From: Defluviimonas salinarum
Lineage (GTDB): Bacteria > Pseudomonadota > Alphaproteobacteria > Rhodobacterales > Rhodobacteraceae
Direction of reading: 5' to 3'
Assembly: GCF_026013545.1 (NCBI RefSeq)
Contig: NZ_JAPDOG010000011.1
Coordinates: 62,001 to 126,000, forward strand
Length of the DNA stretch: 64,000 nt
Shown here: piece after piece, positions 1 to 64,000 of the stretch
Position numbering within the stretch: the stretch's first letter is position 1
How the letters are laid out: every line of letters begins with the position of its first letter
The notes under the pieces: generated by a model
Database searches by the model: none
What the model saw: only the letters and a program-made list of their open reading frames with translations
What the model was told of the DNA's origin: nothing
Program-made: the position numbers and the translations under genes

Positions 1-66
1 TCCTGAACGCTTCTGCAGGGCACCAGGGATGGAATCTGAAATGCGATAATTTTTTTCCGTTGCGCA

Positions 67-88
67 TTTTTCGCAAACATGCGAGAAA
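67..88. promoter_or_regulatory. Paired TGCGAAAA-type sites upstream of the outer-membrane protein gene
   Basis: A reverse-oriented TTTTTCGCA (67-75) is followed three bases later by ATGCGAGAAA (79-88), giving an imperfect inverted pair about 50 bases upstream of the start at 138. A related ATGCGATAAT lies at 41-50. The same core recurs across the window. A role in transcription is inferred only from position and recurrence. Confidence 0.35.
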
Positions 89-137
89 TCATCAAGCGGT
101 CGCCTTCTGCGGCCAGAACCACCGGAGACACACGATC

Positions 138-1256
138 ATGACCATCGGCCTCAAGCAAGCCGCCCTGCTTCTCGCCGGCCTCACGGCGACGTCCGCCCAG
201 GCCGATGTCCGGGACCTCTTCAGCGCCGTCCGGCTCTCGAGCTCCAGGCACGTCACCGGCCTTTCGTCCACCCCGGCGCCGGCTCAGATCAACAAGCTCT
301 TCAACGCCATCCGTCTCTCCGGGTCCGAGCGCCTCATGGTCCACACCTTGTCGCTGCCGGGCATGCCGCGCGACGCCGTCCAGGCTCGCGAGCAGCTCCT
401 CACCCGCATGGGGTATCGCGGGGCGCCGGGTACGATCGGCGACTCCGGCCTGTCCTTCTCCCCGGTCATGACACATGACGGGAACGTCAATGGCGGCTTC
501 GCGTCCGACACGCTCGTCGTCGCCGGCATCCCGTTCACGCTCGGCGAGGAATACAAGGCTGTCGGCGGCCTTCTCCTCGGGGTGAGTGGCAGCGGCCGGA
601 TGCGTATGGCCGTGGCGGAGAACACCGCGCTCGATGTCCGTTATGGCGGGGTGGTCAGCTACGCCCCGGAGCATGACATGGCGAAGATCAGCCTGGGTGG
701 TGAGGCCTGCCTGCGCCGCATGCATTCCTTTTCCACCTACTCGCATGCCTGCGTCGACACGACACTCCAGCGCTACGAGCTCGGCGAGTCGAACCGGTTC
801 GGTGCGAAACTCGGCGTGACCCATGCCTTCACCGCGGCGGGCGGCGTCCACGAGGTCAGTGCGGACCTGATGGTGAACCGCTACCTCAACGCGACCGACT
901 ACAGCCAGCCGGTGGCCTCCGTGAGCCTCACCTCGGCGCTGCCGGTTCCCGCCGTGATCTCGGCAGGCGTCCAGGTGGGCGGTTCGGCCGGGGATAACAT
1001 GGTGATGCGCGAAAAGCTGAACCTCGGTCTGGGCTTCCTCGCCTGGGAGCGGCCGACCTCGATCTCGGTCAGCCTGCAAAACAACCGCGGCAGCCAGTTT
1101 CTCGGCGAAGCCCTGGAGAGCCGCGTGACGACGATCGGCGCCAGTCACCAGTTCAACGAGAAGCTGACCGTTTCGGCCAGCGTGTCGATCACCGACTCCT
1201 CGGCCGCCTTCTTCGATGACACCGCCTACGGGTTCAGCGCGAACTGGCGGTTCTGA
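138..1256 (+). CDS. Putative outer-membrane beta-barrel protein
   Basis: 372 residues. A hydrophobic leader at residues 5-22 ending in AQA looks like a signal peptide. The rest has alternating hydrophobic/polar stretches and ends in YGFSANWRF, a C-terminal aromatic strand typical of outer-membrane barrels. A short direct repeat (LFSAVRLSSS near 27-36, LFNAIRLSGS near 54-63) lies just after the leader. I chose ATG 138 because GGAG sits about ten bases upstream and the signal peptide then starts at residue 1; a longer reading frame from 60 would bury it. The family is not recognised. It stands alone and is followed by a strong terminator. It could be a surface protein or porin-like barrel. Confidence 0.6.
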   Translation: MTIGLKQAALLLAGLTATSAQADVRDLFSAVRLSSSRHVTGLSSTPAPAQINKLFNAIRLSGSERLMVHTLSLPGMPRDAVQAREQLLTRMGYRGAPGTIGDSGLSFSPVMTHDGNVNGGFASDTLVVAGIPFTLGEEYKAVGGLLLGVSGSGRMRMAVAENTALDVRYGGVVSYAPEHDMAKISLGGEACLRRMHSFSTYSHACVDTTLQRYELGESNRFGAKLGVTHAFTAAGGVHEVSADLMVNRYLNATDYSQPVASVSLTSALPVPAVISAGVQVGGSAGDNMVMREKLNLGLGFLAWERPTSISVSLQNNRGSQFLGEALESRVTTIGASHQFNEKLTVSASVSITDSSAAFFDDTAYGFSANWRF

Positions 1257-1299
1257 GCGCGAGCGGCCAATCCTTCCGCGCAAGACGGGAAAGACGATA

Positions 1300-1338
1300 G
1301 TGAGGCGCCCCGGACCTGTCCGGTCCGGGGCGCCTCAC
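1300..1338. terminator. Long perfect hairpin, probable bidirectional terminator
   Basis: A 17-bp perfect stem (1300-1316 with 1322-1338) and a 5-base loop follow the gene ending at 1256. It lies between convergent genes. Only a short T stretch follows, so Rho-independent function is likely but not certain. Confidence 0.7.
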
Positions 1339-1410
1339 TTCAAAGCTGCGACCTGACGGCCCGCGCCCCGATGTCGCCCGGCATGCCGGGCGACGGTGGC
1401 CGCTCGCCTC

Positions 1411-1644
1411 CTAGATCCCGGCCGCGCGCTCAACCTGGAGCGTGCGCACGGTACCAACGCCGAACTTGCCATTGCAGGCCAGCGACCCGACCAGGATGCC
1501 CAGAAGGAAGCAGGTGGCAGCCAGAAGCGTGATCATTGACGCCAGCCCCGCCGCTCCCGGGCGGCGGGGCCGCTCCGGATGGCGCGCGAGCCAGGCCGCG
1601 TTACGCTTGATGCTGAGGTCGAAATCCGTTGGGGATGCGGGCAT
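1411..1644 (-). CDS. Small single-pass membrane protein
   Basis: 77 residues. The N-terminal half is polar and basic, followed by one hydrophobic segment (about 32-56) and a short tail. ATG 1644 has a strong AAGGAG six bases upstream; a longer frame reaching 1752 lacks this signal. No family is recognised. It reads convergently toward the outer-membrane protein gene and shares its terminator hairpin. Inner-membrane location is inferred from the single hydrophobic helix. Confidence 0.5.
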   Translation of the reverse strand: MPASPTDFDLSIKRNAAWLARHPERPRRPGAAGLASMITLLAATCFLLGILVGSLACNGKFGVGTVRTLQVERAAGI

Positions 1645-1855
1645 GGGGCACTCCTTATCGCTCCCCTTTTCGCATTCTCCGAGTCTTCGGGCAAGTGGGC
1701 CAGCAAACGCGGATGTGGACAGAGCCCGTCCGGTTTTCTGATCATCGGTCACGGCCTGGCACCATTCCTGGCCCCCGCCTCATACGATTACATAATCCCG
1801 CTTATGCGCCAAATGGCTGCCGCACCTCGTGAGCGCGCGGCAGCCTCCGGCATCA

Positions 1856-3232
1856 TCAGTAGAGCTTTGTCGAGAAGACGACCTCGACCGGTCTCCTGGC
1901 GGACGTGCCGACCGCAACCGCCTCGCCGAGCTGTCCATCGTTCGTGCCTGTGCAGGTCAGGCCGATACCGGGCGCCTGCATCGTCACGCAGGTCACGGTG
2001 TTGCCGAGCGCCAGTCCGCTCGTCTCGGTACCGAACTCGGAGGCCAGGACGGGCGACGACTGATCGCTGCTGCCGGCATCGCCGAGCTGGCCCGCGACGC
2101 CGGCACCCCAGCAGTAGATGCTGTTGTCGCTCTTGACCGCGCAACTGTGGCGCGTGCCGGTCTGAATGTCGACGACGCCGGACGTGAGACCGAGCACCTG
2201 CCGTGGCGCCCATTCGAAATCGGTTGAGACGATCGCTCCGCCGTCACCGACCTGACCCTGCCCATCCCACCCCCAGCACCAGGCGCTCCCTGACCTGACT
2301 GCGCAGCTGGTGTGGTTGAAAAGATTGATCTTCGTGGCGCCGCCAAACAGATACTGCGGAACCCAGGTGTTGACGGTCGACCCGTTGCCGACCTGGCCGC
2401 GACTGTTATCGCCCCAGCACCTGACGTTGCCATTCGTCTGCAGCACGCAGACGTGGTTGGTTCCGGAACTGACATCGGCGACGACACCCGTGCCGGCAAC
2501 GGTCAGCGGCGTATTGACCGCGGCTCCGGTCACCGCCGGATCGGAGCCGACCTTGCCATAGGTGTTGCGGCCCCAGCACTTGACGCTGCCGGCCGAGAGC
2601 ACGGCGCAGTTCGCCGAGATCGCCACCGCATCGGTAATGCCGACAACCAGTTGCGGCGTGGAGAAAATAGGCGACGTCGCGGAGCTGTTCGTCCCCACGC
2701 CATTGCCGAGACCACCCCACATCGACGGCCCCCAGCACAGGACCCGCCGGTCGGTTCGAAGGGCACAGGTCGTATTGAAGGTCGTCGCGATCTTCGTGAC
2801 GTTGCCAACCAGACCTACGACCTGGACCGGCGTGAGGCTGTCCACCGTTGTGCCGTTGCCGAGCTGGCCCTCGTTGTTCTGACCCCAGCAGATGACGCTG
2901 TTGGTCCACGTCAAGCCGCAGGTATGCGCATTCCCTGGCGCGAGCGCCTTGAGAAAGACGGGGTAACTGCAGGGGATGGCGGACACGCCCGGGGTAAGCT
3001 TGGCAAGGAAGGACTGGTCCGACCGCCAGTATTCGTCAGCGGTCTTGAGCGGGACCATGAGGTCCCCGATGTTCGAGCCCACCATGCGGCAGAGGCCGTG
3101 CGCGTCGATCATGACCTTGCCGCCGCCCCCGGGAACCGAGGTGGTGGTAAGTGCCTGCGCCGGAAGGGCGACGCCGAGTAGGCCTGATAGCATCACGAAT
3201 GCCGTCAGCGCCGCACGAAACCTGCTCAACAT
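1856..3232 (-). CDS. Secreted cysteine-rich RCC1-repeat (beta-propeller) protein
   Basis: 458 residues with a signal peptide ending ALPAQA (about 26). After a roughly 70-residue N-terminal part, at least six RCC1-like repeats run from about residue 100 to the end, each ending CWG-x-N/G-x-x-G-Q-L/V-G. Unusually, each blade carries two cysteines about ten residues apart (for example HTCGL...VICWG, TTCAL...VLCWG, HSCAV...IYCWG), suggesting one disulfide per blade after export. RCC1 propellers usually mediate protein or ligand binding; a surface adhesin or pilus-associated role is inference. ATG 3232 has GAGG six bases upstream; a TTG further out (3247) is less likely. It has its own candidate promoter and lies near two DsbC-like proteins. 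Confidence 0.75.
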   Translation of the reverse strand: MLSRFRAALTAFVMLSGLLGVALPAQALTTTSVPGGGGKVMIDAHGLCRMVGSNIGDLMVPLKTADEYWRSDQSFLAKLTPGVSAIPCSYPVFLKALAPGNAHTCGLTWTNSVICWGQNNEGQLGNGTTVDSLTPVQVVGLVGNVTKIATTFNTTCALRTDRRVLCWGPSMWGGLGNGVGTNSSATSPIFSTPQLVVGITDAVAISANCAVLSAGSVKCWGRNTYGKVGSDPAVTGAAVNTPLTVAGTGVVADVSSGTNHVCVLQTNGNVRCWGDNSRGQVGNGSTVNTWVPQYLFGGATKINLFNHTSCAVRSGSAWCWGWDGQGQVGDGGAIVSTDFEWAPRQVLGLTSGVVDIQTGTRHSCAVKSDNSIYCWGAGVAGQLGDAGSSDQSSPVLASEFGTETSGLALGNTVTCVTMQAPGIGLTCTGTNDGQLGEAVAVGTSARRPVEVVFSTKLY

Positions 3233-3259
3233 GATAGACCTCGACAATCAGACCGCGAT

Positions 3260-3308
3260 ACCGGCCAGAATAGCGGAAAACCGACTGATTAACAATCGGT
3301 TTTTCGCA
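3260..3308 (-). promoter_or_regulatory. Candidate sigma-70-type promoter of the RCC1 gene, with TGCGAAAA site
   Basis: Reading leftward, TTGTTA (3290-3295) and TATTCT (3267-3272) are separated by exactly 17 bases, close to a -35/-10 pair. The core TGCGAAAA (3301-3308) lies just upstream of the -35. Transcription would start about 28 bases before ATG 3232. Confidence 0.5.
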
Positions 3309-3337
3309 TTATTGCCGGCCCGTCTGGCGGAGGAGGA

Positions 3338-4243
3338 TCAGCCCCACAGCGCCTCGAACTCGCGCCATTCGCCTGCGGACATGCCCGAGTCGTCCTGCGT
3401 CACGGTCTCGCCGCGAAGCCGGCGCTTGATGACCTCGACCCCTTTTGCCGAGAGGTTCGCGCCCCCCATCCGGTAGTCGCGGAACGCGCCGTAGGCGATC
3501 GGCACCCAGTCCTTGACGATGCCGCACATCACTTCGGCATAGGCGCGGATCTCGTATTGCGCGTGCGCGTCCGCCCTGAGCCGCAGGAAGTGGAAGAGGT
3601 TGTGCAGGTCGGTCTTCCAGTACCACTGGGTATAGATATTCGCCGGCAGGTTCATCCGCGCCAGCTCGCGCGCGAGGCCCTTCTGGCCGTCCTGGCTCAG
3701 CATCGCCTCGTAGTGGTCGTAGCTGCGCATCGCGTCCTCGCGCAAAAGGTCAAGGACGCGCTGCGCCTCCTCGCCCTCAAGCAGCTCGCCGCGGCCCTGG
3801 TTGTTCACCGTGGACTGCGCCGCCAGATGCTCCGGGTCCGGGATGTAGAACTCGCGCTCGAGGATCGAGTAGCGCGCCGAATACTCGTTCACGTTGGCGG
3901 TGCGGTGGCGGATCCACTGGCGGGCGACGAAGACCGGCAGCTTGACGTGGAACTTGACCTCGCACATCTCGAACGGCGTCGAGTGCCAGTGCCGCATCAG
4001 GTAACGGATCAGCCCCTCGTCATTCGTGACATGCCTGGTGCCCCTGCCGTAGCTCACGCGCGCCGCCTGGGTGATCGCGCTGTCGTCGCCCATGTAGTCG
4101 ATGACCCGGACAAGACCGTGGTCGAGGACCTCATGCGGGGTGTAGAGATGCGCTTCCATCCCGGGCGCGACGGCGCGCAGGGTGGTGGACGAGGTCGAAC
4201 GCTGCTCGGCGATCTCGGCCCGCTGTTCTGCGGTCAGTGTCAT
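3338..4243 (-). CDS. thyX: FAD-dependent thymidylate synthase ThyX
   Basis: 301 residues. ThyX makes dTMP from dUMP using methylenetetrahydrofolate, FAD and NADPH. The signature RHR-x7-SAR is present as [13 protein letters not shown] (about 112-124), preceded by the conserved [17 protein letters not shown] stretch (84-100). Length is slightly above many bacterial ThyX proteins. A small membrane-protein gene ends 15 bases upstream on the same strand and may be co-transcribed. ThyX is common on phages and large plasmids, where it supports element replication; whether the host also has ThyA or ThyX cannot be seen here. Confidence 0.95.
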
Positions 4244-4258
4244 TGTGCAATCCTTTGA

Positions 4259-4444
4259 TCAATTGTAGCGATACCAGGCCATGCCCGGCGTGTCGAAGCC
4301 CGCGAGCATCAGCGCGAGCGAGAGCGTAGCGAGTCCGCCGAAGGCAAGGAGGGTCCATTTTGCGTACTTCCTGGCGCGGATCACATGACCGCCCGGCCGC
4401 CGGTCCATGAATCTCCTGATCTTCCGGATGTGTTTCGTGCCCAT
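4259..4444 (-). CDS. Small basic single-pass membrane protein upstream of thyX
   Basis: 61 residues: a strongly basic N terminus (about 1-28) then one hydrophobic helix (about 30-48). It reads into thyX with a 15-base gap, so the two may form a transcript. No homologous family is recognised. The start ATG 4444 is the only good one, and no strong Shine-Dalgarno is visible. It may be real because it fills an otherwise empty gap and has a coherent membrane topology. Confidence 0.4.
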   Translation of the reverse strand: MGTKHIRKIRRFMDRRPGGHVIRARKYAKWTLLAFGGLATLSLALMLAGFDTPGMAWYRYN

Positions 4445-4464
4445 CCCGCGCCTCTCAAGTCAGA

Positions 4465-4540
4465 TTTTCGCTATCTCAGTTCTACATTTGCGAAAAACCA
4501 TAGACAATCCCAAATAGATGCACCACATATAATATATGAG
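4465..4540. promoter_or_regulatory. Divergent regulatory region: inverted motif pair and TATAAT
   Basis: TTTTCGC (4465-4471) and TTGCGAAAAA (4488-4497) form an inverted pair between the leftward gene at 4444 and the rightward gene at 4642. A perfect TATAAT (4528-4533) could be the -10 for the HTH gene, but no good -35 lies at the right spacing. Confidence 0.4.
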
Positions 4541-4641
4541 CCCCGGCCATGTCGGTTTTGGGTGTGCATGATGAATCGCGGGTTGAAGTGGCCACTCGGC
4601 GGATCGCGACACGGCCACGACGAAGAAAAACGGAATATGAG

Positions 4642-5082
4642 ATGTCTGAAAATGCGGAAATGACAATACCGGAGGCGGTCACCGCCTACGCCTCGGCCGG
4701 CCAGGAATACCACGTGCAGAGCCGTGGCCGGCCGGAGCGGAAGCCGGAAGAGGCGGCAAAGCGCATCCTGCGCCGCAAGAGGTTCGGCAATCGCCTGCGC
4801 GAGCTTCGCGAAACCGCGGGGCTGACCTTGAGTCGCGCCGCCCAGTTGGCTGGCATGTCCTCGCCGCGCAAGCTCTCGCAGTACGAAACGACCTGCTACC
4901 CGCCCGGTGACATCGTGGCGCGCCTGGCGCCGCATTACGGCGTCGAGGAGCGCGATCTCGCGGCGATGGTGCTCTCCCATTCGGACCCGATCCTCTACCA
5001 GGGCATCACCGGCACGCCCGGCTATGAGCCGCACCCTGACGAGATCGCCGATTACCTGCGCAACGGCTCGGCCGTGGGCTGA
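4642..5082 (+). CDS. XRE-family helix-turn-helix regulator
   Basis: 146 residues. Residues about 48-105 fit a Cro/CI-type helix-turn-helix: RFGNRLRELRETAGLTLS, then AAQLAGMSSPRKLSQYE as the turn and recognition helix, then a closing helix. The C-terminal about 40 residues (DPILYQGITGTPGYEPHPDE) are unlike common XRE partners. ATG 4642 follows GGAATATGAG; an upstream in-frame ATG at 4549 lacks a ribosome site. It precedes the two DsbC-like genes (26-base gap), so it may regulate them or its own divergent promoter. It is one of three candidate DNA-binding proteins that could read the recurrent TGCGAAAA motif. Confidence 0.75.
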   Translation: MSENAEMTIPEAVTAYASAGQEYHVQSRGRPERKPEEAAKRILRRKRFGNRLRELRETAGLTLSRAAQLAGMSSPRKLSQYETTCYPPGDIVARLAPHYGVEERDLAAMVLSHSDPILYQGITGTPGYEPHPDEIADYLRNGSAVG

Positions 5083-5107
5083 GCCGCCACGAGATCTGGA
5101 GATTCAC

Positions 5108-6385
5108 ATGACCTTTCTTGTACGGGCGGTCTCGCCGCTCCGCCGCGCCGGGCCGGCGCTCGCCGCGGTGATCCTCGCTGTCGCGGGAGGCCAGGCTTTC
5201 GCCCAGGAAGCTCCCGGCTTCCTCAAGGACCTGCCCTCCCGGTATCGCGGCGAGATCCTCGGCCTGCAGGCCTGGAGTATCGACGATTCCGACGTTGTGT
5301 GGTTCGTTTCGCCCGACGGCCAGGGCCTGATCGGCGGCTACGCCTACGACCTGGGTGGCCAGGATGTCGGCTCCGCCGCACTCGGGGTGACGCCGGTCGA
5401 TGCCTGGTCAAGCTTCGGCCTGGCGCGTCCCGGGGCCGGACCGGTCATCAGCCCGGTCGGCGAAAATCTTTCGCCCTTCCCTGGGGTCGATGACGGCGAG
5501 GCCGTCTCCGCGGTTCCTGACACCGTGACCCCTCCGGAGTCGGTAAAGCTCGTCGAAGACGCGATGGCGGTGGCGCGCGAGGCGCTTGCGGACCTTCCCG
5601 ACGAGAAGCAGAAGGCGGTCCTGACAGATCTCGTCGAGCGTATGGACCGCGCCCGCACCCCCGAGGAGTTCCAGCTTCTCCTGCTTGAATGGAGTGGTCA
5701 GGTCAGGGGCGAAACGGCTATGACCGAGGCGGCGCGGGCGGCTCTCGCCCAGGTTCCCGGCCTGCCGGAAACCACGCTTTCGGTCGAACCCGCTGCCGTG
5801 ACGCCTCCGCCGACGGTACTGATGCCGGTCGACGATGGCGCTCCGGCCACGGTCGACCCCGCCGCCACGGCGAATGCCGAGGGTAATGGCGCGGCGCTTA
5901 TCGAGACGATCCGCAAGGACGCCTTCTGGTTCGCGGTCGGCGCCAGCGATGCGCCGGTGGTCTATGCCTTCATCGATCCCCAGTGCCCCTACTGCGCGAA
6001 ATCGATCCGCAACCTGCGCCCGGATGTCGAGGGTGGCAGGCTGCAGCTCCGGGTGATCCTGGCGCCGCTCATCTCCAAGACCTCGCCGGCCTCGATCGCC
6101 GGGATCCTGCTGTCGGATGACCCGGTCGGGGCGTTCTGGGAGCACGAGATCCTCTATGCTGAGCGCGGCGCCTCGGATCTCGTGAAGCGGGACTTCTCCG
6201 AACTGCCCGCCACCATGAACCAGGGCCTCAAGAAGAACTACGACATCGTCGTCGACAACAAGCTTCCTGGCGTTCCGTTCTTCGCATGGAGTACCGCCGA
6301 GGGACCGAAGTTCCTGTCCGGCGTACCCGAGGCGGGCCGGTTCTCGGAGGCACTCCGCGATTCCTACGACGGCATCGTGCAGTGA
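5108..6385 (+). CDS. DsbC/DsbG-like periplasmic thiol:disulfide protein (CPYC)
   Basis: 425 residues. A signal peptide (about 1-32, ending AFA) leads to an N-terminal domain and a proline/alanine-rich linker, then a thioredoxin fold: VVYAFIDPQCPYC with active-site cysteines at 293 and 296, and the cis-proline loop GVPFF near 388-392. The size is well above the roughly 240 residues of DsbC/DsbG because of a long N-terminal extension. It probably isomerises or reduces disulfides in exported proteins; IncI transfer regions carry a comparable DsbC-like protein (TrbB). ATG 5108 has GGAG seven bases upstream. It sits 22 bases before a paralogue. Confidence 0.8.
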   Translation: MTFLVRAVSPLRRAGPALAAVILAVAGGQAFAQEAPGFLKDLPSRYRGEILGLQAWSIDDSDVVWFVSPDGQGLIGGYAYDLGGQDVGSAALGVTPVDAWSSFGLARPGAGPVISPVGENLSPFPGVDDGEAVSAVPDTVTPPESVKLVEDAMAVAREALADLPDEKQKAVLTDLVERMDRARTPEEFQLLLLEWSGQVRGETAMTEAARAALAQVPGLPETTLSVEPAAVTPPPTVLMPVDDGAPATVDPAATANAEGNGAALIETIRKDAFWFAVGASDAPVVYAFIDPQCPYCAKSIRNLRPDVEGGRLQLRVILAPLISKTSPASIAGILLSDDPVGAFWEHEILYAERGASDLVKRDFSELPATMNQGLKKNYDIVVDNKLPGVPFFAWSTAEGPKFLSGVPEAGRFSEALRDSYDGIVQ

Positions 6386-6408
6386 CAAGCGCAAAGAGAG
6401 TGCGAATA

Positions 6409-7566
6409 ATGCAGAAGATCACCCTTACCCTGATCGCCGCCCTTCTGGGTGGCGCCACTTATGCCGGCGAGGCGACTTCGGATACCGGCGCCGCGGCGCC
6501 GGCGCTCGAGGCGGCCGCTCTTTCCGCTCCGGGCGCCGCCGCTCCCGAAGCCTTCACGGCCATTCCCGGGATCACCCCGGCCGGACGGATCGGCGGCATG
6601 GATGCCTGGACCACCGGTGCGGCCCCCTTCCTGTGGATGACAGATCCCGACAGCGGCCGGATGTTCGCCGGCTTCGTCTTCGACCGTGACGGCCGTAGCC
6701 TGCATCCGGATCATGCCGGAGACGACGCGATGACCGTCGCTGCGCTGATCGCCGAGACATTCGGGGCCAACGCCATCCCGATCCCGGAGGAATACGCACC
6801 GGATATCGAGGCGATGCTGGCCCGGCTCGACGCTGCCACCCGGCAGGAGGCGACCCGCAAGCTCGTCGAGGCGGTGCGCCTGGTGACTGACGAGGCCGGC
6901 TTCCAGGCCGCGATCTCGGGCTGGCTTGAGGAGGTCTCGTCGATGCTGCCTGACGCGGCGGCTGACCCGGCCGTGAATCAGGGCGCGGCGGCGGTTTCCG
7001 GCGACGAGGCCTCCGCGGAAAGCGGCGCCTCGCTCCACGAGGCCCTGCAGGGCGCATCCTGGCTCGCGATCGGCGCGGCTGACGCCCCCGTGGTCTACGC
7101 GATCACAGATCCTTCCTGCGACGCCTGCCGGGCCGCGATCGCTTCCCTGAGGCCGGAGATCGAGGCGGGGCGGCTCCAGCTCCGGCTCGTCATGATCCCG
7201 GCCGTGGATGCCGATTCCGCCGGAACCATTGCCGGCATCCTGCTTGCCGTAGATCCGAAGGCTGCCGTCTTCGATCTTTCCCGCGTCGAAAACCCGGTCT
7301 TTCCGCTGCGTCGCGTCTCCGATCTCGACGAGGATCAGCGCCAGGCGCTCGATGGCAATCTCGCCCTCGCCCGGCGCTACCAGCTCCCGAGCGTTCCCTT
7401 CTTCGCCTTCAGGACCAGCGAGGGCGAGAAATACATCGCGGGCGCACCAACCGCCGAGCAGATTGCCGGCGCCCTGCCCGATCTGCCGTCGGCCGTGGAT
7501 GATACCGGGGGCGAAACCGCCGCCAGCGCGAACGAAGACGGCGTCAAGGATGGCGCGGCCGAATAG
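6409..7566 (+). CDS. DsbC/DsbG-like paralogue with CDAC active site
   Basis: 385 residues with a signal peptide (about 1-19). It is clearly paralogous to the preceding gene: DAPVVYAITDPSCDAC aligns with its neighbour's VVYAFIDPQCPYC, followed by the shared GRLQLR and IAGILL blocks and the cis-proline SVPFF. The active site is CDAC (237-240) rather than CPYC, which should alter redox potential and perhaps partner choice. The pair may split isomerase and chaperone or reductase roles; this is inference. A variant motif TGCGAATA overlaps the start region. A terminator follows at 7589-7619. Confidence 0.75.
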   Translation: MQKITLTLIAALLGGATYAGEATSDTGAAAPALEAAALSAPGAAAPEAFTAIPGITPAGRIGGMDAWTTGAAPFLWMTDPDSGRMFAGFVFDRDGRSLHPDHAGDDAMTVAALIAETFGANAIPIPEEYAPDIEAMLARLDAATRQEATRKLVEAVRLVTDEAGFQAAISGWLEEVSSMLPDAAADPAVNQGAAAVSGDEASAESGASLHEALQGASWLAIGAADAPVVYAITDPSCDACRAAIASLRPEIEAGRLQLRLVMIPAVDADSAGTIAGILLAVDPKAAVFDLSRVENPVFPLRRVSDLDEDQRQALDGNLALARRYQLPSVPFFAFRTSEGEKYIAGAPTAEQIAGALPDLPSAVDDTGGETAASANEDGVKDGAAE

Positions 7567-7584
7567 GGCGCAGCCGATCGACGA

Positions 7585-8991
7585 TCAGAGACCCGGTGCC
7601 TCGCGCTCCGGGTCTTTTTCTTTCTCGTGGTATGCGGCAAGCGCGCGCGCCTCTTCCCAGCCGAGGATCGAGCCCTCCGGATCGCCTCCGCCCCAGGTCT
7701 CCGGATCGGCCAGGATGATGCCATCCATGAGCCGCAGCGCGACCCCCTCGCAAGAGCAGGCGGCGCCGGTTTCCTTCGTTACCCGGTGTCCCGCGAAGGC
7801 GCAGGGATGGCCGCCGCCGATCGGTGTATGAGCGGGCCCGCCTTCGAGCAGCATCAGCCCCCTGCCCTTCACCTCGAGAAAGTCGAGCGTGCAGTTCACG
7901 CCGCCCCGCGGAAAGCGTTCGAGGGCGGAGCGGGTCTTGGCCGAGGTCTCGGCTTCCGGACGCCGGGCAGCGAAATGCCGCATGACCTCGAGCCCCATGA
8001 AGCGCGCCGAGAGGCCGCGCGCGACGGCCGCGTCGGCGATCCGCTGGCCGAGATCGGCCGCTTCGAGCGCCCTCGCGGCACTCTCGGGCGTCACCGTCCC
8101 TGCCCAGCCGTAATAGGAGGCGACGCCGGTCACCCTGCCGTTCTCGATAAAGACCCGCCATTCGCAAGGCCAGGATCCCTTGCCAGCGAAGATGGTGCCG
8201 TGGCGGTGGGGATCCGGGCCCTCCGCGCGCCGCGCCGCCTCCATCCAGGGCCGCGCAAGGTAGTGGATCACCGGCTTGTGCCCCGATGCAAAGGTCTCGA
8301 CGAAGCGGGTGTCGGTGGCATCGATCCGGCGGCGGTTGCCGTGCCGCACCCAGCCCGCGCCGACCTCGAGATCCTTGTCGAACGTGGCGCCGTCCTCGGA
8401 ACGCTCGATGACGCCTGCCCCGGCGAACGCCTTCAGCATCGAGGAGCCGGAGATGTTGGTGCGCACCATCCAGCCCGAGGGGATCTCGTCCATCGCGTCG
8501 TAGAGCGCCTCGCCGAGACGATGGCGGCGGATCTCGAGCTCCTCGGGGGACGGACCATCGGGCGCGGCGGTCTCGAGGATCTCCGGCATCGCCTTCGCGA
8601 TGCGGCGGCGGAGGCCGGCGCCGATATGCTCGGGGACCGCGATCTTCTGGTCGATGAGCGCGAGGTCGTCCTCGTGGAGCGAGAGGATCGTCCTCGCCGG
8701 AATCGCGGGAACGCCCGCCGCCTCGGCGAGAAAGAGCCAGTGCCGCAGGTCGCAGGCATCAAAACCGCCCGTCTGCCCTGCGGCGAGCTCCTCGGGCTCG
8801 AGCCAGGATCCGGCCTCCGCCTCGACGAAGGCGGCGACCTCCGCGATCCCCGAGACGGTGCGCCTGGCCACGTCTGCCGGCCCGGCGAAGAGCTTGGCGG
8901 TCTGGCCCGCGATCTGGCGCGCCTTGCGGCCGATCGCGCGCTGGCCGGCCACCACGTTCAGTTTTCCGATCAGGGTGCGGATATCGTTCAT
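7585..8991 (-). CDS. Putative ATP-grasp-fold protein
   Basis: 468 residues. I do not recognise a close family, but the second half has ATP-grasp-like features: WPCEWRVFIENGRVTG (about 274-289), like the E-x-R-V-F-V-x-x-G strand of R2K-type ATP-grasp proteins, and DFLEVKGRGLMLLEG (370-384) in the place of the metal-binding acidic residues. Such enzymes ligate carboxylates to amines or thiols using ATP. It is the last gene of a leftward cassette (kinase, GNAT, this gene) with tight spacing. The N-terminal 150 residues look helical and are unassigned. The enzymatic role is a tentative inference. Confidence 0.45.
   Translation of the reverse strand: MNDIRTLIGKLNVVAGQRAIGRKARQIAGQTAKLFAGPADVARRTVSGIAEVAAFVEAEAGSWLEPEELAAGQTGGFDACDLRHWLFLAEAAGVPAIPARTILSLHEDDLALIDQKIAVPEHIGAGLRRRIAKAMPEILETAAPDGPSPEELEIRRHRLGEALYDAMDEIPSGWMVRTNISGSSMLKAFAGAGVIERSEDGATFDKDLEVGAGWVRHGNRRRIDATDTRFVETFASGHKPVIHYLARPWMEAARRAEGPDPHRHGTIFAGKGSWPCEWRVFIENGRVTGVASYYGWAGTVTPESAARALEAADLGQRIADAAVARGLSARFMGLEVMRHFAARRPEAETSAKTRSALERFPRGGVNCTLDFLEVKGRGLMLLEGGPAHTPIGGGHPCAFAGHRVTKETGAACSCEGVALRLMDGIILADPETWGGGDPEGSILGWEEARALAAYHEKEKDPEREAPGL
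7589..7619 (+). terminator. Rho-independent terminator of the DsbC-like pair
   Basis: Stem AGACCCGG (7589-7596) with CCGGGTCT (7608-7615) followed by a T run. The T run is on the plus strand. The hairpin overlaps the 3' end of the convergent gene, whose stop codon is at 7585-7587. Confidence 0.75.
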
Positions 8992-8995
8992 GGTC

Positions 8996-9583
8996 TCAGA
9001 GCTCCATAACCGGCAATCTGATTGTCCTGAGAAGCGCCAACTCCTCCTCGAGGAGCCGGAAACCGGCCAGGTGTGCCGCCTCGCCGCCAGGCGAATAGGC
9101 CGGCGTGTCGAGATCCCAGGTCGGCAGGGTCCCGAAGAGGAGAAACCTTTCCATGACGAGGCGGGCGGCGATCCCCCTGCCCCGGTGAGCGTCTGACACG
9201 CCGAGCTGGGCGCCGGTATAGGAACCGGCGAGAACCGGTTCCGGGCCCGTTATGTCGACCGCCACGATCCCCAACGGGTCTCCGGTCCCGGCCTCACGCG
9301 CCTCGCAAAAGGCGATACCGGCGATTCCCGGCCGGTCTGGAAGCCGCCCATCGCCGGCGAGGAGACCCTGAAGCCAGGCCTGGACGACCTTGTCCGGGGC
9401 GGCCGCAAGACCAACGTCCCAGGCCAGATCCTGGAAGACATCCCGCCAGGGGGTGGCGAAGATCGCATCGATATCGAGGTCACCCGCATCGCGGTCCGGA
9501 CCGGCGAGGAAGGCGTCCTCCTCGAGGCCGGAAAATTCGGCCTCGAGCGTCTCGAGCCTTTGCTTGTCGCCGGCCCGCGCCAT
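8996..9583 (-). CDS. GNAT-like N-acetyltransferase domain protein
   Basis: 195 residues. The segment SYTGAQLGVSDAHRGRGIAA (121-140) resembles GNAT motif A, where R/Q-x-x-G-x-G/A binds acetyl-CoA (HRGRGIA, 133-139), and is followed by a helix RLVMERFLLFG. The N-terminal 80 residues are variable, as is usual for substrate-binding parts. It starts two bases after the upstream kinase gene ends and stops four bases before the ATP-grasp-like gene starts, so the three are almost certainly co-translated. The substrate is unknown. Confidence 0.55.
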   Translation of the reverse strand: MARAGDKQRLETLEAEFSGLEEDAFLAGPDRDAGDLDIDAIFATPWRDVFQDLAWDVGLAAAPDKVVQAWLQGLLAGDGRLPDRPGIAGIAFCEAREAGTGDPLGIVAVDITGPEPVLAGSYTGAQLGVSDAHRGRGIAARLVMERFLLFGTLPTWDLDTPAYSPGGEAAHLAGFRLLEEELALLRTIRLPVMEL

Positions 9584-9585
9584 GG

Positions 9586-10218
9586 TCAGAACGCGTATTC
9601 GGGCAGGTCCTCGACAAGGCCGAACCGCTCGCGCAGGAGCCCGTCGAAGTCCTCGCGCATAAGGTCGAGCCCGTCTTGATCGTTCAGGAAAACATGGTCC
9701 GGGCGGATCGTCGCGGAGTATCTGTCGGTCTCCAGGCCCACGATCGCGTTCTCACGCTTCGGCCGCCGGACCTCGATGATCTTGCCGCCAAGTTTTCTGA
9801 GTTCATCGGCCTCGTAGACGATCGATTCCGCGACGAGACGGACCGGCTTGCCCTCGTTTGCGTTCAGGATCAGGCGCATCTCGGCGCCGATGGTCCATTC
9901 CGGGCCGAGCTGGACGCCCATGAACTGGCCGAGTTTCTCCATGTAGAAACGCGGTGCGTAATGCGTGCCCGGCTCGCCGTGCCCGGGATTGCTGATGATG
10001 GGCAGGATCTGGCTTGGCACGTCCTTCAGGTCGCCGTCGGTCATCCTCCAGGCGGTGTCCGCGTCGGCGCCGAGATGGGTGAAATACCCCCGGCAGGCGG
10101 CCTTTCCGCCATTGAAGGGATGCACGCGCTGGAAACCGTAGCGATCGATGAGGTGTTGTGCGATATGGGACTTGCCGACCTGACGTTCGCCGGAAAGACC
10201 GATGATGATGTTCTTCAT
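9586..10218 (-). CDS. Deoxynucleoside-monophosphate-kinase-like P-loop protein
   Basis: 210 residues. The N terminus MKNIIIGLSGERQVGKS holds a Walker A (GERQVGKS, 10-17). The overall plan, with a short P-loop NTPase and later NxRRPxx-type basic segment (EVRRPKRE), resembles phage-type dNMP kinases that phosphorylate dNMPs for DNA synthesis. With ThyX this would feed dNTP pools. ATG 10218 gives a conventional start. GTG 10233 is an alternative that overlaps the upstream stop as GTGA and would allow translational coupling. The exact substrate is not established from sequence. Confidence 0.55.
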   Translation of the reverse strand: MKNIIIGLSGERQVGKSHIAQHLIDRYGFQRVHPFNGGKAACRGYFTHLGADADTAWRMTDGDLKDVPSQILPIISNPGHGEPGTHYAPRFYMEKLGQFMGVQLGPEWTIGAEMRLILNANEGKPVRLVAESIVYEADELRKLGGKIIEVRRPKRENAIVGLETDRYSATIRPDHVFLNDQDGLDLMREDFDGLLRERFGLVEDLPEYAF

Positions 10219-10229
10219 GGGGAATCTCG

Positions 10230-11303
10230 TCACATAACGGGATGAGCCAGGCGTTCAGGCTCTACTTGTTTCATTTTCGCATATTCCGGCGTGACCGCGC
10301 GGATCTCGCCCTTCGGCGTCACCTTGAGGATCAGCCCGCCGTCGATCCCCTCGATCGGGCGGAAGGCCTCGCCGAGCCGCTGCCCGGGAGCGGAGGCCCT
10401 GCCCGCCCCGGCCTGGTAGCCGAGCCGGCCCATCACGCCGCGGCGGAGGGTTTCGTTGAATTCGCGGGAGACCCAGATCACGCTGTCGGAATCGAGCAGC
10501 GAAGCCGTATCGTCCAGCGACACGTCAGATTCGGCAGGCTCGGCTGCGAGCTGTGGAGACGGCGCTTCCCGAACGTCGAAGTGAAGCTGCCTTTCCTTTT
10601 CCACAGAAAGGATTTTCGCAATCTTCACGACCGCATCTTCAGCCGAGCCGCCCTGGCTGACCGAGATATTGACCTGCAGGTTGGTCACGCTGCCAATGCT
10701 GATCCCGGCAGCCTCCGCCGTGCGGGCGGTCTCCGGCGCCTTGGCCACCTTGCGGCGGATCTTCCCGATCGACCACTCATAGGCCTCGGTCAGACCCTTG
10801 TAGACCCCCCAGACCTCCGCCACGGCGGCAAGGGCCTTGCCGGCCTGCGTGACGAGATCGGCCGGGCTCGACGGGATCGAGTTGCGGATGGTCGAACGCC
10901 AGAACGACAGGAACTCCGAGCTCTTCGAGATCGTGTTCTCGAAGAGGCCGCGGGCCGCTTCCGCATCCCCGGCCAGGTGGGAACGCATCTGGTTGACCGT
11001 TTCGGCCGTCCGCACGCCGATCTCGCCGCCCGCGCCTGACACCCAGTCCGAAAGACCGACACCGACGGCGCCGATCCAGGTCAGTCCGCCATTGAAATAG
11101 GCATTGGTCGCCTCGAGCGTCGGCGCCATAGGCACGTGGGAAAGCGCCGCGGCAAGTCCATGATGGACCGCGGCGACAAGGTCGGGCGTCGCATAACCGA
11201 CGCAGGAAGCGACGGCGATGCTTCCGCTGAGAAACAGGGCGCGACGGGCGTTGGTGCGCGTGAAAAGCCGTGAGATGCGGCCGTCAAGATCATTGCCCGT
11301 CAT
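10230..11303 (-). CDS. Unknown protein with N-terminal membrane segments
   Basis: 357 residues. A basic N terminus (about 1-20) precedes hydrophobic stretches near 21-50 and 72-90, then a long helical region and a more hydrophilic C-terminal half containing LQVNISVSQGGSAEDAVVKI. No family is recognised. It lies 62 bases downstream of another unknown gene and overlaps the start region of the kinase gene, so it is probably in the same leftward transcript. Two TGCGAAAA cores (10274, 10613) lie within it, one just upstream of the kinase start. A membrane-tethered accessory role in transfer or replication is possible but unsupported. Confidence 0.5.
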   Translation of the reverse strand: MTGNDLDGRISRLFTRTNARRALFLSGSIAVASCVGYATPDLVAAVHHGLAAALSHVPMAPTLEATNAYFNGGLTWIGAVGVGLSDWVSGAGGEIGVRTAETVNQMRSHLAGDAEAARGLFENTISKSSEFLSFWRSTIRNSIPSSPADLVTQAGKALAAVAEVWGVYKGLTEAYEWSIGKIRRKVAKAPETARTAEAAGISIGSVTNLQVNISVSQGGSAEDAVVKIAKILSVEKERQLHFDVREAPSPQLAAEPAESDVSLDDTASLLDSDSVIWVSREFNETLRRGVMGRLGYQAGAGRASAPGQRLGEAFRPIEGIDGGLILKVTPKGEIRAVTPEYAKMKQVEPERLAHPVM

Positions 11304-11365
11304 GGCGGTCTCCAGCGTGTCCTTCCCGGGACTGTACCACCCGAAAAAGAAAACGCTGCCCTCAA

Positions 11366-12292
11366 TCAGACGGGGATGGACAGGTTTTCCACATTGGCGG
11401 TCCAGGCGATGTCGCGGGCAAGCCGCCGCCCCAGACCCGCGCTATCCTTTGACCTGGCATGGATCATTCGGTGCAGGACCTTGATGTCGGGAGGGGAGAT
11501 CTCGTTGTCGAGGCCTTCCGTCAGGTCGTCGAACTGATCGAGCACGTTCTCCACGCTGATCGAGGCAAGCGACACCAGAGCCCCGGGGATCCGCTCGATC
11601 TCCCGTTGGAAGGACCGGATCACCGATGGGCAGAGCATCTCGTCCTTCAGTATGCGCGCCATGACCTGACCGCGACGCAGGGAGTCGGAGCCGGTCTGCT
11701 CCAGTTGGTGGAGGGCGACGAGAATCTTTCGGCGCCCATAGGAGAGCGAGCAGACAATTTCGCGGCTACCGGCACAGAGCAGGCCGTCGCCATCCGTATG
11801 CTTGCTGCGCTCATCGAGGATATCTACCGAGACGGCGCCGCCGTTTCCGTCGAAGCGAAGGCTCTTCGTGGGGTTGGAGATTGGCGCACCAACCATATCC
11901 GCGGCACTGAAAGACGGGTTGACCAGGAGCAGGCCTTCGCCGGTATTGACCTGCACCTTCTCCATGCCGCCCATGAAGCCGATCGACTCGAGAACCGCCG
12001 CTGCGGCGCAGGCCTCGCGGAACGTATCGAAAACATGGATGTGATAGCGTCCAGCGGGGATCTGGTGCAGGTTTGCTTGGGACAGCACCGTCCCGCGCTT
12101 GCGGAAAGTCACGCGGCCGAGATGGCAGGAATCACCAAGGAAGAGCGGGATGAACAGCGCCTCGTCGATTGTGGGCAGTCCTGACCCTTCCGTATCGGAA
12201 ACGTCACGGCCGCGCTTACGGAAGATGCCGCCCTTGAAGTTCATGACGTCGTCCGCGCCATTTTCGTTGATCGATGCCTCAATGTTTTTCAT
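11366..12292 (-). CDS. Unknown cytosolic-looking protein
   Basis: 308 residues with no signal peptide or membrane segment and no recognised domain. A central region (HIHVFDTFREACAAAAVLES) and a helical C terminus suggest an alpha/beta protein. ATG 12292 is chosen; a longer frame to 12361 would include an unlikely N-terminal extension. It lies downstream of a perfect palindrome and of the periplasmic protein gene ending at 12483, from which it is separated by 190 bases, so it may have its own promoter. Confidence 0.5.
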   Translation of the reverse strand: MKNIEASINENGADDVMNFKGGIFRKRGRDVSDTEGSGLPTIDEALFIPLFLGDSCHLGRVTFRKRGTVLSQANLHQIPAGRYHIHVFDTFREACAAAAVLESIGFMGGMEKVQVNTGEGLLLVNPSFSAADMVGAPISNPTKSLRFDGNGGAVSVDILDERSKHTDGDGLLCAGSREIVCSLSYGRRKILVALHQLEQTGSDSLRRGQVMARILKDEMLCPSVIRSFQREIERIPGALVSLASISVENVLDQFDDLTEGLDNEISPPDIKVLHRMIHARSKDSAGLGRRLARDIAWTANVENLSIPV

Positions 12293-12446
12293 ACTTGTAC
12301 TTTCTGGAACCCCACCCAGTTTCGAACACGCCTGCAAGACGGCAAAAAGAACGTATCCCAAGAGCGGGAGGAGCTATCCTGAAGAGCAGACTGACTTTAT
12401 GGACATGTCTATTTAGATAGGTTTCTGTGCGCAAGCATTAATCGAG

Positions 12447-12465
12447 CATGAACAGATTGTTCATG
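12447..12465. promoter_or_regulatory. Perfect 8-bp palindrome, operator- or terminator-like
   Basis: CATGAACA and TGTTCATG flank a 3-base spacer in the 190-base gap between two leftward genes. It resembles, but does not match, the alphaproteobacterial LexA box (GAAC-N7-GTTC), because the spacer here is five bases. No T run follows on the leftward strand. Confidence 0.35.
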
Positions 12466-12482
12466 ATTCGGTGATATTTGCG

Positions 12483-13940
12483 TTAATCCGCCGGGTCGGA
12501 TCTGGTGAGCATGAGGCCGAGCCGGTCCGCGAGACGCATCGCGTCGGTCACGGCCAGGAGTGTAAGCTCCGATGCGGAAACCGGGGTTTCCGGCCTGAGA
12601 AACAGGCGCATTACGATCCCTTCAGCCGCAAACCGGAAGAACGTGGTCAGCTCCTCTAGCGCGACCCCGGCGGGATGGCGGATCCGTTCCGGATAGGCGG
12701 CCAGGAGCATTGTCCCGATTTCATGAATGTAGCGCCCGGTCGGTACGCCGGTCAGGTCGACGACGTAGCTATCGAGACCGCGGTCCTCGTAGCCGAACTG
12801 CCCCTCGACGAGGCGGAGATCGGGAATCAGGTGAAATCCGAGATCCCCGCCGGCGGCGGCCAGTTCCAGCTTCTGCTTCGGGTACGGCCGCAATACCATC
12901 GTCGTTACGAGATCCATCTCCGCAAGGCCGTTGAGCGCCATGTCCGCCTCGAGGCGCATCGCGCCGCCCTTCATGAAAAGCGAGAAACCGGATGCGCCGG
13001 TTACGGTAGAGAGCCCGACCCGGCTGAAATTGGCGATCGCCTCTTTCGGAACCACGCCAGGGGAATAGATCCGGGTCACCGGCGCGGCAGCCGTCAGCCG
13101 TCCTTCGATGAGCGTCAGCGCGTTAAGAGCCTCCATGAGGGCAAGCTGACCGCTGCCCTCCGGCGAGAAGAGTCGCCCCGAACGCAGGACGCGGATCGCA
13201 CCCTGAAGCCCCGAGGAAACCACCTCCGAGGAGATGTCGACATTGGCGGCGCCGACAGCAGGGATTTCACCGGTATTGCGGAACTCTATCTCGGAGACCG
13301 CCACCCGGACCCCCGCCGGCAGATCCGACTCCGCGGTGGCGAGGTCCGCCGGAAGATTGACCTGTGCCCGGGCGCCCGTGATCGCCGCGGAGACGCCGCC
13401 GGTGCTCATCAGCTCGATCTCCCCGGCGTCAAGGACGCCGGAGATCCGGCACCCGTCCTTCGTACCTTTTTCCTGGAAGCCGAAAGACCGGATGCGGACC
13501 GAGGCCGACGGGCCGTCCTCGCCGGGGACCTGCATCTCGCCGGCCTTGATCTCGGCCTTTTCCAGGATCGAGAGCCACTGGCAGACCGGATCTGCCGCGG
13601 CGGCGTTCGGCCAGTCGGAAAGCTGCAGTGCCAGGCCGGAAACCGAGAAGACCGGAGCCGCCGGGTCCCGGGGCCGGACCGTCATCGCTGTCACCCGAAC
13701 CGCGATGTCGCCTCCGTCCAGCGCCGAGATCGCGAGCTCCTCAATGCCGATATCCGCCGCCTCACCCCGCGCCGCGACACCGTGATAGGTGCGCACACCT
13801 TCGCCGATCAGGTCCTGCGCCACCGTTACCCGGAAGGCCCCGGCGGGGAACAACCGTTCGAGCGGCGTCAGTGCCGGTTTTGACCAGGCCATGGCGGGAA
13901 GGGCCGCGGCGACCAGCCCGGCCAGAATCAACGTCCTCAT
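12483..13940 (-). CDS. Exported protein of unknown function, distal gene of the dotL operon
   Basis: 485 residues with a signal peptide (about 1-20, ending AWS or SKP). The remainder is rich in alternating beta-type segments and small residues, with repeated patterns such as IGIEELAISALDGGDI and VRVAVSEIEFRNTGEI that suggest a repetitive beta-structure reminiscent of periplasmic AsmA/lipid-bridge-type proteins. I cannot assign a family. Its ATG overlaps the dotL stop (ATGA), so the two are translationally coupled, implying a role in the transfer or pilus machinery in the periplasm. Confidence 0.6.
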   Translation of the reverse strand: MRTLILAGLVAAALPAMAWSKPALTPLERLFPAGAFRVTVAQDLIGEGVRTYHGVAARGEAADIGIEELAISALDGGDIAVRVTAMTVRPRDPAAPVFSVSGLALQLSDWPNAAAADPVCQWLSILEKAEIKAGEMQVPGEDGPSASVRIRSFGFQEKGTKDGCRISGVLDAGEIELMSTGGVSAAITGARAQVNLPADLATAESDLPAGVRVAVSEIEFRNTGEIPAVGAANVDISSEVVSSGLQGAIRVLRSGRLFSPEGSGQLALMEALNALTLIEGRLTAAAPVTRIYSPGVVPKEAIANFSRVGLSTVTGASGFSLFMKGGAMRLEADMALNGLAEMDLVTTMVLRPYPKQKLELAAAGGDLGFHLIPDLRLVEGQFGYEDRGLDSYVVDLTGVPTGRYIHEIGTMLLAAYPERIRHPAGVALEELTTFFRFAAEGIVMRLFLRPETPVSASELTLLAVTDAMRLADRLGLMLTRSDPAD

Positions 13941-16900
13941 TTCTGCTCCGTCGAAATGATTTTCTCAAGCTCGTCGACCGCGGCGTTCATGAAGCCGGAA
14001 TCCTTCACGCTGGCCAACGGGATCGGTCTGGTGGTTCCGGAGCGCCGCAGGATGTCGAGGCCAAGTTCGCCATTCACATCCTCTTCCGCGAAGATCTTCG
14101 CAAAGCGATTGGAGTTCTCGGCCAGGTAGTTGAAAAACTCGCCCATGCTCTTGCGGTTCTCCCGCTCCGTTTCCTTCTCCTCCACCTCGGTGCTGACGAT
14201 ATGCTCCTCGATGTCGAGGTTGCGCCGCGCGGTTTCCTTGGCTCTCTCCTGCGCGATCAGGAGGTCGATCATACCGCCATGGCGCTCCTGCGGTGTGCGG
14301 CCGCGCGCCGCGCGCGCAAGCCCCGAGACGACATCCCCGACCTCCCCGTCGCCATCGTCGCCGAGGTCGAAATCGTCGAAATCATCACTCTCCCGGCGAT
14401 GGGCCGGGCGGCCACCATCGCGGCGCGCGCGGCCTTCGGGAGCGAAATCATCGCCATCGAGGTTGCCCCGGATGCCGAGCTCGCCCATCAGGTCGATGTC
14501 CAGCTCGTCCTCCCAGTTGCCCTTGTCGTCCTCGGCCTCGACCATGACGCCCGGCATGCGGGCCTGACCGCCCGCCATGATGGCCCCAAGCCAGGCGTGA
14601 TGGATGTTGCGCGGGTTGGCGGCATGATCGCCGGCCGACCACAGGAGCTTGCCGGCGACACCCGCCACCTCGGCGAGACCGTCCCTTGGCGCCGCAAGCT
14701 CGGTGATCGCCTCCGGATCCTTGCTGAGGCCGAGCATCTTCTCGGCGGTGCGGACCATGGAACCGATGAACTCGATCTCGACACGCTGGTCGAGACCGGG
14801 CACCCGATCGGTAGGGCCGCGGACCTTGAGAAACTTGTTGACGCTGAAGTTCGCGGCGAACTCGCTGCCGATGTAGAATGTCGAGGCCTTGACCAGGGTG
14901 CCGTTGAAGAGGAAGTAGAATTCCCCCTCCATCATGTTCTGGAGCTCGTCGACCTTGACCTTGTCGACCTCCTGGAAGGAGGCGTCCATCCGGTCGACCC
15001 AGCGGTTCGCGAAGAACCCCGGCTGGGACTGGAAGCCGGAGGTGACCGCGACCTGGGTTCGTCCGAAGAGCTTCTGGATGAAGCCTACCGTCTTGTCGCC
15101 GTCCACCGTCTTGCCCGCGGCGAAGATCGAGGCGTTGGCGGCCGCGGTCTCGGCGATCTGGGGGCTGATCGCCTGCATCGCCGCCATGTCCTGGCCCGCG
15201 ACGATGATCATGAAGCCGAGCGAACGGGCCTGGGCCATCATCACGTCGATGCCCTTGACCATGTAGTAGCCGGCCTCGTCGAGCACGACGATGTAGGGGG
15301 ACGGTGCCCGGGTCTGCTTGGATTCCACGATCTCCTGGCGCGAGCCCTGCAGCATGAAGCCCGACGCGTTGCCCATCATGATCTTCGCCATGGTGACGAT
15401 GATCTTGCCGCAGTTCTGCATCTCCTCGGGCGCCTTCTGGAGCGCCGGCAGCAGCACGATCAGGATCCTGCGGTTGAGCACGATATCGTCGATATCGACC
15501 TCGCCGAGCGGCGTCCGGAAGATGTGCCCGTAGTCATCTGCCAATGATCCCAATGGCTTAGTGAGCTGCATCGAGAGGAAGCCGTACTGCTCATTGCACT
15601 TGGAATCCTGCGCGTCGCCGTTCATCGCCTTCTCGATCGAGAAGCCCGGGAGCGTGTCGAAGAAGCCCTTCATCGCGAGCTTGGTCGCGGTCGAGAACTC
15701 GCCGCGGATCGCGCGGAGGTAGAGCTCGATGAGTCCCGCCCGGGTCTTCATCTCATCCCAGGCCTCCTCCGGCACGTCCTCGATCTTCGCGATCTTCTTG
15801 CCCTTCAGGAGCGACTTGTCGAAGCCCTTCCCGAGGAAGAGGAAGTCACGGATGGTCTGCACGTTGAGCAGGATGTCACCGGAATCCCGGAGCTCGCAGA
15901 GCGCCTTCATCTCGGCGGTGACGAGCGACATGGCGCGGTTCTTCCACATGTCGTTGCCCGCGCCGGCGTCGCCCATCAGCGAGACCACGATGTTCATCAG
16001 CTGGTCGGCGCCGCCCTTGGCGAAGGGGTTGACGGTGTTCGACTGGGTCGCCGGTCCGCCGGCCGGGGCATCGGGATCGCCGCCGGCATCGGTGAAGTTA
16101 AGGACCCGCACGTCATCCTCGCGGCCGAAGCGCTTGGCGAGCGTCCAGGCACGGGCATAGAACTCCGTCGTGCCCTTGCCGTCGATGAAGAGAAAGCCCG
16201 AGGACCACATGAGGGTTTGTGACACCACACCGAGGAGGAGCTCCGTGTTGTGGGTCACGACATGGTTCTCCATGACATAGAGCCCGTCCTCGCGGTCGGT
16301 CTTGATGCAGGACATCTCGACCTCGTCCTCGAGGCGTTCGACCTGCACGACCTCGAGTCCCTCGCCGCATCCCGGGTAAGCGCAGGCCGCCGCCTGCGGC
16401 CAGACCTGGTCGATCCCCTCGAACATGAGCGTGAGGTCGACGCCCCGCGCCATCTCCTTCAGGGAGCCACGGACATAGACCGTGGCGATGCCGCCGAGCG
16501 ACCAGGCGATCTGCTTGATGATTTTCGCATCCGCGACACGCAGGCCGGAGAGGCGCACGCCGTGCTTTTCGATTGTCACGCCGATCTCGGCGTTGCGGGT
16601 CCATGTCCGCAGGAACGCGATCCGCTCCTCGGGCGAGCCCCAGAGCGAGGGCATGTAGTCGAGATGTTCGAGGCCCTCGCGTGCGCCGCGCCGGGCATGC
16701 GCCTCGGAGAGGATCGGCGAGCCCGCGGGGATCGCCATGCCCTCGTGCGGCCGGGCGAGCGGGATCGTGATGTGAAGCTTGTCGCCATGCATGCCCGAAA
16801 GGATACCGACGTCCCCAGCGGTCATGAGCTTGCCATCCTCGGTAAAGCCGAAGCCTTCGGGAAGATCGAGCTTTCCGTCGAGCCGCACGCGCGGCTTGGC

Positions 16901-17545
16901 CTTCACATGCCAGAGATGATCGAGCGAGCAATCGGCGTGGCGGCCATCGGAGAACCACATCCGCACCGCCGGGATCGCGCCCTGGGGGTGGATGGAGAGG
17001 ATCCGAGAGGTGCCGCCGAACGGATGGCAGACCTCGTCACCGGGCCCGAGATCCCCGTTCAGCACCCATCCGCGCGGGGTGAGGACCGGCGTGTCGAGCG
17101 GCAGCGCCTTGCCCGAGCCGGTCGTGCCGAGGAAGAAGCCGTGCCGGCGGGCGTCGCCGTTCTCGATCCAGAGCTCCTCCAGGCTGGCCTGGTCACGGCC
17201 GAAATAGAGGATGCCGCCGGCCTTTGAGTAGCCTGACCCGCCGGGTTTCGGGGCGCCGTAATCGAGCCCTCCCCAGTTCTGCGGAACCTTGAAGGGGAGA
17301 CGATATTTCTTGGAGGAAACCCAGCTGTAATAGCCAAGCGTGATCGGCAGGAGGCCGAGCCAGGTCTGCGGGAAGAGCGCGAGCACGCTCACCGACCCGA
17401 ACATGGTGATCATCACCGTGTCCTTCATCGTCAGAAGGTCGCGCATCTCCTGCCAGGCCGACCTGATCGGCCGCCGGACAAAGCCGGGATCGACGGAATC
17501 CTTCGCCGCGGGAAGCGTCGGTGACTTGCTGACATGCTCGGCCAT
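13937..17545 (-). CDS. dotL: Type IVB coupling ATPase DotL/TrbC family, interrupted by an intein
   Basis: 1202-residue precursor, 915 after removal of the intein. The N-terminal extein has membrane segments at about 42-75 and reaches the start of Walker A (GTTGSGK, 140-146). The intein occupies 147-433. The C-terminal extein resumes with TELLLG and GFLFIDGKGTTEFY, diagnostic of the IcmO/DotL/TrbC group, and has a Walker B-like VVLDEAG near 752. DotL proteins are inner-membrane AAA+-like ATPases that bring DNA-protein substrates to the type IVB channel with DotM, which is encoded in the same operon. The gene overlaps the next by ATGA. The acidic tail (about 1060-1125) is low-complexity. ATP hydrolysis should require splicing. 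Confidence 0.9.
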   Translation of the reverse strand: MAEHVSKSPTLPAAKDSVDPGFVRRPIRSAWQEMRDLLTMKDTVMITMFGSVSVLALFPQTWLGLLPITLGYYSWVSSKKYRLPFKVPQNWGGLDYGAPKPGGSGYSKAGGILYFGRDQASLEELWIENGDARRHGFFLGTTGSGKALPLDTPVLTPRGWVLNGDLGPGDEVCHPFGGTSRILSIHPQGAIPAVRMWFSDGRHADCSLDHLWHVKAKPRVRLDGKLDLPEGFGFTEDGKLMTAGDVGILSGMHGDKLHITIPLARPHEGMAIPAGSPILSEAHARRGAREGLEHLDYMPSLWGSPEERIAFLRTWTRNAEIGVTIEKHGVRLSGLRVADAKIIKQIAWSLGGIATVYVRGSLKEMARGVDLTLMFEGIDQVWPQAAACAYPGCGEGLEVVQVERLEDEVEMSCIKTDREDGLYVMENHVVTHNTELLLGVVSQTLMWSSGFLFIDGKGTTEFYARAWTLAKRFGREDDVRVLNFTDAGGDPDAPAGGPATQSNTVNPFAKGGADQLMNIVVSLMGDAGAGNDMWKNRAMSLVTAEMKALCELRDSGDILLNVQTIRDFLFLGKGFDKSLLKGKKIAKIEDVPEEAWDEMKTRAGLIELYLRAIRGEFSTATKLAMKGFFDTLPGFSIEKAMNGDAQDSKCNEQYGFLSMQLTKPLGSLADDYGHIFRTPLGEVDIDDIVLNRRILIVLLPALQKAPEEMQNCGKIIVTMAKIMMGNASGFMLQGSRQEIVESKQTRAPSPYIVVLDEAGYYMVKGIDVMMAQARSLGFMIIVAGQDMAAMQAISPQIAETAAANASIFAAGKTVDGDKTVGFIQKLFGRTQVAVTSGFQSQPGFFANRWVDRMDASFQEVDKVKVDELQNMMEGEFYFLFNGTLVKASTFYIGSEFAANFSVNKFLKVRGPTDRVPGLDQRVEIEFIGSMVRTAEKMLGLSKDPEAITELAAPRDGLAEVAGVAGKLLWSAGDHAANPRNIHHAWLGAIMAGGQARMPGVMVEAEDDKGNWEDELDIDLMGELGIRGNLDGDDFAPEGRARRDGGRPAHRRESDDFDDFDLGDDGDGEVGDVVSGLARAARGRTPQERHGGMIDLLIAQERAKETARRNLDIEEHIVSTEVEEKETERENRKSMGEFFNYLAENSNRFAKIFAEEDVNGELGLDILRRSGTTRPIPLASVKDSGFMNAAVDELEKIISTEQK
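16247..17107 (-). other. Class 3 intein inserted in the Walker A motif of DotL
   Basis: An in-frame 287-residue insertion splits GTTGSGK from the following T. Its first residues ALPLDTPVLTPRGW match splicing block A but begin with Ala, not Cys or Ser. Block B contains SLDHLWHV with the Trp used by class 3 inteins. Block F has MSCIKTDREDGLYV with the Cys nucleophile. Block G is ENHVVTHN followed by Thr +1. Thus the W-C-T triad of class 3 inteins, the terminal His-Asn and a Thr acceptor are all present, so splicing is expected. The middle (about intein residues 105-235) includes IAFLRTWTRNAEIG followed by VAD...SLGG, resembling one degenerate LAGLIDADG half whose catalytic acids seem lost. Confidence 0.9.
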
Positions 17546-17596
17546 GAACGGACCTTCTCATCTTCGCGGGGGGCCGGGCCGGGAGTGGCGCCGGTC

Positions 17597-18349
17597 TCAG
17601 GTGGACGGGACGAGCCTGGCGGCCCTTTCTCCGTTCTCGCTTATACCACCGAAGATCTCGCGCGCCGCCACATAGGTCCAGGATATCAACAGGAACGTTA
17701 CAGCGACGCCCACCACCGGCGGCAGCAGCCTGGCAAGCTGGATGCCGCCAAAAATGCCTACCGTGAGCGCCAGGAAAACCCGGGGCATCCTCACCAGGAT
17801 CAGGACCCCCGACAGGCGGGCCTGGCTGAGCGGCATGATGAGGCCGGCGATGGCCGGCAGCCAGAGCGGCATGATGATGAGGGTCGCGACATGCGCCGCG
17901 GTCACGGTCAGGATGCCGCCACGCAGAACCTGATCGATCTCGCTCGGCCGCGGCCCGGCCGCGATGTCCGCCACCGGCACGATCGGCGGCAAAAGCAGGG
18001 CGAGCAGGATGAAGATCGAATTGACCGCGAGCGCCACGAGGGCCGCCTCGCGCGATCCGCGGAGAACCCGGCCCAGGCCGCCGCCATGCCCTTCCGAGCG
18101 CATAAGGAACCAATGGCAGGCCGTGACGGCCGGCACGCTTGCCGCGGACATGGAGGCGATCAGAAGGATTGCGGCCGAGATGCTGGGGATGTGCGGGCGG
18201 AGCCCCACGATCACCGCACCGGCGACGAGAACCCAGCCGGCGAACAGGATCAGCGCCTCGGGCGCGCGCAGGCAAAGCTGGCAGGCCTGGACGAACCAGC
18301 GCCATTCCCAGCCCGCCTTCGGCGTGTATGGTCCTGCCCCCGCCGCCAT
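17597..18349 (-). CDS. Polytopic membrane protein of the transfer operon
   Basis: 250 residues with about five hydrophobic segments (near 32-50, 58-80, 105-128, 148-175, 182-225). No recognised family. It starts three bases after the upstream exported-protein gene ends, and dotL follows 51 bases later, so it belongs to the same leftward operon. An inner-membrane role in the type IVB or pilus machinery is inferred from context only. A short C-terminal cytoplasmic tail is basic. Confidence 0.55.
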   Translation of the reverse strand: MAAGAGPYTPKAGWEWRWFVQACQLCLRAPEALILFAGWVLVAGAVIVGLRPHIPSISAAILLIASMSAASVPAVTACHWFLMRSEGHGGGLGRVLRGSREAALVALAVNSIFILLALLLPPIVPVADIAAGPRPSEIDQVLRGGILTVTAAHVATLIIMPLWLPAIAGLIMPLSQARLSGVLILVRMPRVFLALTVGIFGGIQLARLLPPVVGVAVTFLLISWTYVAAREIFGGISENGERAARLVPST

Positions 18350-18352
18350 GTC

Positions 18353-19420
18353 TCAGTTCGCGAGCGTCGACAGGATCTGGGTCTGGACGATCGCGGTCCG
18401 GCTGTCGAGTTCGAGCTGGAGATAGGCGAGGCGGGTATTGACCGACATGACGTCGAGGATCTCCTGCAGGAGCTGCTTTTCCGAAAGGGCCGAGCGTTTG
18501 TGGAACACCTCCGGCTTCGGCGCGTAGTGGCGCAGGGTGCGGAAATCGAGGGTCTGGAGCTCGGAGACCTGGTCGCCGACCGGCCTGTTGTAGTTGGAGA
18601 TGTCGTCGATATAGGGCTGCCAGGGCGTGGCCGGCCCAACCTCGGTCTTCATGTTCATGACCATCGCAATCGCCTCGAGGCCGGCGTTGGCGCGGGTCTT
18701 CTGGACGGCCCGTGCGGCCGCGCGGGCTACGCCCTCGGGGGTGCGCAGTTCTTCCTCGGTCACCGGCCGCGGCGGGAACGGGTCGGTCATGTTGCGCACC
18801 AGGCGGTTGGCAGCGCGGCGGTCCTCGTCGGTCTCGATCGTGAGCGTTGGGTTCTGCAGGATGGCGGCCGGGTTGACGGTCGGCTCGGCAAAGCCGCCCA
18901 TGCCCTTGGCAAGCTCGATCTGGTCGTCGACGACGCTCCGCGCGAAGCGGGTGCCGCCCTCGCGGACCGCCGGGTCGCCGCCATCATTCTGGACGCGGGC
19001 CTCTGCCACCGTGGTCGAGCCGCGCAGCGCGCCCGAACCGCCGCCGTTGCGGTAGGCGCCGGCGAGAAGGCAGCTATCCGGGCTCGGGTCAAACTCGCCG
19101 CTCTCGGCCCGGGCCCGGAACTCCTGGCGCAGCCGGGTGGTCGCGTTCTGCTCGGCCGCGTCGGTGATCCGGCGATTGGCCTCGATCTGCTTGTCCTGGT
19201 AGGCCGATTGCTCGCCGGAATGACCCTTCAGGGCGGCGATCAGCCGGTCCGTTCCATCGTTGATCGCCCGTTCCGCGGCCCGTACCGCGTCACGGGTTTC
19301 GGTCACCCGGTTGCGGGTGCTCTGCAGGGTCGCTTCCGTGGCTTTCCAGGCCGCAGCCGAATCCGGCAGGGCACCAATGGCCAAGGCCGAAAGGCAGGCG
19401 CCGAGAATGATCTTCTTCAT
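18353..19420 (-). CDS. Exported helical protein of the transfer operon
   Basis: 355 residues with a signal peptide (about 1-24, ending SAAA). The following 70 residues are strongly helical with heptad-like spacing (coiled-coil candidate). The central part has one cysteine (PDSCLLAGAY), and the C terminus is again helical. No confident family assignment. The form, a periplasmic coiled-coil protein inside a conjugation operon, recalls proteins that scaffold or line transfer channels, but that is inference. It lies 22 bases from the previous gene and three bases from the next. Confidence 0.55.
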   Translation of the reverse strand: MKKIILGACLSALAIGALPDSAAAWKATEATLQSTRNRVTETRDAVRAAERAINDGTDRLIAALKGHSGEQSAYQDKQIEANRRITDAAEQNATTRLRQEFRARAESGEFDPSPDSCLLAGAYRNGGGSGALRGSTTVAEARVQNDGGDPAVREGGTRFARSVVDDQIELAKGMGGFAEPTVNPAAILQNPTLTIETDEDRRAANRLVRNMTDPFPPRPVTEEELRTPEGVARAAARAVQKTRANAGLEAIAMVMNMKTEVGPATPWQPYIDDISNYNRPVGDQVSELQTLDFRTLRHYAPKPEVFHKRSALSEKQLLQEILDVMSVNTRLAYLQLELDSRTAIVQTQILSTLAN

Positions 19421-19442
19421 GGTTCAGTTCTCCCTTGCGCGC

Positions 19443-20474
19443 TCACTGGCCGTCCGTTGCGCCGTTGGTCATGAGATCCCAGATCGTCTGCTGCGGTGTC
19501 ATGGGGATGGCCGCCGGAGCGGCCGTCGGTGCCTCCGGGCGGACCTGGCCGCCCTCCCGGTCCGCGGCTTCCTCCCCGGAGGTGAACTCCGCCGCCACGC
19601 CCGCCGTCGTGGCAACCGCCGTGGCGGCGCCCGAGGTGGGAAGGGCCGGCGCCTCGGAGGGGGCGAAGGTACAGCTGGAGCTTTGGCTCGTCCGATTGTC
19701 GCGGTCATACTGGACGGTACCGCTCGTCACCCGGCAGCCGATATAGTCGCCAAGCGCCTGGAGCAGCTCTTCTTCATATTGAGCGCTCGCGGCCTCGTAG
19801 GCGGCGATTTCTTCGGGGGAAAGATCCGCGATGTCATTGTAGTCCGGAATGACGCCGACCGAGGGCGAGGTGTTCGGGGTCACGTAGTTATCGATGGAAC
19901 CGCCATAGCCGCTGCTGTCGGTGAGATTCATCATTCCGCTATAGGAGGGCATCATGGTGCCGCTCCCGTCGCTTCCAAAACCGCCGGTGCTGATCCGCCC
20001 GAGCGCGTCGGACGGCATGCTGGCGAATCCCTGGAGCGTTCCGCCGAGATCGCTCAGCGGCGGCGTCAGCTCCGCCCATTTCTCCGCGGCAAGGCGGCAG
20101 ATCGTGCCCGAGACGTCCATGTCGATCCCGAGGCTCGCCGCGTCGAAGTTGCCCAGTCCCCCAGTGAGGCTGCCAAGCAGGCCACCGATATTCGAGAAGG
20201 TGTCGAGAGGCGCGGTCATCAGATCGTTGAGGCATCCGAGATCACCGACCGGCGTCGGCGCCTGGATGCTCGCCTCCGCACGGCGCACCGAGGCCTCGAT
20301 CGCATCCCTGACCGCGCTGGAGATGGCGTCCTTGTCCTCCTGGTCGCAGCGTGGATCGAGGGCGCTTTCGATCCAGTCGGCATGCGAGACGCCCGGCATG
20401 AGGATGCCGGCCGCGAGCACGAAGGCGCCGGCGAGGGCCGTCTGGCCGCGGAGCAGGGCGAGCGGGGTTTTCAT
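19443..20474 (-). CDS. Exported protein with conserved cysteines, unknown function
   Basis: 343 residues. A signal peptide (about 1-33, ending SHA) precedes a region with cysteines (RCDQEDK, LGCLNDLM, TICRLAA, IGCRV, SSCTF), suggesting disulfides. The central SGTICRLAAEKWAEL stretch looks like a compact helical core, and the C-terminal 80 residues are Ala/Pro-rich and probably disordered. I chose ATG 20474 because GGAG then sits eight bases upstream; ATG 20480 would abut the ribosome site. It is a plausible substrate for the DsbC-like pair. Family unknown. Confidence 0.55.
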   Translation of the reverse strand: MKTPLALLRGQTALAGAFVLAAGILMPGVSHADWIESALDPRCDQEDKDAISSAVRDAIEASVRRAEASIQAPTPVGDLGCLNDLMTAPLDTFSNIGGLLGSLTGGLGNFDAASLGIDMDVSGTICRLAAEKWAELTPPLSDLGGTLQGFASMPSDALGRISTGGFGSDGSGTMMPSYSGMMNLTDSSGYGGSIDNYVTPNTSPSVGVIPDYNDIADLSPEEIAAYEAASAQYEEELLQALGDYIGCRVTSGTVQYDRDNRTSQSSSCTFAPSEAPALPTSGAATAVATTAGVAAEFTSGEEAADREGGQVRPEAPTAAPAAIPMTPQQTIWDLMTNGATDGQ

Positions 20475-20526
20475 GTGCATTTCTCCGTTTTTCTCACTCT
20501 CTGCGGCGAGTCAGGCCAAGCTTTCA

Positions 20527-20559
20527 TTCGCATGATGATACTGCCTCATTATGCGAAAA
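20527..20559. promoter_or_regulatory. Inverted TTCGCAT / ATGCGAA pair upstream of an operon-internal gene
   Basis: TTCGCAT (20527-20533) and ATGCGAA (20551-20557, extending to TGCGAAAA at 20552-20559) are inverted repeats in the 110-base gap between the PilT-like gene and the next leftward gene, suggesting an internal promoter or operator. Confidence 0.4.
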
Positions 20560-20584
20560 GTCCAATCCTTCCGATGAAAAACCC

Positions 20585-21694
20585 TTACCTTGGCGGGCTG
20601 GACCTGTTGATAACCTGGCGTTCGAAATCCTCATAGAGACCGCGGAAATTCCCCGCCTTGATCTTCGCGCGGATGAGGTGGTTGTCAGTGCCGTGGATCT
20701 TCGCGGTCTTCAGCATCACCCGCCCGCCGATGATCTCCTGGTGAAAGACCTGGCGCAGTGACGCCGCGATCATGTCGCGTGCCATGTCCTCGCTCATCGC
20801 ACCCGATGTGAAGCGGAAGAGCGACACGATCGCCTGGACCGGGTCGGAGGCGTGGATCGTGCAGATGACCAGCGGGCCGGAGATCGCCATGTGCATCAGT
20901 TCCGAGGAGACGTCCGAGGTGCGGACCTCGCCGAGGAACACGTAGCGCGGCGACCAGCGCCGCGAATGCTTGATCGCCTCGCGGACCGACTTGTCGAGGA
21001 GGTCGATCTGGTAGATCACGCCGCGATCGTCGGTCTCCCGCGCCAGCGGGATCTCCGGCGGGTCCTCGAGCGCGATACCCACGTCCCGGCTCTCGGCCAC
21101 CCAGTAATCGAGCACCGAGGAGGCAAGCGTCGTCTTGCCTGAAGCGAAGGGTCCGGAGATCAGCACGAGTCCTCGCTGGATGAGGAGTTCGGCGAGATCC
21201 TCCTGCGCCCATTTTGGCAGGCCGAGGTCGCTGAAGGTCGGGATCTTGCTGCTGACCTGCCGGATACACCACCGCACCCCGTTCTCAGGGCTCGGCTCGA
21301 CGGTCCCGGCAAAACCGAAATCGGGCGGTGCGATCAGCGAACAGCGATAGGATCGGTCGTCATGAGCGACGACGAATTCGCGTTTGAAGTCGGAGTGCCG
21401 CCACTTGCGCTCGATCGTCTTGTGAAGCTCGATCGCGTCGCTGACGAGCACCTCCGGGATCCGGGTGAGCCCCTTGCCGAAGGCGGTTACGCCGATTGTC
21501 GCGGATCTCAGGCCGCGCGCCATGATCGGGGCGAGCGGGTCGGAAGAGATATACATGTCGATGAAGTTGTAATCGGCGAGCTTGCTGGCCGCCCCCCCGG
21601 TCGACATCAGGGGATTGACAGAGGGCCAGGCCGCTTGCGCGGCCGGGCCTGGCGGAGCGGTTTCCGCAACCGGTGCCGTCGGACGCCGGAACAT
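20585..21694 (-). CDS. PilT/DotB-type traffic ATPase
   Basis: 369 residues. Walker A is GPFASGKT (181-188), an Asp-box-like ALEDPPEIP follows (208-216), Walker B is YVFLGEV (251-257) and a His box TIHASDP (279-285) closes the core. The N-terminal 150 residues form the usual PAS-like half. This plan matches hexameric secretion ATPases of the PilT/VirB11/DotB type, powering retraction or assembly. It sits right after pilV: the pilV stop and this ATG overlap as TGATG. IncI pilus loci do not usually have a retraction ATPase here, so the exact role (retraction or second assembly motor) is open. Confidence 0.8.
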   Translation of the reverse strand: MFRRPTAPVAETAPPGPAAQAAWPSVNPLMSTGGAASKLADYNFIDMYISSDPLAPIMARGLRSATIGVTAFGKGLTRIPEVLVSDAIELHKTIERKWRHSDFKREFVVAHDDRSYRCSLIAPPDFGFAGTVEPSPENGVRWCIRQVSSKIPTFSDLGLPKWAQEDLAELLIQRGLVLISGPFASGKTTLASSVLDYWVAESRDVGIALEDPPEIPLARETDDRGVIYQIDLLDKSVREAIKHSRRWSPRYVFLGEVRTSDVSSELMHMAISGPLVICTIHASDPVQAIVSLFRFTSGAMSEDMARDMIAASLRQVFHQEIIGGRVMLKTAKIHGTDNHLIRAKIKAGNFRGLYEDFERQVINRSSPPR

Positions 21695-23301
21695 CAGTAG
21701 CACCGGGTCTGTACGACCACCGCGCCGAAGCTGCTGTCGAGCTCGTAGACGTCTGCGCTCCCATCGGCCAGATCGCCGGTGTTCTGGACCCCGGCCCCGT
21801 CGAAACCGGTGCAGGTTCCGGCGACGTCCGGGGCGCCGTTCACGTGGTAGCCAATCGAGGTCGAAAGCGGGCTGCTCACGTCATTCGTGCAGAAATCCTG
21901 GCCCACGAAGACCATCAGGCGGACCCGCCAGTTGGTGGCGTCGACATCCTCGGCGAAGGCGCGCACGCCGACGATGGCGCGGCCCCTCGGGTCGGAATAT
22001 GCGGCCGGCGAGGGATAGATGCGCGGCTCCATCGGGGTCACGCCATCAATGGTTGTCGCAGGGCAGATGGGCTTCGCCACGGTCTGGCCGGCACGGACCA
22101 CGCGCGTGTCGACGATCGTCTCCGAGAGATCCTGGCCGCCATTGACCTGGTCGATGACAACGCGGTCGGGCTGGACGATGTTCTCGTCGGCGGCACCCAC
22201 CGTCTGGCGCACCAGCACGTCGTCGCCACCGAAGGTGACGCGGTCGGCGCGGATCCCGAGGGCGCCGATATCGGCATCTGGGCCCGCCACGGCCAGGTTG
22301 CCGGTCATCCTGGTGGTGGCGCAATCGATCAGGAACTCGTTCTGGACGCCGGTATTGCCGCTATCGGCGCAGTCGAGCATGGTCACCCCGCGCAGGGCCG
22401 GGAACCGGTCGGCGATCCCATCGCCGTTGGTGTCGTGGTGATTGAGGACGATGTCGGCATAGATCTCGTTGGAGGCCAGGCAGTCGGCATATTCCTGGCT
22501 GGCGATGTTCACGCCATCGCAGCGCCGCAGCGGATCGGGAACCCCGTCGGAAGCGGCGTCGGAACCGAGAACCCCAAAGGAGGAGAGCGAGACGAGTCCC
22601 GCGAAATGGCCAGGATCCGGATACTCGGCAAGCGCCGCGAAGCTCGTGATGTCCATGACGAAGTTCGCGTAGGGCCCACGCGCGGTGCCGGCCTCGCTGA
22701 CATAGCCACCAAAGGTGGAGTCGAGCCGGCCGATGATGTCGCCACCATCGCCGAGACGGACCGGATCGCCGCCATAGGTCACAAGGAGCGCCTCGATCTC
22801 CATCTCGCCATTCGCGGGATCGCTGTCGACAAGCACTCCGTCGATACCCCCGGTGCTCATCGGGTCAAGATCGCCATGCGACAGGGTGACCTGGGGCGTG
22901 CCGGTGTCGGCACGGTCGACCGCGCGCGCGATCAGTGCGTATTGTTGGCCATACATGTGCCCGAGGACGCCGTCGCCGGAGAACGAGGCCGGAAGGTACC
23001 CCTCGTCAGCCAGTTTCTGCATCGGGTAGGCAAGAATGGCGCTGCCGCCGGTTTCGGCCTCCTTGAAGAGATCGAGACGGATGGCGTTGTAGTTCTGCTG
23101 GACGAAGTTGCGCGCCGCGGCCAGGATCACGCCCTGCTCGGAGGCGATCATGATCTCCTCCTGCTTTTCCTTTTCCTGCGCGATGAAGGCGGCCGAAAGC
23201 CCGACGAGGGAAGCGGCGACGCCGAGCGCCAGTATGGCCTCGAGAAGCAGGGCCCCCCGCTGGCGCATGCGCATCATTCTTCTTGTTTTTCGCATCATCA
23301 T
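21694..23301 (-). CDS. pilV: PilV-like minor (tip) pilin
   Basis: 535 residues. A short basic leader ends RQRG, followed by ALLLEAILALGVAAS, a type IV prepilin cleavage site with Glu at +5 and a hydrophobic helix. The rest is a large extracellular region with several cysteine pairs (for example CDGVNIASQEYADC). Size and location fit PilV, the thin-pilus tip adhesin that determines recipient recognition on IncI plasmids. Three consecutive ATGs (23301, 23298, 23295) are possible starts, and GGAG lies about 15 bases upstream of the first. The start overlaps TGCGAAAA (minus strand, 23287-23294). No shufflon-type repeats were noticed around its 3' end. Confidence 0.75.
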   Translation of the reverse strand: MMMRKTRRMMRMRQRGALLLEAILALGVAASLVGLSAAFIAQEKEKQEEIMIASEQGVILAAARNFVQQNYNAIRLDLFKEAETGGSAILAYPMQKLADEGYLPASFSGDGVLGHMYGQQYALIARAVDRADTGTPQVTLSHGDLDPMSTGGIDGVLVDSDPANGEMEIEALLVTYGGDPVRLGDGGDIIGRLDSTFGGYVSEAGTARGPYANFVMDITSFAALAEYPDPGHFAGLVSLSSFGVLGSDAASDGVPDPLRRCDGVNIASQEYADCLASNEIYADIVLNHHDTNGDGIADRFPALRGVTMLDCADSGNTGVQNEFLIDCATTRMTGNLAVAGPDADIGALGIRADRVTFGGDDVLVRQTVGAADENIVQPDRVVIDQVNGGQDLSETIVDTRVVRAGQTVAKPICPATTIDGVTPMEPRIYPSPAAYSDPRGRAIVGVRAFAEDVDATNWRVRLMVFVGQDFCTNDVSSPLSTSIGYHVNGAPDVAGTCTGFDGAGVQNTGDLADGSADVYELDSSFGAVVVQTRCY

Positions 23302-23380
23302 CTTCGTCTTCGCTCCGTTTCCCCGAATTGCGGCCGGTCGCCAGGGCCCGGCCCGTGTTCTGCCGCCGCGCTCCCACGGC

Positions 23381-23944
23381 TCACGTCTGGCTTTCCTCGC
23401 TCGAGATGCCGCCATCCGATCCGCCCGTCCCGCCATTGCCGCCCCCGCCGCCGGGCGGAGCCGGCGGTGTCTCGCGGATCACCGTCACGACAACCGGAAC
23501 GTGGTTCCCGACCGGGATGACCAGGTCGGTGAAGTCCTGGCCGTCGACATAGCCGCCGGTGCCGGCGCCATCGAACTCGTAGCGCCCGGCATAGGTTTTC
23601 GGCATCCGGACCAGTGTCTCGTCAGAGATCTGGCCGAATGCGCGCAAGACATTCCGGTCTTCCGGGTCGCCGTGCGCGTAGGTGACAACGATGGTGCGCG
23701 AGCCGCTGCTGACCACCCGGCTCTCCCATTCCGCCATGTCGCGGAACGGTCCGCCGACCGATCCGGTCACGCTGCCATAACTCATGTCGTTGCGATCCGC
23801 GATCTCGACCGCCGAGCTGTGCTGCATAAGCAGATTGGTCGAGATCGCCGCAGGCAGGCGCTCGTCCGGATCCCGGTCCTTGGGCGCAAGGACGTAGCCG
23901 ATGACGAGCGTCAACGCGATGAATGCGGGGATCAGGGGCAGCAT
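23381..23944 (-). CDS. PilM-like membrane-anchored pilus protein
   Basis: 187 residues with one N-terminal hydrophobic helix (about 3-20) and a periplasmic domain containing AVEIADRNDMSYGSV and AFGQISDETLVRMPKTYAGR, then a glycine-rich disordered tail. Position between the prepilin peptidase and PilV and the general architecture recall PilM of IncI-type pili. Sequence similarity is only suggestive. It ends about 80 bases before pilV. Confidence 0.4.
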   Translation of the reverse strand: MLPLIPAFIALTLVIGYVLAPKDRDPDERLPAAISTNLLMQHSSAVEIADRNDMSYGSVTGSVGGPFRDMAEWESRVVSSGSRTIVVTYAHGDPEDRNVLRAFGQISDETLVRMPKTYAGRYEFDGAGTGGYVDGQDFTDLVIPVGNHVPVVVTVIRETPPAPPGGGGGNGGTGGSDGGISSEESQT

Positions 23945-23959
23945 GGCGTCAGCTCCAGT

Positions 23960-24652
23960 TCACAAGAGGATCCCGATCGCGGCGGCAAGCCACGTGACCG
24001 GAAAGGAAAGTGCGAGAAATGTAATAGCTCTTTCGTTATTCATATCATTTCCGAGAACTTCTTTCAAAACCTCATCAACAACTTCCTGCCTGGAAAACAG
24101 CGAAAGAATTTCATCGGACTTCATGCACAGAGCGAGTATTGCGGATATTGTCATCATGACCGCGACCATTGCCGGCGTGAGCCCGAAGATCATCACCGGA
24201 ATCGTGAGCGCGAGAAGATCGGCGGGCGGCGGGATCATTCGCTCCGGAAACCGCCACTGCGCGGCCATCCAAAGACCCTGGGCAGCGATATAGGCCGCCA
24301 CGCCCCCAACCAGGAGCCAGGCCGGATCCCCACCCCAGGAGCCGAGGATACCTCCCGTCGCGAGCGCGGCGGCGACAGCCGGCCCCACGACCAGGTCCGG
24401 CGCCCATCCGCTCGCCCTGTCGATCATCGCACCCGTCAGGAGCATCGCCCCAAGTACCGCCACGACGGCGATTTCGAGGACCTGGGCTTGCGCGCCGAGC
24501 AGGAGCGCAGGCGAGGCGCCAAGAAAGGCGGCGGCGGCAAAATGCCAACGGGGAATGCCGGTGCCGGGACCAGCGGTCAGCCTGAGCCCGGCCTCGGCGG
24601 CCGCCGCGCAGACCGTAGCGGCGATCGCAGCGATGGCGAGATGCGCAATCAT
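23960..24652 (-). CDS. pilU: A24-type prepilin peptidase PilU
   Basis: 230 residues, mostly hydrophobic (about six to seven helices). MIDRASGWAPD (77-86) fits the first aspartate motif of type IV prepilin peptidases, and PPPADLLAL (141-149) holds the second aspartate (145), though the usual GxGD glycines are absent. The enzyme would cleave the leaders of the two prepilins and PilV in this window. It overlaps the DotM stop by ATGA. The lack of an N-terminal methyltransferase domain is common in PilU-type enzymes. Confidence 0.7.
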   Translation of the reverse strand: MIAHLAIAAIAATVCAAAAEAGLRLTAGPGTGIPRWHFAAAAFLGASPALLLGAQAQVLEIAVVAVLGAMLLTGAMIDRASGWAPDLVVGPAVAAALATGGILGSWGGDPAWLLVGGVAAYIAAQGLWMAAQWRFPERMIPPPADLLALTIPVMIFGLTPAMVAVMMTISAILALCMKSDEILSLFSRQEVVDEVLKEVLGNDMNNERAITFLALSFPVTWLAAAIGILL

Positions 24653-26094
24653 CCGTCGATCCCGTCGATATCGGCGGCAGTCTCGACGCCGAGGATGCTG
24701 CCGCGGATCATCTCGATCTGGTCGCCCGGGGTCCGGTGACGCACGGCGCGCTGCTTGCGCAGATCTATACGCTCTGGCGTCATGTCGAGATAGTCCTCGA
24801 GAAGCGCGCGGGCGGCCTGGTAGACCGCCGGCCTGCGGATCGGGCGGGAAATCTGCGTCTCCGCGCGCGAATGCGCAAGCGCGCCCGCGGCTTCGATCAT
24901 GACCGCCTCGTTGCCGACATTGTTGAGGATGTACCACATCAGCCGGTCCTCCGCCTTCAGCCACAGGAAGGCAGCGGGTGGCAGGACGCCCCGGTCCTTG
25001 CGCGCCTTGGCAAGGAAGGTCGGAAAGGCGGATTCGACCCAGGCGTGGTGCCCTGCGGCGCGCGCGAGCGTCTTGCCGGGGGTGCCGAGGACGATCTTGT
25101 CGATCTTCGCGGCCATCCCCCGCTCCGAAAGGAGGGCGCCATCCATGCTGCCCCGCTTCGCCTTCATGGCATCCGCGAGGATGCCGAGCTCAGACAGGAG
25201 CTTGTTGCCGCCGTCGATATCGTAGGCGTAAAAGAGCGCCATGACCGCGAACAGCGCCTTGTGGCAAGGCCGAAGGTCGGCCGGACCCGTCCAGGGCGTG
25301 CGGAGCTGGGCCGAAAGCACCTCCGAGACGGTCTCGAGATCGAGCTCTTCCCATCGACCGCGAAATTCGAAGTCGCTGTCGCGCACACTCTCGTCGCCGC
25401 CGGTCATCACGCTGTAGCGGCCGGGATCGAAGGCCAGGCCATTGGCGATGAGCCATTCCTCGGGCCTGAGCGCCCTGTTCCATGTACCGGGCTGCAGCGC
25501 GATCAGGCGGCGCGGGATCGCGAAACCTGGCATCTTTGCCCCCTCGCCGTACTTGCCCGCGACGCTTTCCGCGATCCGGCGCGCAGAGATCTCCTTGCCC
25601 TTGAGCGGGTTCATGTGGCGCGCGATCCGCGAGGTCATCCAGTTCTCGGACTGCACCCAGATCATGCTCTCCAACGTGTGGCTCGTCCGGTACTTCTGGT
25701 CGACCCGGAACTCCTTTCCGTTAAGGGCGATCCAGACGAAGCTGGCGCCGTAGAGGATAGACGCGGCGCGCCCCCCGGCGACCAGGACCGCCGTGCGCTG
25801 CTCCGGGGTCATCGCCGCATAGCCGCCCTGGCCAAGGAACTTGTGGGCCAGGAGGGACTGGTCGAAAAGCCAGGATCCGATGAACGGAATATCCTGCAGA
25901 AAGGGCAGGTACCTGGCCGCCGTGGCGAAGGGCAGCGTGTGCAGCCAGGTCACCGCGCCGATGAAGGCGTTGATGCGCATCTCCTGGGCGGCAATGATGG
26001 CGATGACGATGAAAAAGCAGATCAGGCCCGCGATGGCGAGCTTGAAGAGCTCCTGGTCGTCGCCGGGCTGCCCGGGCTGGGACGGCCCGCTCAT
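24649..26094 (-). CDS. dotM: Type IVB coupling-complex protein DotM/TrbA
   Basis: 481 residues. Two or three N-terminal transmembrane segments (about 16-40, 48-66, 100-118) precede a large cytoplasmic domain with HTLESMIWVQSENW and NPLKG (around 137-166), typical of the IcmP/DotM/TrbA family. DotM partners DotL in the type IV coupling complex that recruits substrates. It is encoded in the same leftward operon as dotL, overlapping its upstream and downstream neighbours by ATGA. Slightly longer than Legionella DotM, mainly at the C terminus. Confidence 0.85.
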   Translation of the reverse strand: MSGPSQPGQPGDDQELFKLAIAGLICFFIVIAIIAAQEMRINAFIGAVTWLHTLPFATAARYLPFLQDIPFIGSWLFDQSLLAHKFLGQGGYAAMTPEQRTAVLVAGGRAASILYGASFVWIALNGKEFRVDQKYRTSHTLESMIWVQSENWMTSRIARHMNPLKGKEISARRIAESVAGKYGEGAKMPGFAIPRRLIALQPGTWNRALRPEEWLIANGLAFDPGRYSVMTGGDESVRDSDFEFRGRWEELDLETVSEVLSAQLRTPWTGPADLRPCHKALFAVMALFYAYDIDGGNKLLSELGILADAMKAKRGSMDGALLSERGMAAKIDKIVLGTPGKTLARAAGHHAWVESAFPTFLAKARKDRGVLPPAAFLWLKAEDRLMWYILNNVGNEAVMIEAAGALAHSRAETQISRPIRRPAVYQAARALLEDYLDMTPERIDLRKQRAVRHRTPGDQIEMIRGSILGVETAADIDGIDG

Positions 26095-26588
26095 CCCGCA
26101 TACCCCCCTTCGGCCGCGGCCTCAGGGACGGCCGTTGCGTCATGTGCGCATTGCGCGACCCGCGCTACCAGGCCCATATCGATATCGACCGGCCCGAAAT
26201 GAGCCTCGATCCGCTGCACGTGGCGCTCGAGATCGTCGATTAGAACGACCGGAGCCCCATCGGGCGAGTCCGGATCCCTCGGCGCGACATCGATGGCATA
26301 GTGGAGCCCGATCCCGAGCAGCGACGAGGGAATTCTGGCGAACGAGACAGGCATGCCTGACGCGCGCTCGTCAAGACCGGCCATCGAGTGGATATTCAGC
26401 GAGAACAGGCCGAGCTTGAGCAAGTCGCGGACAAGGACCTGGCTGAGAAACGCGGTGCCAGCCGGAAAGGTGCGGCCGTTACGGGAGAACTGGTGAGGGC
26501 AGCGCATGCCGACCTCGAGCAGGACGCGCGCCCTGAAATCGGTATCGAGATCCAGGCGGACGCTCTCCGTCTCGTTCAGGCTTGACAT
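26091..26588 (-). CDS. Unknown protein, first gene of the leftward transfer operon
   Basis: 165 residues, no signal peptide and no clear membrane segment. One CPHQF and one later QCAHD motif could bind a metal, but no family is recognised. It starts 193 bases from the divergent rightward operon and its stop overlaps dotM by ATGA, so it is the promoter-proximal gene of the dotM-pilU-pilV-dotL operon. A small adaptor for the coupling complex is possible; this is inference. Confidence 0.5.
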   Translation of the reverse strand: MSSLNETESVRLDLDTDFRARVLLEVGMRCPHQFSRNGRTFPAGTAFLSQVLVRDLLKLGLFSLNIHSMAGLDERASGMPVSFARIPSSLLGIGLHYAIDVAPRDPDSPDGAPVVLIDDLERHVQRIEAHFGPVDIDMGLVARVAQCAHDATAVPEAAAEGGYAG

Positions 26589-26780
26589 GGGACCTCCGGC
26601 AGGCTGGCGACATTTCTTGAAGAATACCCGCGACGCGCGAAATCGTCCAAAGCCAATATGACGGATAATTATTTACTTACAGTGAGTTATACGGTCCCAC
26701 ATGACGTTTTCCACATAATTGAGCCAGCGACTCCTGGGCGCAAATTGCGTACTGGGCAAATTTGTGAAAAAAAGATCCTC
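26589..26780. promoter_or_regulatory. AT-rich divergent promoter region of the two transfer/pilus operons
   Basis: This 192-base gap separates leftward (dotM-dotL) and rightward (pil) operons. It is markedly AT-rich compared with its surroundings from about 26650 to 26780. I see no unambiguous -35/-10 pair; TTATAC at about 26689 is one weak -10 candidate. Both operons are expected to start here because neither has another gap upstream. Confidence 0.45.
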
Positions 26781-27317
26781 ATGAAAAAAGACAATGATCA
26801 CATGACGCGCGGAACGACTGCCAAACGCTTTGATGCCGGCGCTCCCGGAGGGGCTGGAGCACTGCCCGAAACGGTCGTTTCCGCGCTGATCGGCGCGTCC
26901 GACGAGATCGCCGCGTCCGAGACCTGGGTGGCGCCCCGCCGTGGTGGCGTCAGCGGAGCCGTGCCGCGCATCATGTCGGTCATCATGGCTTCGAACGCGA
27001 TGTTGCGCCGCGATACCGCTGCGCGCTCCTTCGTCCGCAGCAGCTGCCTCAGGGTTCTGGCCTATCTCCCGGCCGACCTGCGGCTGAGCGCCCTCATCGA
27101 CCTTGCCAACCGCAACCCCGAGGCTCTCGACGATATCTTCTCGGGGAGCATCCCGGAGGAATACGAGATCTTCCGCTTCAACATCCTCGCATCGCTCGGG
27201 GTCTTCGCCCGTCATGGCCTGATCGAGGAGGTCTTTACTCGAGATCGCATCGAGGCGGTCGGCAAGGCCGTGGGCGATGTGAAAAAGAAACGCACTTCCG
27301 GCGCAGGTGACAAATGA
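26781..27317 (+). CDS. Unknown protein, first gene of the rightward pil operon
   Basis: 178 residues, no signal peptide. The C-terminal half is helical (AARSFVRSSCLRVLAYLPAD, then FRFNILASLGVFARHGLIEE). No family recognised. Its stop overlaps the next start as ATGA. The start is uncertain: ATG 26781 lacks a good ribosome site, and ATG 26802 is an alternative. Its position at the head of the pilus operon suggests a cytoplasmic assembly or regulatory factor. Confidence 0.45.
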   Translation: MKKDNDHMTRGTTAKRFDAGAPGGAGALPETVVSALIGASDEIAASETWVAPRRGGVSGAVPRIMSVIMASNAMLRRDTAARSFVRSSCLRVLAYLPADLRLSALIDLANRNPEALDDIFSGSIPEEYEIFRFNILASLGVFARHGLIEEVFTRDRIEAVGKAVGDVKKKRTSGAGDK

Positions 27318-28444
27318 TGAAACCGGTCCAGAGTACCGCCGGGTGGATTGTCGGCATTGGCTGCGCGCTCATGGCCGCGGCTGCGCCCCTGGCTTTCGCG
27401 CAGGAAGCGGCGCCCGACCTTCCGCCCTTCATTCTCCCCGACGAGACGCCTGCGGACCCGGCGGTGGTTGGCGGCCTGACCGATGAGTGGGCGCGCAGGA
27501 TCGTCGCGACAAACGGCAAGGCGGCTGAGGCAGCCGTGGCCGAGGACCCCTCGCATCGCGTGATCGAGATGATCCGCGGCCGCATAGCGGAGCGCTATGT
27601 GGCGGATGACGGCGATATCGACCTCGAGCGGGTAAGTGCCCTGCTCAGCGGCGACTACCTCGGCGATTACACGCGCGAGCGCCAGATGGATGGTCCGGTG
27701 CAGTTCAGCAACGGCGTCTTTTCTCCCGCGATCCCGGACGCGTCCGAACCGCCCGAACCCGCACCGTCCGCGCCGGCGAGTGAAGGCTTCTCCGACTTTA
27801 TCCTCTCGCCCGAGGCGATCCGGGCGATGTCGCAGATGTCCCCCGACCAGATCGAAGCCATCGCCCTCATGGCTCAGATGATGAAGGATCCGGAATCTGC
27901 GAATATCAATCCTCAGCGTGACCTGGGGGGCGTTCCGAGTCTCAGCGATGAACTCGCCGGCCGCAGCCCCGAGGAATTGCTCGCCGAGCTGTCGGAAGAC
28001 GCCCCGCGGCAGCCACGCGTTGTTGATGTCGGCAATGGCCGTGACGTCACGCTCGAGGGCTGGGAGGTCACGGTCGACGCAACCGGAGCGATCTCGGTCG
28101 GCAATGTGGCGCTTCCCGGCTCCGGTTTCGAGGTCGCCGTCGGCACCGTCGTCGGCCAGTTTGGCCGCGTGACCGAGATCTCGTCGATCCCGGGTGACAT
28201 CTATGTGGAATTCGAGACGGGCGACCGGATCGCCGGGCGGCAAGCCAGTCTCACTGACGGCGTCCCGGCCCTCGATCTGTCCGACGAACCCGTGACGGGC
28301 GGCGAGATCCTCGTCTCCGGGGCGGCTCCGGGCGCCGAGACCGACACCGGGGCGCCGGAGGAGGCTGTCCAGGCCGAGATGCCGTCGAGCCCGTATGCAC
28401 CAGTGTCATCCCCCCGCCCCCAACCGAGATCGCGTCGCCTCTGA
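27314..28444 (+). CDS. Exported protein of the pil operon, unknown
   Basis: 376 residues. A signal peptide (about 1-29, ending AFA) precedes an acidic, proline-rich region and a C-terminal beta-type domain (VTLEGWEVTVDATGAISVGN) that resembles small secretin-associated domains. It overlaps its upstream neighbour by ATGA and is 25 bases before the TcpQ-domain gene. In IncI loci this slot often holds part of PilL, so it could be the N-terminal part of a split PilL or a separate periplasmic factor. Confidence 0.5.
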   Translation: MMKPVQSTAGWIVGIGCALMAAAAPLAFAQEAAPDLPPFILPDETPADPAVVGGLTDEWARRIVATNGKAAEAAVAEDPSHRVIEMIRGRIAERYVADDGDIDLERVSALLSGDYLGDYTRERQMDGPVQFSNGVFSPAIPDASEPPEPAPSAPASEGFSDFILSPEAIRAMSQMSPDQIEAIALMAQMMKDPESANINPQRDLGGVPSLSDELAGRSPEELLAELSEDAPRQPRVVDVGNGRDVTLEGWEVTVDATGAISVGNVALPGSGFEVAVGTVVGQFGRVTEISSIPGDIYVEFETGDRIAGRQASLTDGVPALDLSDEPVTGGEILVSGAAPGAETDTGAPEEAVQAEMPSSPYAPVSSPRPQPRSRRL

Positions 28445-28469
28445 CGGCGACCTTCAAGAGGAAACAGGA

Positions 28470-28865
28470 ATGAAAACGTCGTCAGACATGAAGCTGAAAT
28501 CGCGCATCGGGCTTGCCGCCCTCGCCGCCGTGGCCCTGAGCGGTCTCGCTGGCACGGCAAGCGCGGATGTTGGGGCCATCTCCGCAGCCCCGGCGGCCAC
28601 GACCCAGGACCAGTGGGTGGTCATGGCGGGTACGTCACTGAAGTCGACACTCGAGGGCTGGACGCGGGTTTCCGGCTGGACCCTGATCTGGGACAGCCCG
28701 GTGGATTATCGCATGCGCGCCTCTGCCACCTTCTCGGGCGGGTTCGAGGAATCGGCCTCACGCCTGATCGACTCGATCTACAACGGCAATCCGGAGCTCA
28801 TGGCCACATTCCATCGCGGGAACCGGGTTCTTCATATCGAAAACCAGCCCCTGAGCAGCAACTGA
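28470..28865 (+). CDS. TcpQ-domain pilus protein (PilL C-terminal type)
   Basis: 131 residues with a signal peptide (about 1-31, ending ASA) and a single domain containing LKSTLEGWTRVSGWTLIWDS and HRGNRVLHIEN, matching the toxin co-regulated-pilus Q-type domain found at the C terminus of PilL. Such proteins help the secretin assemble in the outer membrane. It is much shorter than IncI PilL because it holds only the Q domain. It lies 26 bases before pilN. Confidence 0.65.
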   Translation: MKTSSDMKLKSRIGLAALAAVALSGLAGTASADVGAISAAPAATTQDQWVVMAGTSLKSTLEGWTRVSGWTLIWDSPVDYRMRASATFSGGFEESASRLIDSIYNGNPELMATFHRGNRVLHIENQPLSSN

Positions 28866-28891
28866 GCGGCACGAGAAAAGGTCTGAAAACC

Positions 28892-30502
28892 ATGAAAACG
28901 AAAGTCATCCTTCTGGCCGCCGCGTCCACCATCGCACTCGTGGGTTGTGCCAATACCGGCGACCGCTCCGGGCGGCTTGACCGCTCGGAGTCGATGGTCG
29001 ATTCCGGCCTGTCGCGACTTGGTGGCCGCAACGCCCTTCGCGCCGGCGGCGCCCAGTTTTCCGAAGGCGTCTTCGTCGGCGCCTCGCCCGAGCGGCACAA
29101 CTCCTCGGCGCTCCTGCCGGCCCGCTTCCAGGCCGCGGGCGCCATCCGCCTCGAGAGCCGCGACCCGATGACGCTGCCGGAGATCGCGCAGCGCCTCTCG
29201 GAGATCACCAGCATCCCCCACGTGATGGCGCTTGGCCCGACCGGCAACCTCGTCTCCGGTTTCGGCGAGGAGCTTCGCTCGGCGAGCGATGTGTCCTCCG
29301 AGGCTGACACCGAGATCGAGGCTGAGGCGGGCGGCCGCCCGGCGCCGACCAATGGCCGCGCCTCGGCATCCCGGCCCGCCTCTTCGGGCGGCTCCGAAGT
29401 AACGATGCGCCCCAACCTTCGCGGGTCGCTCTCCGACGTGCTGAACCAGGTGACGGCGACCTTCGAGGTCGAGTGGAGTTACTCCGACGGCCGCATCCTC
29501 TTCCGCGACTACGTCACCCGGAAGTACCAGATTACCGCGCTGCCGAGCACGGCCCAGTCGTCGTCGGCGATCGGCGCAAACTCGATCTCGACCACCTCCG
29601 CCGTCAACTCTGACGTCTGGGTCGAGGTCAGGGATACCCTCCAGGGCCTGATCGGGGACCAGGCGACGGTCGCGATCGGCTCGACCACGGGCCTCGTCAC
29701 CGTTACCGCGAAGGTCAGCGACCAGAACCGCGTCGAGGAATACATCAAGGAGCTCAACGGCACGCTCGGACAACAGATCTCCTTCGACGTCAATGTCCTG
29801 ACCGTCGCCCTGAACGACGAACAGTCCTTCGGCCTCGATCTCGGCGGCGCGCTCGCCAAGGGGTCCGATGGCGCGATCCGGATCGGCCCTGATGTCTTCG
29901 ATGCGTCCGGCACCGATATCGGTTCCTACAATATCGGCCTGATCCGGGGTGATTTCAGCCTCGGCGCGGTGGTCAACGCCCTCGCCAGCCAGGGCAAGGT
30001 CTCGGTTGCCACCCGGGCGGGCGCGACCACCTCCAACAACCGCGTGGCTCCGATCGAGGTCGTGGATCAGTTCGCCTACCTGAAGGAAATCGCGATCGAG
30101 CAGGATGACAACGGAAACGAGCGCATCCTGCGCACGCCCGACACCGTCACCACCGGCTTCCAGATGCAGCTCTTCCCGCGGGTGATGAACAACCGCGACA
30201 TCATGGTCCAGTACACGGTCCGGCTCTCGGAGCTGAACGACATCAAGACCTTCGGTGACGGCAACGAGGCCGTGCAGTTGCCCGAGATCTCGACGACCTC
30301 ATTTGAACAGCAGGCGGTTCTCGAGAACGGACAGACGCTGGTTCTCGCCGGGTTCGAACGCCGTCGCGTCTCTTCGGACGGCAAGGGCAGCGTCGTCGGC
30401 CTGTCCGGTTTCGGCGGGTCGAAGAGGACCGCCAACCAGCGTGTGGCGACCGTGATGATGATCACGCCGCACATCATCGGCCGTTCGAGCGCTTCCCGGT
30501 AA
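28892..30502 (+). CDS. pilN: PilN lipoprotein secretin of type IVb pilus
   Basis: 536 residues. The lipobox is ALVGC (Cys19), followed by short N-domains and the secretin core: LNGTLGQQISFDVNVLTVAL, VATRAGATTSNNR and the C-terminal VLENGQTLVLAGFERRR, typical of the GspD/PilN family. It would form the outer-membrane gate for the pilus. ATG 28892 gives the lipobox at the right distance. The following gene, pilO, starts 67 bases later. Confidence 0.9.
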   Translation: MKTKVILLAAASTIALVGCANTGDRSGRLDRSESMVDSGLSRLGGRNALRAGGAQFSEGVFVGASPERHNSSALLPARFQAAGAIRLESRDPMTLPEIAQRLSEITSIPHVMALGPTGNLVSGFGEELRSASDVSSEADTEIEAEAGGRPAPTNGRASASRPASSGGSEVTMRPNLRGSLSDVLNQVTATFEVEWSYSDGRILFRDYVTRKYQITALPSTAQSSSAIGANSISTTSAVNSDVWVEVRDTLQGLIGDQATVAIGSTTGLVTVTAKVSDQNRVEEYIKELNGTLGQQISFDVNVLTVALNDEQSFGLDLGGALAKGSDGAIRIGPDVFDASGTDIGSYNIGLIRGDFSLGAVVNALASQGKVSVATRAGATTSNNRVAPIEVVDQFAYLKEIAIEQDDNGNERILRTPDTVTTGFQMQLFPRVMNNRDIMVQYTVRLSELNDIKTFGDGNEAVQLPEISTTSFEQQAVLENGQTLVLAGFERRRVSSDGKGSVVGLSGFGGSKRTANQRVATVMMITPHIIGRSSASR

Positions 30503-30569
30503 TGGCCGCGCCGCCGGGCGTCCCGCAGGCGCCCGGCTTGGATGACCTCAAGGATCCGAGGATAATGGA

Positions 30570-32111
30570 ATGAAGTTCAGGAAGCGCGAAAAAACGACCG
30601 ACGACGGGGCGCCGGAAGGCGAGGTGAAACCGCGCCGGTTCGCCAGGGTCTTGGGCCGGAAGACCGCTCCCGAGGTCGGGGAGGCCGGCGACGGGTTCGT
30701 TCCGGAGAACCCCCGTTCAAAGAAGGCCACGCCCAAGGCCTCGAAGGGCACGTCCATGAAATCGCTGTCCTTCTCCGCTAGTGCCGCATCCGCGGCGGAG
30801 TTGAAGAAGTCGATCTCGACCTCGCCGGACATCTTCATGGACGAGCCGGGCGTCATTGCCTTCGGCAAGAAGAAGGCCGCCCTCGGCCTCAGCTGGACGA
30901 CCAGGGACGAGGACAAGACGGTCAAGGCGCAGATACGGGATCTCAACGAACAGAGCGCCGAGGATCCTGCCTCGAGAACGGTCAACTACCAGTTCTACAC
31001 GGACACCAAGAAGACCGGTTTTGTCGGCCTCGGAAGCCCCGATCTCGGCCACAAATCCGGGATGAAGGCGCTCGTCACGCTCCTGTCCCCCGCAATCACA
31101 GGTCCGCGCTGGATCGGCGTGTTCCGCCTCGACGAGAGCAAGGATCTCTGGTGGGTCGGCTCGATCCGCGACAGCAAGGTCTTCGAGGACCAGATCATCA
31201 CCGGTCGCCATCGCGCCGAAGAGATCTTTCTCACCGAGCTGCAGGCTCCCGACTGGTCGTCCGTCTTTGCGCCGGAAGACTGGGGTATCGCCCAGACCAG
31301 AGGCGAGCGGCTGCATGAGGTCGTCGACTTCCGGGGTGGCGAAAAGCTGAAAAGCATCAGCCCGGTCAAGGACAACCTGCCTCGGATCGCTCTCGTGGCG
31401 GCCGTGGCGGCGGTGGCCGCCGGGGGGTTCCTGTTCTTCCAGAACATGAAGGCCAAGGAGCTCCGAGAACTCGAGGAGTTGAGAAAGCGGGTTGAAAGCC
31501 AGGTCAGTCTCGGACCCCAGGATTTCCCGTGGTACAACGTTACCCGCGCTGATCTGTTCATCTCGACCTGCATGAGCGAGATCGAAAAGAGCATCATCGT
31601 GATTCCGGGGTGGGAGGCGCAGCCGATCTCCTGCACCATCTCCGGAGGACAGGGTACGATCTCGACGGGCTGGTCCCGGATGGGCGGCCGCTTCTCCTGG
31701 CTCCGGACCGCGATCCCCGGGGAGGATCCTCAGCCCACCATGTCCCCGGACGGGACGACGGCGGCCTTCTCGCGCAGCTTCACCGCTCCTTACGATGAAC
31801 TGTCCTTCGCCGACCAGCCCTGGGGTGGAGCCCAGATCGACAGCTGGGTCCGCGAGCGGCTCCAGGTCTTCGGCCTCGAGCTCTCGATGCGCCCGAACCA
31901 GGAAAACCGGGACGCGGCCGGCGCGAAGCCGCTGTTCAATTCCCACGACATCCGCATCCAGACACCGTACGCGATGCGAAATTATGGGGATTTGCTGAGG
32001 GATGTTCCGGCACTGGTGCCACAGGTTCTGATATACAACGTCCAGACCAGCAGTTGGGACCTTGCCCTGAAGGCCTACCACCCGCCGATCCTGCCGGTGC
32101 CGAAACAGTAG
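30570..32111 (+). CDS. pilO: PilO-type inner-membrane pilus protein
   Basis: 513 residues. The first 265 form a large cytoplasmic region (Actin/PilM-fold-like size), then a single transmembrane helix (about 270-288) and a periplasmic domain with coiled-coil start (RELEELRKRVESQVSL) and two cysteines (TCMSEIE, ISCTISG). This is the layout of type 4b PilO2 proteins, which link the motor ATPase to the secretin. It is 10 bases before pilP. Family assignment rests on order and topology more than on sharp motifs. Confidence 0.7.
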   Translation: MKFRKREKTTDDGAPEGEVKPRRFARVLGRKTAPEVGEAGDGFVPENPRSKKATPKASKGTSMKSLSFSASAASAAELKKSISTSPDIFMDEPGVIAFGKKKAALGLSWTTRDEDKTVKAQIRDLNEQSAEDPASRTVNYQFYTDTKKTGFVGLGSPDLGHKSGMKALVTLLSPAITGPRWIGVFRLDESKDLWWVGSIRDSKVFEDQIITGRHRAEEIFLTELQAPDWSSVFAPEDWGIAQTRGERLHEVVDFRGGEKLKSISPVKDNLPRIALVAAVAAVAAGGFLFFQNMKAKELRELEELRKRVESQVSLGPQDFPWYNVTRADLFISTCMSEIEKSIIVIPGWEAQPISCTISGGQGTISTGWSRMGGRFSWLRTAIPGEDPQPTMSPDGTTAAFSRSFTAPYDELSFADQPWGGAQIDSWVRERLQVFGLELSMRPNQENRDAAGAKPLFNSHDIRIQTPYAMRNYGDLLRDVPALVPQVLIYNVQTSSWDLALKAYHPPILPVPKQ

Positions 32112-32121
32112 GAGCAAGGGA

Positions 32122-33195
32122 ATGAGAGCAAAACCGAACCTTAAATCGATCGAGGCCGTCATGCGAAAAACGAAATGCAACTTGATTATTCCGATGGGCG
32201 CATCCGCCCTGGCCCTCCTCGTCTTCCAGGCGCCCCTCCACGCCCAGGAAGCGCCCGCGCCCGCAGAGGCTCCGATTGTCACGCTTGACGCTGGCGGCGG
32301 GGACCCGGCCACAAGCGCTGGCGCAACCGTGGAGCCCGCAGGTTCCGTCGAGGCGGATGCCACGATCGGGGAAGTCGCGGTCGAGCAGACCGAAGAGGAG
32401 GCCGCTATCGAGAAGACCGAAGCGGACGCCTCCTCCGCCGGCGAGCCACGCGCCACCCCCGACAATGTCGACCCGCTTGTCGGCGACCACATGCAGCGTC
32501 TCGACCGGTTCGGCGTCATCTCGCGCCAGTCCGATCTCGGGGAAGACATCCTCATCATCGACCGCGAGATCAAGCGCGCGGAGTCGATCAGCACACTGCT
32601 CACCTACATGGGTATCGATGGTTTCAAGAAGACCTATCCCGAACTCGCGGAACTGATGGAGAACAGCCCCGTCGTGCTGCGCGCGGAACTCGACAAGCAA
32701 ACACTGAAAAAGGAGATCGAGGCGGCGAAATCCGACCTTGAGCAGGCGGTCGCGGCCAACAACGCCCCCGCCCCCCGCGACGACGGATCGAGCTTCTTTG
32801 AGCTTCCCGGCGCGGCAGCCGCGGCCGACGGCCGCCCCGCGCCGACGCTTGGCGGGATCACGCCGCTGGCGGATCCGGCGGCGATCGACATGGCCGCCCT
32901 GGCGGCGCTGGGTATCGCGGCGCCAGGCGCTCTGCCCGCGCCCGCCGGCGAGATCCTGACGGAGACACCCGAGGTGGCGCCGGCCGAACCGGAGATCAAG
33001 GACATCCCGATCTCGCTTCGTGAAGTCTACGGCGTCAGCGACGATTTCACGGCCGTGATCATGCATGGTGATGAGCGCATCCGCGTGCGCGCCGGTGATG
33101 CCCTGCCGAACGACACCGTCATCGAGTTCGTCGGCGAGGACTACATCAAGCTGAAGCGTCGCGGAGAGACCGTCCGGGTCCAGATCCGCGGCTGA
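32122..33195 (+). CDS. pilP: PilP-like periplasmic pilus protein
   Basis: 357 residues. ATG 32122 has GGAGC-AAGGGA upstream and gives a signal peptide ending HAQ (about 40). A variable acidic middle precedes a C-terminal beta-domain with REVYGVSDDFTAVIMHGDER and VRAGDALPNDTVIEFVGEDY, typical of PilP-type proteins that bridge inner-membrane PilO and the secretin. TGCGAAAA (32162-32169) lies just inside the gene at an internal ATG. Confidence 0.75.
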   Translation: MRAKPNLKSIEAVMRKTKCNLIIPMGASALALLVFQAPLHAQEAPAPAEAPIVTLDAGGGDPATSAGATVEPAGSVEADATIGEVAVEQTEEEAAIEKTEADASSAGEPRATPDNVDPLVGDHMQRLDRFGVISRQSDLGEDILIIDREIKRAESISTLLTYMGIDGFKKTYPELAELMENSPVVLRAELDKQTLKKEIEAAKSDLEQAVAANNAPAPRDDGSSFFELPGAAAAADGRPAPTLGGITPLADPAAIDMAALAALGIAAPGALPAPAGEILTETPEVAPAEPEIKDIPISLREVYGVSDDFTAVIMHGDERIRVRAGDALPNDTVIEFVGEDYIKLKRRGETVRVQIRG

Positions 33196-33238
33196 GAAAA
33201 GCGAAACGCTTGAACACGTAATCGGTTTCGGGGGAATC

Positions 33239-34861
33239 ATGTCTGCTGCCGAACTCAAGGAAAAAATTGGTGATGCGGATCTCCTGACCCGTGAGGGAGG
33301 CCCCATCCAGATCACCGAGGGACAGCGCCGCCAGGTGGCGCTGTTCTCGAACGGCCTGGCCGCGATCGCCATCGGCGAGCGCTGGTCGGCCGAGGTCAAG
33401 ATGCTCCTGACCAGTGCGCGCAAGAAGAACTACGAATTCACGCAGTTCATCGAGGTCGAGACGCCGACGATCCTCGACCTCTACAAGGATTCCGATCCCG
33501 AGAGCGGCAAGGCCCAGGCGCTCGAGCTCGAGCGACAGGTCGATCTCGCGGACCTGATCCGGCAGGCTGGCAGCGACCGTGCCTCGGACATCCATATCCG
33601 TGTGCTCAAGAAATACACCGAGATCCGGATCCGCGTTTTCGGCCGGGTCAAGGATCTCGGGTCGCGCAAGTCCGACGAGGGCATGGCGCTCATCAAGGCC
33701 GCCTTCGCCGTGGCCTCCGACCTCGGCACCAACTCCTCGGACCTGTCGTTCCAGCAGGGCGCCCTCACGGCAAAATCGAACCTGCTGCCGCCCAAGGTGG
33801 AGATGGTGCGTCTGCAGTATTCCCCCACCTCCGACGGTCGCGGCGCGCTCGTCATGCGTCTGAAATACGAGGCGCCCGCCAACGAGATCGAGATCGATCA
33901 TCTTGGCTACAACGCCCAGCAGATCTCCGACATCTCGACGATGCGGAAGCGGACCAACGGCATGTATGTGCTCGCAGGCAAGGTGTCGTCAGGCAAATCG
34001 ACCACGCTCCAGCGGGTCCTGAACAAGATGTTCGTCGACAAGCACCGCGAGATCTCGATGTATACGATCGAGGAACCGGTCGAGCTCGACCTGCCGGGCG
34101 CTATCCAGGTGCCGGTGAAAAAGAACCCCGACGGCACCGACGGCTTCGTCGAGGCCATGAAGGCCTCGCTGCGCTCGGACCCCAACGTCATCGTTCTCGG
34201 CGAGACCCGCTCGACCGAAACCGCCAAGCTGGCGGTCCAGGCGGTCATGACCGGCCACGCTCTTTGGACCACTGTCCACGCGGGCGCGGCACTCGGCATC
34301 CTCGACCGTCTCACCGACCTTGGCGTCGAGAGCTGGAAGCTCGAGGACCCGACCGTCGTGCGGGGCCTCGTCTACCAGCGTCTCACCGGCGTGATGTGCA
34401 AGGGCTGCCGGATCACCTTCCGCCAGGGCATGAAGAACGGCTCGCTCGAGCCGGAGCTCGGCGAGAAACTCATGAATCTCTTCGCCAAGGGCCCGGACGA
34501 ACTTTACGTTCGCGGCGACGGCTGCCCGAAATGCAAGTTGGGTCTCGGCGGCCGGACCGTCGTCGCCGAAACCGTGCTGACCGACCCGAAACTCCTCGAG
34601 CTCTACTCGAAGGGCGACCGGATCGGCATGCGCGAATACTGGCTGAGACCGGTCGACGACAAGGGCCTGGGAGGCGTCCCGGTCCTCCACCACGCGCTCT
34701 CGAAGGTCGGCGCCGGGCTTTGCGACATCAACGAGGTCGAGGAGGAGGTCGACCTCTTCTCGATCTACGAGCGCGACTTCATGTTCCTCCGGCCGCGGCT
34801 CCTGGAGGATGTGAGGATCCTCGAAGAGCAGGAAGCCGCCAAGGAGAATGCGAAAAAATGA
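33239..34861 (+). CDS. pilQ: PilQ assembly ATPase of type IVb pilus
   Basis: 540 residues. Walker A is GKVSSGKS (247-254), the Asp box lies in YTIEEPVELD (275-284), Walker B is VIVLGETR (317-324) and a His box is TTVHAGA (344-350). Two CxxC pairs (387-390, 429-432) form a zinc site as in PilB/GspE. It would power pilin polymerisation with PilR. Its last codons contain TGCGAAAA, and its TGA overlaps the next start (ATGA). A degenerate copy of its C-terminal half follows. Confidence 0.9.
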   Translation: MSAAELKEKIGDADLLTREGGPIQITEGQRRQVALFSNGLAAIAIGERWSAEVKMLLTSARKKNYEFTQFIEVETPTILDLYKDSDPESGKAQALELERQVDLADLIRQAGSDRASDIHIRVLKKYTEIRIRVFGRVKDLGSRKSDEGMALIKAAFAVASDLGTNSSDLSFQQGALTAKSNLLPPKVEMVRLQYSPTSDGRGALVMRLKYEAPANEIEIDHLGYNAQQISDISTMRKRTNGMYVLAGKVSSGKSTTLQRVLNKMFVDKHREISMYTIEEPVELDLPGAIQVPVKKNPDGTDGFVEAMKASLRSDPNVIVLGETRSTETAKLAVQAVMTGHALWTTVHAGAALGILDRLTDLGVESWKLEDPTVVRGLVYQRLTGVMCKGCRITFRQGMKNGSLEPELGEKLMNLFAKGPDELYVRGDGCPKCKLGLGGRTVVAETVLTDPKLLELYSKGDRIGMREYWLRPVDDKGLGGVPVLHHALSKVGAGLCDINEVEEEVDLFSIYERDFMFLRPRLLEDVRILEEQEAAKENAKK

Positions 34862-35841
34862 GCGTATCGGCCGAAAACAAGCTTGCGATCCTTGGCTTCC
34901 CGCCAGGCATCGTTGCCGGCATCGACGCGATGCGCCGGGAAAAGACCGGGCTCTTCCTGGTGTCCGGGCTCTCCGGATCCGGCCGGAAGGCGACCCTGCA
35001 GGCAATCCTGGATCTCGTCCTGAGCGATGGGGGGGAACGCTTCCATGCCGTCGTTGTCGCCCATCCGGGGGAATTCGACGTGCCGGTCTCCCTGCTTGCC
35101 CCGATGCGGGACAATCAGGAAACCGTCGACCCCCTTCATGGCGCCATGCGCTTCGCGCTCTACCAGGATCCCGAACTCATCATCCTCAGCAGGGCGAACT
35201 CGGACGAGACCGCGAAGAGCGCCGTCAATGCGGCTCTCGTGGGCTATGGAATCTGGGCCGGAATCAGCGCCTCATCCGCGTTCGACGCGCTCGATCGTCT
35301 GAGCGGGTTCGGCGTGCCGCCCCACCATTTCGAAGACTCCGTGATACGAGGAATCGTCCATCAGCAGATGCTCGGAGTGCTCTGCGGCAATTGCCGCATC
35401 ACCTTTCTCAAGGCCATGGAAAGCGGCACTCTCGAGCGCGGGCTCGGTGAGCGTGCCATGCGGCTCCTTCGCAAGGATGAGGCTGGGCTCTTCGTTCGCG
35501 GAGGTGGCTGCGCGGAATGCCAGTCGGGTTTCGCCGGGCGGGCCGTGACGGCCGAGATCGTGCGTACCGACGCGGTCCTGCTGGCCCGTCGCAGGGCGGG
35601 CGACCTTGCCGGAATGCGCGAGCACTGGCTGAAACCGGCCAGTATGGGCGGTCTCGGCGGGGTGCCGATCCTGCACCATGCGCTTGCCAAGGTCGGCGCC
35701 GGCCTGTGCGACATCAACGAGATCGAAATGGCGATCGCTCCGCTCTCGGAGTATGAGCGGGACCTCATGCCCCTTCATCAACAGCTTCTGAAGGATGTCG
35801 CGATCCTCGAAGCCCGTGCCTGCGAAAAGAGAACGGCATGA
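34858..35841 (+). CDS. Degenerate PilQ paralogue (pseudo-ATPase)
   Basis: 327 residues, homologous to the C-terminal ATPase half of the preceding pilQ. Walker A is degenerated to GLSGSGRK (37-44) and Walker B to LIILSRAN (107-114), so the catalytic glutamate and likely ATP hydrolysis are lost. The paired cysteines (176-179, 218-221) and the C-terminal block LGGVPILHHALAKVGAGLCD are preserved, so the fold is kept under selection. It lacks the N-terminal domain. Translation is coupled to pilQ and to pilR (both ATGA). Role as a structural subunit or regulator of the PilQ ring is inferred. Confidence 0.8.
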   Translation: MSVSAENKLAILGFPPGIVAGIDAMRREKTGLFLVSGLSGSGRKATLQAILDLVLSDGGERFHAVVVAHPGEFDVPVSLLAPMRDNQETVDPLHGAMRFALYQDPELIILSRANSDETAKSAVNAALVGYGIWAGISASSAFDALDRLSGFGVPPHHFEDSVIRGIVHQQMLGVLCGNCRITFLKAMESGTLERGLGERAMRLLRKDEAGLFVRGGGCAECQSGFAGRAVTAEIVRTDAVLLARRRAGDLAGMREHWLKPASMGGLGGVPILHHALAKVGAGLCDINEIEMAIAPLSEYERDLMPLHQQLLKDVAILEARACEKRTA

Positions 35842-36920
35842 TTTACAAGCCCACAAACTTCGAGAAGAAGGTCGCCAAGTTCCAGTTCGGCTACAAGGCC
35901 CGGACGGATATGTATAACCAGCTCATCGCCCTTCTCGGTACCGGCATGCCGAAAACGGATGCGATCCAGATGTCCTGGGACGTGGCCTCGATGGAGGGCA
36001 AGAAGCCGAAGGAGGCAATCGCGATCGTGCTCCAGGACATCATCCAGGGCATGAAGAACGGCCTCTCGCTCGGCCAGGCGATGAAGGCCTGGGTACCGCA
36101 GGAAGACGTCATGGTTTTCGAGGCAATCGAGAACTCGGACGACTTCGTCGCCAACCTCAAGGAATATCTCGAGATGCTCGAGAAGAAGAAGAAGATCAAG
36201 TCCACCATTTCCGGAGGTCTCGCCTACCCCGCCGTCCTGGTTCTCATGGTCTACGGGATCATGACCTACTTCGGCAAGAACGTGGTGCCGCAGATCGCGC
36301 AGCTCCTGCCCATCGAGAAATGGCAGGGGGCGGCCAAATTCCTGACCTTCATGTATAACTTCGCGAACCACTACGCGATCCCCACCGTCGTCGTCTTTCT
36401 CACGATCGTCGGGATCATCATGGCCTCCCTGCCCCGCTGGGCGGACAAGGGCCGCGGCATCGCCGACAAGATGCCGATCTACTCGACCTACCGGATGTAT
36501 ACCGGCATCTCTTTCCTGATGTCGATGGCCTCGCTCATCCAGGGCGGGATGCCCGCGGTGCAGGCGATTGACCGGCTGCGCCCGAGCGCCACGCCCTATG
36601 TCGCCCATCGCCTGTTCAAGGTCCGCAACCAGATGCTGAACGGCAACAACTTCGGCGCCGCGCTCTACAAGGCCGGAACCGGCTGGCCGGACCAGAAGAT
36701 GAACCTCAACATCAAGATCTTTGCCGAGACCCAGGATCTCTCCGCCCAGCTCGCCAAGCTCTCCAAGAGCTGGATCGACGTCGCCCAGGCCAACATCTCG
36801 AAGACCATGGCCGTGCTCAGGACCGCGGCCATGATGATGGTGTTCCTCACCATCATGGGCATCGTCGGCGGCGTCTACGCGCTGCAGGACCAGATCGCCA
36901 CGTCGGTCCAGTCCCAGTAG
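35838..36920 (+). CDS. pilR: PilR inner-membrane pilus platform protein
   Basis: 360 residues with the GspF/TcpE plan: a basic N-terminal cytoplasmic domain (about 1-125), transmembrane helices around 130-155 and 175-200, a second cytoplasmic repeat, and a final helix (about 327-352). SLGQAMKAWVPQEDVMVFEA is the usual GspF-type segment. It anchors the PilQ motor and pilins. It is coupled to the pseudo-ATPase upstream, and a terminator follows. Confidence 0.9.
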   Translation: MIYKPTNFEKKVAKFQFGYKARTDMYNQLIALLGTGMPKTDAIQMSWDVASMEGKKPKEAIAIVLQDIIQGMKNGLSLGQAMKAWVPQEDVMVFEAIENSDDFVANLKEYLEMLEKKKKIKSTISGGLAYPAVLVLMVYGIMTYFGKNVVPQIAQLLPIEKWQGAAKFLTFMYNFANHYAIPTVVVFLTIVGIIMASLPRWADKGRGIADKMPIYSTYRMYTGISFLMSMASLIQGGMPAVQAIDRLRPSATPYVAHRLFKVRNQMLNGNNFGAALYKAGTGWPDQKMNLNIKIFAETQDLSAQLAKLSKSWIDVAQANISKTMAVLRTAAMMMVFLTIMGIVGGVYALQDQIATSVQSQ

Positions 36921-36942
36921 GAAATCCGGAAAACTCACCAGA

Positions 36943-36973
36943 AGGCCCCGGCAAGCCGGGGCCTTTGTTTTTT
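36943..36973 (+). terminator. Rho-independent terminator after pilR
   Basis: AAGGCCCCGG and CCGGGGCCTT pair around a 4-base loop, followed by a T-rich run (TTTGTTTTTT). It separates the pil assembly genes from the pilin genes and would set a lower basal level of pilin read-through or force a separate pilin promoter. Confidence 0.85.
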
Positions 36974-37111
36974 GCAGAGCATACGCCCTCCCGGCGAATC
37001 CGGAAGATGCGCAATGCAGCATGAAAATTCCGATTTTTTGGCTTGACAATCCACAATCGCAAGATCGGCGGCCACGGATCGAAATTGCGAATAATAGTCC
37101 TGAAGGAGATA

Positions 37112-37204
37112 ATGGGAGCACTTCAGGAGACCACCGGCCGCCTGATCGAACGCCTGGAAAAGGCATCCATCAACGCCCCGGAATGGGGATTTACGGGAAA
37201 TTGA
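37112..37204 (+). CDS. Thirty-residue leader peptide coupled to the pilin gene
   Basis: ATG 37112 follows AAGGAGATA, the best ribosome-binding site in this region, and encodes 30 residues (MGALQETTGRLIERLEK, then ASINAPEWGFTGN) ending TGA two bases before the pilS start. The pilS gene itself has only a weak GGGA upstream, so pilin translation is likely coupled to this peptide. Function of the peptide is unknown; a helical, charged character is visible. Confidence 0.5.
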   Translation: MGALQETTGRLIERLEKASINAPEWGFTGN

Positions 37205-37206
37205 GC

Positions 37207-37644
37207 ATGAAAAAACTGAACGCGATGCGTAAGCGCGGCTTCACCCTCATCGAGACCGTCCTGGTCCTCGCCGTGGGCCTCGGCCTGATCGTCGGCGGTA
37301 TCATCTTCTTCCAGCAGGCCCAGGCCTCGTCTGACCTGACCGACAAGACCCGCGTCGCCGTGGGCGTCTCCTCGGAAGTCCGCTCGCAGTTCCGCACGGC
37401 CGCCTCCTTCGGCACCGCCGGCACGGACATCACCGCCGCGGTTTCGGCCGCCTCGTCTCTTCCGGCCGCGACCTACAACGCCCTGCAGGTCATCGCGCAG
37501 GACCAGGAGTTCGACCTGCTCTTCGCGAACCTCAACGAAAAGGTCTGCAACCGCATGGCGCTGCCGGCGACCGACCTCGGCCCGAACTCGACCAAGACCG
37601 CGGACTGCGCCAACGGCAACCTGACGGTCACCTACGCCCGCTGA
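37207..37644 (+). CDS. pilS: PilS major prepilin (type IVb)
   Basis: 145 residues. MKKLNAMRKRG is a short basic leader before FTLIETVLVLAVGLGLI, the prepilin peptidase site with Glu at +5 and the assembly helix. Two cysteines near the C terminus (KVCNRMAL, TADCANG) form the typical pilin D-loop. It would be the thin-pilus shaft subunit. It is preceded by the coupled leader peptide and followed by a terminator. Confidence 0.9.
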   Translation: MKKLNAMRKRGFTLIETVLVLAVGLGLIVGGIIFFQQAQASSDLTDKTRVAVGVSSEVRSQFRTAASFGTAGTDITAAVSAASSLPAATYNALQVIAQDQEFDLLFANLNEKVCNRMALPATDLGPNSTKTADCANGNLTVTYAR

Positions 37645-37666
37645 TCCCGGGATATGCGAAAACAGA

Positions 37667-37693
37667 AAAGCCCCGCCCTGGCGGGGCTTTTCC
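37667..37693 (+). terminator. Rho-independent terminator after pilS
   Basis: AAAAGCCCCGCC pairs with GGCGGGGCTTTT, giving a stem and T tail. The motif GATATGCGAAAA ends five bases upstream (37651-37662). Confidence 0.85.
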
Positions 37694-37727
37694 ATATCCA
37701 CGATCCGAATCTCATGGAGAAAGCGGA

Positions 37728-38258
37728 ATGCTGCAGCGCACCAGCAACGCGAGGCCTCGTGGCTTCACCCTCATCGAGACCGTCCTGATCCTTGCTGTCG
37801 GGCTCGGGCTTATCGTCGGGAGCATCACCTTCTTCAAGCAGTCCCGCTTCGTGGACAAGACCTACCACTTCACAAAGATCGTCACCAACATCGCCATCGG
37901 GATTCAGGCCGGATTCCGCTATGCGCCGGATTTCCGGGATGTCTCGAACCGGACAGCCATCGATCTCGGCCTTATCCCTGACAGCAGCCATGATGGACCG
38001 GCCATCTTCCATCCGTTCGGTGGTGAAATCTCCATCTATTCCGCATCCCCCTTCAAGACATTCACGATCGCCATCGACGGGCTCGAGGGAAGCGCCTGCA
38101 ACCGGCTTTTCATCAACAATGGCGGCGAACTCAAGGTGGTCGACACAGAGCACGCCTATGTAACGATCAACGGCCACCGCTACGCACCCGGCGTAGTGCG
38201 CAACCCGACCGCCTGCCTCGCGGACGCGGTCAATTTCATCGAAATCGAGATCGGCTGA
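37728..38258 (+). CDS. Second PilS-like prepilin
   Basis: 176 residues. RPRGFTLIETVLILAVGLGL is nearly identical to PilS through the leader site and first helix, but the rest diverges (two cysteine positions, EGSACNRLFINN and NPTACLAD). It is probably a minor pilin or an alternative subunit produced by duplication. ATG 37728 has GGAGAAAGCGGA upstream. It lies between the pilS terminator and traY. Confidence 0.85.
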   Translation: MLQRTSNARPRGFTLIETVLILAVGLGLIVGSITFFKQSRFVDKTYHFTKIVTNIAIGIQAGFRYAPDFRDVSNRTAIDLGLIPDSSHDGPAIFHPFGGEISIYSASPFKTFTIAIDGLEGSACNRLFINNGGELKVVDTEHAYVTINGHRYAPGVVRNPTACLADAVNFIEIEIG

Positions 38259-38338
38259 GGCGCGCAGCGCGGTTCTCCACAGCGCCGCGGGCCGTCTGGC
38301 GACAAAGCCATATGTGGTTTCTTTATTCTCAGATAGGA

Positions 38339-38346
38339 TTTTCGCA
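38339..38346 (-). promoter_or_regulatory. TGCGAAAA site upstream of traY
   Basis: GATTTTCGCAAAC reads as GTTTGCGAAAATC on the minus strand, about 80 bases before the traY start, in the 166-base gap after the second pilin. Its spacing to the gene matches several other copies. Confidence 0.35.
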
Positions 38347-38424
38347 AACCGCATGACGGATGGTCCGTATTATTCGCGCGGTGGCGTGCGGCCGCGCGTC
38401 GCCCCGGAGGAGAAGGTGAGACAG

Positions 38425-40917
38425 ATGAGACTGACAAAGAGGACTTACGCCCCGCCTCCGGGCATCGCCTGGATGCTCGGGCTGGCCGCAGCGCTCGGCG
38501 CGGTGTTGCTGGCGCAGGCCGGCATGGCCGTCGCGCAGGAGACGCCGTTCGCGACGCCGACGGCAGAGGAGACTGCGAGTCTCTTCGGGTCGGACTTCGG
38601 CGACCCGTTCACCTCGATGTTCCTCAACCAGATCTTCGGTCCGCTCTTTCAGCCCGCGTTCGGGGAGTCGCATCCAACGGTCTTCTCCTCGATCATCGGC
38701 TACTTCAACATCATCATGCTGGTCGTCGGCGGGCTGATGTTCTTCTACAACGTGACCGTTGGTATCCTGCAATCGGCTCACGAGGGCCAGGTCCTCGGCT
38801 CGCGCTGGTCCTCGCTCTGGGCGCCGCTCCGGGTGATCTTCGCGGTCGGGCTTCTCGTGCCGGTGCCGAACCTCGGCGGCTACAACCTCAGCCAGGCCGG
38901 CGTCGCCTACCTGGTGAAGGGCGCGACCAACATCGCCTCGCTGGTCTGGACGACCTCGGCGGAGATGATCATCGACGGCAAGATCGCCCTTGCGGCCGCG
39001 CCGGCCAGGATCGACCAGGCGACGGTGAAGACCATGTTCGATAATGCGGTCTGCGCCGCGGTGGCGAACTACCGCTTCGCTGCAGCGGCCGGGCCGAACG
39101 AAACCCCGTTGAGGGTCGAATTCGGTCCCTACGACGACCGTGGCTTCCTGGAGCGCGCCGGGCTTCGCGATGATCAGCATCGCGTGACGATGATGTCGCA
39201 AGTGGTTGGCGGAAGTGATCCCAGATACGGGATCTGTGGATCCTACGCGAGCCCGGAGCTGCCGGAATACATCTGGAAGGTCATCGAGGCAGGCGACACC
39301 GACGAGGTGACCCTCGCCCAGGCCAGCAGCATCGATGCCCTGATCTCCGCGTTTCAGGCCGCACATGTGGACTCGATGGAGACCCTCTATTCCGGGATCT
39401 ATAGCGCAGTCGGAAGCCAGGCCGTCATGACCCAGATCGCAGATTCTTCTGCGCCGCTGCCGGATTTCTCGGAGGGCATCATCACGGCGATGAATTCTTC
39501 GTCCGCCGTGCTTTCCTCCGGAATGCAGGAGGTGATGCGGATCGCCGCGGGTGGATCGACCACATCCGGCTCGGGCAGCTCCGTCCGGGTGGAGCTCACC
39601 GGACAGGGCGTGCGGGATGCGATGCGGCAAAGGATTCAAGGCACCTGCAGTGGCGCGGGAGCGAACTCCGGCTCGGCTGAGGCAAAACCCACGACATGTT
39701 ATGGCGAAGGCTGGATCGGTGCCGGTTCCTGGTACATGATGATGGCACGGATGAACAACGAGTTGAGCTCGCTGACCGAAGCCAGGTCCGTAGCCGATGC
39801 CTCAAGCTACCTCCCGAGTATCGGTGAGGGGGGGCGGCAGATCTACATCCTCTCCCAAGGTGAGGCAGCCGGAGGTTGGGGCTCGTGGGGGGGCGACAAG
39901 GAAGCGGCCCTTTTCTCGAGCCGCTATCAGCAGGCCTTCGCCAACTCCACCAATGGCCTCGCTGTCATGGGGTTCAGTTTGTCGACCGATCAGCTGGAGA
40001 AACTCAATGACACGACAAGCCCGGATTCATTCCTGTCCTATGTGCCGGGCTTCACTTGGGACATGTTTTCTCTCGTGACGTTCTGGATGGAAAACACATC
40101 TCCGTCGAACTGGGGGAACGACCCGATGATCGGTCTTACGGCTATCGGCAAGACCATGATCTCCGTCTCCGGCATTCTTTTTGGTGTTGGGGTCGCCGCC
40201 GGAGCCAGTGTAACCATCCTGGGAACCGGGGTCACCATACCGGCGGGCATCGCAACGATGCTCGTGATACCGACGATGGCCATGATGTCGGCCGGCGTCA
40301 CCCTCACCTTCGTGCTCCCGCTCACGCCCTTCATCTTCTGGGTCATGGCTGTTTCCGGCTACTTCCTCTTGATCATCGAGGCGGTCGTCGCGGTGAACCT
40401 GTGGGCGCTTGCCCACATGCGGATGGACGGCGAGGGGATCTCCGGCGAAGCCGGGCGCCAGGGTTGGCTCATGCTGCTCTCGCTCCTGATGACGCCGGTC
40501 CTCATGGTTCTCGGCTTCCTGGTCGGCATGATTCTCTTCCGGGTGACCACCGCGCTGATGGATGTTGGCGTCAACCAGGCCCTGGCGGGCATCCTCGGCG
40601 GCGGCCCCATGATCACCTTTGCGGCTCTTGTCGTCTATACGGTGACGGCCGCGGTCGTCTACATGATGATGATCGAGCGCAGCTTCAGCCTCGTGGCCGA
40701 GTTCCCGGCCCGGGTCCTGAAATGGATGGGCGCCAATGCCGAGCTTGATGTCGACATGAAGACGGCCCGGATGGGTGCCGCCGCGGGCGCCGGTGCGGGC
40801 GCCGCGATCGGAAGCGGTGGAGCCAAGGCGTCGATACTCTCCGGCATGAAGATGAGGGGGCTGATCGACAAGCGTCGCACCAATGTGGGCGACTCCAACC
40901 CCAATACCCCTGCGTGA
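38425..40917 (+). CDS. traY: TraY/DotA inner-membrane channel protein
   Basis: 830 residues. A signal-like N terminus (ending AVAQ, about 36) is followed by a transmembrane pair near 85-125, a large periplasmic domain (about 200-540) with cysteine pairs (CGSYAS, GTCSGAG, TTCYGEG), and a C-terminal cluster of four or five helices. VGGLMFFYNVTVGILQSAHE and the later TAIGKTMISVSG segment fit the DotA/TraY family, an inner-membrane component of type IVB channels. GTG 38416 is an alternative start nine bases upstream, better placed for GGAGG. Confidence 0.85.
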   Translation: MRLTKRTYAPPPGIAWMLGLAAALGAVLLAQAGMAVAQETPFATPTAEETASLFGSDFGDPFTSMFLNQIFGPLFQPAFGESHPTVFSSIIGYFNIIMLVVGGLMFFYNVTVGILQSAHEGQVLGSRWSSLWAPLRVIFAVGLLVPVPNLGGYNLSQAGVAYLVKGATNIASLVWTTSAEMIIDGKIALAAAPARIDQATVKTMFDNAVCAAVANYRFAAAAGPNETPLRVEFGPYDDRGFLERAGLRDDQHRVTMMSQVVGGSDPRYGICGSYASPELPEYIWKVIEAGDTDEVTLAQASSIDALISAFQAAHVDSMETLYSGIYSAVGSQAVMTQIADSSAPLPDFSEGIITAMNSSSAVLSSGMQEVMRIAAGGSTTSGSGSSVRVELTGQGVRDAMRQRIQGTCSGAGANSGSAEAKPTTCYGEGWIGAGSWYMMMARMNNELSSLTEARSVADASSYLPSIGEGGRQIYILSQGEAAGGWGSWGGDKEAALFSSRYQQAFANSTNGLAVMGFSLSTDQLEKLNDTTSPDSFLSYVPGFTWDMFSLVTFWMENTSPSNWGNDPMIGLTAIGKTMISVSGILFGVGVAAGASVTILGTGVTIPAGIATMLVIPTMAMMSAGVTLTFVLPLTPFIFWVMAVSGYFLLIIEAVVAVNLWALAHMRMDGEGISGEAGRQGWLMLLSLLMTPVLMVLGFLVGMILFRVTTALMDVGVNQALAGILGGGPMITFAALVVYTVTAAVVYMMMIERSFSLVAEFPARVLKWMGANAELDVDMKTARMGAAAGAGAGAAIGSGGAKASILSGMKMRGLIDKRRTNVGDSNPNTPA

Positions 40918-40927
40918 CAGGGGAAGG

Positions 40928-40952
40928 CCGGGGCGGGTTACTCCCGCCCCGG
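40928..40952. terminator. GC-rich hairpin after traY
   Basis: CCGGGGCGGG (40928-40937) pairs with CCCGCCCCGG (40943-40952). It lacks an immediate T run but is followed within a few bases by the motif GATATGCGAAAA. Confidence 0.5.
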
Positions 40953-40953
40953 A

Positions 40954-40966
40954 GATATGCGAAAAA
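40954..40966 (+). promoter_or_regulatory. GATATGCGAAAA motif upstream of an atypical membrane-protein gene
   Basis: The extended core starts right after the traY hairpin and ends about 75 bases before ATG 41041. The same 12-mer occurs at three other places in the window (37651, 44005 region, 55578 region). Confidence 0.4.
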
Positions 40967-41040
40967 TTATTTCCAGACCCTCTTGCTATCCAATCAGGGC
41001 TCGCTTATTCTTAGGGTATGAACAGCCAAGAGGTTGAGAA

Positions 41041-41430
41041 ATGAAGGCCCTGAAAAACACAATCCTGCTGCTGAGCCCGCTCTGGGTCATAGGCTTCGGC
41101 GTGACCTGGTTCATGGCCACGGGCGTTGTTGTCGGCAAATACTCTTACAGGGCTGATCCGCTCCTGCCTCTGTGGCCGTCCGTCCTCCTCATGCTGGCCT
41201 TCCTCGGCCTGGTCGTGTGGTCGCTTGGCTACATACGCAAGCTCCACGGCGTGACCGAGTTCATGGTGAATGTTGGCTGGATAGCCCTGGCTCTGGGTTC
41301 GATCTACGGTTTCTTCGCCGCGCTGCTCTATGCCCTGGCCTACCTGACCAACCCGGTCGTGCTGCTCTGCATAGCCGCTTACCTCATAGCCGTCGCGCAG
41401 CTTTTCTTCCCGAGGCACATATATAGCTAA
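41041..41430 (+). CDS. Small polytopic membrane protein with atypical codon use
   Basis: 129 residues with four hydrophobic segments (about 8-32, 45-65, 78-100, 108-124). No family recognised. Six of its eight isoleucines use ATA, which is almost absent from neighbouring genes, pointing to recent acquisition. It has AAGAGGTTGAGAA just before ATG 41041 and its own terminator. A very short MPHH reading frame with a good ribosome site lies between its stop and that terminator. Confidence 0.55.
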   Translation: MKALKNTILLLSPLWVIGFGVTWFMATGVVVGKYSYRADPLLPLWPSVLLMLAFLGLVVWSLGYIRKLHGVTEFMVNVGWIALALGSIYGFFAALLYALAYLTNPVVLLCIAAYLIAVAQLFFPRHIYS

Positions 41431-41459
41431 GGCGTGGAGGTTAACATGCCGCATCACTA

Positions 41460-41488
41460 AAGGCCCCGTCCAGACGACGGGGCCTTTT
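41460..41488 (+). terminator. Rho-independent terminator
   Basis: AAGGCCCCGTC (41460-41470) pairs with GACGGGGCCTT (41476-41486) and a T-rich tail follows. Confidence 0.85.
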
Positions 41489-41548
41489 CCTTTTCGAAAC
41501 AAGCGCCTGCCCGATCGGACCGTTATTGGGGATAATCCGGTTTTTGTT

Positions 41549-41556
41549 TTTTCGCA
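41549..41556 (-). promoter_or_regulatory. TGCGAAAA site upstream of the DUF6270-like gene
   Basis: TTTTTTCGCATC reads as GATGCGAAAAAA on the minus strand, about 60 bases before ATG 41615, in a run of Ts that also contains GATAAT. Confidence 0.35.
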
Positions 41557-41614
41557 TCACTCCGCGGCATTGTAAGGTCATCAGGAAGCTTCCTTTCGAT
41601 TGACGCCCCGACAC

Positions 41615-42352
41615 ATGAAGATCCTGATTTTCGGCAGCTGCGTCTCGCGCGACGCATTCCGTCTCGACCCGAACGGGCACGAAGTCACCGGCTTCGTGGC
41701 CAAGAACTCGCTCGCCACCGCCTTCCGCGGGAAGCCGTTCCCGCTCTCGCTCGATGATCTCGACCCCGAAGGCACCCTGCCCGACAATTTCCTGCGGCGG
41801 ATGCTCGATCTCAATCTCACTGGAGGCGTGCCGGACCTCCTGCGCGACCGCGCGGCCGGCTCTGACGTCCTCCTCATCGATTTCGTCGACGAACGGCTTC
41901 CCCTGATCGAGTGGGACGGGGCGCTGGCCACCTACTGCATGAGCTTCAGGTCGGTCCTGCCGGCGGACAATTCCGACCTGATCCTCACCCGGGATCCGCG
42001 CCGCCGGGATCTCTGGATCGCAGGTCTTGAAAAACTGATCCGGCTTTCGGACAAAACCGGGGTGCCGCTGCTGCTCAACAAGGCCCTCTGGGCCCATGGC
42101 ATGAACTCCGGCTCAGGCGCCGACCGGGCCTTCGTCGACGCCAACAACGAGTACCTGCGTGGTCTCTACGAAATCGCCGAGAACCACGGCATCGCCTCGG
42201 TCGACTACGGCGACCACGCGTTCGGGATCGACGACTCGCACCACTGGGGTCCGGCCCCCTACCACTACGGCGAGGAGACCTACCGGCTGCTCCTCGACGG
42301 GATCGATGCCTGGGCGTCAGCCGCGCATCCCCATGGGCGGGCACCCCGATGA
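41615..42352 (+). CDS. DUF6270-like protein (GSCVSRD motif)
   Basis: 245 residues. The N-terminal ILIFGSCVSRDAF and C-terminal HHWGPAPYHYGEETY are the hallmark motifs of DUF6270, which has an SGNH-like look (a putative Ser/Cys nucleophile in GSC and a late D/H). These proteins are often near polysaccharide genes. ATG 41615 is preferred over an upstream TTG at 41600. Its end overlaps the RuvC-like gene by ATGA. The reaction is unknown. Confidence 0.7.
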   Translation: MKILIFGSCVSRDAFRLDPNGHEVTGFVAKNSLATAFRGKPFPLSLDDLDPEGTLPDNFLRRMLDLNLTGGVPDLLRDRAAGSDVLLIDFVDERLPLIEWDGALATYCMSFRSVLPADNSDLILTRDPRRRDLWIAGLEKLIRLSDKTGVPLLLNKALWAHGMNSGSGADRAFVDANNEYLRGLYEIAENHGIASVDYGDHAFGIDDSHHWGPAPYHYGEETYRLLLDGIDAWASAAHPHGRAPR

Positions 42353-42867
42353 TCATCGTCGCCTTCGATCCGGGCCGCGTGGCCTCCTACGCGCGCTACG
42401 ACACCACCTCCCCCTTCACGATCAGGATCGGCGAGATCGAGCTCATCGGCTCCGGTCGCCTCCTCAGGCCCTGCGGCATGCATATCTCCGACATCATCGC
42501 CGATGCCGACCAGGTCGTGGTCGAGGAGGTCGGAGCGAGGCCCGGCCAGGGCGTGAGCGCGATGTTCACCTTCGGGCTCTGCCTCGGGTCGATCCTTAAC
42601 GCCGTCACCGCCGCCAGGAAGCCCCTGGTGCTCGTGACGCCCCCTGAATGGAAGAAGGCCTCGCGCCTCGCCGGAGGCTCGGACGAGGAGGCGAAGGACG
42701 CCGCCCGCGCCTATGCGCGCGAGCTCTGGCCCGAGCACGACAAGATCCTCAAGATCAAGAAGAACCACGGCATGGCGGACGCCGCCCTGATGGCGCGCTG
42801 GTATTTCCTGAAAGGCCCAGGACGGGACATCCCGCTCGAGGGCGGGGCTCCGGTCCGGGCGGCCTGA
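42349..42867 (+). CDS. RuvC-like Holliday-junction resolvase (phage type)
   Basis: 172 residues. MIIVAFDPGRVASYA (first acidic motif), VVVEEVGARPGQG (second) and KKNHGMADAALMARWYF (third) give the acidic triad and the RuvC/RNase H fold of phage-type resolvases. It would cut branched DNA during replication or recombination of the element. It is coupled to the DUF6270-like gene. A convergent exonuclease gene begins just 17 bases downstream of its stop. Confidence 0.8.
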   Translation: MIIVAFDPGRVASYARYDTTSPFTIRIGEIELIGSGRLLRPCGMHISDIIADADQVVVEEVGARPGQGVSAMFTFGLCLGSILNAVTAARKPLVLVTPPEWKKASRLAGGSDEEAKDAARAYARELWPEHDKILKIKKNHGMADAALMARWYFLKGPGRDIPLEGGAPVRAA

Positions 42868-42884
42868 AGCCCGGACCGAAACGC

Positions 42885-43952
42885 TTAGAACGAGAAGCTC
42901 GTCTGCGGCGTGGTATACGCCACCTGCTGCTCGAGGACGTCGCGCACGCTGCGGACCTCCGCGGTGCGGAAGGTTTCCTGGCGCTGCGGCCGGCGCGCCG
43001 AGTAGCGCTCGTCGCCGGCGATCCGGTAACAGGGAAGCGCGACATCGCGCCGGTAAATCTGCGTGCGCAGGAACTCGGCCTCGGCATCGAGGACAGCCGG
43101 ATCGTCGCGGAGCGTCTTGTACCAGGACTTGGTGTTGCCGGCCGCGTCGAGCCCGTCAGGGGACCAGGAATAGCCGTTGGCCTTCAGGTCATCCTTCCTT
43201 TCGAAGGGGCTGTCCTTGGCGATGAGCAGGATCGCGGCCTCGGAACCGCGGCGATACATCTCCACGAAGGGGCGTCCATGCGTCTCGTTCGGCGTGTTGA
43301 GGACGAAAGCGGTCGCAAGGATGTCGTTCAGCGCGTTGTGCGAGCCGTAGATCATGCCGGCCTTCAGCGCCAGGCTCTCCAGGCTGCGGCCGTTGTTGCC
43401 GCGGACGAGCCAGTTGATCTGGGCGAAGGAGCAGTCGAAGCGAAGCTGGCCGAACCCGGCCTGCGGGAACTCGCGCTCGACCATCTTCCGGTCAAAGCCG
43501 GCATTGTGGCAGATCACCAGGTCGCAGCCCTCGAGAAAGGCGGCGACCTCCGCATCCGAAATCGTCTTGCCGCGGACGTCGTCATCGGTGATCCGGGTGA
43601 TCGCGGTGATCTCGGCGGGAATCGGGAAGCCCGGATCCCGGAACCGGTCGAAGCCCTCACCGAGCGCGATGATCCCCTCGTCATCGTAGGTGAAGCGCAG
43701 CATCGCGAGCTGGATGACCTTGTCCTTCGTCGTGTCCACCCCGGTGGTCTCGGTGTCCATGACCACGCCGTGACGGGCCCTGGCGAGCCGTTCCGGGTCC
43801 GTCACCTCCGGGAAGGTCATGTGCTCGACCTGGCGCAGAAGGCCGAAGCCAGAGCCGCCAAGCGTCTCGCGAACCAACTTCAGCCCCGCATCGCTGGCCA
43901 CGAGGCTCTCAAGGAGGGTTTTGATCTTCTGGTCGCGCTCGTTCAGTGTCAT
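42885..43952 (-). CDS. DnaQ-family 3'-5' exonuclease (DEDDh type)
   Basis: 355 residues. Exo I: VVMDTETTG (63-71, D66 and E68). Exo II: CHNAGFD (148-154). Exo III: GSHNALNDI (203-211; H205 and D210). This is the DEDDh set of DnaQ-type nucleases. The C-terminal part with YSWSPDGLDAAGNTKSWYK differs from DNA polymerase III epsilon and could bind a partner or DNA. ATG 43952 is used rather than upstream frames. It probably proofreads or trims DNA of the element. Confidence 0.85.
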   Translation of the reverse strand: MTLNERDQKIKTLLESLVASDAGLKLVRETLGGSGFGLLRQVEHMTFPEVTDPERLARARHGVVMDTETTGVDTTKDKVIQLAMLRFTYDDEGIIALGEGFDRFRDPGFPIPAEITAITRITDDDVRGKTISDAEVAAFLEGCDLVICHNAGFDRKMVEREFPQAGFGQLRFDCSFAQINWLVRGNNGRSLESLALKAGMIYGSHNALNDILATAFVLNTPNETHGRPFVEMYRRGSEAAILLIAKDSPFERKDDLKANGYSWSPDGLDAAGNTKSWYKTLRDDPAVLDAEAEFLRTQIYRRDVALPCYRIAGDERYSARRPQRQETFRTAEVRSVRDVLEQQVAYTTPQTSFSF

Positions 43953-44004
43953 GAGGTTCTCCGTTCGGCCGGGGCCGGTTCTTCGATTGGCCCAATCTCG
44001 CCCG

Positions 44005-44018
44005 GATATGCGAAAATA
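44005..44018. promoter_or_regulatory. GATATGCGAAAA motif upstream of the exonuclease gene
   Basis: The 12-mer lies 57 bases upstream of the leftward exonuclease start (43952), in the gap after the unknown gene ending at 44032. Read toward the exonuclease it is TTTTCGCATATC preceded by CTAT. Confidence 0.4.
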
Positions 44019-44031
44019 GGAAGTATGAGGT

Positions 44032-44304
44032 TCAGTCCTGGCGCTGCAGTACCAGCTCGCGCACCGGATCCGGCCCCTCAACCGGGAACTCGCAGAGCAG
44101 GATCTCCTCGGCCTCCGCAAAGGCCACGACCTGGTCTTCCGGGATCTCGAGCGGTAGCCGACGTCCGTCGCCGAAGACGTCGATGCCGGAAGCACCACGC
44201 ATCCGGTAGCCCTCGGCGACGAAGGGAAGGAGCGGGCGGACCGTGATGGTCACGCCCGCCTCTCCGTTGAGGAACTCGATGGTCTTCTCGATGACGCCCT
44301 TCAT
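44032..44304 (-). CDS. Small protein of unknown function
   Basis: 90 residues, no signal or membrane segment, mixed alpha/beta look (GVTITVRPLLPFVAEGYRM). It overlaps its upstream neighbour by ATGA and is the last gene of the leftward dotD-C-B-icmT transcript. No family recognised. Confidence 0.5.
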   Translation of the reverse strand: MKGVIEKTIEFLNGEAGVTITVRPLLPFVAEGYRMRGASGIDVFGDGRRLPLEIPEDQVVAFAEAEEILLCEFPVEGPDPVRELVLQRQD

Positions 44305-44603
44305 TTCTGCGGCGCCTCGGCCGGCTTCAGCGGATGTGCCCGCGGCGCGTACTTGCCCTCCGGCGCGCAGTCCGGTGCCGTATAGGCCGGGCGGCCGCCG
44401 AGGCTCGCCGCATCGGCCGAGTCCTTGCTCCAGTCGATCGCCGGAGCGGCGACAAGAGGGTCGTGGAGCGTCGGGTCGACATCCTGGCAGTAGCGGCCGG
44501 CGAAGGGCGCCAGGCCCTCGAGGTAGAACCCGGCCTGGGCCGGCAGCGCCGATCCGATCAGCGCGGCCAGCAGGGTCAGGGAAGGTCCGGTCAGGCGTTT
44601 CAT
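44301..44603 (-). CDS. Small exported protein
   Basis: 100 residues with a signal peptide (about 1-23, ending AQA) and two cysteines (GRYCQDVD, APDCAPEG) likely forming a disulfide. The start ATG 44603 is chosen; longer frames lack support. It overlaps the next gene by ATGA. It may be a periplasmic accessory to the Dot system. Confidence 0.55.
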   Translation of the reverse strand: MKRLTGPSLTLLAALIGSALPAQAGFYLEGLAPFAGRYCQDVDPTLHDPLVAAPAIDWSKDSADAASLGGRPAYTAPDCAPEGKYAPRAHPLKPAEAPQK

Positions 44604-44628
44604 GTCAGTCTCCGTGTCGTTGGAAGGG

Positions 44629-45129
44629 TCAGATGTCCCTGATCTCGTGAAGGATGTGCGGCCGGATGCCGACGGATCCGGAAAGCAACCCGTGCAGCCA
44701 TTCCGGGGCGGCCAGCACGATGCACAGGAAGCGGGCGCCCGAGCCGACCGTCTGGTAGAGGATGTCGTCGAGCGCGGCGCTGAGCGCACGCCCCGCATCC
44801 CTGACATAGGCAGTCGTGTCGATCGTCTGGCCATAGATCCGGGCGCTGCCCTGCAGGGCCAGGGCCACGGTCTCCTGTTCCTCGAACGTGATGCGACGGC
44901 CACCGAAATCGACCGGCACCCCGAAGAGGAAGCTCCAGCCGAAGACCGCGGTCCAGCTCTTGTCGCAGACCCCCTCGTCGTCGAGGATCGTGACATGCGT
45001 CTCGCCGGCGCCGATGGTCACGAAGACCCGGGCCTCGTCATGGATGTCCAGGAGGTCGCCAGCGCGTTCGGAGGAGCGAAATACCCGGATGCGCTGCGGG
45101 CTGCTGATGAGGCCTGTAAGGGTGTCCAT
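44629..45129 (-). CDS. Unknown protein in the icmT operon
   Basis: 166 residues, soluble-looking, with alternating hydrophobic strands (ARVFVTIGAGETHVTILDD and VALALQGSARIYGQTI). No family recognised. It starts six bases after icmT ends, implying co-translation. Likely a cytoplasmic adaptor; inference only. Confidence 0.5.
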   Translation of the reverse strand: MDTLTGLISSPQRIRVFRSSERAGDLLDIHDEARVFVTIGAGETHVTILDDEGVCDKSWTAVFGWSFLFGVPVDFGGRRITFEEQETVALALQGSARIYGQTIDTTAYVRDAGRALSAALDDILYQTVGSGARFLCIVLAAPEWLHGLLSGSVGIRPHILHEIRDI

Positions 45130-45134
45130 GTCGT

Positions 45135-45527
45135 TCAGACCTTCCGCATCTTCCCCTTGGGGGTCTTTGATTTCGCCTTCATCTGCCCGGCCTGCTTCGC
45201 GCGGATCTCGATCATCTGCCGGGCCCGCGCGACATGCGCCGCGGTCTCGAAGCCAAAATCCACCGGCATCCGCTCGGCCTGCAGGCCGCGCGCGGTGCGC
45301 TTTCGGCCGACAATGGAGGCCCGGAGGAAACGCAAAATGCTGGTGGCGCTCACGCCCTTGCGGTCGAAGAGCCACAGCACCAGGATCGTGACGACCGAGA
45401 GCCCGATCGTCCACGGACGGATATGCATCACCGTCAGAAAGAGGACGATGACCAGGCGGCCGTCAAGAAAGAGGAACTTTGGCTGCCGATGGGTCTCGCG
45501 CCAGTAGAGCGGGGTTCCGAAATACAT
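45135..45527 (-). CDS. icmT: IcmT/TraK-like type IVB transfer protein
   Basis: 130 residues. YWRETHRQPKFLFLDGRLVI (9-28) followed by WTIGLSVVTILVLWLFDRKG and a basic C terminus is characteristic of IcmT/TraK, a small inner-membrane protein of Dot/Icm and IncI systems. ATG 45527 overlaps the dotB stop (TGATG). The C-terminal 45 residues exceed most IcmT proteins. Confidence 0.85.
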   Translation of the reverse strand: MYFGTPLYWRETHRQPKFLFLDGRLVIVLFLTVMHIRPWTIGLSVVTILVLWLFDRKGVSATSILRFLRASIVGRKRTARGLQAERMPVDFGFETAAHVARARQMIEIRAKQAGQMKAKSKTPKGKMRKV

Positions 45528-46804
45528 CACCTGATCTCCATGACCGCTGAGGGACCGCCAAGACGGAGCGCGTCGGCGCGCGAAATGACCCCATCCCTGA
45601 AGAACCGGCCCGCGACATCCGTGAGCGAGACGCGCTGATCTTCGGGTGTGCGACCCTCGACCTCGCCGTTGACCTCTCGCGTCACGATCGACGACCAGGA
45701 CGAGATCGGGCTCGAGAGCAGGATCTCGCGGACCCGGTCGGTGAAGCGCAGGTACTCGCGCACCGGAACCCGGCCGGGCCTGTCGGCCCGCGGCACCAGG
45801 TGCTGAACCATGAGGAAGCGCAACGCCGAAACCAGGTCATAGGCCCGGCTCTCGCGCTCGTTGCCGGGGAAGGTCGTGAGCAGCCGGCGGATCGCATCCG
45901 CGACCGAACCGGCGTGGGTCGTGGTATAGACGAGGTGACCGGTAAGCGAGGCCTCGAGCGAGGCGCTGATCGTCTCGAAGTCGCGGGCTTCGCCAACGTT
46001 GATGATGTTCGGCTTGCGGCGCAGCGCCGAATGAACCCCGTCCGCGAAGGAGCGGATATGCTTGCCGATCTCGGACTGGCCGATGATCGAGGAGGAACCA
46101 GAGGTGCCGCCCATGACGTCCCGGAACGTGTATTCGATCGGCGCCTGGATATCGACGATCTTTACCGGGCGTGGCGAGGCCTCGAGATGGTAGCGGGTGA
46201 CCGCGGCCATCGTCGTCGACTTGCCCGAACCGGTGGCGCCAGCGATGACGACGATGCCGTCACGCGGCGTGAGCGCCGCGATCTCCCGGTCGTCGATCTG
46301 GACCATCGTGAGGTCCGGCGTCTTCGAGGGAAGCGCCCGGAAGGTGATCTCGACGCCGGAGCCGTCACGGCCGTAGATTCCGGTCGCGTTGACCCGGAAC
46401 CGCTGGCGCGCGCCGTCGGGCAGGTTCAGCTCGTAGGAATAGTCGAGCACACGCTGCCCGTTGACCTCGGTCCTGGCGTTCGCGCCGCCATAGGACTCGA
46501 TCAGGATCAGGTCGACCTCGGACGGCGAAAGCGGTCGGCGCATCGCCCGGTAGAGGATGCCGTGGATCTCGGCTCGCGGCTGCTGGTCGGTCTGGAAGGT
46601 GACATCCGAGGCCCCGGTCAGGACCGCGGACATCAGGATCTGACGGAACTCGTCCATCGAGATCCGCTGCGGTTCGGCCTCCAGCATGAAGGCGGCAAGG
46701 GTGTCGCGGTCGAGCTCGGCGGCCCGGGCGCGCTCGACGCCCGGGGACATCTTGCGCGACAGGGCTGCCGATACCGGTTTCTGGGATTCCGGAGCCATCA
46801 GCAT
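45527..46804 (-). CDS. dotB: DotB/TraJ secretion ATPase
   Basis: 425 residues. Walker A is GATGSGKS (189-196), Walker B INVGEAR (268-274) and the His box TTTHAGS (294-300). ASDVTFQTDQQPRAEIHGIL (66-85) is the PilT-like N-terminal domain typical of DotB. It is the cytosolic hexameric ATPase powering type IVB transfer. ATG 46804 (next ATG 46798) starts seven bases after dotC ends. Confidence 0.9.
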   Translation of the reverse strand: MLMAPESQKPVSAALSRKMSPGVERARAAELDRDTLAAFMLEAEPQRISMDEFRQILMSAVLTGASDVTFQTDQQPRAEIHGILYRAMRRPLSPSEVDLILIESYGGANARTEVNGQRVLDYSYELNLPDGARQRFRVNATGIYGRDGSGVEITFRALPSKTPDLTMVQIDDREIAALTPRDGIVVIAGATGSGKSTTMAAVTRYHLEASPRPVKIVDIQAPIEYTFRDVMGGTSGSSSIIGQSEIGKHIRSFADGVHSALRRKPNIINVGEARDFETISASLEASLTGHLVYTTTHAGSVADAIRRLLTTFPGNERESRAYDLVSALRFLMVQHLVPRADRPGRVPVREYLRFTDRVREILLSSPISSWSSIVTREVNGEVEGRTPEDQRVSLTDVAGRFFRDGVISRADALRLGGPSAVMEIR

Positions 46805-46811
46805 CCCACCA

Positions 46812-47756
46812 TCACTCAAGGTCGGCGGAGAGCGACGGGATCTCGCCGGTGTCAACGATCAGGGCGTCCCGCTCGCTGACGCTTCGGACCTTCCACTCCG
46901 TCGGGTCGGACTGGAACGAGGCGTCGCTCACGATCTGCACGGTCCTGCTGCCGATCCGCATCTGGCCGTCCTCCTCGGTGACGCCGAAATCGGCATCCGC
47001 GAGAACCATGCGGTCCATCATGCCCTGAGCCACCAGGCGGCGATACTGCAGCATGCCCTGGTAGTCCTGCTTCAGGCGATCGAGGCGGGTGTCGAACTCG
47101 GCATCCGCGAGCGCGACGCCAGCCTCCCAGCCCTCCCCGAACCACCCCTCGAAGAGATCGAGCTCCTCACCATGGCCCGGCATGAGGCTGCGCGCAGGCT
47201 CCTCGGGCGAACCCGCCGTGAAGACCAGGTAGTCGCGCCAGGTCGGTGCGACGGGCGCGATGCGGCCCGGGCGAACGATGGTGAGGTATTCGTCAGCGAC
47301 GCTCGCCTCGCGGCCCTCGGCATCGGTAACGAACGCGTCGAAGGAGCGCGAGACCACCGGCGGCACGACGACACCGGCCTTGACCGGGGCGGCAGAGACC
47401 AGCCGGTTGAAATCGAAAACCTCGGAAAGGTCGGAGGACCGCGCCTCGAGCCGGCCAGCGATCTCCCAGGAGCGGCGGGCGAAGCCCATCTGCGAGCCGT
47501 AGCTCTGGGCCGCCTCCTTCAGCGCATCCGCCCGGATCCGGGTCACCTCCCCGACCTTGGCGTCAGGATTGTAGACCGGGATACGGATGGCGTCGGCGGA
47601 CGCCGGCGGAGCCTTTCCGATACGCAGGTCATCGGTCTTGGCCCCGACCATCGGGGGATTGAGGTCGGAGGCCTTACCGCGCTCGAGTGCCGGCTGCATG
47701 CAGCCGGCAAGGGTCAGGCCCGAAAGGGTCAGAAGGATCATGGCGCGGACTTTCAT
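46812..47756 (-). CDS. dotC: DotC/TraI outer-membrane lipoprotein
   Basis: 314 residues. Lipobox TLAGC (Cys19). The body carries EVTRIRADALKEAAQSYGSQ, RSWEIAGRLEARSSDLSEVF and DYLVFTAG, conserved in the DotC family. With DotD it pilots the DotH secretin-like ring in the outer membrane. It sits between dotD and dotB as in Legionella and IncI plasmids. Confidence 0.9.
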   Translation of the reverse strand: MKVRAMILLTLSGLTLAGCMQPALERGKASDLNPPMVGAKTDDLRIGKAPPASADAIRIPVYNPDAKVGEVTRIRADALKEAAQSYGSQMGFARRSWEIAGRLEARSSDLSEVFDFNRLVSAAPVKAGVVVPPVVSRSFDAFVTDAEGREASVADEYLTIVRPGRIAPVAPTWRDYLVFTAGSPEEPARSLMPGHGEELDLFEGWFGEGWEAGVALADAEFDTRLDRLKQDYQGMLQYRRLVAQGMMDRMVLADADFGVTEEDGQMRIGSRTVQIVSDASFQSDPTEWKVRSVSERDALIVDTGEIPSLSADLE

Positions 47757-47759
47757 GCC

Positions 47760-48248
47760 TCAGCCTCCGTAACGGATTTCGATCGTGCGGGCCGAGGGAT
47801 TGAAGCCGATATCGGCGTACCCGTGGGCCATCGCGCCAGCCCGACGGACCACGCCGAAGAGCGGCTCCTCGTTCGCGGTGATCGTGATCATCATCGGGTT
47901 GGCCGGCTTGCGACCGGTGACGCTGAAGCTGTAGCCCGCGCGCGTCGCCATCTCCTCGAGGAAGGGCTCGACCGGACCCTGCCAGTCGGCCGTGACCGGC
48001 TGGATCGCCTCGGGCGGCAGCACGACGTTGGGCGGGACCGCCTGGCCGGGACCCTGGCGGACCGGGGCGGCGGTGGCGACCTCGACCTCGGCGATCGCGC
48101 GGTTGGCGTTGGCGGAGGTCTCGACGGCCTCCGCGATCCGGCTATCGATCGCTTCGATCGGCGGGACTTCGGCGGTCTTCTCCGTCATGGAGCCACAGGC
48201 CGAGACGATGGCCGCCATGACAAGCACTGATGCTGTCGTTTTTCTCAT
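47760..48248 (-). CDS. dotD: DotD/TraH outer-membrane lipoprotein
   Basis: 162 residues. Lipobox IVSAC (Cys18), an Ala/Pro-rich linker, then a secretin-N0-like domain (PFLEEMATRAGYSFSVTGRK and PLFGVVRRAGAMAHGYADI), the DotD fold. First gene of the dotD-dotC-dotB-icmT operon; a TGCGAAAA site lies 57 bases upstream. Confidence 0.85.
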   Translation of the reverse strand: MRKTTASVLVMAAIVSACGSMTEKTAEVPPIEAIDSRIAEAVETSANANRAIAEVEVATAAPVRQGPGQAVPPNVVLPPEAIQPVTADWQGPVEPFLEEMATRAGYSFSVTGRKPANPMMITITANEEPLFGVVRRAGAMAHGYADIGFNPSARTIEIRYGG

Positions 48249-48951
48249 GGATGTATCCTGCGTTCTCCTGATGGAACCTGGCGCAACCTAGCATTCATGG
48301 GGTATGCGAAAAAAGGTGAGATCGCATTGCGCCCAGCCTGGTGGCACGGTTTATTGTGGAAAACCGGCCGATCACTGGCGCGAGGCGCGGCAGCGACGGA
48401 CTGGCGCACGAGGGTTCGTTTGCGCAGGTCGGCTCGATAATCAAGAAAATAAAGGGTGCGGCACCTCTCTTCCGGTGGCGCCGCACCACCTGCCCCGCCG
48501 CCAAAGCAAGCCCGCGCATACGCCGGATACGGGTTTTATCCGCCGATGGATGCGGCTGCAGGCGCGCCGGCTTTCGAGCCACTTTTTCCCGCCATTAAAC
48601 ACTCAACTCAAGGAAATCATGAGGTAATTCAAAAATGGATGGAGATAATCTATTTCCACCCGCCCGAAGGCGGCCAGGCCGGCCCAGAGCCCCGCAAGGA
48701 CACCCTCGGAGGCTTCCGGCGGGGTGTGCGAAAAATAGATTTAGAAGCCCTACCACGTTTCGTTTTTCGCGCTTATAAAGTCTGGAGGCGGCGGCGGAGA
48801 TTGCTGCTTCGTGGGTGGTGGTCCGGCGCTTCGGCGCGGCGCCACCGCCAAGCGGAGCGAAGCGAGGCGCCAGTAGGAGCGGGCTTTAGCCTGCCCGATA
48901 ATATGGGGTGAACCTGACGGTTCAGGTTTATCGTGCGAATTGGGGGGAACC
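48249..48951. other. 0.7 kb non-coding stretch with repeated motif copies
   Basis: No convincing gene is visible between dotD and the recombinase. It contains TGCGAAAA at 48305-48312 and 48727-48734, a reverse TTTTTCGCG near 48761-48769 (an inverted pair with the second copy), a TATAAA-like box near 48774, and the hairpin at 48911-48928. It could hold promoters for both flanking genes, an attachment site or an origin of transfer. I cannot decide among these. Confidence 0.4.
48911..48928. promoter_or_regulatory. Perfect inverted repeat just upstream of the recombinase
   Basis: AACCTGA (48911-48917) and TCAGGTT (48922-48928) flank a 4-base spacer. It ends 24 bases before the TTG start and may be an operator, or a core-site arm bound by the recombinase. 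Confidence 0.4.
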
Positions 48952-50247
48952 TTGGAACAGTATGTGAACGCCCTGAACAGGATCGCGGATTGCGTCGAGA
49001 AACGGGCGGCCATCCTCAAGCGGGTTCCGGTGCTCGCCGATCTCGCGGAGCAGACCTCGATCCGCTCGAAGGCCCTGTCGAAATCGACCATCAATCTCGA
49101 GATCGCCGCCATCAGAAAGGTCGTGGCGGCCGTCGAGATCGAGGATGGCCTTCTCGCCTGGCCCGAAGGAACCCATCCCAGGGACTGGATGGCCGATGCT
49201 CCGGCCGAAGATCTCGACGGACTTCGGGTCTCTCTCGACCGGCCTTACCGGACCATCATGGATGATGCCGGAAAGCTTCTCGAGCGCGACATGGAGGTGG
49301 CGCGCCGGAACGGTTTCGATCTGGGCGAGGAGGAGATGATCGAGCTGCTCTCCGGCAAGCGTGGCAACAATGGGCCGCGCCATGACCAGAAGGCGCAGCG
49401 CCACCTGACCTGGCGTGACCTGATGGCGCTCGAGATCGAGCTCAGCGACCACGATCCACTCGACTCCCTGACCAGCCTCAAGTCCGGCAAGACCCGGCTC
49501 GAGGGGACGCTGCGGCTCTTCATCAACGTGACGTGGTTCACCGGCATGCGGCCGGTGGAGGTCTGGGCCTGCTGCCTGATGGTGCCGCGCACCGACATCC
49601 CCTTCACCCAGGAGATGCGCGACATGATCGTTGCAGATCCCGCCAGGGCGATCGGCGAGGACCTGATGATGACCGTCGAGCAGGCCGCGACCCATACCGG
49701 CGACAGCCTGGGAATGACCGCACGCAACGCGATGATCCGCGCCGGCGCCCCTTGCGTTCTCATGATCACCTCAGCCAAGACCCGAAACGCCAATCCCGAG
49801 CTGAAATCCCCCTACCGGCTGCAGATCCTCAAGGACATTCCGCTGCGCCAGCTCAACCTGATCGCGCTCGCCACCCAGGGCCGACGGCTGCGGCTTACGG
49901 ACAAGCGCAAGGACAGCATCCGCGCCTCGATGACCAAGCTCCTGAAGGCAGCGGCCCGGCGCGAGCCTCTGCTGGCGGATCTCAACCTCAACCTCTACGC
50001 CTTCCGGCACAGCTTCGCGACCCGCGCCAAGCGCGCCATGGACAGTCACGAGGCGGCGGCGCTGACCGGGCATACCTCGGAGGCTACACTCCATGTCTAC
50101 GGCGAGCGGAACGTGCGCAAGGGCGGCAAGACGAAGATGCGCAACGAGGACTGGTTGCCATCGCCCGACCCGGTCTTCGCCGCCATGATCAAGGAAATCT
50201 GGGAACGCCCTTCCGGGACCGGCCCCGCGGCGGCACCCAAGATGTGA
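48952..50247 (+). CDS. Tyrosine recombinase (site-specific integrase family)
   Basis: 431 residues. WFTGMRPVEVW holds the first catalytic Arg (about 200), FRHSFATR holds the second (about 352), LTGHTSEATLHVY supplies His 374 and the nucleophile Tyr 383. The usual box II His is replaced by Tyr (LYAFRHS). Lys in TSAKT (276) may be the beta-hairpin lysine. It could resolve dimers, integrate the element or invert DNA; substrates are unknown. TTG 48952 follows GGGGGGAAC; no ATG fits as well. Confidence 0.85.
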   Translation: MEQYVNALNRIADCVEKRAAILKRVPVLADLAEQTSIRSKALSKSTINLEIAAIRKVVAAVEIEDGLLAWPEGTHPRDWMADAPAEDLDGLRVSLDRPYRTIMDDAGKLLERDMEVARRNGFDLGEEEMIELLSGKRGNNGPRHDQKAQRHLTWRDLMALEIELSDHDPLDSLTSLKSGKTRLEGTLRLFINVTWFTGMRPVEVWACCLMVPRTDIPFTQEMRDMIVADPARAIGEDLMMTVEQAATHTGDSLGMTARNAMIRAGAPCVLMITSAKTRNANPELKSPYRLQILKDIPLRQLNLIALATQGRRLRLTDKRKDSIRASMTKLLKAAARREPLLADLNLNLYAFRHSFATRAKRAMDSHEAAALTGHTSEATLHVYGERNVRKGGKTKMRNEDWLPSPDPVFAAMIKEIWERPSGTGPAAAPKM

Positions 50248-50317
50248 AAACCAATCCACAGATTGTGAAAATCTGGAGATTGTCCGGCGAGCCCGCCATG
50301 ATATGATATGCGAATAT

Positions 50318-50332
50318 GGGAGTGATACTCCC
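50318..50332. promoter_or_regulatory. GGGAGT-N3-ACTCCC palindrome with a TGCGAATA box
   Basis: A perfect 6-bp inverted repeat follows GATATGCGAATATG (50305-50318). It lies between the recombinase stop and ATG 50364 and could be an operator for the next gene. This supports starting that gene at 50364 rather than 50316. Confidence 0.45.
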
Positions 50333-50363
50333 GGAGAGTAACACGCCCACCCCGGAGACCAGC

Positions 50364-50816
50364 ATGTACGGATTCTACGACCCTGCCAGCCTTTCGATCG
50401 GCGACACGATAGCTGTCATCGACTTCATCAGCGCCCACAACGCCTCCGACGTGACCAAGGTCGAGATCCGCACCGCCGAAGAGGCGCGCGAGGTCTCGGC
50501 GGCCCTCGAGGCGCAGAAGACCTTCGGCATCACCACGCGCAAGGGCGATATGCGCGAGATCCGCGGCTCGGTCGCGTTCCTCTCCCAGGGCTCGGACGAG
50601 GCGCTGCTGTCGCCCGAGAGCGACACGAAGAAGACAATCCCCCTCAAGATGGGATTTGCGGTTTCGAAGAACCTCCTGCCGATGGCCGGATTCGTCATCG
50701 CCCAGGCCGCCGAGCAGGACGGCGCCCTCATCGTCCACAAGATGGCGATGAAGTCCTACCTGCCGATGCCGGAGTCCCGGCCCTCGATTTTCGACAACCG
50801 CTCCAACCTGAACTGA
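50364..50816 (+). CDS. Unknown small soluble protein
   Basis: 150 residues, no signal peptide, with a short helical core (SIGDTIAVIDFISAHNASDV) and a basic C terminus. No family recognised. ATG 50364 has GGAG eight bases upstream. It has its own palindromic promoter region and a hairpin downstream, so it is probably monocistronic. Confidence 0.5.
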   Translation: MYGFYDPASLSIGDTIAVIDFISAHNASDVTKVEIRTAEEAREVSAALEAQKTFGITTRKGDMREIRGSVAFLSQGSDEALLSPESDTKKTIPLKMGFAVSKNLLPMAGFVIAQAAEQDGALIVHKMAMKSYLPMPESRPSIFDNRSNLN

Positions 50817-50822
50817 TCCTGG

Positions 50823-50845
50823 TCCGGGGCGAAGGCCGCCCCGGA
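50823..50845. terminator. Hairpin after the unknown gene
   Basis: TCCGGGGC (50823-50830) pairs with GCCCCGGA (50838-50845). No T run follows, so it is only a possible terminator. Confidence 0.4.
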
Positions 50846-50908
50846 TCGACCCGGCCCTCGGGCCTGATGCCATTTCCCGAAAAGACCAGACCAACAAGGA
50901 AATCCTGA

Positions 50909-52216
50909 ATGAAGATTGCGGTCATCGGTACCGGTTATGTCGGGCTTGTCTCCGGCGTTTGTTTCTCCGACTTCGGTCACGAGGTCGTCTGCGTCGACAA
51001 GTCCGCCGCCAAGATCGCGACGCTCGAGGCGGGCGGCGTGCCGATCTACGAGCCGGGCCTCGATCAGATCATGGCGCGCAACGTCGCCGCCGGCCGGCTG
51101 AAATTCACCACCTCGCTCGACGACGCGCTCGAGGACGCACAGGCGGTGTTCATCGCCGTCGGCACACCGACGCGCCGCGGCGACGGCCATGCCGATCTGA
51201 CCTATGTCATGGAGGCCGCGGCCGAGATTGCCCGCGGGCTCAAGGGCCACGCGGTCGTCGTGACCAAGTCGACCGTGCCGGTCGGCACCAACCGCAAGGT
51301 CGCCGAGGTCATGCGCGAGGCCAACCCGGCAGCGGATTTCGATGTCGCTTCGAACCCGGAATTCCTGCGCGAGGGTTCGGCGATCGAGGATTTCATGCGG
51401 CCTGACCGCGTCGTGGTCGGCGCCGAGACCGAGCGCGCCATCGCGGTGATGTCCGACATCTACCGGCCGCTCTACCTGCGCGACTTCCCGATCGTATTCA
51501 CGGATCTCGAAAGCGCGGAGATGATCAAGTACGCGGCAAACGCCTTTCTCGCCACCAAGATCTCCTTCATCAACGAGATCGCCACGCTCTGCGAGCGCAC
51601 CGGCGCCGATGTGAGGGCGGTCGCGAAGGGGATGGGCATGGACCGGCGTATCGGCGAGAAGTTCCTGCATGCCGGGCCGGGCTATGGCGGGTCGTGCTTC
51701 CCGAAAGACACCCGGGCGCTCGCCAGGACCGGCCAGGAGCACGGCGCACCCCTGCGCATCGTCGAGACCGTCATCCAGGTCAATGACGAGGTCAAGCGGC
51801 GCATGGTCGACAAGGTCGTCGATCTCGCCGGCGGCAGCCTCGCGGGCAAGCGGGTGGCGGTGCTCGGTGTGACCTTCAAACCCAATACCGACGACATGCG
51901 CGACGCACCCTCTCTCACGCTCGTTCCGGCGCTGATTGGCCTTGGTGCCGAGGTTCGCGTGGTCGATCCGCAGGGCCGCAGGGAGGGTGAGCATCTTCTG
52001 CCGGGGGTGGCCTGGCTGGAGGACCCCTACGCGGCCGCCGAGGGTGCCGATCTCGTCGTGATGCTGACCGAGTGGAACGAGTTCCGGGCGCTCGATCTCG
52101 AACGCCTCAGCGGCGTCATGCGCCAGCCCCGGATGGCCGACCTGCGCAACATCTATGACCGCAGGGCGGTTCTCGACGCGGGTTTCGCGGGTTACGAGGG
52201 TGTCGGGCGCTGCTGA
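50909..52216 (+). CDS. ugd: UDP-glucose 6-dehydrogenase
   Basis: 435 residues. NAD-binding GTGYVGL (8-14), FIAVGTPTRRGDGHADLTYV, catalytic-cysteine loop GPGYGGSCFPKD and VAVLGVTFKPNTDDMRDAPS are all present. The enzyme oxidises UDP-glucose to UDP-glucuronate for capsule, exopolysaccharide or lipid A modification. It is a stand-alone gene here with its own terminator, so it may add a sugar to host surface polymers. A DUF6270-like protein elsewhere in the window could act on the same kind of polymer. Confidence 0.95.
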   Translation: MKIAVIGTGYVGLVSGVCFSDFGHEVVCVDKSAAKIATLEAGGVPIYEPGLDQIMARNVAAGRLKFTTSLDDALEDAQAVFIAVGTPTRRGDGHADLTYVMEAAAEIARGLKGHAVVVTKSTVPVGTNRKVAEVMREANPAADFDVASNPEFLREGSAIEDFMRPDRVVVGAETERAIAVMSDIYRPLYLRDFPIVFTDLESAEMIKYAANAFLATKISFINEIATLCERTGADVRAVAKGMGMDRRIGEKFLHAGPGYGGSCFPKDTRALARTGQEHGAPLRIVETVIQVNDEVKRRMVDKVVDLAGGSLAGKRVAVLGVTFKPNTDDMRDAPSLTLVPALIGLGAEVRVVDPQGRREGEHLLPGVAWLEDPYAAAEGADLVVMLTEWNEFRALDLERLSGVMRQPRMADLRNIYDRRAVLDAGFAGYEGVGRC

Positions 52217-52278
52217 AGCCGGAAGGTTCCGCAACAGGCAAGCCCGCCGAAGCATCAGGCCCACCGGCCAGACCAGGA

Positions 52279-52303
52279 AGGCCCGCCATTGGCGGGCTTT
52301 TTC
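52279..52303 (+). terminator. Rho-independent terminator after ugd
   Basis: AAGG-CCCGCC pairs with GGCGGG-CTT around ATT and is followed by a T run. An almost identical hairpin with shared flanks follows the next gene (53689-53713). Confidence 0.8.
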
Positions 52304-52437
52304 CGGTTGCGGGATCCGATCTTCAGGTCCTGATCGGATGGACTCGCGCCGGGCGGGCGCCGGACATCGCCTGGCGCTAGGAGAATGACCATCACCGTGC
52401 GATGCTTTCCTTTTTACAGTTATGCAATGGGTGATTC

Positions 52438-53622
52438 ATGCTTTATCTGCCCTACGGATCCGACGAGAAGAAGGTCTCGGTCGGGCAAGCGACCAACAGC
52501 CAGCCTTCCCATCTCGGCCTGTCCTACACGGCGCTCGACTTCTCTTTGAAAAAGAACGACGCCGTCTATGCCATGGCCGACGGGGTCGTGGTGGCCATCT
52601 ACAACGAGGCGGTCGACTACAAGAACGGCAACACCGTCTACGACGCTCCGGGACTTCCGGCGCGGCCGGGTGCTGAAGGGTCGTTCGGCGCGTCAGGCTA
52701 CGGCAATTTCGTCACCATCCTGCACACGGTCGACATCGATGGCGAGACCATCACGTTCTACGCCACCTATGCACACCTGGAGCAAAACAGCATGGGCTCG
52801 CTCGAGGTGGGCGCCGCCGTGACGGGTGGCGCCACCTTTCTCGGCGAGGTCGGCTATACCGGGAAGATCATCGGCGAGCATCTCCATATCCAGGTCGGAA
52901 CCGAGCTGAATATCCCGCAATTCCCCGCCGAAACCTATGCGTACGCCAAGGGTGACGCGACCGCGGCCAATCTCGAGCTGATCTCGAAGCTCACCTTCGA
53001 GACGGCCGGTAGCGGGGCGCAGACCTGGTCGGACATCATCGCCTACAAGGACAGCTTCGAGAGCACGATAGATGTCGCCAAGGTCAAGACGAACATCTCG
53101 AAGAGCGGTGACGGGTTCGAGAACCCGGCGCTCGACGGCTGGACGAAACTCGGTGACGTTTCGAGCGAGGTCTCCTTCGATGTCTTCCAGCCCGGATCAT
53201 CGAGCCCGGCGACGCCGGTCGAGGGCAGCCGGATGGCGGTCCTGCAATCCCTTGGCGAGGTCACCACGGCCGACATCGAGGCTGCCCTGGGGCTCGCCCC
53301 CGGTCAACTGCCCGGAACCACCGGCTCGGCCATGACCACGACGGTCAAGCTCTCGGGAAGTGACCACGCGATCGGGTTCGAGTTCTACTTCGATGCCGGG
53401 GACTATACCCCCTACAACGATGCCGCCTATGTCGTCGTCGACAAGGACGTCTACCTTCTTGCCGACGTCAACGGCGTTGGCGACTACGGGGACACGGGCT
53501 GGCAGTCCTTCGCCGTCTCGGGGCTCGCCAAGGGCGATCACAGGGTGTCCTTCGTTGTTGTCGATGCGATTGATGAGATCCTGAACAGCGCGCTCTACGT
53601 GGACGAGTTCCTGATCCTCTGA
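52438..53622 (+). CDS. M23-type metallopeptidase-like protein with C-terminal beta domain
   Basis: 394 residues. SHLGLSYTALDF (24-35) and GEHLHIQVG (146-154) give the H...D and HxH zinc ligands of LytM-type M23 peptidases, and TYAHLE (110-115) supplies the third conserved histidine. There is no obvious signal peptide. The C-terminal half (about 210-394) is a beta-rich domain similar to carbohydrate-binding or secreted accessory modules, with KLSGSDHAIGFEFYFDAGDY. It could cut peptidoglycan peptides during transfer or act outside the cell. The ribosome site is weak. Confidence 0.7.
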   Translation: MLYLPYGSDEKKVSVGQATNSQPSHLGLSYTALDFSLKKNDAVYAMADGVVVAIYNEAVDYKNGNTVYDAPGLPARPGAEGSFGASGYGNFVTILHTVDIDGETITFYATYAHLEQNSMGSLEVGAAVTGGATFLGEVGYTGKIIGEHLHIQVGTELNIPQFPAETYAYAKGDATAANLELISKLTFETAGSGAQTWSDIIAYKDSFESTIDVAKVKTNISKSGDGFENPALDGWTKLGDVSSEVSFDVFQPGSSSPATPVEGSRMAVLQSLGEVTTADIEAALGLAPGQLPGTTGSAMTTTVKLSGSDHAIGFEFYFDAGDYTPYNDAAYVVVDKDVYLLADVNGVGDYGDTGWQSFAVSGLAKGDHRVSFVVVDAIDEILNSALYVDEFLIL

Positions 53623-53630
53623 CTTCGCCC

Positions 53631-53657
53631 GGCCCGGGCCGCAACCCGGGCCCTTTC
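53631..53657 (+). terminator. Terminator after the M23-like gene
   Basis: GGCCCGGG (53631-53638) pairs with CCCGGGCC (53645-53652), followed by CTTTCTC. Confidence 0.7.
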
Positions 53658-53688
53658 TCGTTCCCGTTCGACCGACCGGCCAAACCAG

Positions 53689-53713
53689 AAGGCCCGCCAT
53701 TGGCGGGCCTTTC
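53689..53713. terminator. Second terminator, copy of the ugd terminator
   Basis: AAGGCCCGCC pairs with GGCGGGCCTT; stem and flanks (ACCGGCCA and GAAGGCCCGCCATTGGCGGG) match the hairpin at 52279-52303. As it lies before a convergent gene it may act on both strands. Confidence 0.7.
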
Positions 53714-53735
53714 CAGTTTCCGGGAACGCGGCCGG

Positions 53736-55322
53736 TCAGGCGATCTCCGGCTCGTAGGTATCCTCCTCGGGGCTACGCTCGCCGAGGATGATCCGCGGTG
53801 CGTGCTCGCGCACCATATCCTCGATCCCATCGACGAGCTGGGCGATCTCGGTCTTGGCTTCGACCAGCCGCTCGTATTCGGGACCCTTCTTCTTGCGGGT
53901 AAGCAGGAAACGCTCCTGGACCTTCGCGGCCGGCAGCGTCGAGATGCCGATCTCCTCGAGATGGTCGGCGAGCTTCTCGGCCTCGAGCTTCCTGGCGACC
54001 GGCACGCCGGCGGCGAGATAGTCCGCAAGAAGGCCGCCGACGTCCTCGCCCTGCGCGAGCCCGTCATGGAGATCGCGCAGGAAGCGCTCAGCCACTTCGG
54101 TGTCGAGGCCCTTGGCATCGACCATGAACCCGGCGAGATCGACCTCGGCCGCCTCGGCGATGTCCTTGAGAATGCCGTCGTCCCACTTCCGCAACCGGTC
54201 GAAGGAGGCCATCTTGAGGTCCATCTTGCCGGTCGCGAGCTCGTGCCATTCCGCGCCCGCGACGGCGATCCGGGAAATCAGGTCATTCTGGCGCGCCTCG
54301 ATCTCGGAGCCGAGAATCTTCAGCATCGCGGCCTCGACGCCGAACTGAACGATCGCCTCGTCCTCGAGGGCGAGCGTGTCGGGCCTCGGCGCATCGGGCA
54401 CCACTCCCATCATGACGAACTCATGCCAGATCCGGTGGCAGCTCGATGCGAGTTCCTTGGCGAGATCGATGTCGAAGGCGACCGGGAAGCTCATGATCTT
54501 GAAGGAGCGTGCATCGAAGCACTCAACCGACATGACGTCGAACTTGGCGCCGGCGGCCATTGCCAGGATGCCGTAGTGATGGAGCTGGCAGACATAGTCC
54601 TCCGACACCCCGGTTTTTTCATATTCGGAAATCACGTCGGCCGAGGGGCACTTGTAGTCGACGCAGCGCCGGACGCCGTCCGGCATGACCACGATGTCAT
54701 CGGGCGTGCCGATCGAGGCCGGCCGCTTGTCCCAGCGGAAGCCCTTGAGCCTGGCGAGCGCCTCCTTGTCGGTGCGCGCACCGGTCGCGGCAAGGTACAT
54801 CTGCTGCAGGACCGGCTCGGCGCGCACGCCGCGGGCCATCTCCTCGGTCGAGGGCTGCGGCGAGAGGATCAGGAGCTTCTCGAGCACCAGGTTGTGGGCG
54901 TCGCCGAAGGTGCCGCGCTTGCCGCGGAAATGCTTCAGGACCGTCCCCGCCTCCGAGCCGCCGATCCCCGAGGCGCGGCGCACGTGCCAGAGCACGTGAC
55001 GATGGACGTCGGCTACGGTCGCCTTGCCCTCGCCATGCTCGAGCTCCATGCGGCCGATGGCCATGCGCATGGTCCGTTCGAGCCAGCGATCGACATTCTC
55101 GTCCTTGATCGCGGCGCGCTGCGGCAAGGCGCCGATGAGCGCCGCGAGGCGCAGGCGCGATTCCGCGAAGTCAGCCGGAGGTGTTGCGGCGGCCTCGGCA
55201 TCAGCCGCGGCGTCGAAGGCACGGAAGAGCACGAGCGCCTCGGCGAGCGGGAAGGCTGGCGCCTTCTCCGCAGCCGGTGCGGCAGGTGCCGCATCGCTGA
55301 CCGGTGTGGCGGGTGTCGTCAT
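53736..55322 (-). CDS. YqaJ/lambda-exonuclease-type PD-(D/E)XK nuclease
   Basis: 528 residues. RRASGIGGSEAGTVL (115-129) is the entry motif of YqaJ recombinases, ARGVRAEPVLQQMY (163-176) holds the conserved Glu, and GTPDDIV (205-211) with CVDYKCPS (220-227) gives the D...(D/E)xK catalytic set. It would resect dsDNA ends for recombination. The first 60 residues are Ala/Pro-rich and probably disordered, and a 250-residue C-terminal extension is unassigned. Its start lies 16 bases from a TGCGAAAA core on the divergent side. Confidence 0.85.
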   Translation of the reverse strand: MTTPATPVSDAAPAAPAAEKAPAFPLAEALVLFRAFDAAADAEAAATPPADFAESRLRLAALIGALPQRAAIKDENVDRWLERTMRMAIGRMELEHGEGKATVADVHRHVLWHVRRASGIGGSEAGTVLKHFRGKRGTFGDAHNLVLEKLLILSPQPSTEEMARGVRAEPVLQQMYLAATGARTDKEALARLKGFRWDKRPASIGTPDDIVVMPDGVRRCVDYKCPSADVISEYEKTGVSEDYVCQLHHYGILAMAAGAKFDVMSVECFDARSFKIMSFPVAFDIDLAKELASSCHRIWHEFVMMGVVPDAPRPDTLALEDEAIVQFGVEAAMLKILGSEIEARQNDLISRIAVAGAEWHELATGKMDLKMASFDRLRKWDDGILKDIAEAAEVDLAGFMVDAKGLDTEVAERFLRDLHDGLAQGEDVGGLLADYLAAGVPVARKLEAEKLADHLEEIGISTLPAAKVQERFLLTRKKKGPEYERLVEAKTEIAQLVDGIEDMVREHAPRIILGERSPEEDTYEPEIA

Positions 55323-55337
55323 GCGGGATCTCCAGTT

Positions 55338-55353
55338 TGCGAAAAAACTAATA
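55338..55353. promoter_or_regulatory. TGCGAAAA motif in divergent region before the exonuclease and DnaA-like genes
   Basis: TTTGCGAAAAAACTAATA lies 16 bases upstream of the leftward exonuclease start and about 140 bases upstream of the rightward DnaA-like gene. Read leftward it is TATTAGTTTTTTCGCA, a -10-like box fused to the core. A further copy (55581-55588) lies inside the DnaA-like gene. Confidence 0.45.
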
Positions 55354-55489
55354 TTTGGCTGCCCTGAAGCTTAATCGTAAAATCCGAAAATCAGAAGGAG
55401 CTCTGGAAAGAGAGAAATCCGGAGAACTCCCTTCAGGGCAAATCTTCGTCACATCATTCCAGGCCATGGGCCGCAAAATTGGGGGAAAC

Positions 55490-56326
55490 ATGAGCGTCCA
55501 GATACAAAAGCAGGCAGTCATTACCGAAGAAAATGCATTTCAGGCCGGCGCGCATCAGCAGCTCTCCGCGCTTCTCGATATGCGAAAAACTTCCCCTGCG
55601 ATTCCTCTTCGCACGCCTCGGGCGGCACTTTTCCATGAGGTGGCGGGCGAGAGTCCGGAGATCCGCCGCTCCCGCGAGATCCTGGTCGAGGCCTTGCGCA
55701 TCCACGACCTCCTCGAGGCGCAGGCCTCACTCGTGACCGCCGCCACCGAGACCGAGAACGTCCACGCCTTCGGAATCGGCCACCTGCTCCACAACATCTT
55801 CCGCAAGCGGCTGATCACCAACAAGGAGATCGCCGCGTCACGGATCCTCGAGATGGTCTTCGAGTTCGAGACCTCCCGCAATCCGGACAGGACGATCAAT
55901 CGCCACCGCTTCATCTGCGCCCTCAAGCGCCTCGGGATCGTCGACAACACCCTGAGCGACCGCGCCCTGAAGCCTGCCGGCACCACGCCCTGCGTCAAGG
56001 CCCTCGGGGCGCTGATCGCCGACCGCTCCCAGGTCCCCTTCGACCAGATCGCCTCGTCGTCGCGCACCAAGCCGGTGGTCAAGGCCAGATTCCAGGCGAT
56101 CTGGGTCATGCGCGTGGTCTGTGGCCATTCGCTCACGATGATCGGCTCCCACATGGGTAACCGCGACCACACCACGATCCTCAACTCCATCAACAAGGTC
56201 GGCCTCACGATGGAAACCAACATGGGGTACCGGAAGGAGATGGAGAGCCTCTGCGAGAAGGCCGACACGATCGGCGTCATGCAGAACCGCAATATCCTCC
56301 TGCGTCAGAGCCGTCTCGTTCACTGA
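55490..56326 (+). CDS. DnaA domain IV-like DNA-binding protein lacking AAA+ domain
   Basis: 278 residues. The C-terminal 75 contain ARFQAIWVMRVVCGHSLTMI and NRDHTTILNSINKV (224-237), which match DnaA domain IV (E. coli GGRDHTTVLHACRKI). No P-loop or AAA+ segment is present; the first 180 residues are helical and unassigned. It therefore probably binds a DnaA-box-like or related repeat as a regulator or plasmid-type initiator. ATG 55490 has GGGGGAAAC upstream. It is followed by a hairpin. Confidence 0.75.
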   Translation: MSVQIQKQAVITEENAFQAGAHQQLSALLDMRKTSPAIPLRTPRAALFHEVAGESPEIRRSREILVEALRIHDLLEAQASLVTAATETENVHAFGIGHLLHNIFRKRLITNKEIAASRILEMVFEFETSRNPDRTINRHRFICALKRLGIVDNTLSDRALKPAGTTPCVKALGALIADRSQVPFDQIASSSRTKPVVKARFQAIWVMRVVCGHSLTMIGSHMGNRDHTTILNSINKVGLTMETNMGYRKEMESLCEKADTIGVMQNRNILLRQSRLVH

Positions 56327-56352
56327 TTTTGCAAAAAATTGAGAATTGGAAA

Positions 56353-56373
56353 GGCCGGCCAACCAGGCCGGCC
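56353..56373. terminator. Hairpin between convergent genes
   Basis: GGCCGGCC (56353-56360) pairs with GGCCGGCC (56366-56373) around a 5-base loop between the stop codons at 56326 and 56402. No T run, so it is only a possible bidirectional terminator. Confidence 0.45.
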
Positions 56374-56401
56374 CCGCGTAACCGCCGCGCCGCGTCGGAT
56401 C

Positions 56402-57652
56402 TCAGCGCATCTTGAGCGCCCGGACCGGCAACAGCGGATCGGCCCCGTCCTGCTCTAGCGCCGTCTCGCAGATCAAGGCATCGAGGACGACTTTCAGCCT
56501 GGCGATCTCTGTCTCGTCGGGCACCTCTTCGGGCGAGATGTTGACGATATGCCCTGCATCGGTCTCGGCGATCTGCAAGCGCTCGACGGAAGGCCAGGAA
56601 TAAAGGAAGGCCTGCCCTGCCGCGTCGCCGACCGGATCGCTGATCGCCAGGATGTCGCGCCCATCCGTGGAGATCATGCAGGTCCGGAAGCTGTATCCGT
56701 GCATCGCCCCCCCGGCGATCCGTTCGGCGCGGCTACAGATCCGGTCCACCCATTCACCGGTAAGTATCCGGTCGGAGAACTCCTCGACAAGAGCCTCGAG
56801 CTCGGCCGGGGAGATCATGGCGACACCAAGCTTTTCGATCGGGGTCGTCGTCATCGCGCCGAAGACCTCGCGGCAGAGCCGGTCATTCGCGGTGACCATG
56901 CGCCGGAGCGCCTCCTCGGTGACCATGGCACCCCCCGCAGCCCGGACTTCGGCGCCCGACCGGGCGGCCGCGCTACTGAGGCCCGCCTCGCGCAGCAAGG
57001 TCGCGAGCGGCGCCGCGCCGGAGAGCCCGTCGGGATGGTCGCGCGCGAGGCGCGAGATCTGGGCGCGGATCATGTCGGCGCGCGCCTTGCGCCCGAACTC
57101 CTCGTCGGAAACCGACAGGCGGACGTGGCCGGCGCCGTCGATCATGCTGGCGATGAAGGCCTGCCCGACCAGCGCGCCACCGAAGCGTTCCGTGTCCGGA
57201 TTCGCGGATATGATCTCGAGCACCCCCTGGATTCCGGCGAGAACGCCGCCCTGGTCGGCCGAAAGCGATGTGCCGCGCTCCGACATGGCGATGAGCTGTT
57301 CGCGCGCGGAGAGCATGTTGAGCCCGGTGAACGGGATCCGGCGAGGGGCGCCGTCGGCGCCGGTGATCTCGATCGCGAGACCCGCATCCTGGCCGGCCGG
57401 CACATGTCGACCCTCGATGCGCCTGCCCCAGTGCAAGGTGACAATGAGATCGCCGTAGCGCAGGTCCGGAAGCGTGGCCGGGTTTACCGGCGCCATGCCC
57501 GCCTGGGCCGCGCGCGCCGCCGCGACGCTGCTCTCCGTGACGAAAACCGCGCGCGCCTCGCTCTCGACATAGTCCCCGAGCGCCTCGTCGTAGGACAGGC
57601 CTATGCAGCCGAAACCGCTCGTGGTCATCAGAGCCCTGGTGTTTATCTTCAT
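56402..57652 (-). CDS. Unknown protein, cytoplasmic
   Basis: 416 residues. No signal peptide or membrane segment. The N terminus MKINTRALMTTSGFGCIGLS is followed by a beta-type part and then a long mixed region with repeated Ala/Arg-rich helices. No family recognised. ATG 57652 has GGAG eight bases upstream; the longer frame to 57760 lacks a signal. It is 79 bases downstream of the LPD7-like gene and probably shares its transcript. Confidence 0.5.
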   Translation of the reverse strand: MKINTRALMTTSGFGCIGLSYDEALGDYVESEARAVFVTESSVAAARAAQAGMAPVNPATLPDLRYGDLIVTLHWGRRIEGRHVPAGQDAGLAIEITGADGAPRRIPFTGLNMLSAREQLIAMSERGTSLSADQGGVLAGIQGVLEIISANPDTERFGGALVGQAFIASMIDGAGHVRLSVSDEEFGRKARADMIRAQISRLARDHPDGLSGAAPLATLLREAGLSSAAARSGAEVRAAGGAMVTEEALRRMVTANDRLCREVFGAMTTTPIEKLGVAMISPAELEALVEEFSDRILTGEWVDRICSRAERIAGGAMHGYSFRTCMISTDGRDILAISDPVGDAAGQAFLYSWPSVERLQIAETDAGHIVNISPEEVPDETEIARLKVVLDALICETALEQDGADPLLPVRALKMR

Positions 57653-57731
57653 GTCTTTTCTCCGGAACTCTTCGGGACGGTCCCGGGCGGAGCGTAATCC
57701 ACGCCCGGGAAAACCGCAAAACGCGGCCCGG

Positions 57732-59090
57732 TCAGGACGGCGCGACAGTGGCTTCGTCATCAGGGTCGAAGGCGCTCGATTGCGGATCGTCCTTGACGGC
57801 GGTCTCGGGTTTCGCCGCGACCTTGGAGGTCTCGGAGTTCTTCGCGGCTTCCGCGGCCTTCGCTGCTTCAGCTGCCTTTTCGGCCTCCGACTGCGGCGGC
57901 ACCGGCATCACGATATGCGTCTTCGAGAATACCCCGAACGGCCCCCAGAACTCCTTGATTTCGGCCTTCACGTTCGCCGCCTTCGCGGCCTTGATCGCGG
58001 CGAAGGCAAACTGCTTGTCGCCCTGCATCTTCAGCGATCCCCAGCCGCGCGAGATGCCCTCATGGACGGCGAGCGCCACCGCCTGCCCGGTGATCTTCCT
58101 GAACGCGATTGCATCCTTCGTGGCCAGGACGATACCGCCATCGAGGGTATGCGCCTTCATCTGCCCCCAGGCCGCGACCAGGTTGGCGGCCGGGCGCGTC
58201 GCCCTCTCGTCGAGCAGGCAGGCCCAGCGGATGCCGTGGTAGGGATCGGTGTCGATCCGGCGCAGGGTACGCCGCGTCGCCCAGTTGCGCACGCCCTCCG
58301 GCGGGTTGTGCTTCATGATGTAGTCATGGATCTCGTCGCCGCGCGCGAGCATCCTTTGCTGGAGCGCCAGGAGACCCTTGACGTATTCGTCCCGCGCCTC
58401 CTGGCTCACACCCTTCTTGCTCAGCCGCTCGAGATCCTGCTGCGGCGGCCAGGACATCATCACCGGCCAGAGATGCGGCCGCCGCGGCGGAAAGCCGAGC
58501 GAGGCCAGATAGTCCTCGTGAGTCGGGACCGGCAGGGCCTCGGGCTCGGGATCGCCGCACATCACAAGGCAGTTCCCCGGCCGCGCGACCGCGGTGGATT
58601 CGAGGTGGGCGCGCTCGACGGGATCCTCCGGCTCGTCGATGAGCGCGATGCCGGGGCTCTTCGCCCCGGTTATCGGCGTGTCGGTTATCGGCGTGTCGGA
58701 AGTACGGGTGCGTGCGGCGCTCCGTGCGGCGACTTCGCGATTGGCGCGGTCGAGCGGATCCTCCGGATCCTCGATGACCTGGATGCCTGGATCCGTCTCG
58801 GGCGCTGCGGAAGCCGAGCTCCCGGCCTGAGGCGCCTCCGTGAACGGATCCCTGGCCGGCTCCACGGGGGACACCTCCCCTTCAGGCACGCCCGCCTCGG
58901 GCTGCAGGATGCCGGAGAGCTGGTCGCGAACCTTTTCGGCCCCGGCCGGTTCGGTGGCGGACGGGGTCTCGATCGTCGCGGCCTCCGGCGCCGCCAGTTC
59001 GGCGGACGGTGCCGGGAGCGGCGCGAACTCCTCCTCGTTCTCGAACTCCTCCTCGTTCGATTTGGGCAGCATGGACAGAAGGATGCTCAT
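57732..59090 (-). CDS. LPD7-like polyvalent-protein domain protein
   Basis: 452 residues. DGGIVLATKDAIAFRKITGQ, then AVHEGISRGWGSLKMQGDKQ and FAFAAIKAAKAANVKAEI (about 320-385) fit the LPD7 domain often fused to relaxases and primases on mobile elements. The N-terminal 200 residues are low-complexity and contain two copies of a short P-G-I-x-x-I-x-x-P-E-D-P unit. No relaxase domain is seen in it. It lies between the helicase and an unknown gene, so a replication or transfer accessory role is inferred. Confidence 0.55.
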   Translation of the reverse strand: MSILLSMLPKSNEEEFENEEEFAPLPAPSAELAAPEAATIETPSATEPAGAEKVRDQLSGILQPEAGVPEGEVSPVEPARDPFTEAPQAGSSASAAPETDPGIQVIEDPEDPLDRANREVAARSAARTRTSDTPITDTPITGAKSPGIALIDEPEDPVERAHLESTAVARPGNCLVMCGDPEPEALPVPTHEDYLASLGFPPRRPHLWPVMMSWPPQQDLERLSKKGVSQEARDEYVKGLLALQQRMLARGDEIHDYIMKHNPPEGVRNWATRRTLRRIDTDPYHGIRWACLLDERATRPAANLVAAWGQMKAHTLDGGIVLATKDAIAFRKITGQAVALAVHEGISRGWGSLKMQGDKQFAFAAIKAAKAANVKAEIKEFWGPFGVFSKTHIVMPVPPQSEAEKAAEAAKAAEAAKNSETSKVAAKPETAVKDDPQSSAFDPDDEATVAPS

Positions 59091-59113
59091 TCTATGTCTC
59101 CTCGGGGTATCGG

Positions 59114-61891
59114 TCAGAAGCCGAATTCGGGTTCGCGGTCGCGATCGTCGTCGCGCGCCGCCATGTCGGGGTTGAAATAGTGCTCGGGGATCATGTCGCC
59201 GTGCGGCGCGTCCCCGAAGTCCTGCGAGGACATGTGCTCGAACTCCTCGTCGGAGATCGGCGCGAAGGGCGCCTCGAGCGGATCGTCGGGGACCGGCGCA
59301 TCCCAGTCGGGATCGAAGTCGGGAACCAGGACGGGATGGCTCCGCTGGTCGGGAAGCGACGCCTCTTGTGCGGCGACCACGGGCATCGCGGGTGCGGCAG
59401 CCACGGGCTGATGTGCTGGCGACACCTCAAGGATGGAGCGCATCTGCTGTGACCCCGCACCGGCCTGGCGGACGTCCGGCTCCGGGCGCGCGGTGCGCGG
59501 CTTCAGCCCGGCGGGGATATCGCTCACCCGGTAGACGCGATGATCGCGGTTGCGGATCGAGGCCAGCTCGAAGGCGGCGCGCGGCGCGCGGCGGATTTCC
59601 TCGATGAAGCGCGACGGATAACTGCGCTTCATCCGGATGAAGGGGCAGCCATTGATATTCCAGGACCGCGAGATGCGGACGTCCTCGCGCGCCCGGGTGA
59701 GCGCCACGTAAGCCAGCCGGCGCTCCTCCTCGATCGACGCGTCGCCCTCCTCGAGGGCGCGCGAATGCGGCACGATGCCCTCCATCCAGAAAGGCAGGCG
59801 CACCTTGTCGAACTCGAGACCCTTGGAGGCATGGGTGGTCATCACCTGGATGCCGGCCGCGGCCTCGGACTGGTCCATCTCGAGCGTCGCCTCCTGCATG
59901 AAGGCCTCGAGCGAGGGGAATTTCGATGCCTGCTCCAGCAGGATCGCGATATTGCCGATCCGGCGCGAGGCCTCGGAGAGCTGGCCGGCGCGGTCCGCGA
60001 GATCCTCGGGATCGAGATCGGCCGCGTCGACCTCCTTGCCGGACTTCTTCTCGGAGGAGGCCCGGATCAGCTCGGAGAGGAACTCCCTCGGCGGCGCATC
60101 GCGGAACGGCACATCACGCAGGCCGGCGCTCGACAGCGCATCCTTGCGCATCTCGGGCAGGTAGCCGCTGCGCTCGAGGATCGCGACGATCGCTGCTGCC
60201 GCATCGGGTGCCTGGGCCGCGTCATCACGCATCTGGCCGATGAGGTGACCGAACTGCTTGACGTTGCGGATGAAGGCGGTCTTGTAGGGCTCCCCGCCCT
60301 CGGGGATCACGATGCGGTCGCGGATGATCGTGCGCAGCTCCTCGCCGAAGCTCGTGCCCTTGGCGCGCGCATTGGCACCCACCCGCCCCGTCGAGGTCGG
60401 CCCGAGGCCGCGCGCCGGCTTGTTGATGATCCGGCGCAGGTAGACCTCGGCATCAGGGTTGACGATGAAGCCAGCGAAGGCCATCGCGTCGCGGACCTCG
60501 GCGGTCTTGCGGATATCGGAGGCCTTGCCTTCTGACACCGGAAGCCCCGCGGCGCGCAACTCCCGTGCCACCGCCTTCGCGAGATCGCGGGTCCGGGTGA
60601 GCACGGCGAACTGCGAGGGATCCCCGCCATTGGCGATATGGGCCGCGGCCTCGGCCGCGAGGCGGCGGATCTCGTCGGCCGGCGTCACATGCTCCTCGAT
60701 GAGCACCTTGCGGCGCTCCCGGAACGGATCGGCGGGTTCGAGTTCCTTGTCGTAGCGGCCGGTGTTGTTGGCGACGAGCGTGTTGGCGACCGTGAGGATC
60801 GAGGGTTGGCAGCGGTAGGAGGCCCTCAGGAACTTCACGTCGAGACCGGGATAGCGATCCCGGAGCGAGCGCATGACCGAGGGATCGGAGCCGCGGAACG
60901 CGTAGATCGACTGGTCGTCATCCCCCACGAAGGCGACGGTCGGGCGCGGGAACCTGCGGACCCGGTAGGTATTGACCTCATGCAGCCCGTCGCCGGCATT
61001 GGCATAGTTGTTGTCGGCGGCGCCCTCCGGGATCACCATTGGCCGGCCGCCATCGGTCAGGGCGTCGAGCCAGGCGACCTGGGCGCGGTTGATGTCCTGG
61101 ACCTCGTCGATCATGAAGTGGCGGAACGAGGAGCGCCAGGAATTGCGGACCTCCTCGTTTTCCTGGAAGAGCTTCGTGACCCGGTTCATGAGGTCCGAGA
61201 AATCGACCGCGTTTTGCTCGGCGAGGGCGCGCTGGTAGGCCGAGTAGACCCGGGTGAAGTCCGGGGTCTCGAATTTCGACAAGATCTTCTCCCAGCTCCG
61301 AAGTGTCGGCGACAGCCCCTCGCCCGCGAGCCTGGCGGCATGGATGTCGTAACGCTTCGCGGCCAGGAGATCGGCACTCAGGAGCCGCGCCTTGGCGATC
61401 TCGAGATCACGGAAAAACTCGTCGACGTCGAAGCTGTCGAGGTCGAGCCCCTCGGCCACCTCCTTGGCAAGACCCGCGGCGTCGGCCTCATCGAAGATCG
61501 AGAAGTTCTTGCCGAGACCGGCCTTGGCCGCCTCGATGCGCAGGATCCGCAGCGACAGGCCGTGGAACGTGCCGATCCACGGCTCGCCGCCCTGCATCTG
61601 CGGATCGCGGGCGCGGAATCCCTCGAGAACCGGGGCGATGCGCTCGCGCATCTCACGCGCCGCCTTGTTGGTGAAGGTCACCATCATGATGCTGGAGGGA
61701 TCGGCACCCAGGCCGCCCGCCGAGACCGGGCTCAGCATGTGAATGAAGCGGCCGACGAGCGTCCGGGTCTTGCCCGAGCCGGCGCCGGCGATGATCATCA
61801 CCGGGTCAGCGGTCTGCAGCGCAGCCGCCCTTTGCTCACCGGACATCGAGCGGATGAATTCGATCGGATCGGATGACATCCGGGCCTCCAT
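59114..61891 (-). CDS. UvrD/Rep-family superfamily 1 DNA helicase
   Basis: 925 residues. Walker A AGAGSGKT (about 32-39), VTFTNKAAREMRERI, VGDDDQSIYAFRGSDP and the late motifs THASKGLEFDKV and RRLAYVALTRARE define an SF1A helicase of the UvrD/PcrA/Rep type. It would unwind DNA for repair or element replication. The C-terminal 170 residues are unassigned. ATG 61891 has GGAG seven bases upstream. Two TGCGAAAA sites lie upstream (61920, 61973). Confidence 0.9.
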   Translation of the reverse strand: MEARMSSDPIEFIRSMSGEQRAAALQTADPVMIIAGAGSGKTRTLVGRFIHMLSPVSAGGLGADPSSIMMVTFTNKAAREMRERIAPVLEGFRARDPQMQGGEPWIGTFHGLSLRILRIEAAKAGLGKNFSIFDEADAAGLAKEVAEGLDLDSFDVDEFFRDLEIAKARLLSADLLAAKRYDIHAARLAGEGLSPTLRSWEKILSKFETPDFTRVYSAYQRALAEQNAVDFSDLMNRVTKLFQENEEVRNSWRSSFRHFMIDEVQDINRAQVAWLDALTDGGRPMVIPEGAADNNYANAGDGLHEVNTYRVRRFPRPTVAFVGDDDQSIYAFRGSDPSVMRSLRDRYPGLDVKFLRASYRCQPSILTVANTLVANNTGRYDKELEPADPFRERRKVLIEEHVTPADEIRRLAAEAAAHIANGGDPSQFAVLTRTRDLAKAVARELRAAGLPVSEGKASDIRKTAEVRDAMAFAGFIVNPDAEVYLRRIINKPARGLGPTSTGRVGANARAKGTSFGEELRTIIRDRIVIPEGGEPYKTAFIRNVKQFGHLIGQMRDDAAQAPDAAAAIVAILERSGYLPEMRKDALSSAGLRDVPFRDAPPREFLSELIRASSEKKSGKEVDAADLDPEDLADRAGQLSEASRRIGNIAILLEQASKFPSLEAFMQEATLEMDQSEAAAGIQVMTTHASKGLEFDKVRLPFWMEGIVPHSRALEEGDASIEEERRLAYVALTRAREDVRISRSWNINGCPFIRMKRSYPSRFIEEIRRAPRAAFELASIRNRDHRVYRVSDIPAGLKPRTARPEPDVRQAGAGSQQMRSILEVSPAHQPVAAAPAMPVVAAQEASLPDQRSHPVLVPDFDPDWDAPVPDDPLEAPFAPISDEEFEHMSSQDFGDAPHGDMIPEHYFNPDMAARDDDRDREPEFGF

Positions 61892-61915
61892 GCTGTTTCT
61901 CCAAACTTTATGGGC

Positions 61916-61990
61916 GATTTGCGAAAACCGATCATGGTTTTCCCCATTATTCGGAGAATCTTCGCCCAGCAATGCGAAAAACTAATAGGA
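61916..61990. promoter_or_regulatory. Two direct TGCGAAAA copies between helicase and RHH genes
   Basis: GATTTGCGAAAACC (61916-61929) and AATGCGAAAAACTAATAG (61971-61988) are direct repeats 53 bases apart in the 175-base divergent gap. The second, read leftward, is TATTAGTTTTTCGCA, resembling the copy at 55338. Confidence 0.45.
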
Positions 61991-62066
61991 TGTAGAACCT
62001 TCACAAAGGTAGATTCGGGTAAATCAATCAAGGCCCGGCCAGCCGGATCAGCCCAGGAGAAGCCAT

Positions 62067-62513
62067 ATGCCCGCACGGGAACCCGAGAAGATGCGTTCCG
62101 TGAACGTCAAGATGACGGATGCGATGATCAAGAAGATCGAGGCGAGAGGCCCGAACCGGAGCGAGACCATCCGTCATGTCCTGGCGGCGATCCTGGCGGC
62201 GCGCCGCGACGGTGTGCCGGCGCCGTTCGAGAGCGCGATCGAGGCGGCGATCCGCTCCTCCTCGAGGACACTGCGTCTCACCATGACCTCGAATGTCGAT
62301 TGGCGTAAGGCGATCGTATGGCTGCCCGAGCGCATGCATCGCGAGATCGAGAAGGAATGCCGCGACCTCGATGTCCGCCCGGCCGACTTCATCCGCGGCG
62401 CCATCATTGGCGCTACCGGCGATGATCCGGCCCGTGACATCATCAAGGAGGGCCACGAGATCTGGTCGAGCCAGGTCGTTGACGAGGCCCCCACCTCCGC
62501 GACCGGCTCCTGA
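62067..62513 (+). CDS. Tandem ribbon-helix-helix DNA-binding protein
   Basis: 148 residues. MRSVNVKMTDAMIKKIEARG with GPNRSETIRHVLAAIL is an RHH unit (about 9-46), and RKAIVWLPERMHREIEKECR with RPADFIRGAIIGA (about 80-117) looks like a second. Tandem RHH proteins such as F TraY act as relaxosome or operator-binding proteins. ATG 62067 has AGGAGA upstream. Two recurrent motif copies lie in its promoter region, so autoregulation through them is a candidate. Confidence 0.65.
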   Translation: MPAREPEKMRSVNVKMTDAMIKKIEARGPNRSETIRHVLAAILAARRDGVPAPFESAIEAAIRSSSRTLRLTMTSNVDWRKAIVWLPERMHREIEKECRDLDVRPADFIRGAIIGATGDDPARDIIKEGHEIWSSQVVDEAPTSATGS

Positions 62514-62525
62514 GACCGTCCGGCA

Positions 62526-64000
62526 ATGCCCGCCGGCATCTACAGCGTCACCAATATCGTCGCGGCCGCCATCGGCACCGTGATGTCGGGGCCGTTCGGC
62601 AGCCTTTCGGTGCCGCAGACCCCCGAGATCGACGTCACGGCCAGCGCACGACCGGGCTATGTCCTGCACCTCGAAGGCGCCGGCGGGGAGGACCTCGGGC
62701 GGGCCGTCTCGTCCGTGCCGCTCAGGGTCGAGATGGACGCCCTGCCCGACCATTTCATCAACGCGGTGATCGCAGCCGAGGACACTCGCTATCTCGAGCA
62801 TGCCGGGATCGATCCCGTGGGCACGCTCTCCGCCGCCCTTGACACCGCGCGCGGCCGCCTGAGGGGCGGATCGACGATCACCCAGCAGATGGTCAAGAAC
62901 ACCCTGACCGGCAACGAGCGCTCGCTCGGCCGCAAGGTTGTCGAGGCGATGGTCGCGGTCCGCGCCCATGACGCGCTCGGCAAGCGCGAGGTGCTGCGCC
63001 GCTACCTGCAGAGCGCCTGGTTCGGCCGCGGGACCGGTGCAACGGATGCGCCGCGCGCCTGGTTCGGCAAGGAATGGGACGCGGTCAGCCTCGCCGAATC
63101 CGCGACCCTCGCGGCGATGCTGAAAGGGCCCGGCCTCTACGATCCCTGGACGAACCCCGATCTCACCCGGAAGCGGCGCGACCTGGTGATCGCGCGCATG
63201 GCGGATCTCGGCTGGGTCACGGCGGAGGCGGCCGAGACAGCGCGCGCAGAGCCTGTGACGGCGATCGCCCCCCCGGCAGAACCCGGCGCGGACCCCTGGA
63301 TTGCCGCCGCGGCCCGCGCCGAGCTCAGCGCGCAAGGGACGCCTCCCGCGCGCGGCACCGCCCGGCTCACGGCCGACATGCGCCTCCAGGAGATCGCCAC
63401 GGCGACACTCACCGAGGCGATCATCGCGCAATCCCCGATCCTTGCACCGGAGCGGGTTGCCCCCGAGCGGCTCCAGGAAATCACGGCCCTTGGCGAGGCG
63501 GCCCGCCTGCCCGGCGACCTGCGCGTCGCGTTGCCCGCGGGCAGTCCCTATTCGAGCGCTCTCCTCCTGTCGAAGGACGAGGGTGGGTGGGATGTGCTCA
63601 CCGTGGCCGGCGGCCTGACCCATGATGTCCGCCTCGACGACCCGCACCGTGATTACCAACCGGCTCCCGGCGACCTGGTCCCGGTCCTTGCGGGCGCGGC
63701 CGGTGACGGGCAGGCCTCGATGCAGATCCGGCTTCCGACGCAGATCCAGGGTGCGGTGGTGATCCTCGACCCGAAGAGCGGCGCGCTCCTGGCAAGTGTC
63801 GGCGGTGCCGATGCCGGGCTCACCGGCTTCGACCGCACCCGCGCGCTGCGCCAGCCCGGCTCGTCGATCAAGCCGTTCCTCTGGCTCGCCGCCCTCGGGA
63901 TGGGTTTCGATGCCTGGAGCCCGGTCGAAGACATCGAGCACACCTATATCGGCCCTGACGGCCTACGCTGGTCCCCGAAGAACTACGACCACAGCCAGGC
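62526..64000 (+). CDS. PBP1-type bifunctional penicillin-binding protein (runs off the window)
   Basis: At least 491 residues, truncated at the right edge. IAAEDTRYLEHAGIDP and RGGSTITQQMVKNTLTG are the GT51 glycosyltransferase motifs, and RQPGSSIKPFLW contains the transpeptidase SxxK (SSIK). It polymerises and cross-links peptidoglycan. The N terminus is only weakly hydrophobic and short. It starts 12 bases after the RHH gene and is probably co-transcribed. Having such an enzyme on a mobile element is uncommon; local cell-wall remodelling for the transfer channel is possible. Confidence 0.85.
   Translation, partial: MPAGIYSVTNIVAAAIGTVMSGPFGSLSVPQTPEIDVTASARPGYVLHLEGAGGEDLGRAVSSVPLRVEMDALPDHFINAVIAAEDTRYLEHAGIDPVGTLSAALDTARGRLRGGSTITQQMVKNTLTGNERSLGRKVVEAMVAVRAHDALGKREVLRRYLQSAWFGRGTGATDAPRAWFGKEWDAVSLAESATLAAMLKGPGLYDPWTNPDLTRKRRDLVIARMADLGWVTAEAAETARAEPVTAIAPPAEPGADPWIAAAARAELSAQGTPPARGTARLTADMRLQEIATATLTEAIIAQSPILAPERVAPERLQEITALGEAARLPGDLRVALPAGSPYSSALLLSKDEGGWDVLTVAGGLTHDVRLDDPHRDYQPAPGDLVPVLAGAAGDGQASMQIRLPTQIQGAVVILDPKSGALLASVGGADAGLTGFDRTRALRQPGSSIKPFLWLAALGMGFDAWSPVEDIEHTYIGPDGLRWSPKNYDHSQ

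Follow-up and report, generated by a model that had tools for sequence, protein, structure and literature searches.

The window, by which we mean the whole 64,000-nucleotide stretch of the Defluviimonas salinarum contig analysed here, holds the gene for a DotL/TrbC/IcmO-type coupling ATPase whose P-loop is split as GTTGSGK^T by an in-frame insert (Table 1). The insert makes up precursor residues 147-433, exactly positions 16247-17107, with GTTGSGK before it and TELLLGV after it, and the sequence-only reading, which had placed 287 extra residues of a DotL/TrbC gene between K and T, was correct to the base. In seven of the ten aligned homologues this site is empty, with no residue missing at either side of K^T, and the exteins of the spliced protein which that reading had predicted (1202 - 287 = 915 residues) align cleanly with these empty homologues. 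As for the host protein itself, the Pfam family TraG-D_C is matched above its cut-off (24.9 bits against 22) and the NCBIfam model TrbC_conju is matched at 2.7e-100, its 336.8 bits lying below the equivalog cut-off of 800 and marking the protein as related and not as an equivalog. Its two Walker motifs, and homology to the ten aligned proteins across most of the sequence, place it among the coupling ATPases, and the Asp-Glu of an LDEAGYY stretch in the C-extein, invariant in this alignment, is what we take to be Walker B; the homologue alignment and the TraG-D_C match together bear out DotL as the host.

The surroundings are those of an IncI/Dot-Icm-type (type IVB) locus, with DotA/TraY, DotM, DotI, DotH and DotG-like genes nearby, in the window and at locus L141 of the same contig. 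In type IVB systems DotM/IcmP is a partner protein of DotL, the secretion ATPase at the far end of Table 1 may be DotB/TraJ, and the pilus genes presumably resemble those of the R64 thin pilus. A relaxase was not matched among the open reading frames scanned, which cover part of the window and its flanks on a 148-kb contig of a draft genome, and the intein is present in this genome as one copy.

Table 1. Features of the coupling ATPase gene, its intein and the surrounding conjugation locus (window positions)
Feature	Position	Strand	Evidence
DotL/TrbC/IcmO-type coupling ATPase precursor gene, 1202 aa	13937..17545	-	single open frame; aligned with 10 homologues
N-extein, 146 aa, ending in first Walker A half (GTTGSGK, 17108-17128)	17108..17545	-	alignment with empty homologues
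Class 3 intein, 287 aa	16247..17107	-	
N-terminal splicing region, residues 1-70, blocks A and B	16898..17107	-	22/70 columns invariant, five family inteins
Block B His64-Leu65-Trp66 (B:10 His, B:12 Trp)	16910..16918	-	invariant, five family inteins
Middle region, residues 71-249, LAGLIDADG homing endonuclease remnant, apparently dead	16361..16897	-	no LAGLIDADG match; 13/179 columns invariant; dN/dS 0.565 vs G504
WSLGG, conserved scrap of endonuclease region	16490..16504	-	invariant in five family inteins
Block F Cys267, predicted initiating nucleophile (F:4)	16307..16309	-	invariant, five family inteins
Block G Thr285-His286-Asn287 (G:5-G:7)	16247..16255	-	invariant, five family inteins
Thr +1, also Walker A Thr of mature ATPase	16244..16246	-	T434 invariant in precursor alignment
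C-extein, 769 aa and stop	13937..16246	-	aligned with 10 homologues
DotM/IcmP	24649..26094	-	Pfam DotM_C 3.1e-39; NCBIfam DotM_IcmP_IVB 7.7e-31, below cut-off
Pilus genes: secretin (PilN-like), PilO, pilus ATPase, GspF-like	28613..36920	+	Pfam Secretin, PAP_PilO, T2SSE, T2SSF above cut-offs; NCBIfam PilN 5.9e-58, below cut-off
DotA/TraY	38314..40917	+	NCBIfam DotA_TraY 1.5e-79, above cut-off
T2SSE-family secretion ATPase	45527..46855	-	Pfam T2SSE 1.4e-30

Class 3 inteins are defined, in PMC5050341, by Trp at B:12, Cys at F:4 and Thr at G:5 (block numbering follows the same paper and PMC5222942), and this set is present here in full as W66, C267 and T285. Residue 1 is Ala, with no Cys or Ser nucleophile there, block A reads ALPLDTPVLTPRGW, C267 lies in the block F stretch MSCIKTD, and the block B H64, the penultimate H286, the terminal N287 and the Thr at +1 are all in place; every class 3 feature listed in the sequence-only reading, HLW and the THN end among them, was found. 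Class 1 is rejected, since position 1 is without Cys or Ser; class 2 inteins are not expected to have a block F Cys, and with that Cys present class 2 is rejected as well. The insert itself matches no family in Pfam or NCBIfam, and among solved structures it comes closest in sequence to class 3 DnaB inteins, those from M. smegmatis and M. chimaera, the first of which (6bs8) is reached from sequence alone at E 1.2e-6, a resemblance to a class 3 intein that is not due to chance. A model built on an alignment of 69 sequences predicts the HINT fold for the insert; that alignment was gathered by patterns with HLW and C-I-x-x-D and delimited by THN, which means that its invariant columns are partly so by construction. 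In the comparison of DotL homologues, the intein ends were placed by script at THN before Ser or Thr, which leaves the THN columns only partly independent as evidence; the full frames do have THN immediately ahead of the C-extein of DotL. The class 3 intein that had been proposed at the P-loop is supported alike by sequence, by comparison and by the predicted structure.

The homing-endonuclease part of this intein, judging by its motifs, looks dead. Two LAGLIDADG motifs with catalytic acids are required of such an enzyme and the window intein does not have them: the first is absent in the alignment, and the second reads FLRTWTRNAEIG against VQGLMDTDGT in the M. extorquens intein (paired by eye). 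There is no Pfam LAGLIDADG match in the insert, LAGLIDADG_3 matches 58 of the 69 aligned inteins, and a DxDG is found in none of the five clade members; the conserved WSLGG has its counterpart as RSLGG or WSLGG in the M. extorquens and pKAZ5 inteins. The degenerate endonuclease had gone unmentioned in the earlier reading. Compared with its nearest relative (G504), the window intein has a dN/dS of 0.20 in the splicing domain versus 0.565 in the middle region, both NG86 values being rough because they come from a single pair with dS near 1; the C-extein of the same pair gives dN 0.148 and dS 1.025. All six catalytic residues are intact in the window intein and kept in its four family relatives, which were found by a query that contained the intein. 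With an endonuclease that looks dead and stronger purifying selection on the splicing domain, the intein therefore seems to be maintained through splicing rather than homing.

We are highly confident that this is a class 3 cis-splicing intein in the Walker A motif of the DotL of an IncI/Dot-Icm-like system, with a decayed endonuclease, which would persist through the need for splicing. It would have originated as a LAGLIDADG-bearing class 3 intein whose endonuclease has since decayed beyond function, so that it could no longer home, and it would persist because the ATPase needs splicing and precise loss is rare. A 1202-residue precursor would be made with a split ATP site, Cys267 would attack at the N-terminal junction, on the Lys-Ala bond, Thr +1 would take over the acyl group, and Asn287 would then cyclise to give a 915-residue ATPase with an intact GTTGSGKT. 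We infer that the intein does splice and that the unspliced precursor is inactive; since the intein sits in the ATP-binding loop, the motor should work only after excision. Because it is the ATP site that is split, DNA transfer should require prior splicing, and conjugation would depend on that splicing.

Slow or conditional splicing might, in addition, time the activation of DotL, for example in stressed donors or in a new transconjugant, and this putative switch we regard as rather unlikely. M. smegmatis DnaBi1, a class 3 P-loop intein, is stalled by oxidants via a disulfide according to PMC6195587, the window intein sits in a diverged clade with members that are without endonuclease motifs, and a Cys60 stands beside block B in four of the five clade members; however, the splicing need and rare precise loss explain persistence equally well, and where DnaBi1 has its partner Cys48 this intein has Ala47, so that the exact DnaBi1 switch is not present and a redox switch of that type is rejected. 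Less probable still is a decaying intein in which the class 3 residues remain, splicing is lost, DotL is non-functional and the conjugation system is defunct: the endonuclease part already looks dead, and the class 3 intein Arth_1007 is reported as a pseudogene in PMC3196547, but here the frame and exteins are whole, dN/dS is low in the splicing domain and C-extein, and the catalytic residues are kept in all four relatives. That the insert is an ordinary DotL domain and no intein at all, an alternative which the sequence-only reading had itself raised and which has the single open frame in its favour, can be dismissed with near certainty, for 21 of the 35 DotL homologues compared lack the insert, which cuts the P-loop between Lys and Thr and has the class 3 residue set together with a predicted HINT fold.

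The splicing class 3 intein that we prefer is of a known kind, and it is the host protein that is little-noticed. At the same codon, 14 of those 35 homologues (an intein-enriched set that includes the window) carry a class 3 intein, the other 13 carriers coming from the same bacterial family (four), from Xanthomonas/Pseudomonas (seven), and from M. extorquens and Salipiger; from this comparison L145, which has no P-loop by the pattern used, was dropped (it looks empty because its matches abut), and L155 was left out. Some TraD coupling proteins also carry class 3 inteins, GK^T/S is the site of most of those fetched, and Lys^Thr is called a 'classic' P-loop insertion in the mycobacteriophage paper (PMC5050341). 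The earlier description of the case as unusual holds only for DotL as the less common host: the P-loop site is the usual one for the class, and DotL and TraD carriers recur. A single-sequence scan with the insert gave no relative in viral_contigs or genome_contigs, and the intein relatives in the contig collections were found by an alignment query instead. Among 385 genomes of the same bacterial class the insert matched four, its own included, and the other three matches were weak and, on reading their frames, none was DotL; megablast with 24 kb found no near copy of the element in the plasmid collection.

In splicing fold, Trp-Cys-Thr set and non-nucleophilic residue 1, the window intein is like the mycobacterial DnaB inteins (M. 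smegmatis DnaBi1, 6bs8; M. chimaera DnaB1, 6rix/6riy), whose host is, in contrast, a replicative helicase. DnaBi1 also shares the P-loop site, its +1 being the P-loop Ser (PMC6195587), whereas it is a mini-intein with the redox partner Cys48 and the window intein has Ala47 and a decayed endonuclease remnant. The mini-inteins that Xanthomonas and Pseudomonas carry in DotL (plasmids L005 and L006; contigs L032-L035 and L038) have the same host protein, codon and class, and differ in their 145-150 residues, their initial Pro and their separate clade (SH-aLRT 100). Host protein, codon and class are shared too by the DotL/TrbC intein of the M. extorquens AM1 megaplasmid (L008, Methylorubrum extorquens, presumably the InBase entry 'Mex TrbC'), which unlike ours has a LAGLIDADG region (Pfam 2.7e-8, on a segment that takes in most of the region) and falls outside the window clade, in a group with TraD inteins (support 89, a branch that is not starred). 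The TraD inteins (IncC plasmid pKAZ5, L009; loci L018, L027 and L029) are likewise class 3 and at GK^T of a conjugation coupling ATPase; their host is TraD, by the SXT model for the three loci and by annotation for pKAZ5, and L018 and L027 match LAGLIDADG_3, unlike the window intein.

As far as we are aware, class 3 inteins have been described chiefly in ATPases of phages and of replication. Within the open-licence PMC papers we found none on an intein in DotL, the only one pairing an intein with TraD concerns P. aeruginosa resistance, and among the matches listed none with TrbC is on coupling proteins, none with conjugative type IV secretion announces in its title an intein of a coupling protein, and none from a looser query mentions 'inteins'. 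The recurrence of class 3 inteins in motors that belong to two types of conjugation system suggests that plasmids carry and exchange inteins, as phages do, and a clade with dead-looking homing and a conserved splicing domain offers a natural test of passive passenger against control step. It is a long shot, but coupling ATPases might be a recurrent class 3 niche, with inteins moving between DotL (type IVB) and TraD (SXT/F type), and the window clade might have dropped homing while keeping its intein to gate DNA transfer, either as a step in maturation or as a timer.

Several invasions of DotL by class 3 inteins are likely from the trees and not proven, because a single origin, with all DotL inteins kept in one group on the splicing-domain columns of 46 rows, fares poorly without being rejected (p-AU 0.083); holding only the window clade and the gamma mini-inteins together gives p 0.31. 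The starred branches force at least two label changes in an intein tree of 88 rows (63 distinct viral inteins from 80 loci, and the 22 genome loci less L021, L023, L030, L037 and L039) and only one in the splicing-domain columns of 46 rows, which take every third of these viral inteins. An intein end is missing from three of the 102 loci (L023, L065 and L075), and alignment A3 holds 68 of the 102, chosen by hand, with near copies, loci lacking an intein end and a few uncertain loci, L039 among them, left out. Separation of the five-intein clade from the empty paralogue G611b has weak support (66/63), and the Mantel test spans five taxa. One relative, G462, has Ser at both position 1 and +1 and so does not begin as class 3 inteins usually do.

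By its sequence, the host of the insert is a DotL/TrbC-type coupling ATPase encoded by a single ORF, which scores above the cut-off for Pfam TraG-D_C and reaches 2.7e-100 against NCBIfam TrbC, yet stays under the equivalog cut-off. GTTGSGK stands immediately before the insert and TELLLGV after it. When ten homologues were aligned to the protein, seven proved insert-free, with not a residue lost from the sequence flanking the K-T junction of the P-loop, while three (from M. extorquens AM1, X. euvesicatoria and P. syringae) carry an insert at the same column. The sequence-only reading, that 287 residues split GTTGSGK-T in frame, is thus borne out: its coordinates are exact, and the seven empty homologues close over the junction.

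We consider it very probable that the insert is a class 3 intein that splices. A whole-precursor search found DotL in six of 394 family genomes, the window's own counted, and the gene carries an intein in five (the window, G504, G418, G462 and one G611 copy); it is empty in G426 and in a second, partial G611 copy. Because the four relatives were retrieved mainly via their exteins, though the query also contained the intein, they test the motifs more fairly than pattern-based sets do. The W-C-T set and terminal Asn claimed for the insert are present, and His64, Trp66, Cys267, Thr285, His286 and Asn287 are invariant in all five inteins despite whole-intein identities of 30-51%. Of the 70 columns in the N-terminal splicing part, 22 are invariant; the middle has 13 such columns out of 179, and the C-terminal part 9 out of 38. 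When the window is compared with G504 by NG86, dN/dS is 0.20 for the splicing part and 0.565 for the middle, and the C-extein gives dN 0.148 and dS 1.025. The G462 intein (L136) has Ser1 and Ser+1 with W-C-T retained; the other four begin with Ala.

With Walker A divided and its Thr serving also as the +1 nucleophile, the ATP site should await removal of the intein: the precursor would have no such site until then, and the class 3 splicing route would rebuild GTTGSGKT. By analogy with P-loop inteins, we infer that the unspliced precursor would be inactive. RadA is cited for such inteins in PMC6195587. That the intein is kept as a switch would be an addition to a splicing class 3 intein, not an alternative to it, and we think this quite unlikely.

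How unusual is such an intein? Class 3 inteins are already known, and this is another. Among the open-access papers searched, none of those listed deals with a DotL or TraD intein. InBase appears to list an M. extorquens TrbC intein, so DotL/TrbC is probably not a new host. The site is also normal, since P-loop GK precedes and Thr or Ser follows the intein at 20 of the 22 genome loci and 60 of the 80 viral loci (the best 80 of 105) in the alignment query. Occupied DotL genes are rare in plasmids, where the whole precursor matched 3919 records and the insert 27. By coordinates, nine of these 27 lie inside DotL matches (six Xanthomonas, two Pseudomonas and M. extorquens). In six further enterobacterial or uncultured plasmid records (H3-H8), the match to the insert spans the same residues; the two looked at individually are both typed IncC, and the pKAZ5 gene is annotated TraD. 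C-exteins of loci L018, L027 and L029 score above the NCBIfam SXT_TraD cut-off, and that of L028 under it. Across the wider class, DotL matches occur in 14 other genomes out of 385, and the 12 that were delimited are all empty.

Several other loci deserve mention. On an E. coli IncC plasmid (L007), an IS3-family transposase directly follows the N-terminal part of a TraD intein, so this gene looks interrupted within its intein. Class 3 inteins of 358-362 aa lie between GK and T in ClpB-like chaperone P-loops of L019 (Planctomycetia), L025 (Thiorhodospira) and L026 (Thiotrichaceae), the call for L019 and L025 being made by NCBIfam on the C-extein alone, with scores just under equivalog cut-offs. 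L123, from G387 of the window genome's genus, holds a class 3-like intein whose LAGLIDADG motif reads GLMDSDG and whose block F reads CIEVD, with THN directly ahead of a Thr; L122 (G410) is a weak match.

In a C-extein tree of 35 DotL proteins the window clade has six members (five occupied, one empty; support 100), and starred branches require at least three occupancy changes. An 88-row intein tree places DotL inteins in the window clade (support 98) and among gamma mini-inteins (100). The M. extorquens and Salipiger DotL inteins each stand beside a TraD intein (support 89 and 82, not starred), a grouping that suggests DotL-TraD exchange. A single DotL-intein clade is not formally rejected on splicing-domain columns (p-AU 0.083).

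The homing endonuclease looks dead, and homing is therefore not expected. Pfam LAGLIDADG_3 matches 58 of 69 aligned inteins, and the window intein is one of the 11 without a match, mini-inteins among them; the first LAGLIDADG motif is absent and the second lacks DxDG in all five clade members. The middle is modelled as helices and strands (predicted structure) and retains WSLGG. Within the clade, divergence of the intein has gone along with that of the extein (Mantel r 0.67, a value reached in 2 of 120 permutations).

Type IVB partners lie on the same contig, with pilus genes, presumably akin to the R64 thin pilus, between type IVB genes inside the conjugation region. No relaxase matched among scanned ORFs of the window and same contig, so 'conjugative plasmid' is not established. 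A tellurite-type stress cluster and an RCC1-repeat protein with a signal-like N-terminus also occur.

Positions of the DotL gene, its neighbours and related loci
Feature	Location	Coordinates	Remark
DotL ORF	window	13937-17545	minus strand; 1202 aa
DotL insert	window	16247-17107	residues 147-433, 287 aa
DotM	window		type IVB partner near DotL
DotA/TraY	window		type IVB partner near DotL
DotI, DotH, DotG/TrbI-like protein	L141, same contig		type IVB partners
Pilus genes	window	28613-36920	secretin, PilO, ATPase, GspF-like
RCC1-repeat protein	window	1856-3247	adjoins ThyX
ThyX	window	3338-4243
TerD/StiP/PELOTA/TRSP	L140, same contig	4441-15381	left of the window
G611 DotL copies, one with and one without an intein, in no set order	L138, L137	7026-8411, 6215-9268	separate contigs
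TraD intein part and IS3-family transposase	L007, NZ_AP028311.1	4446-6649
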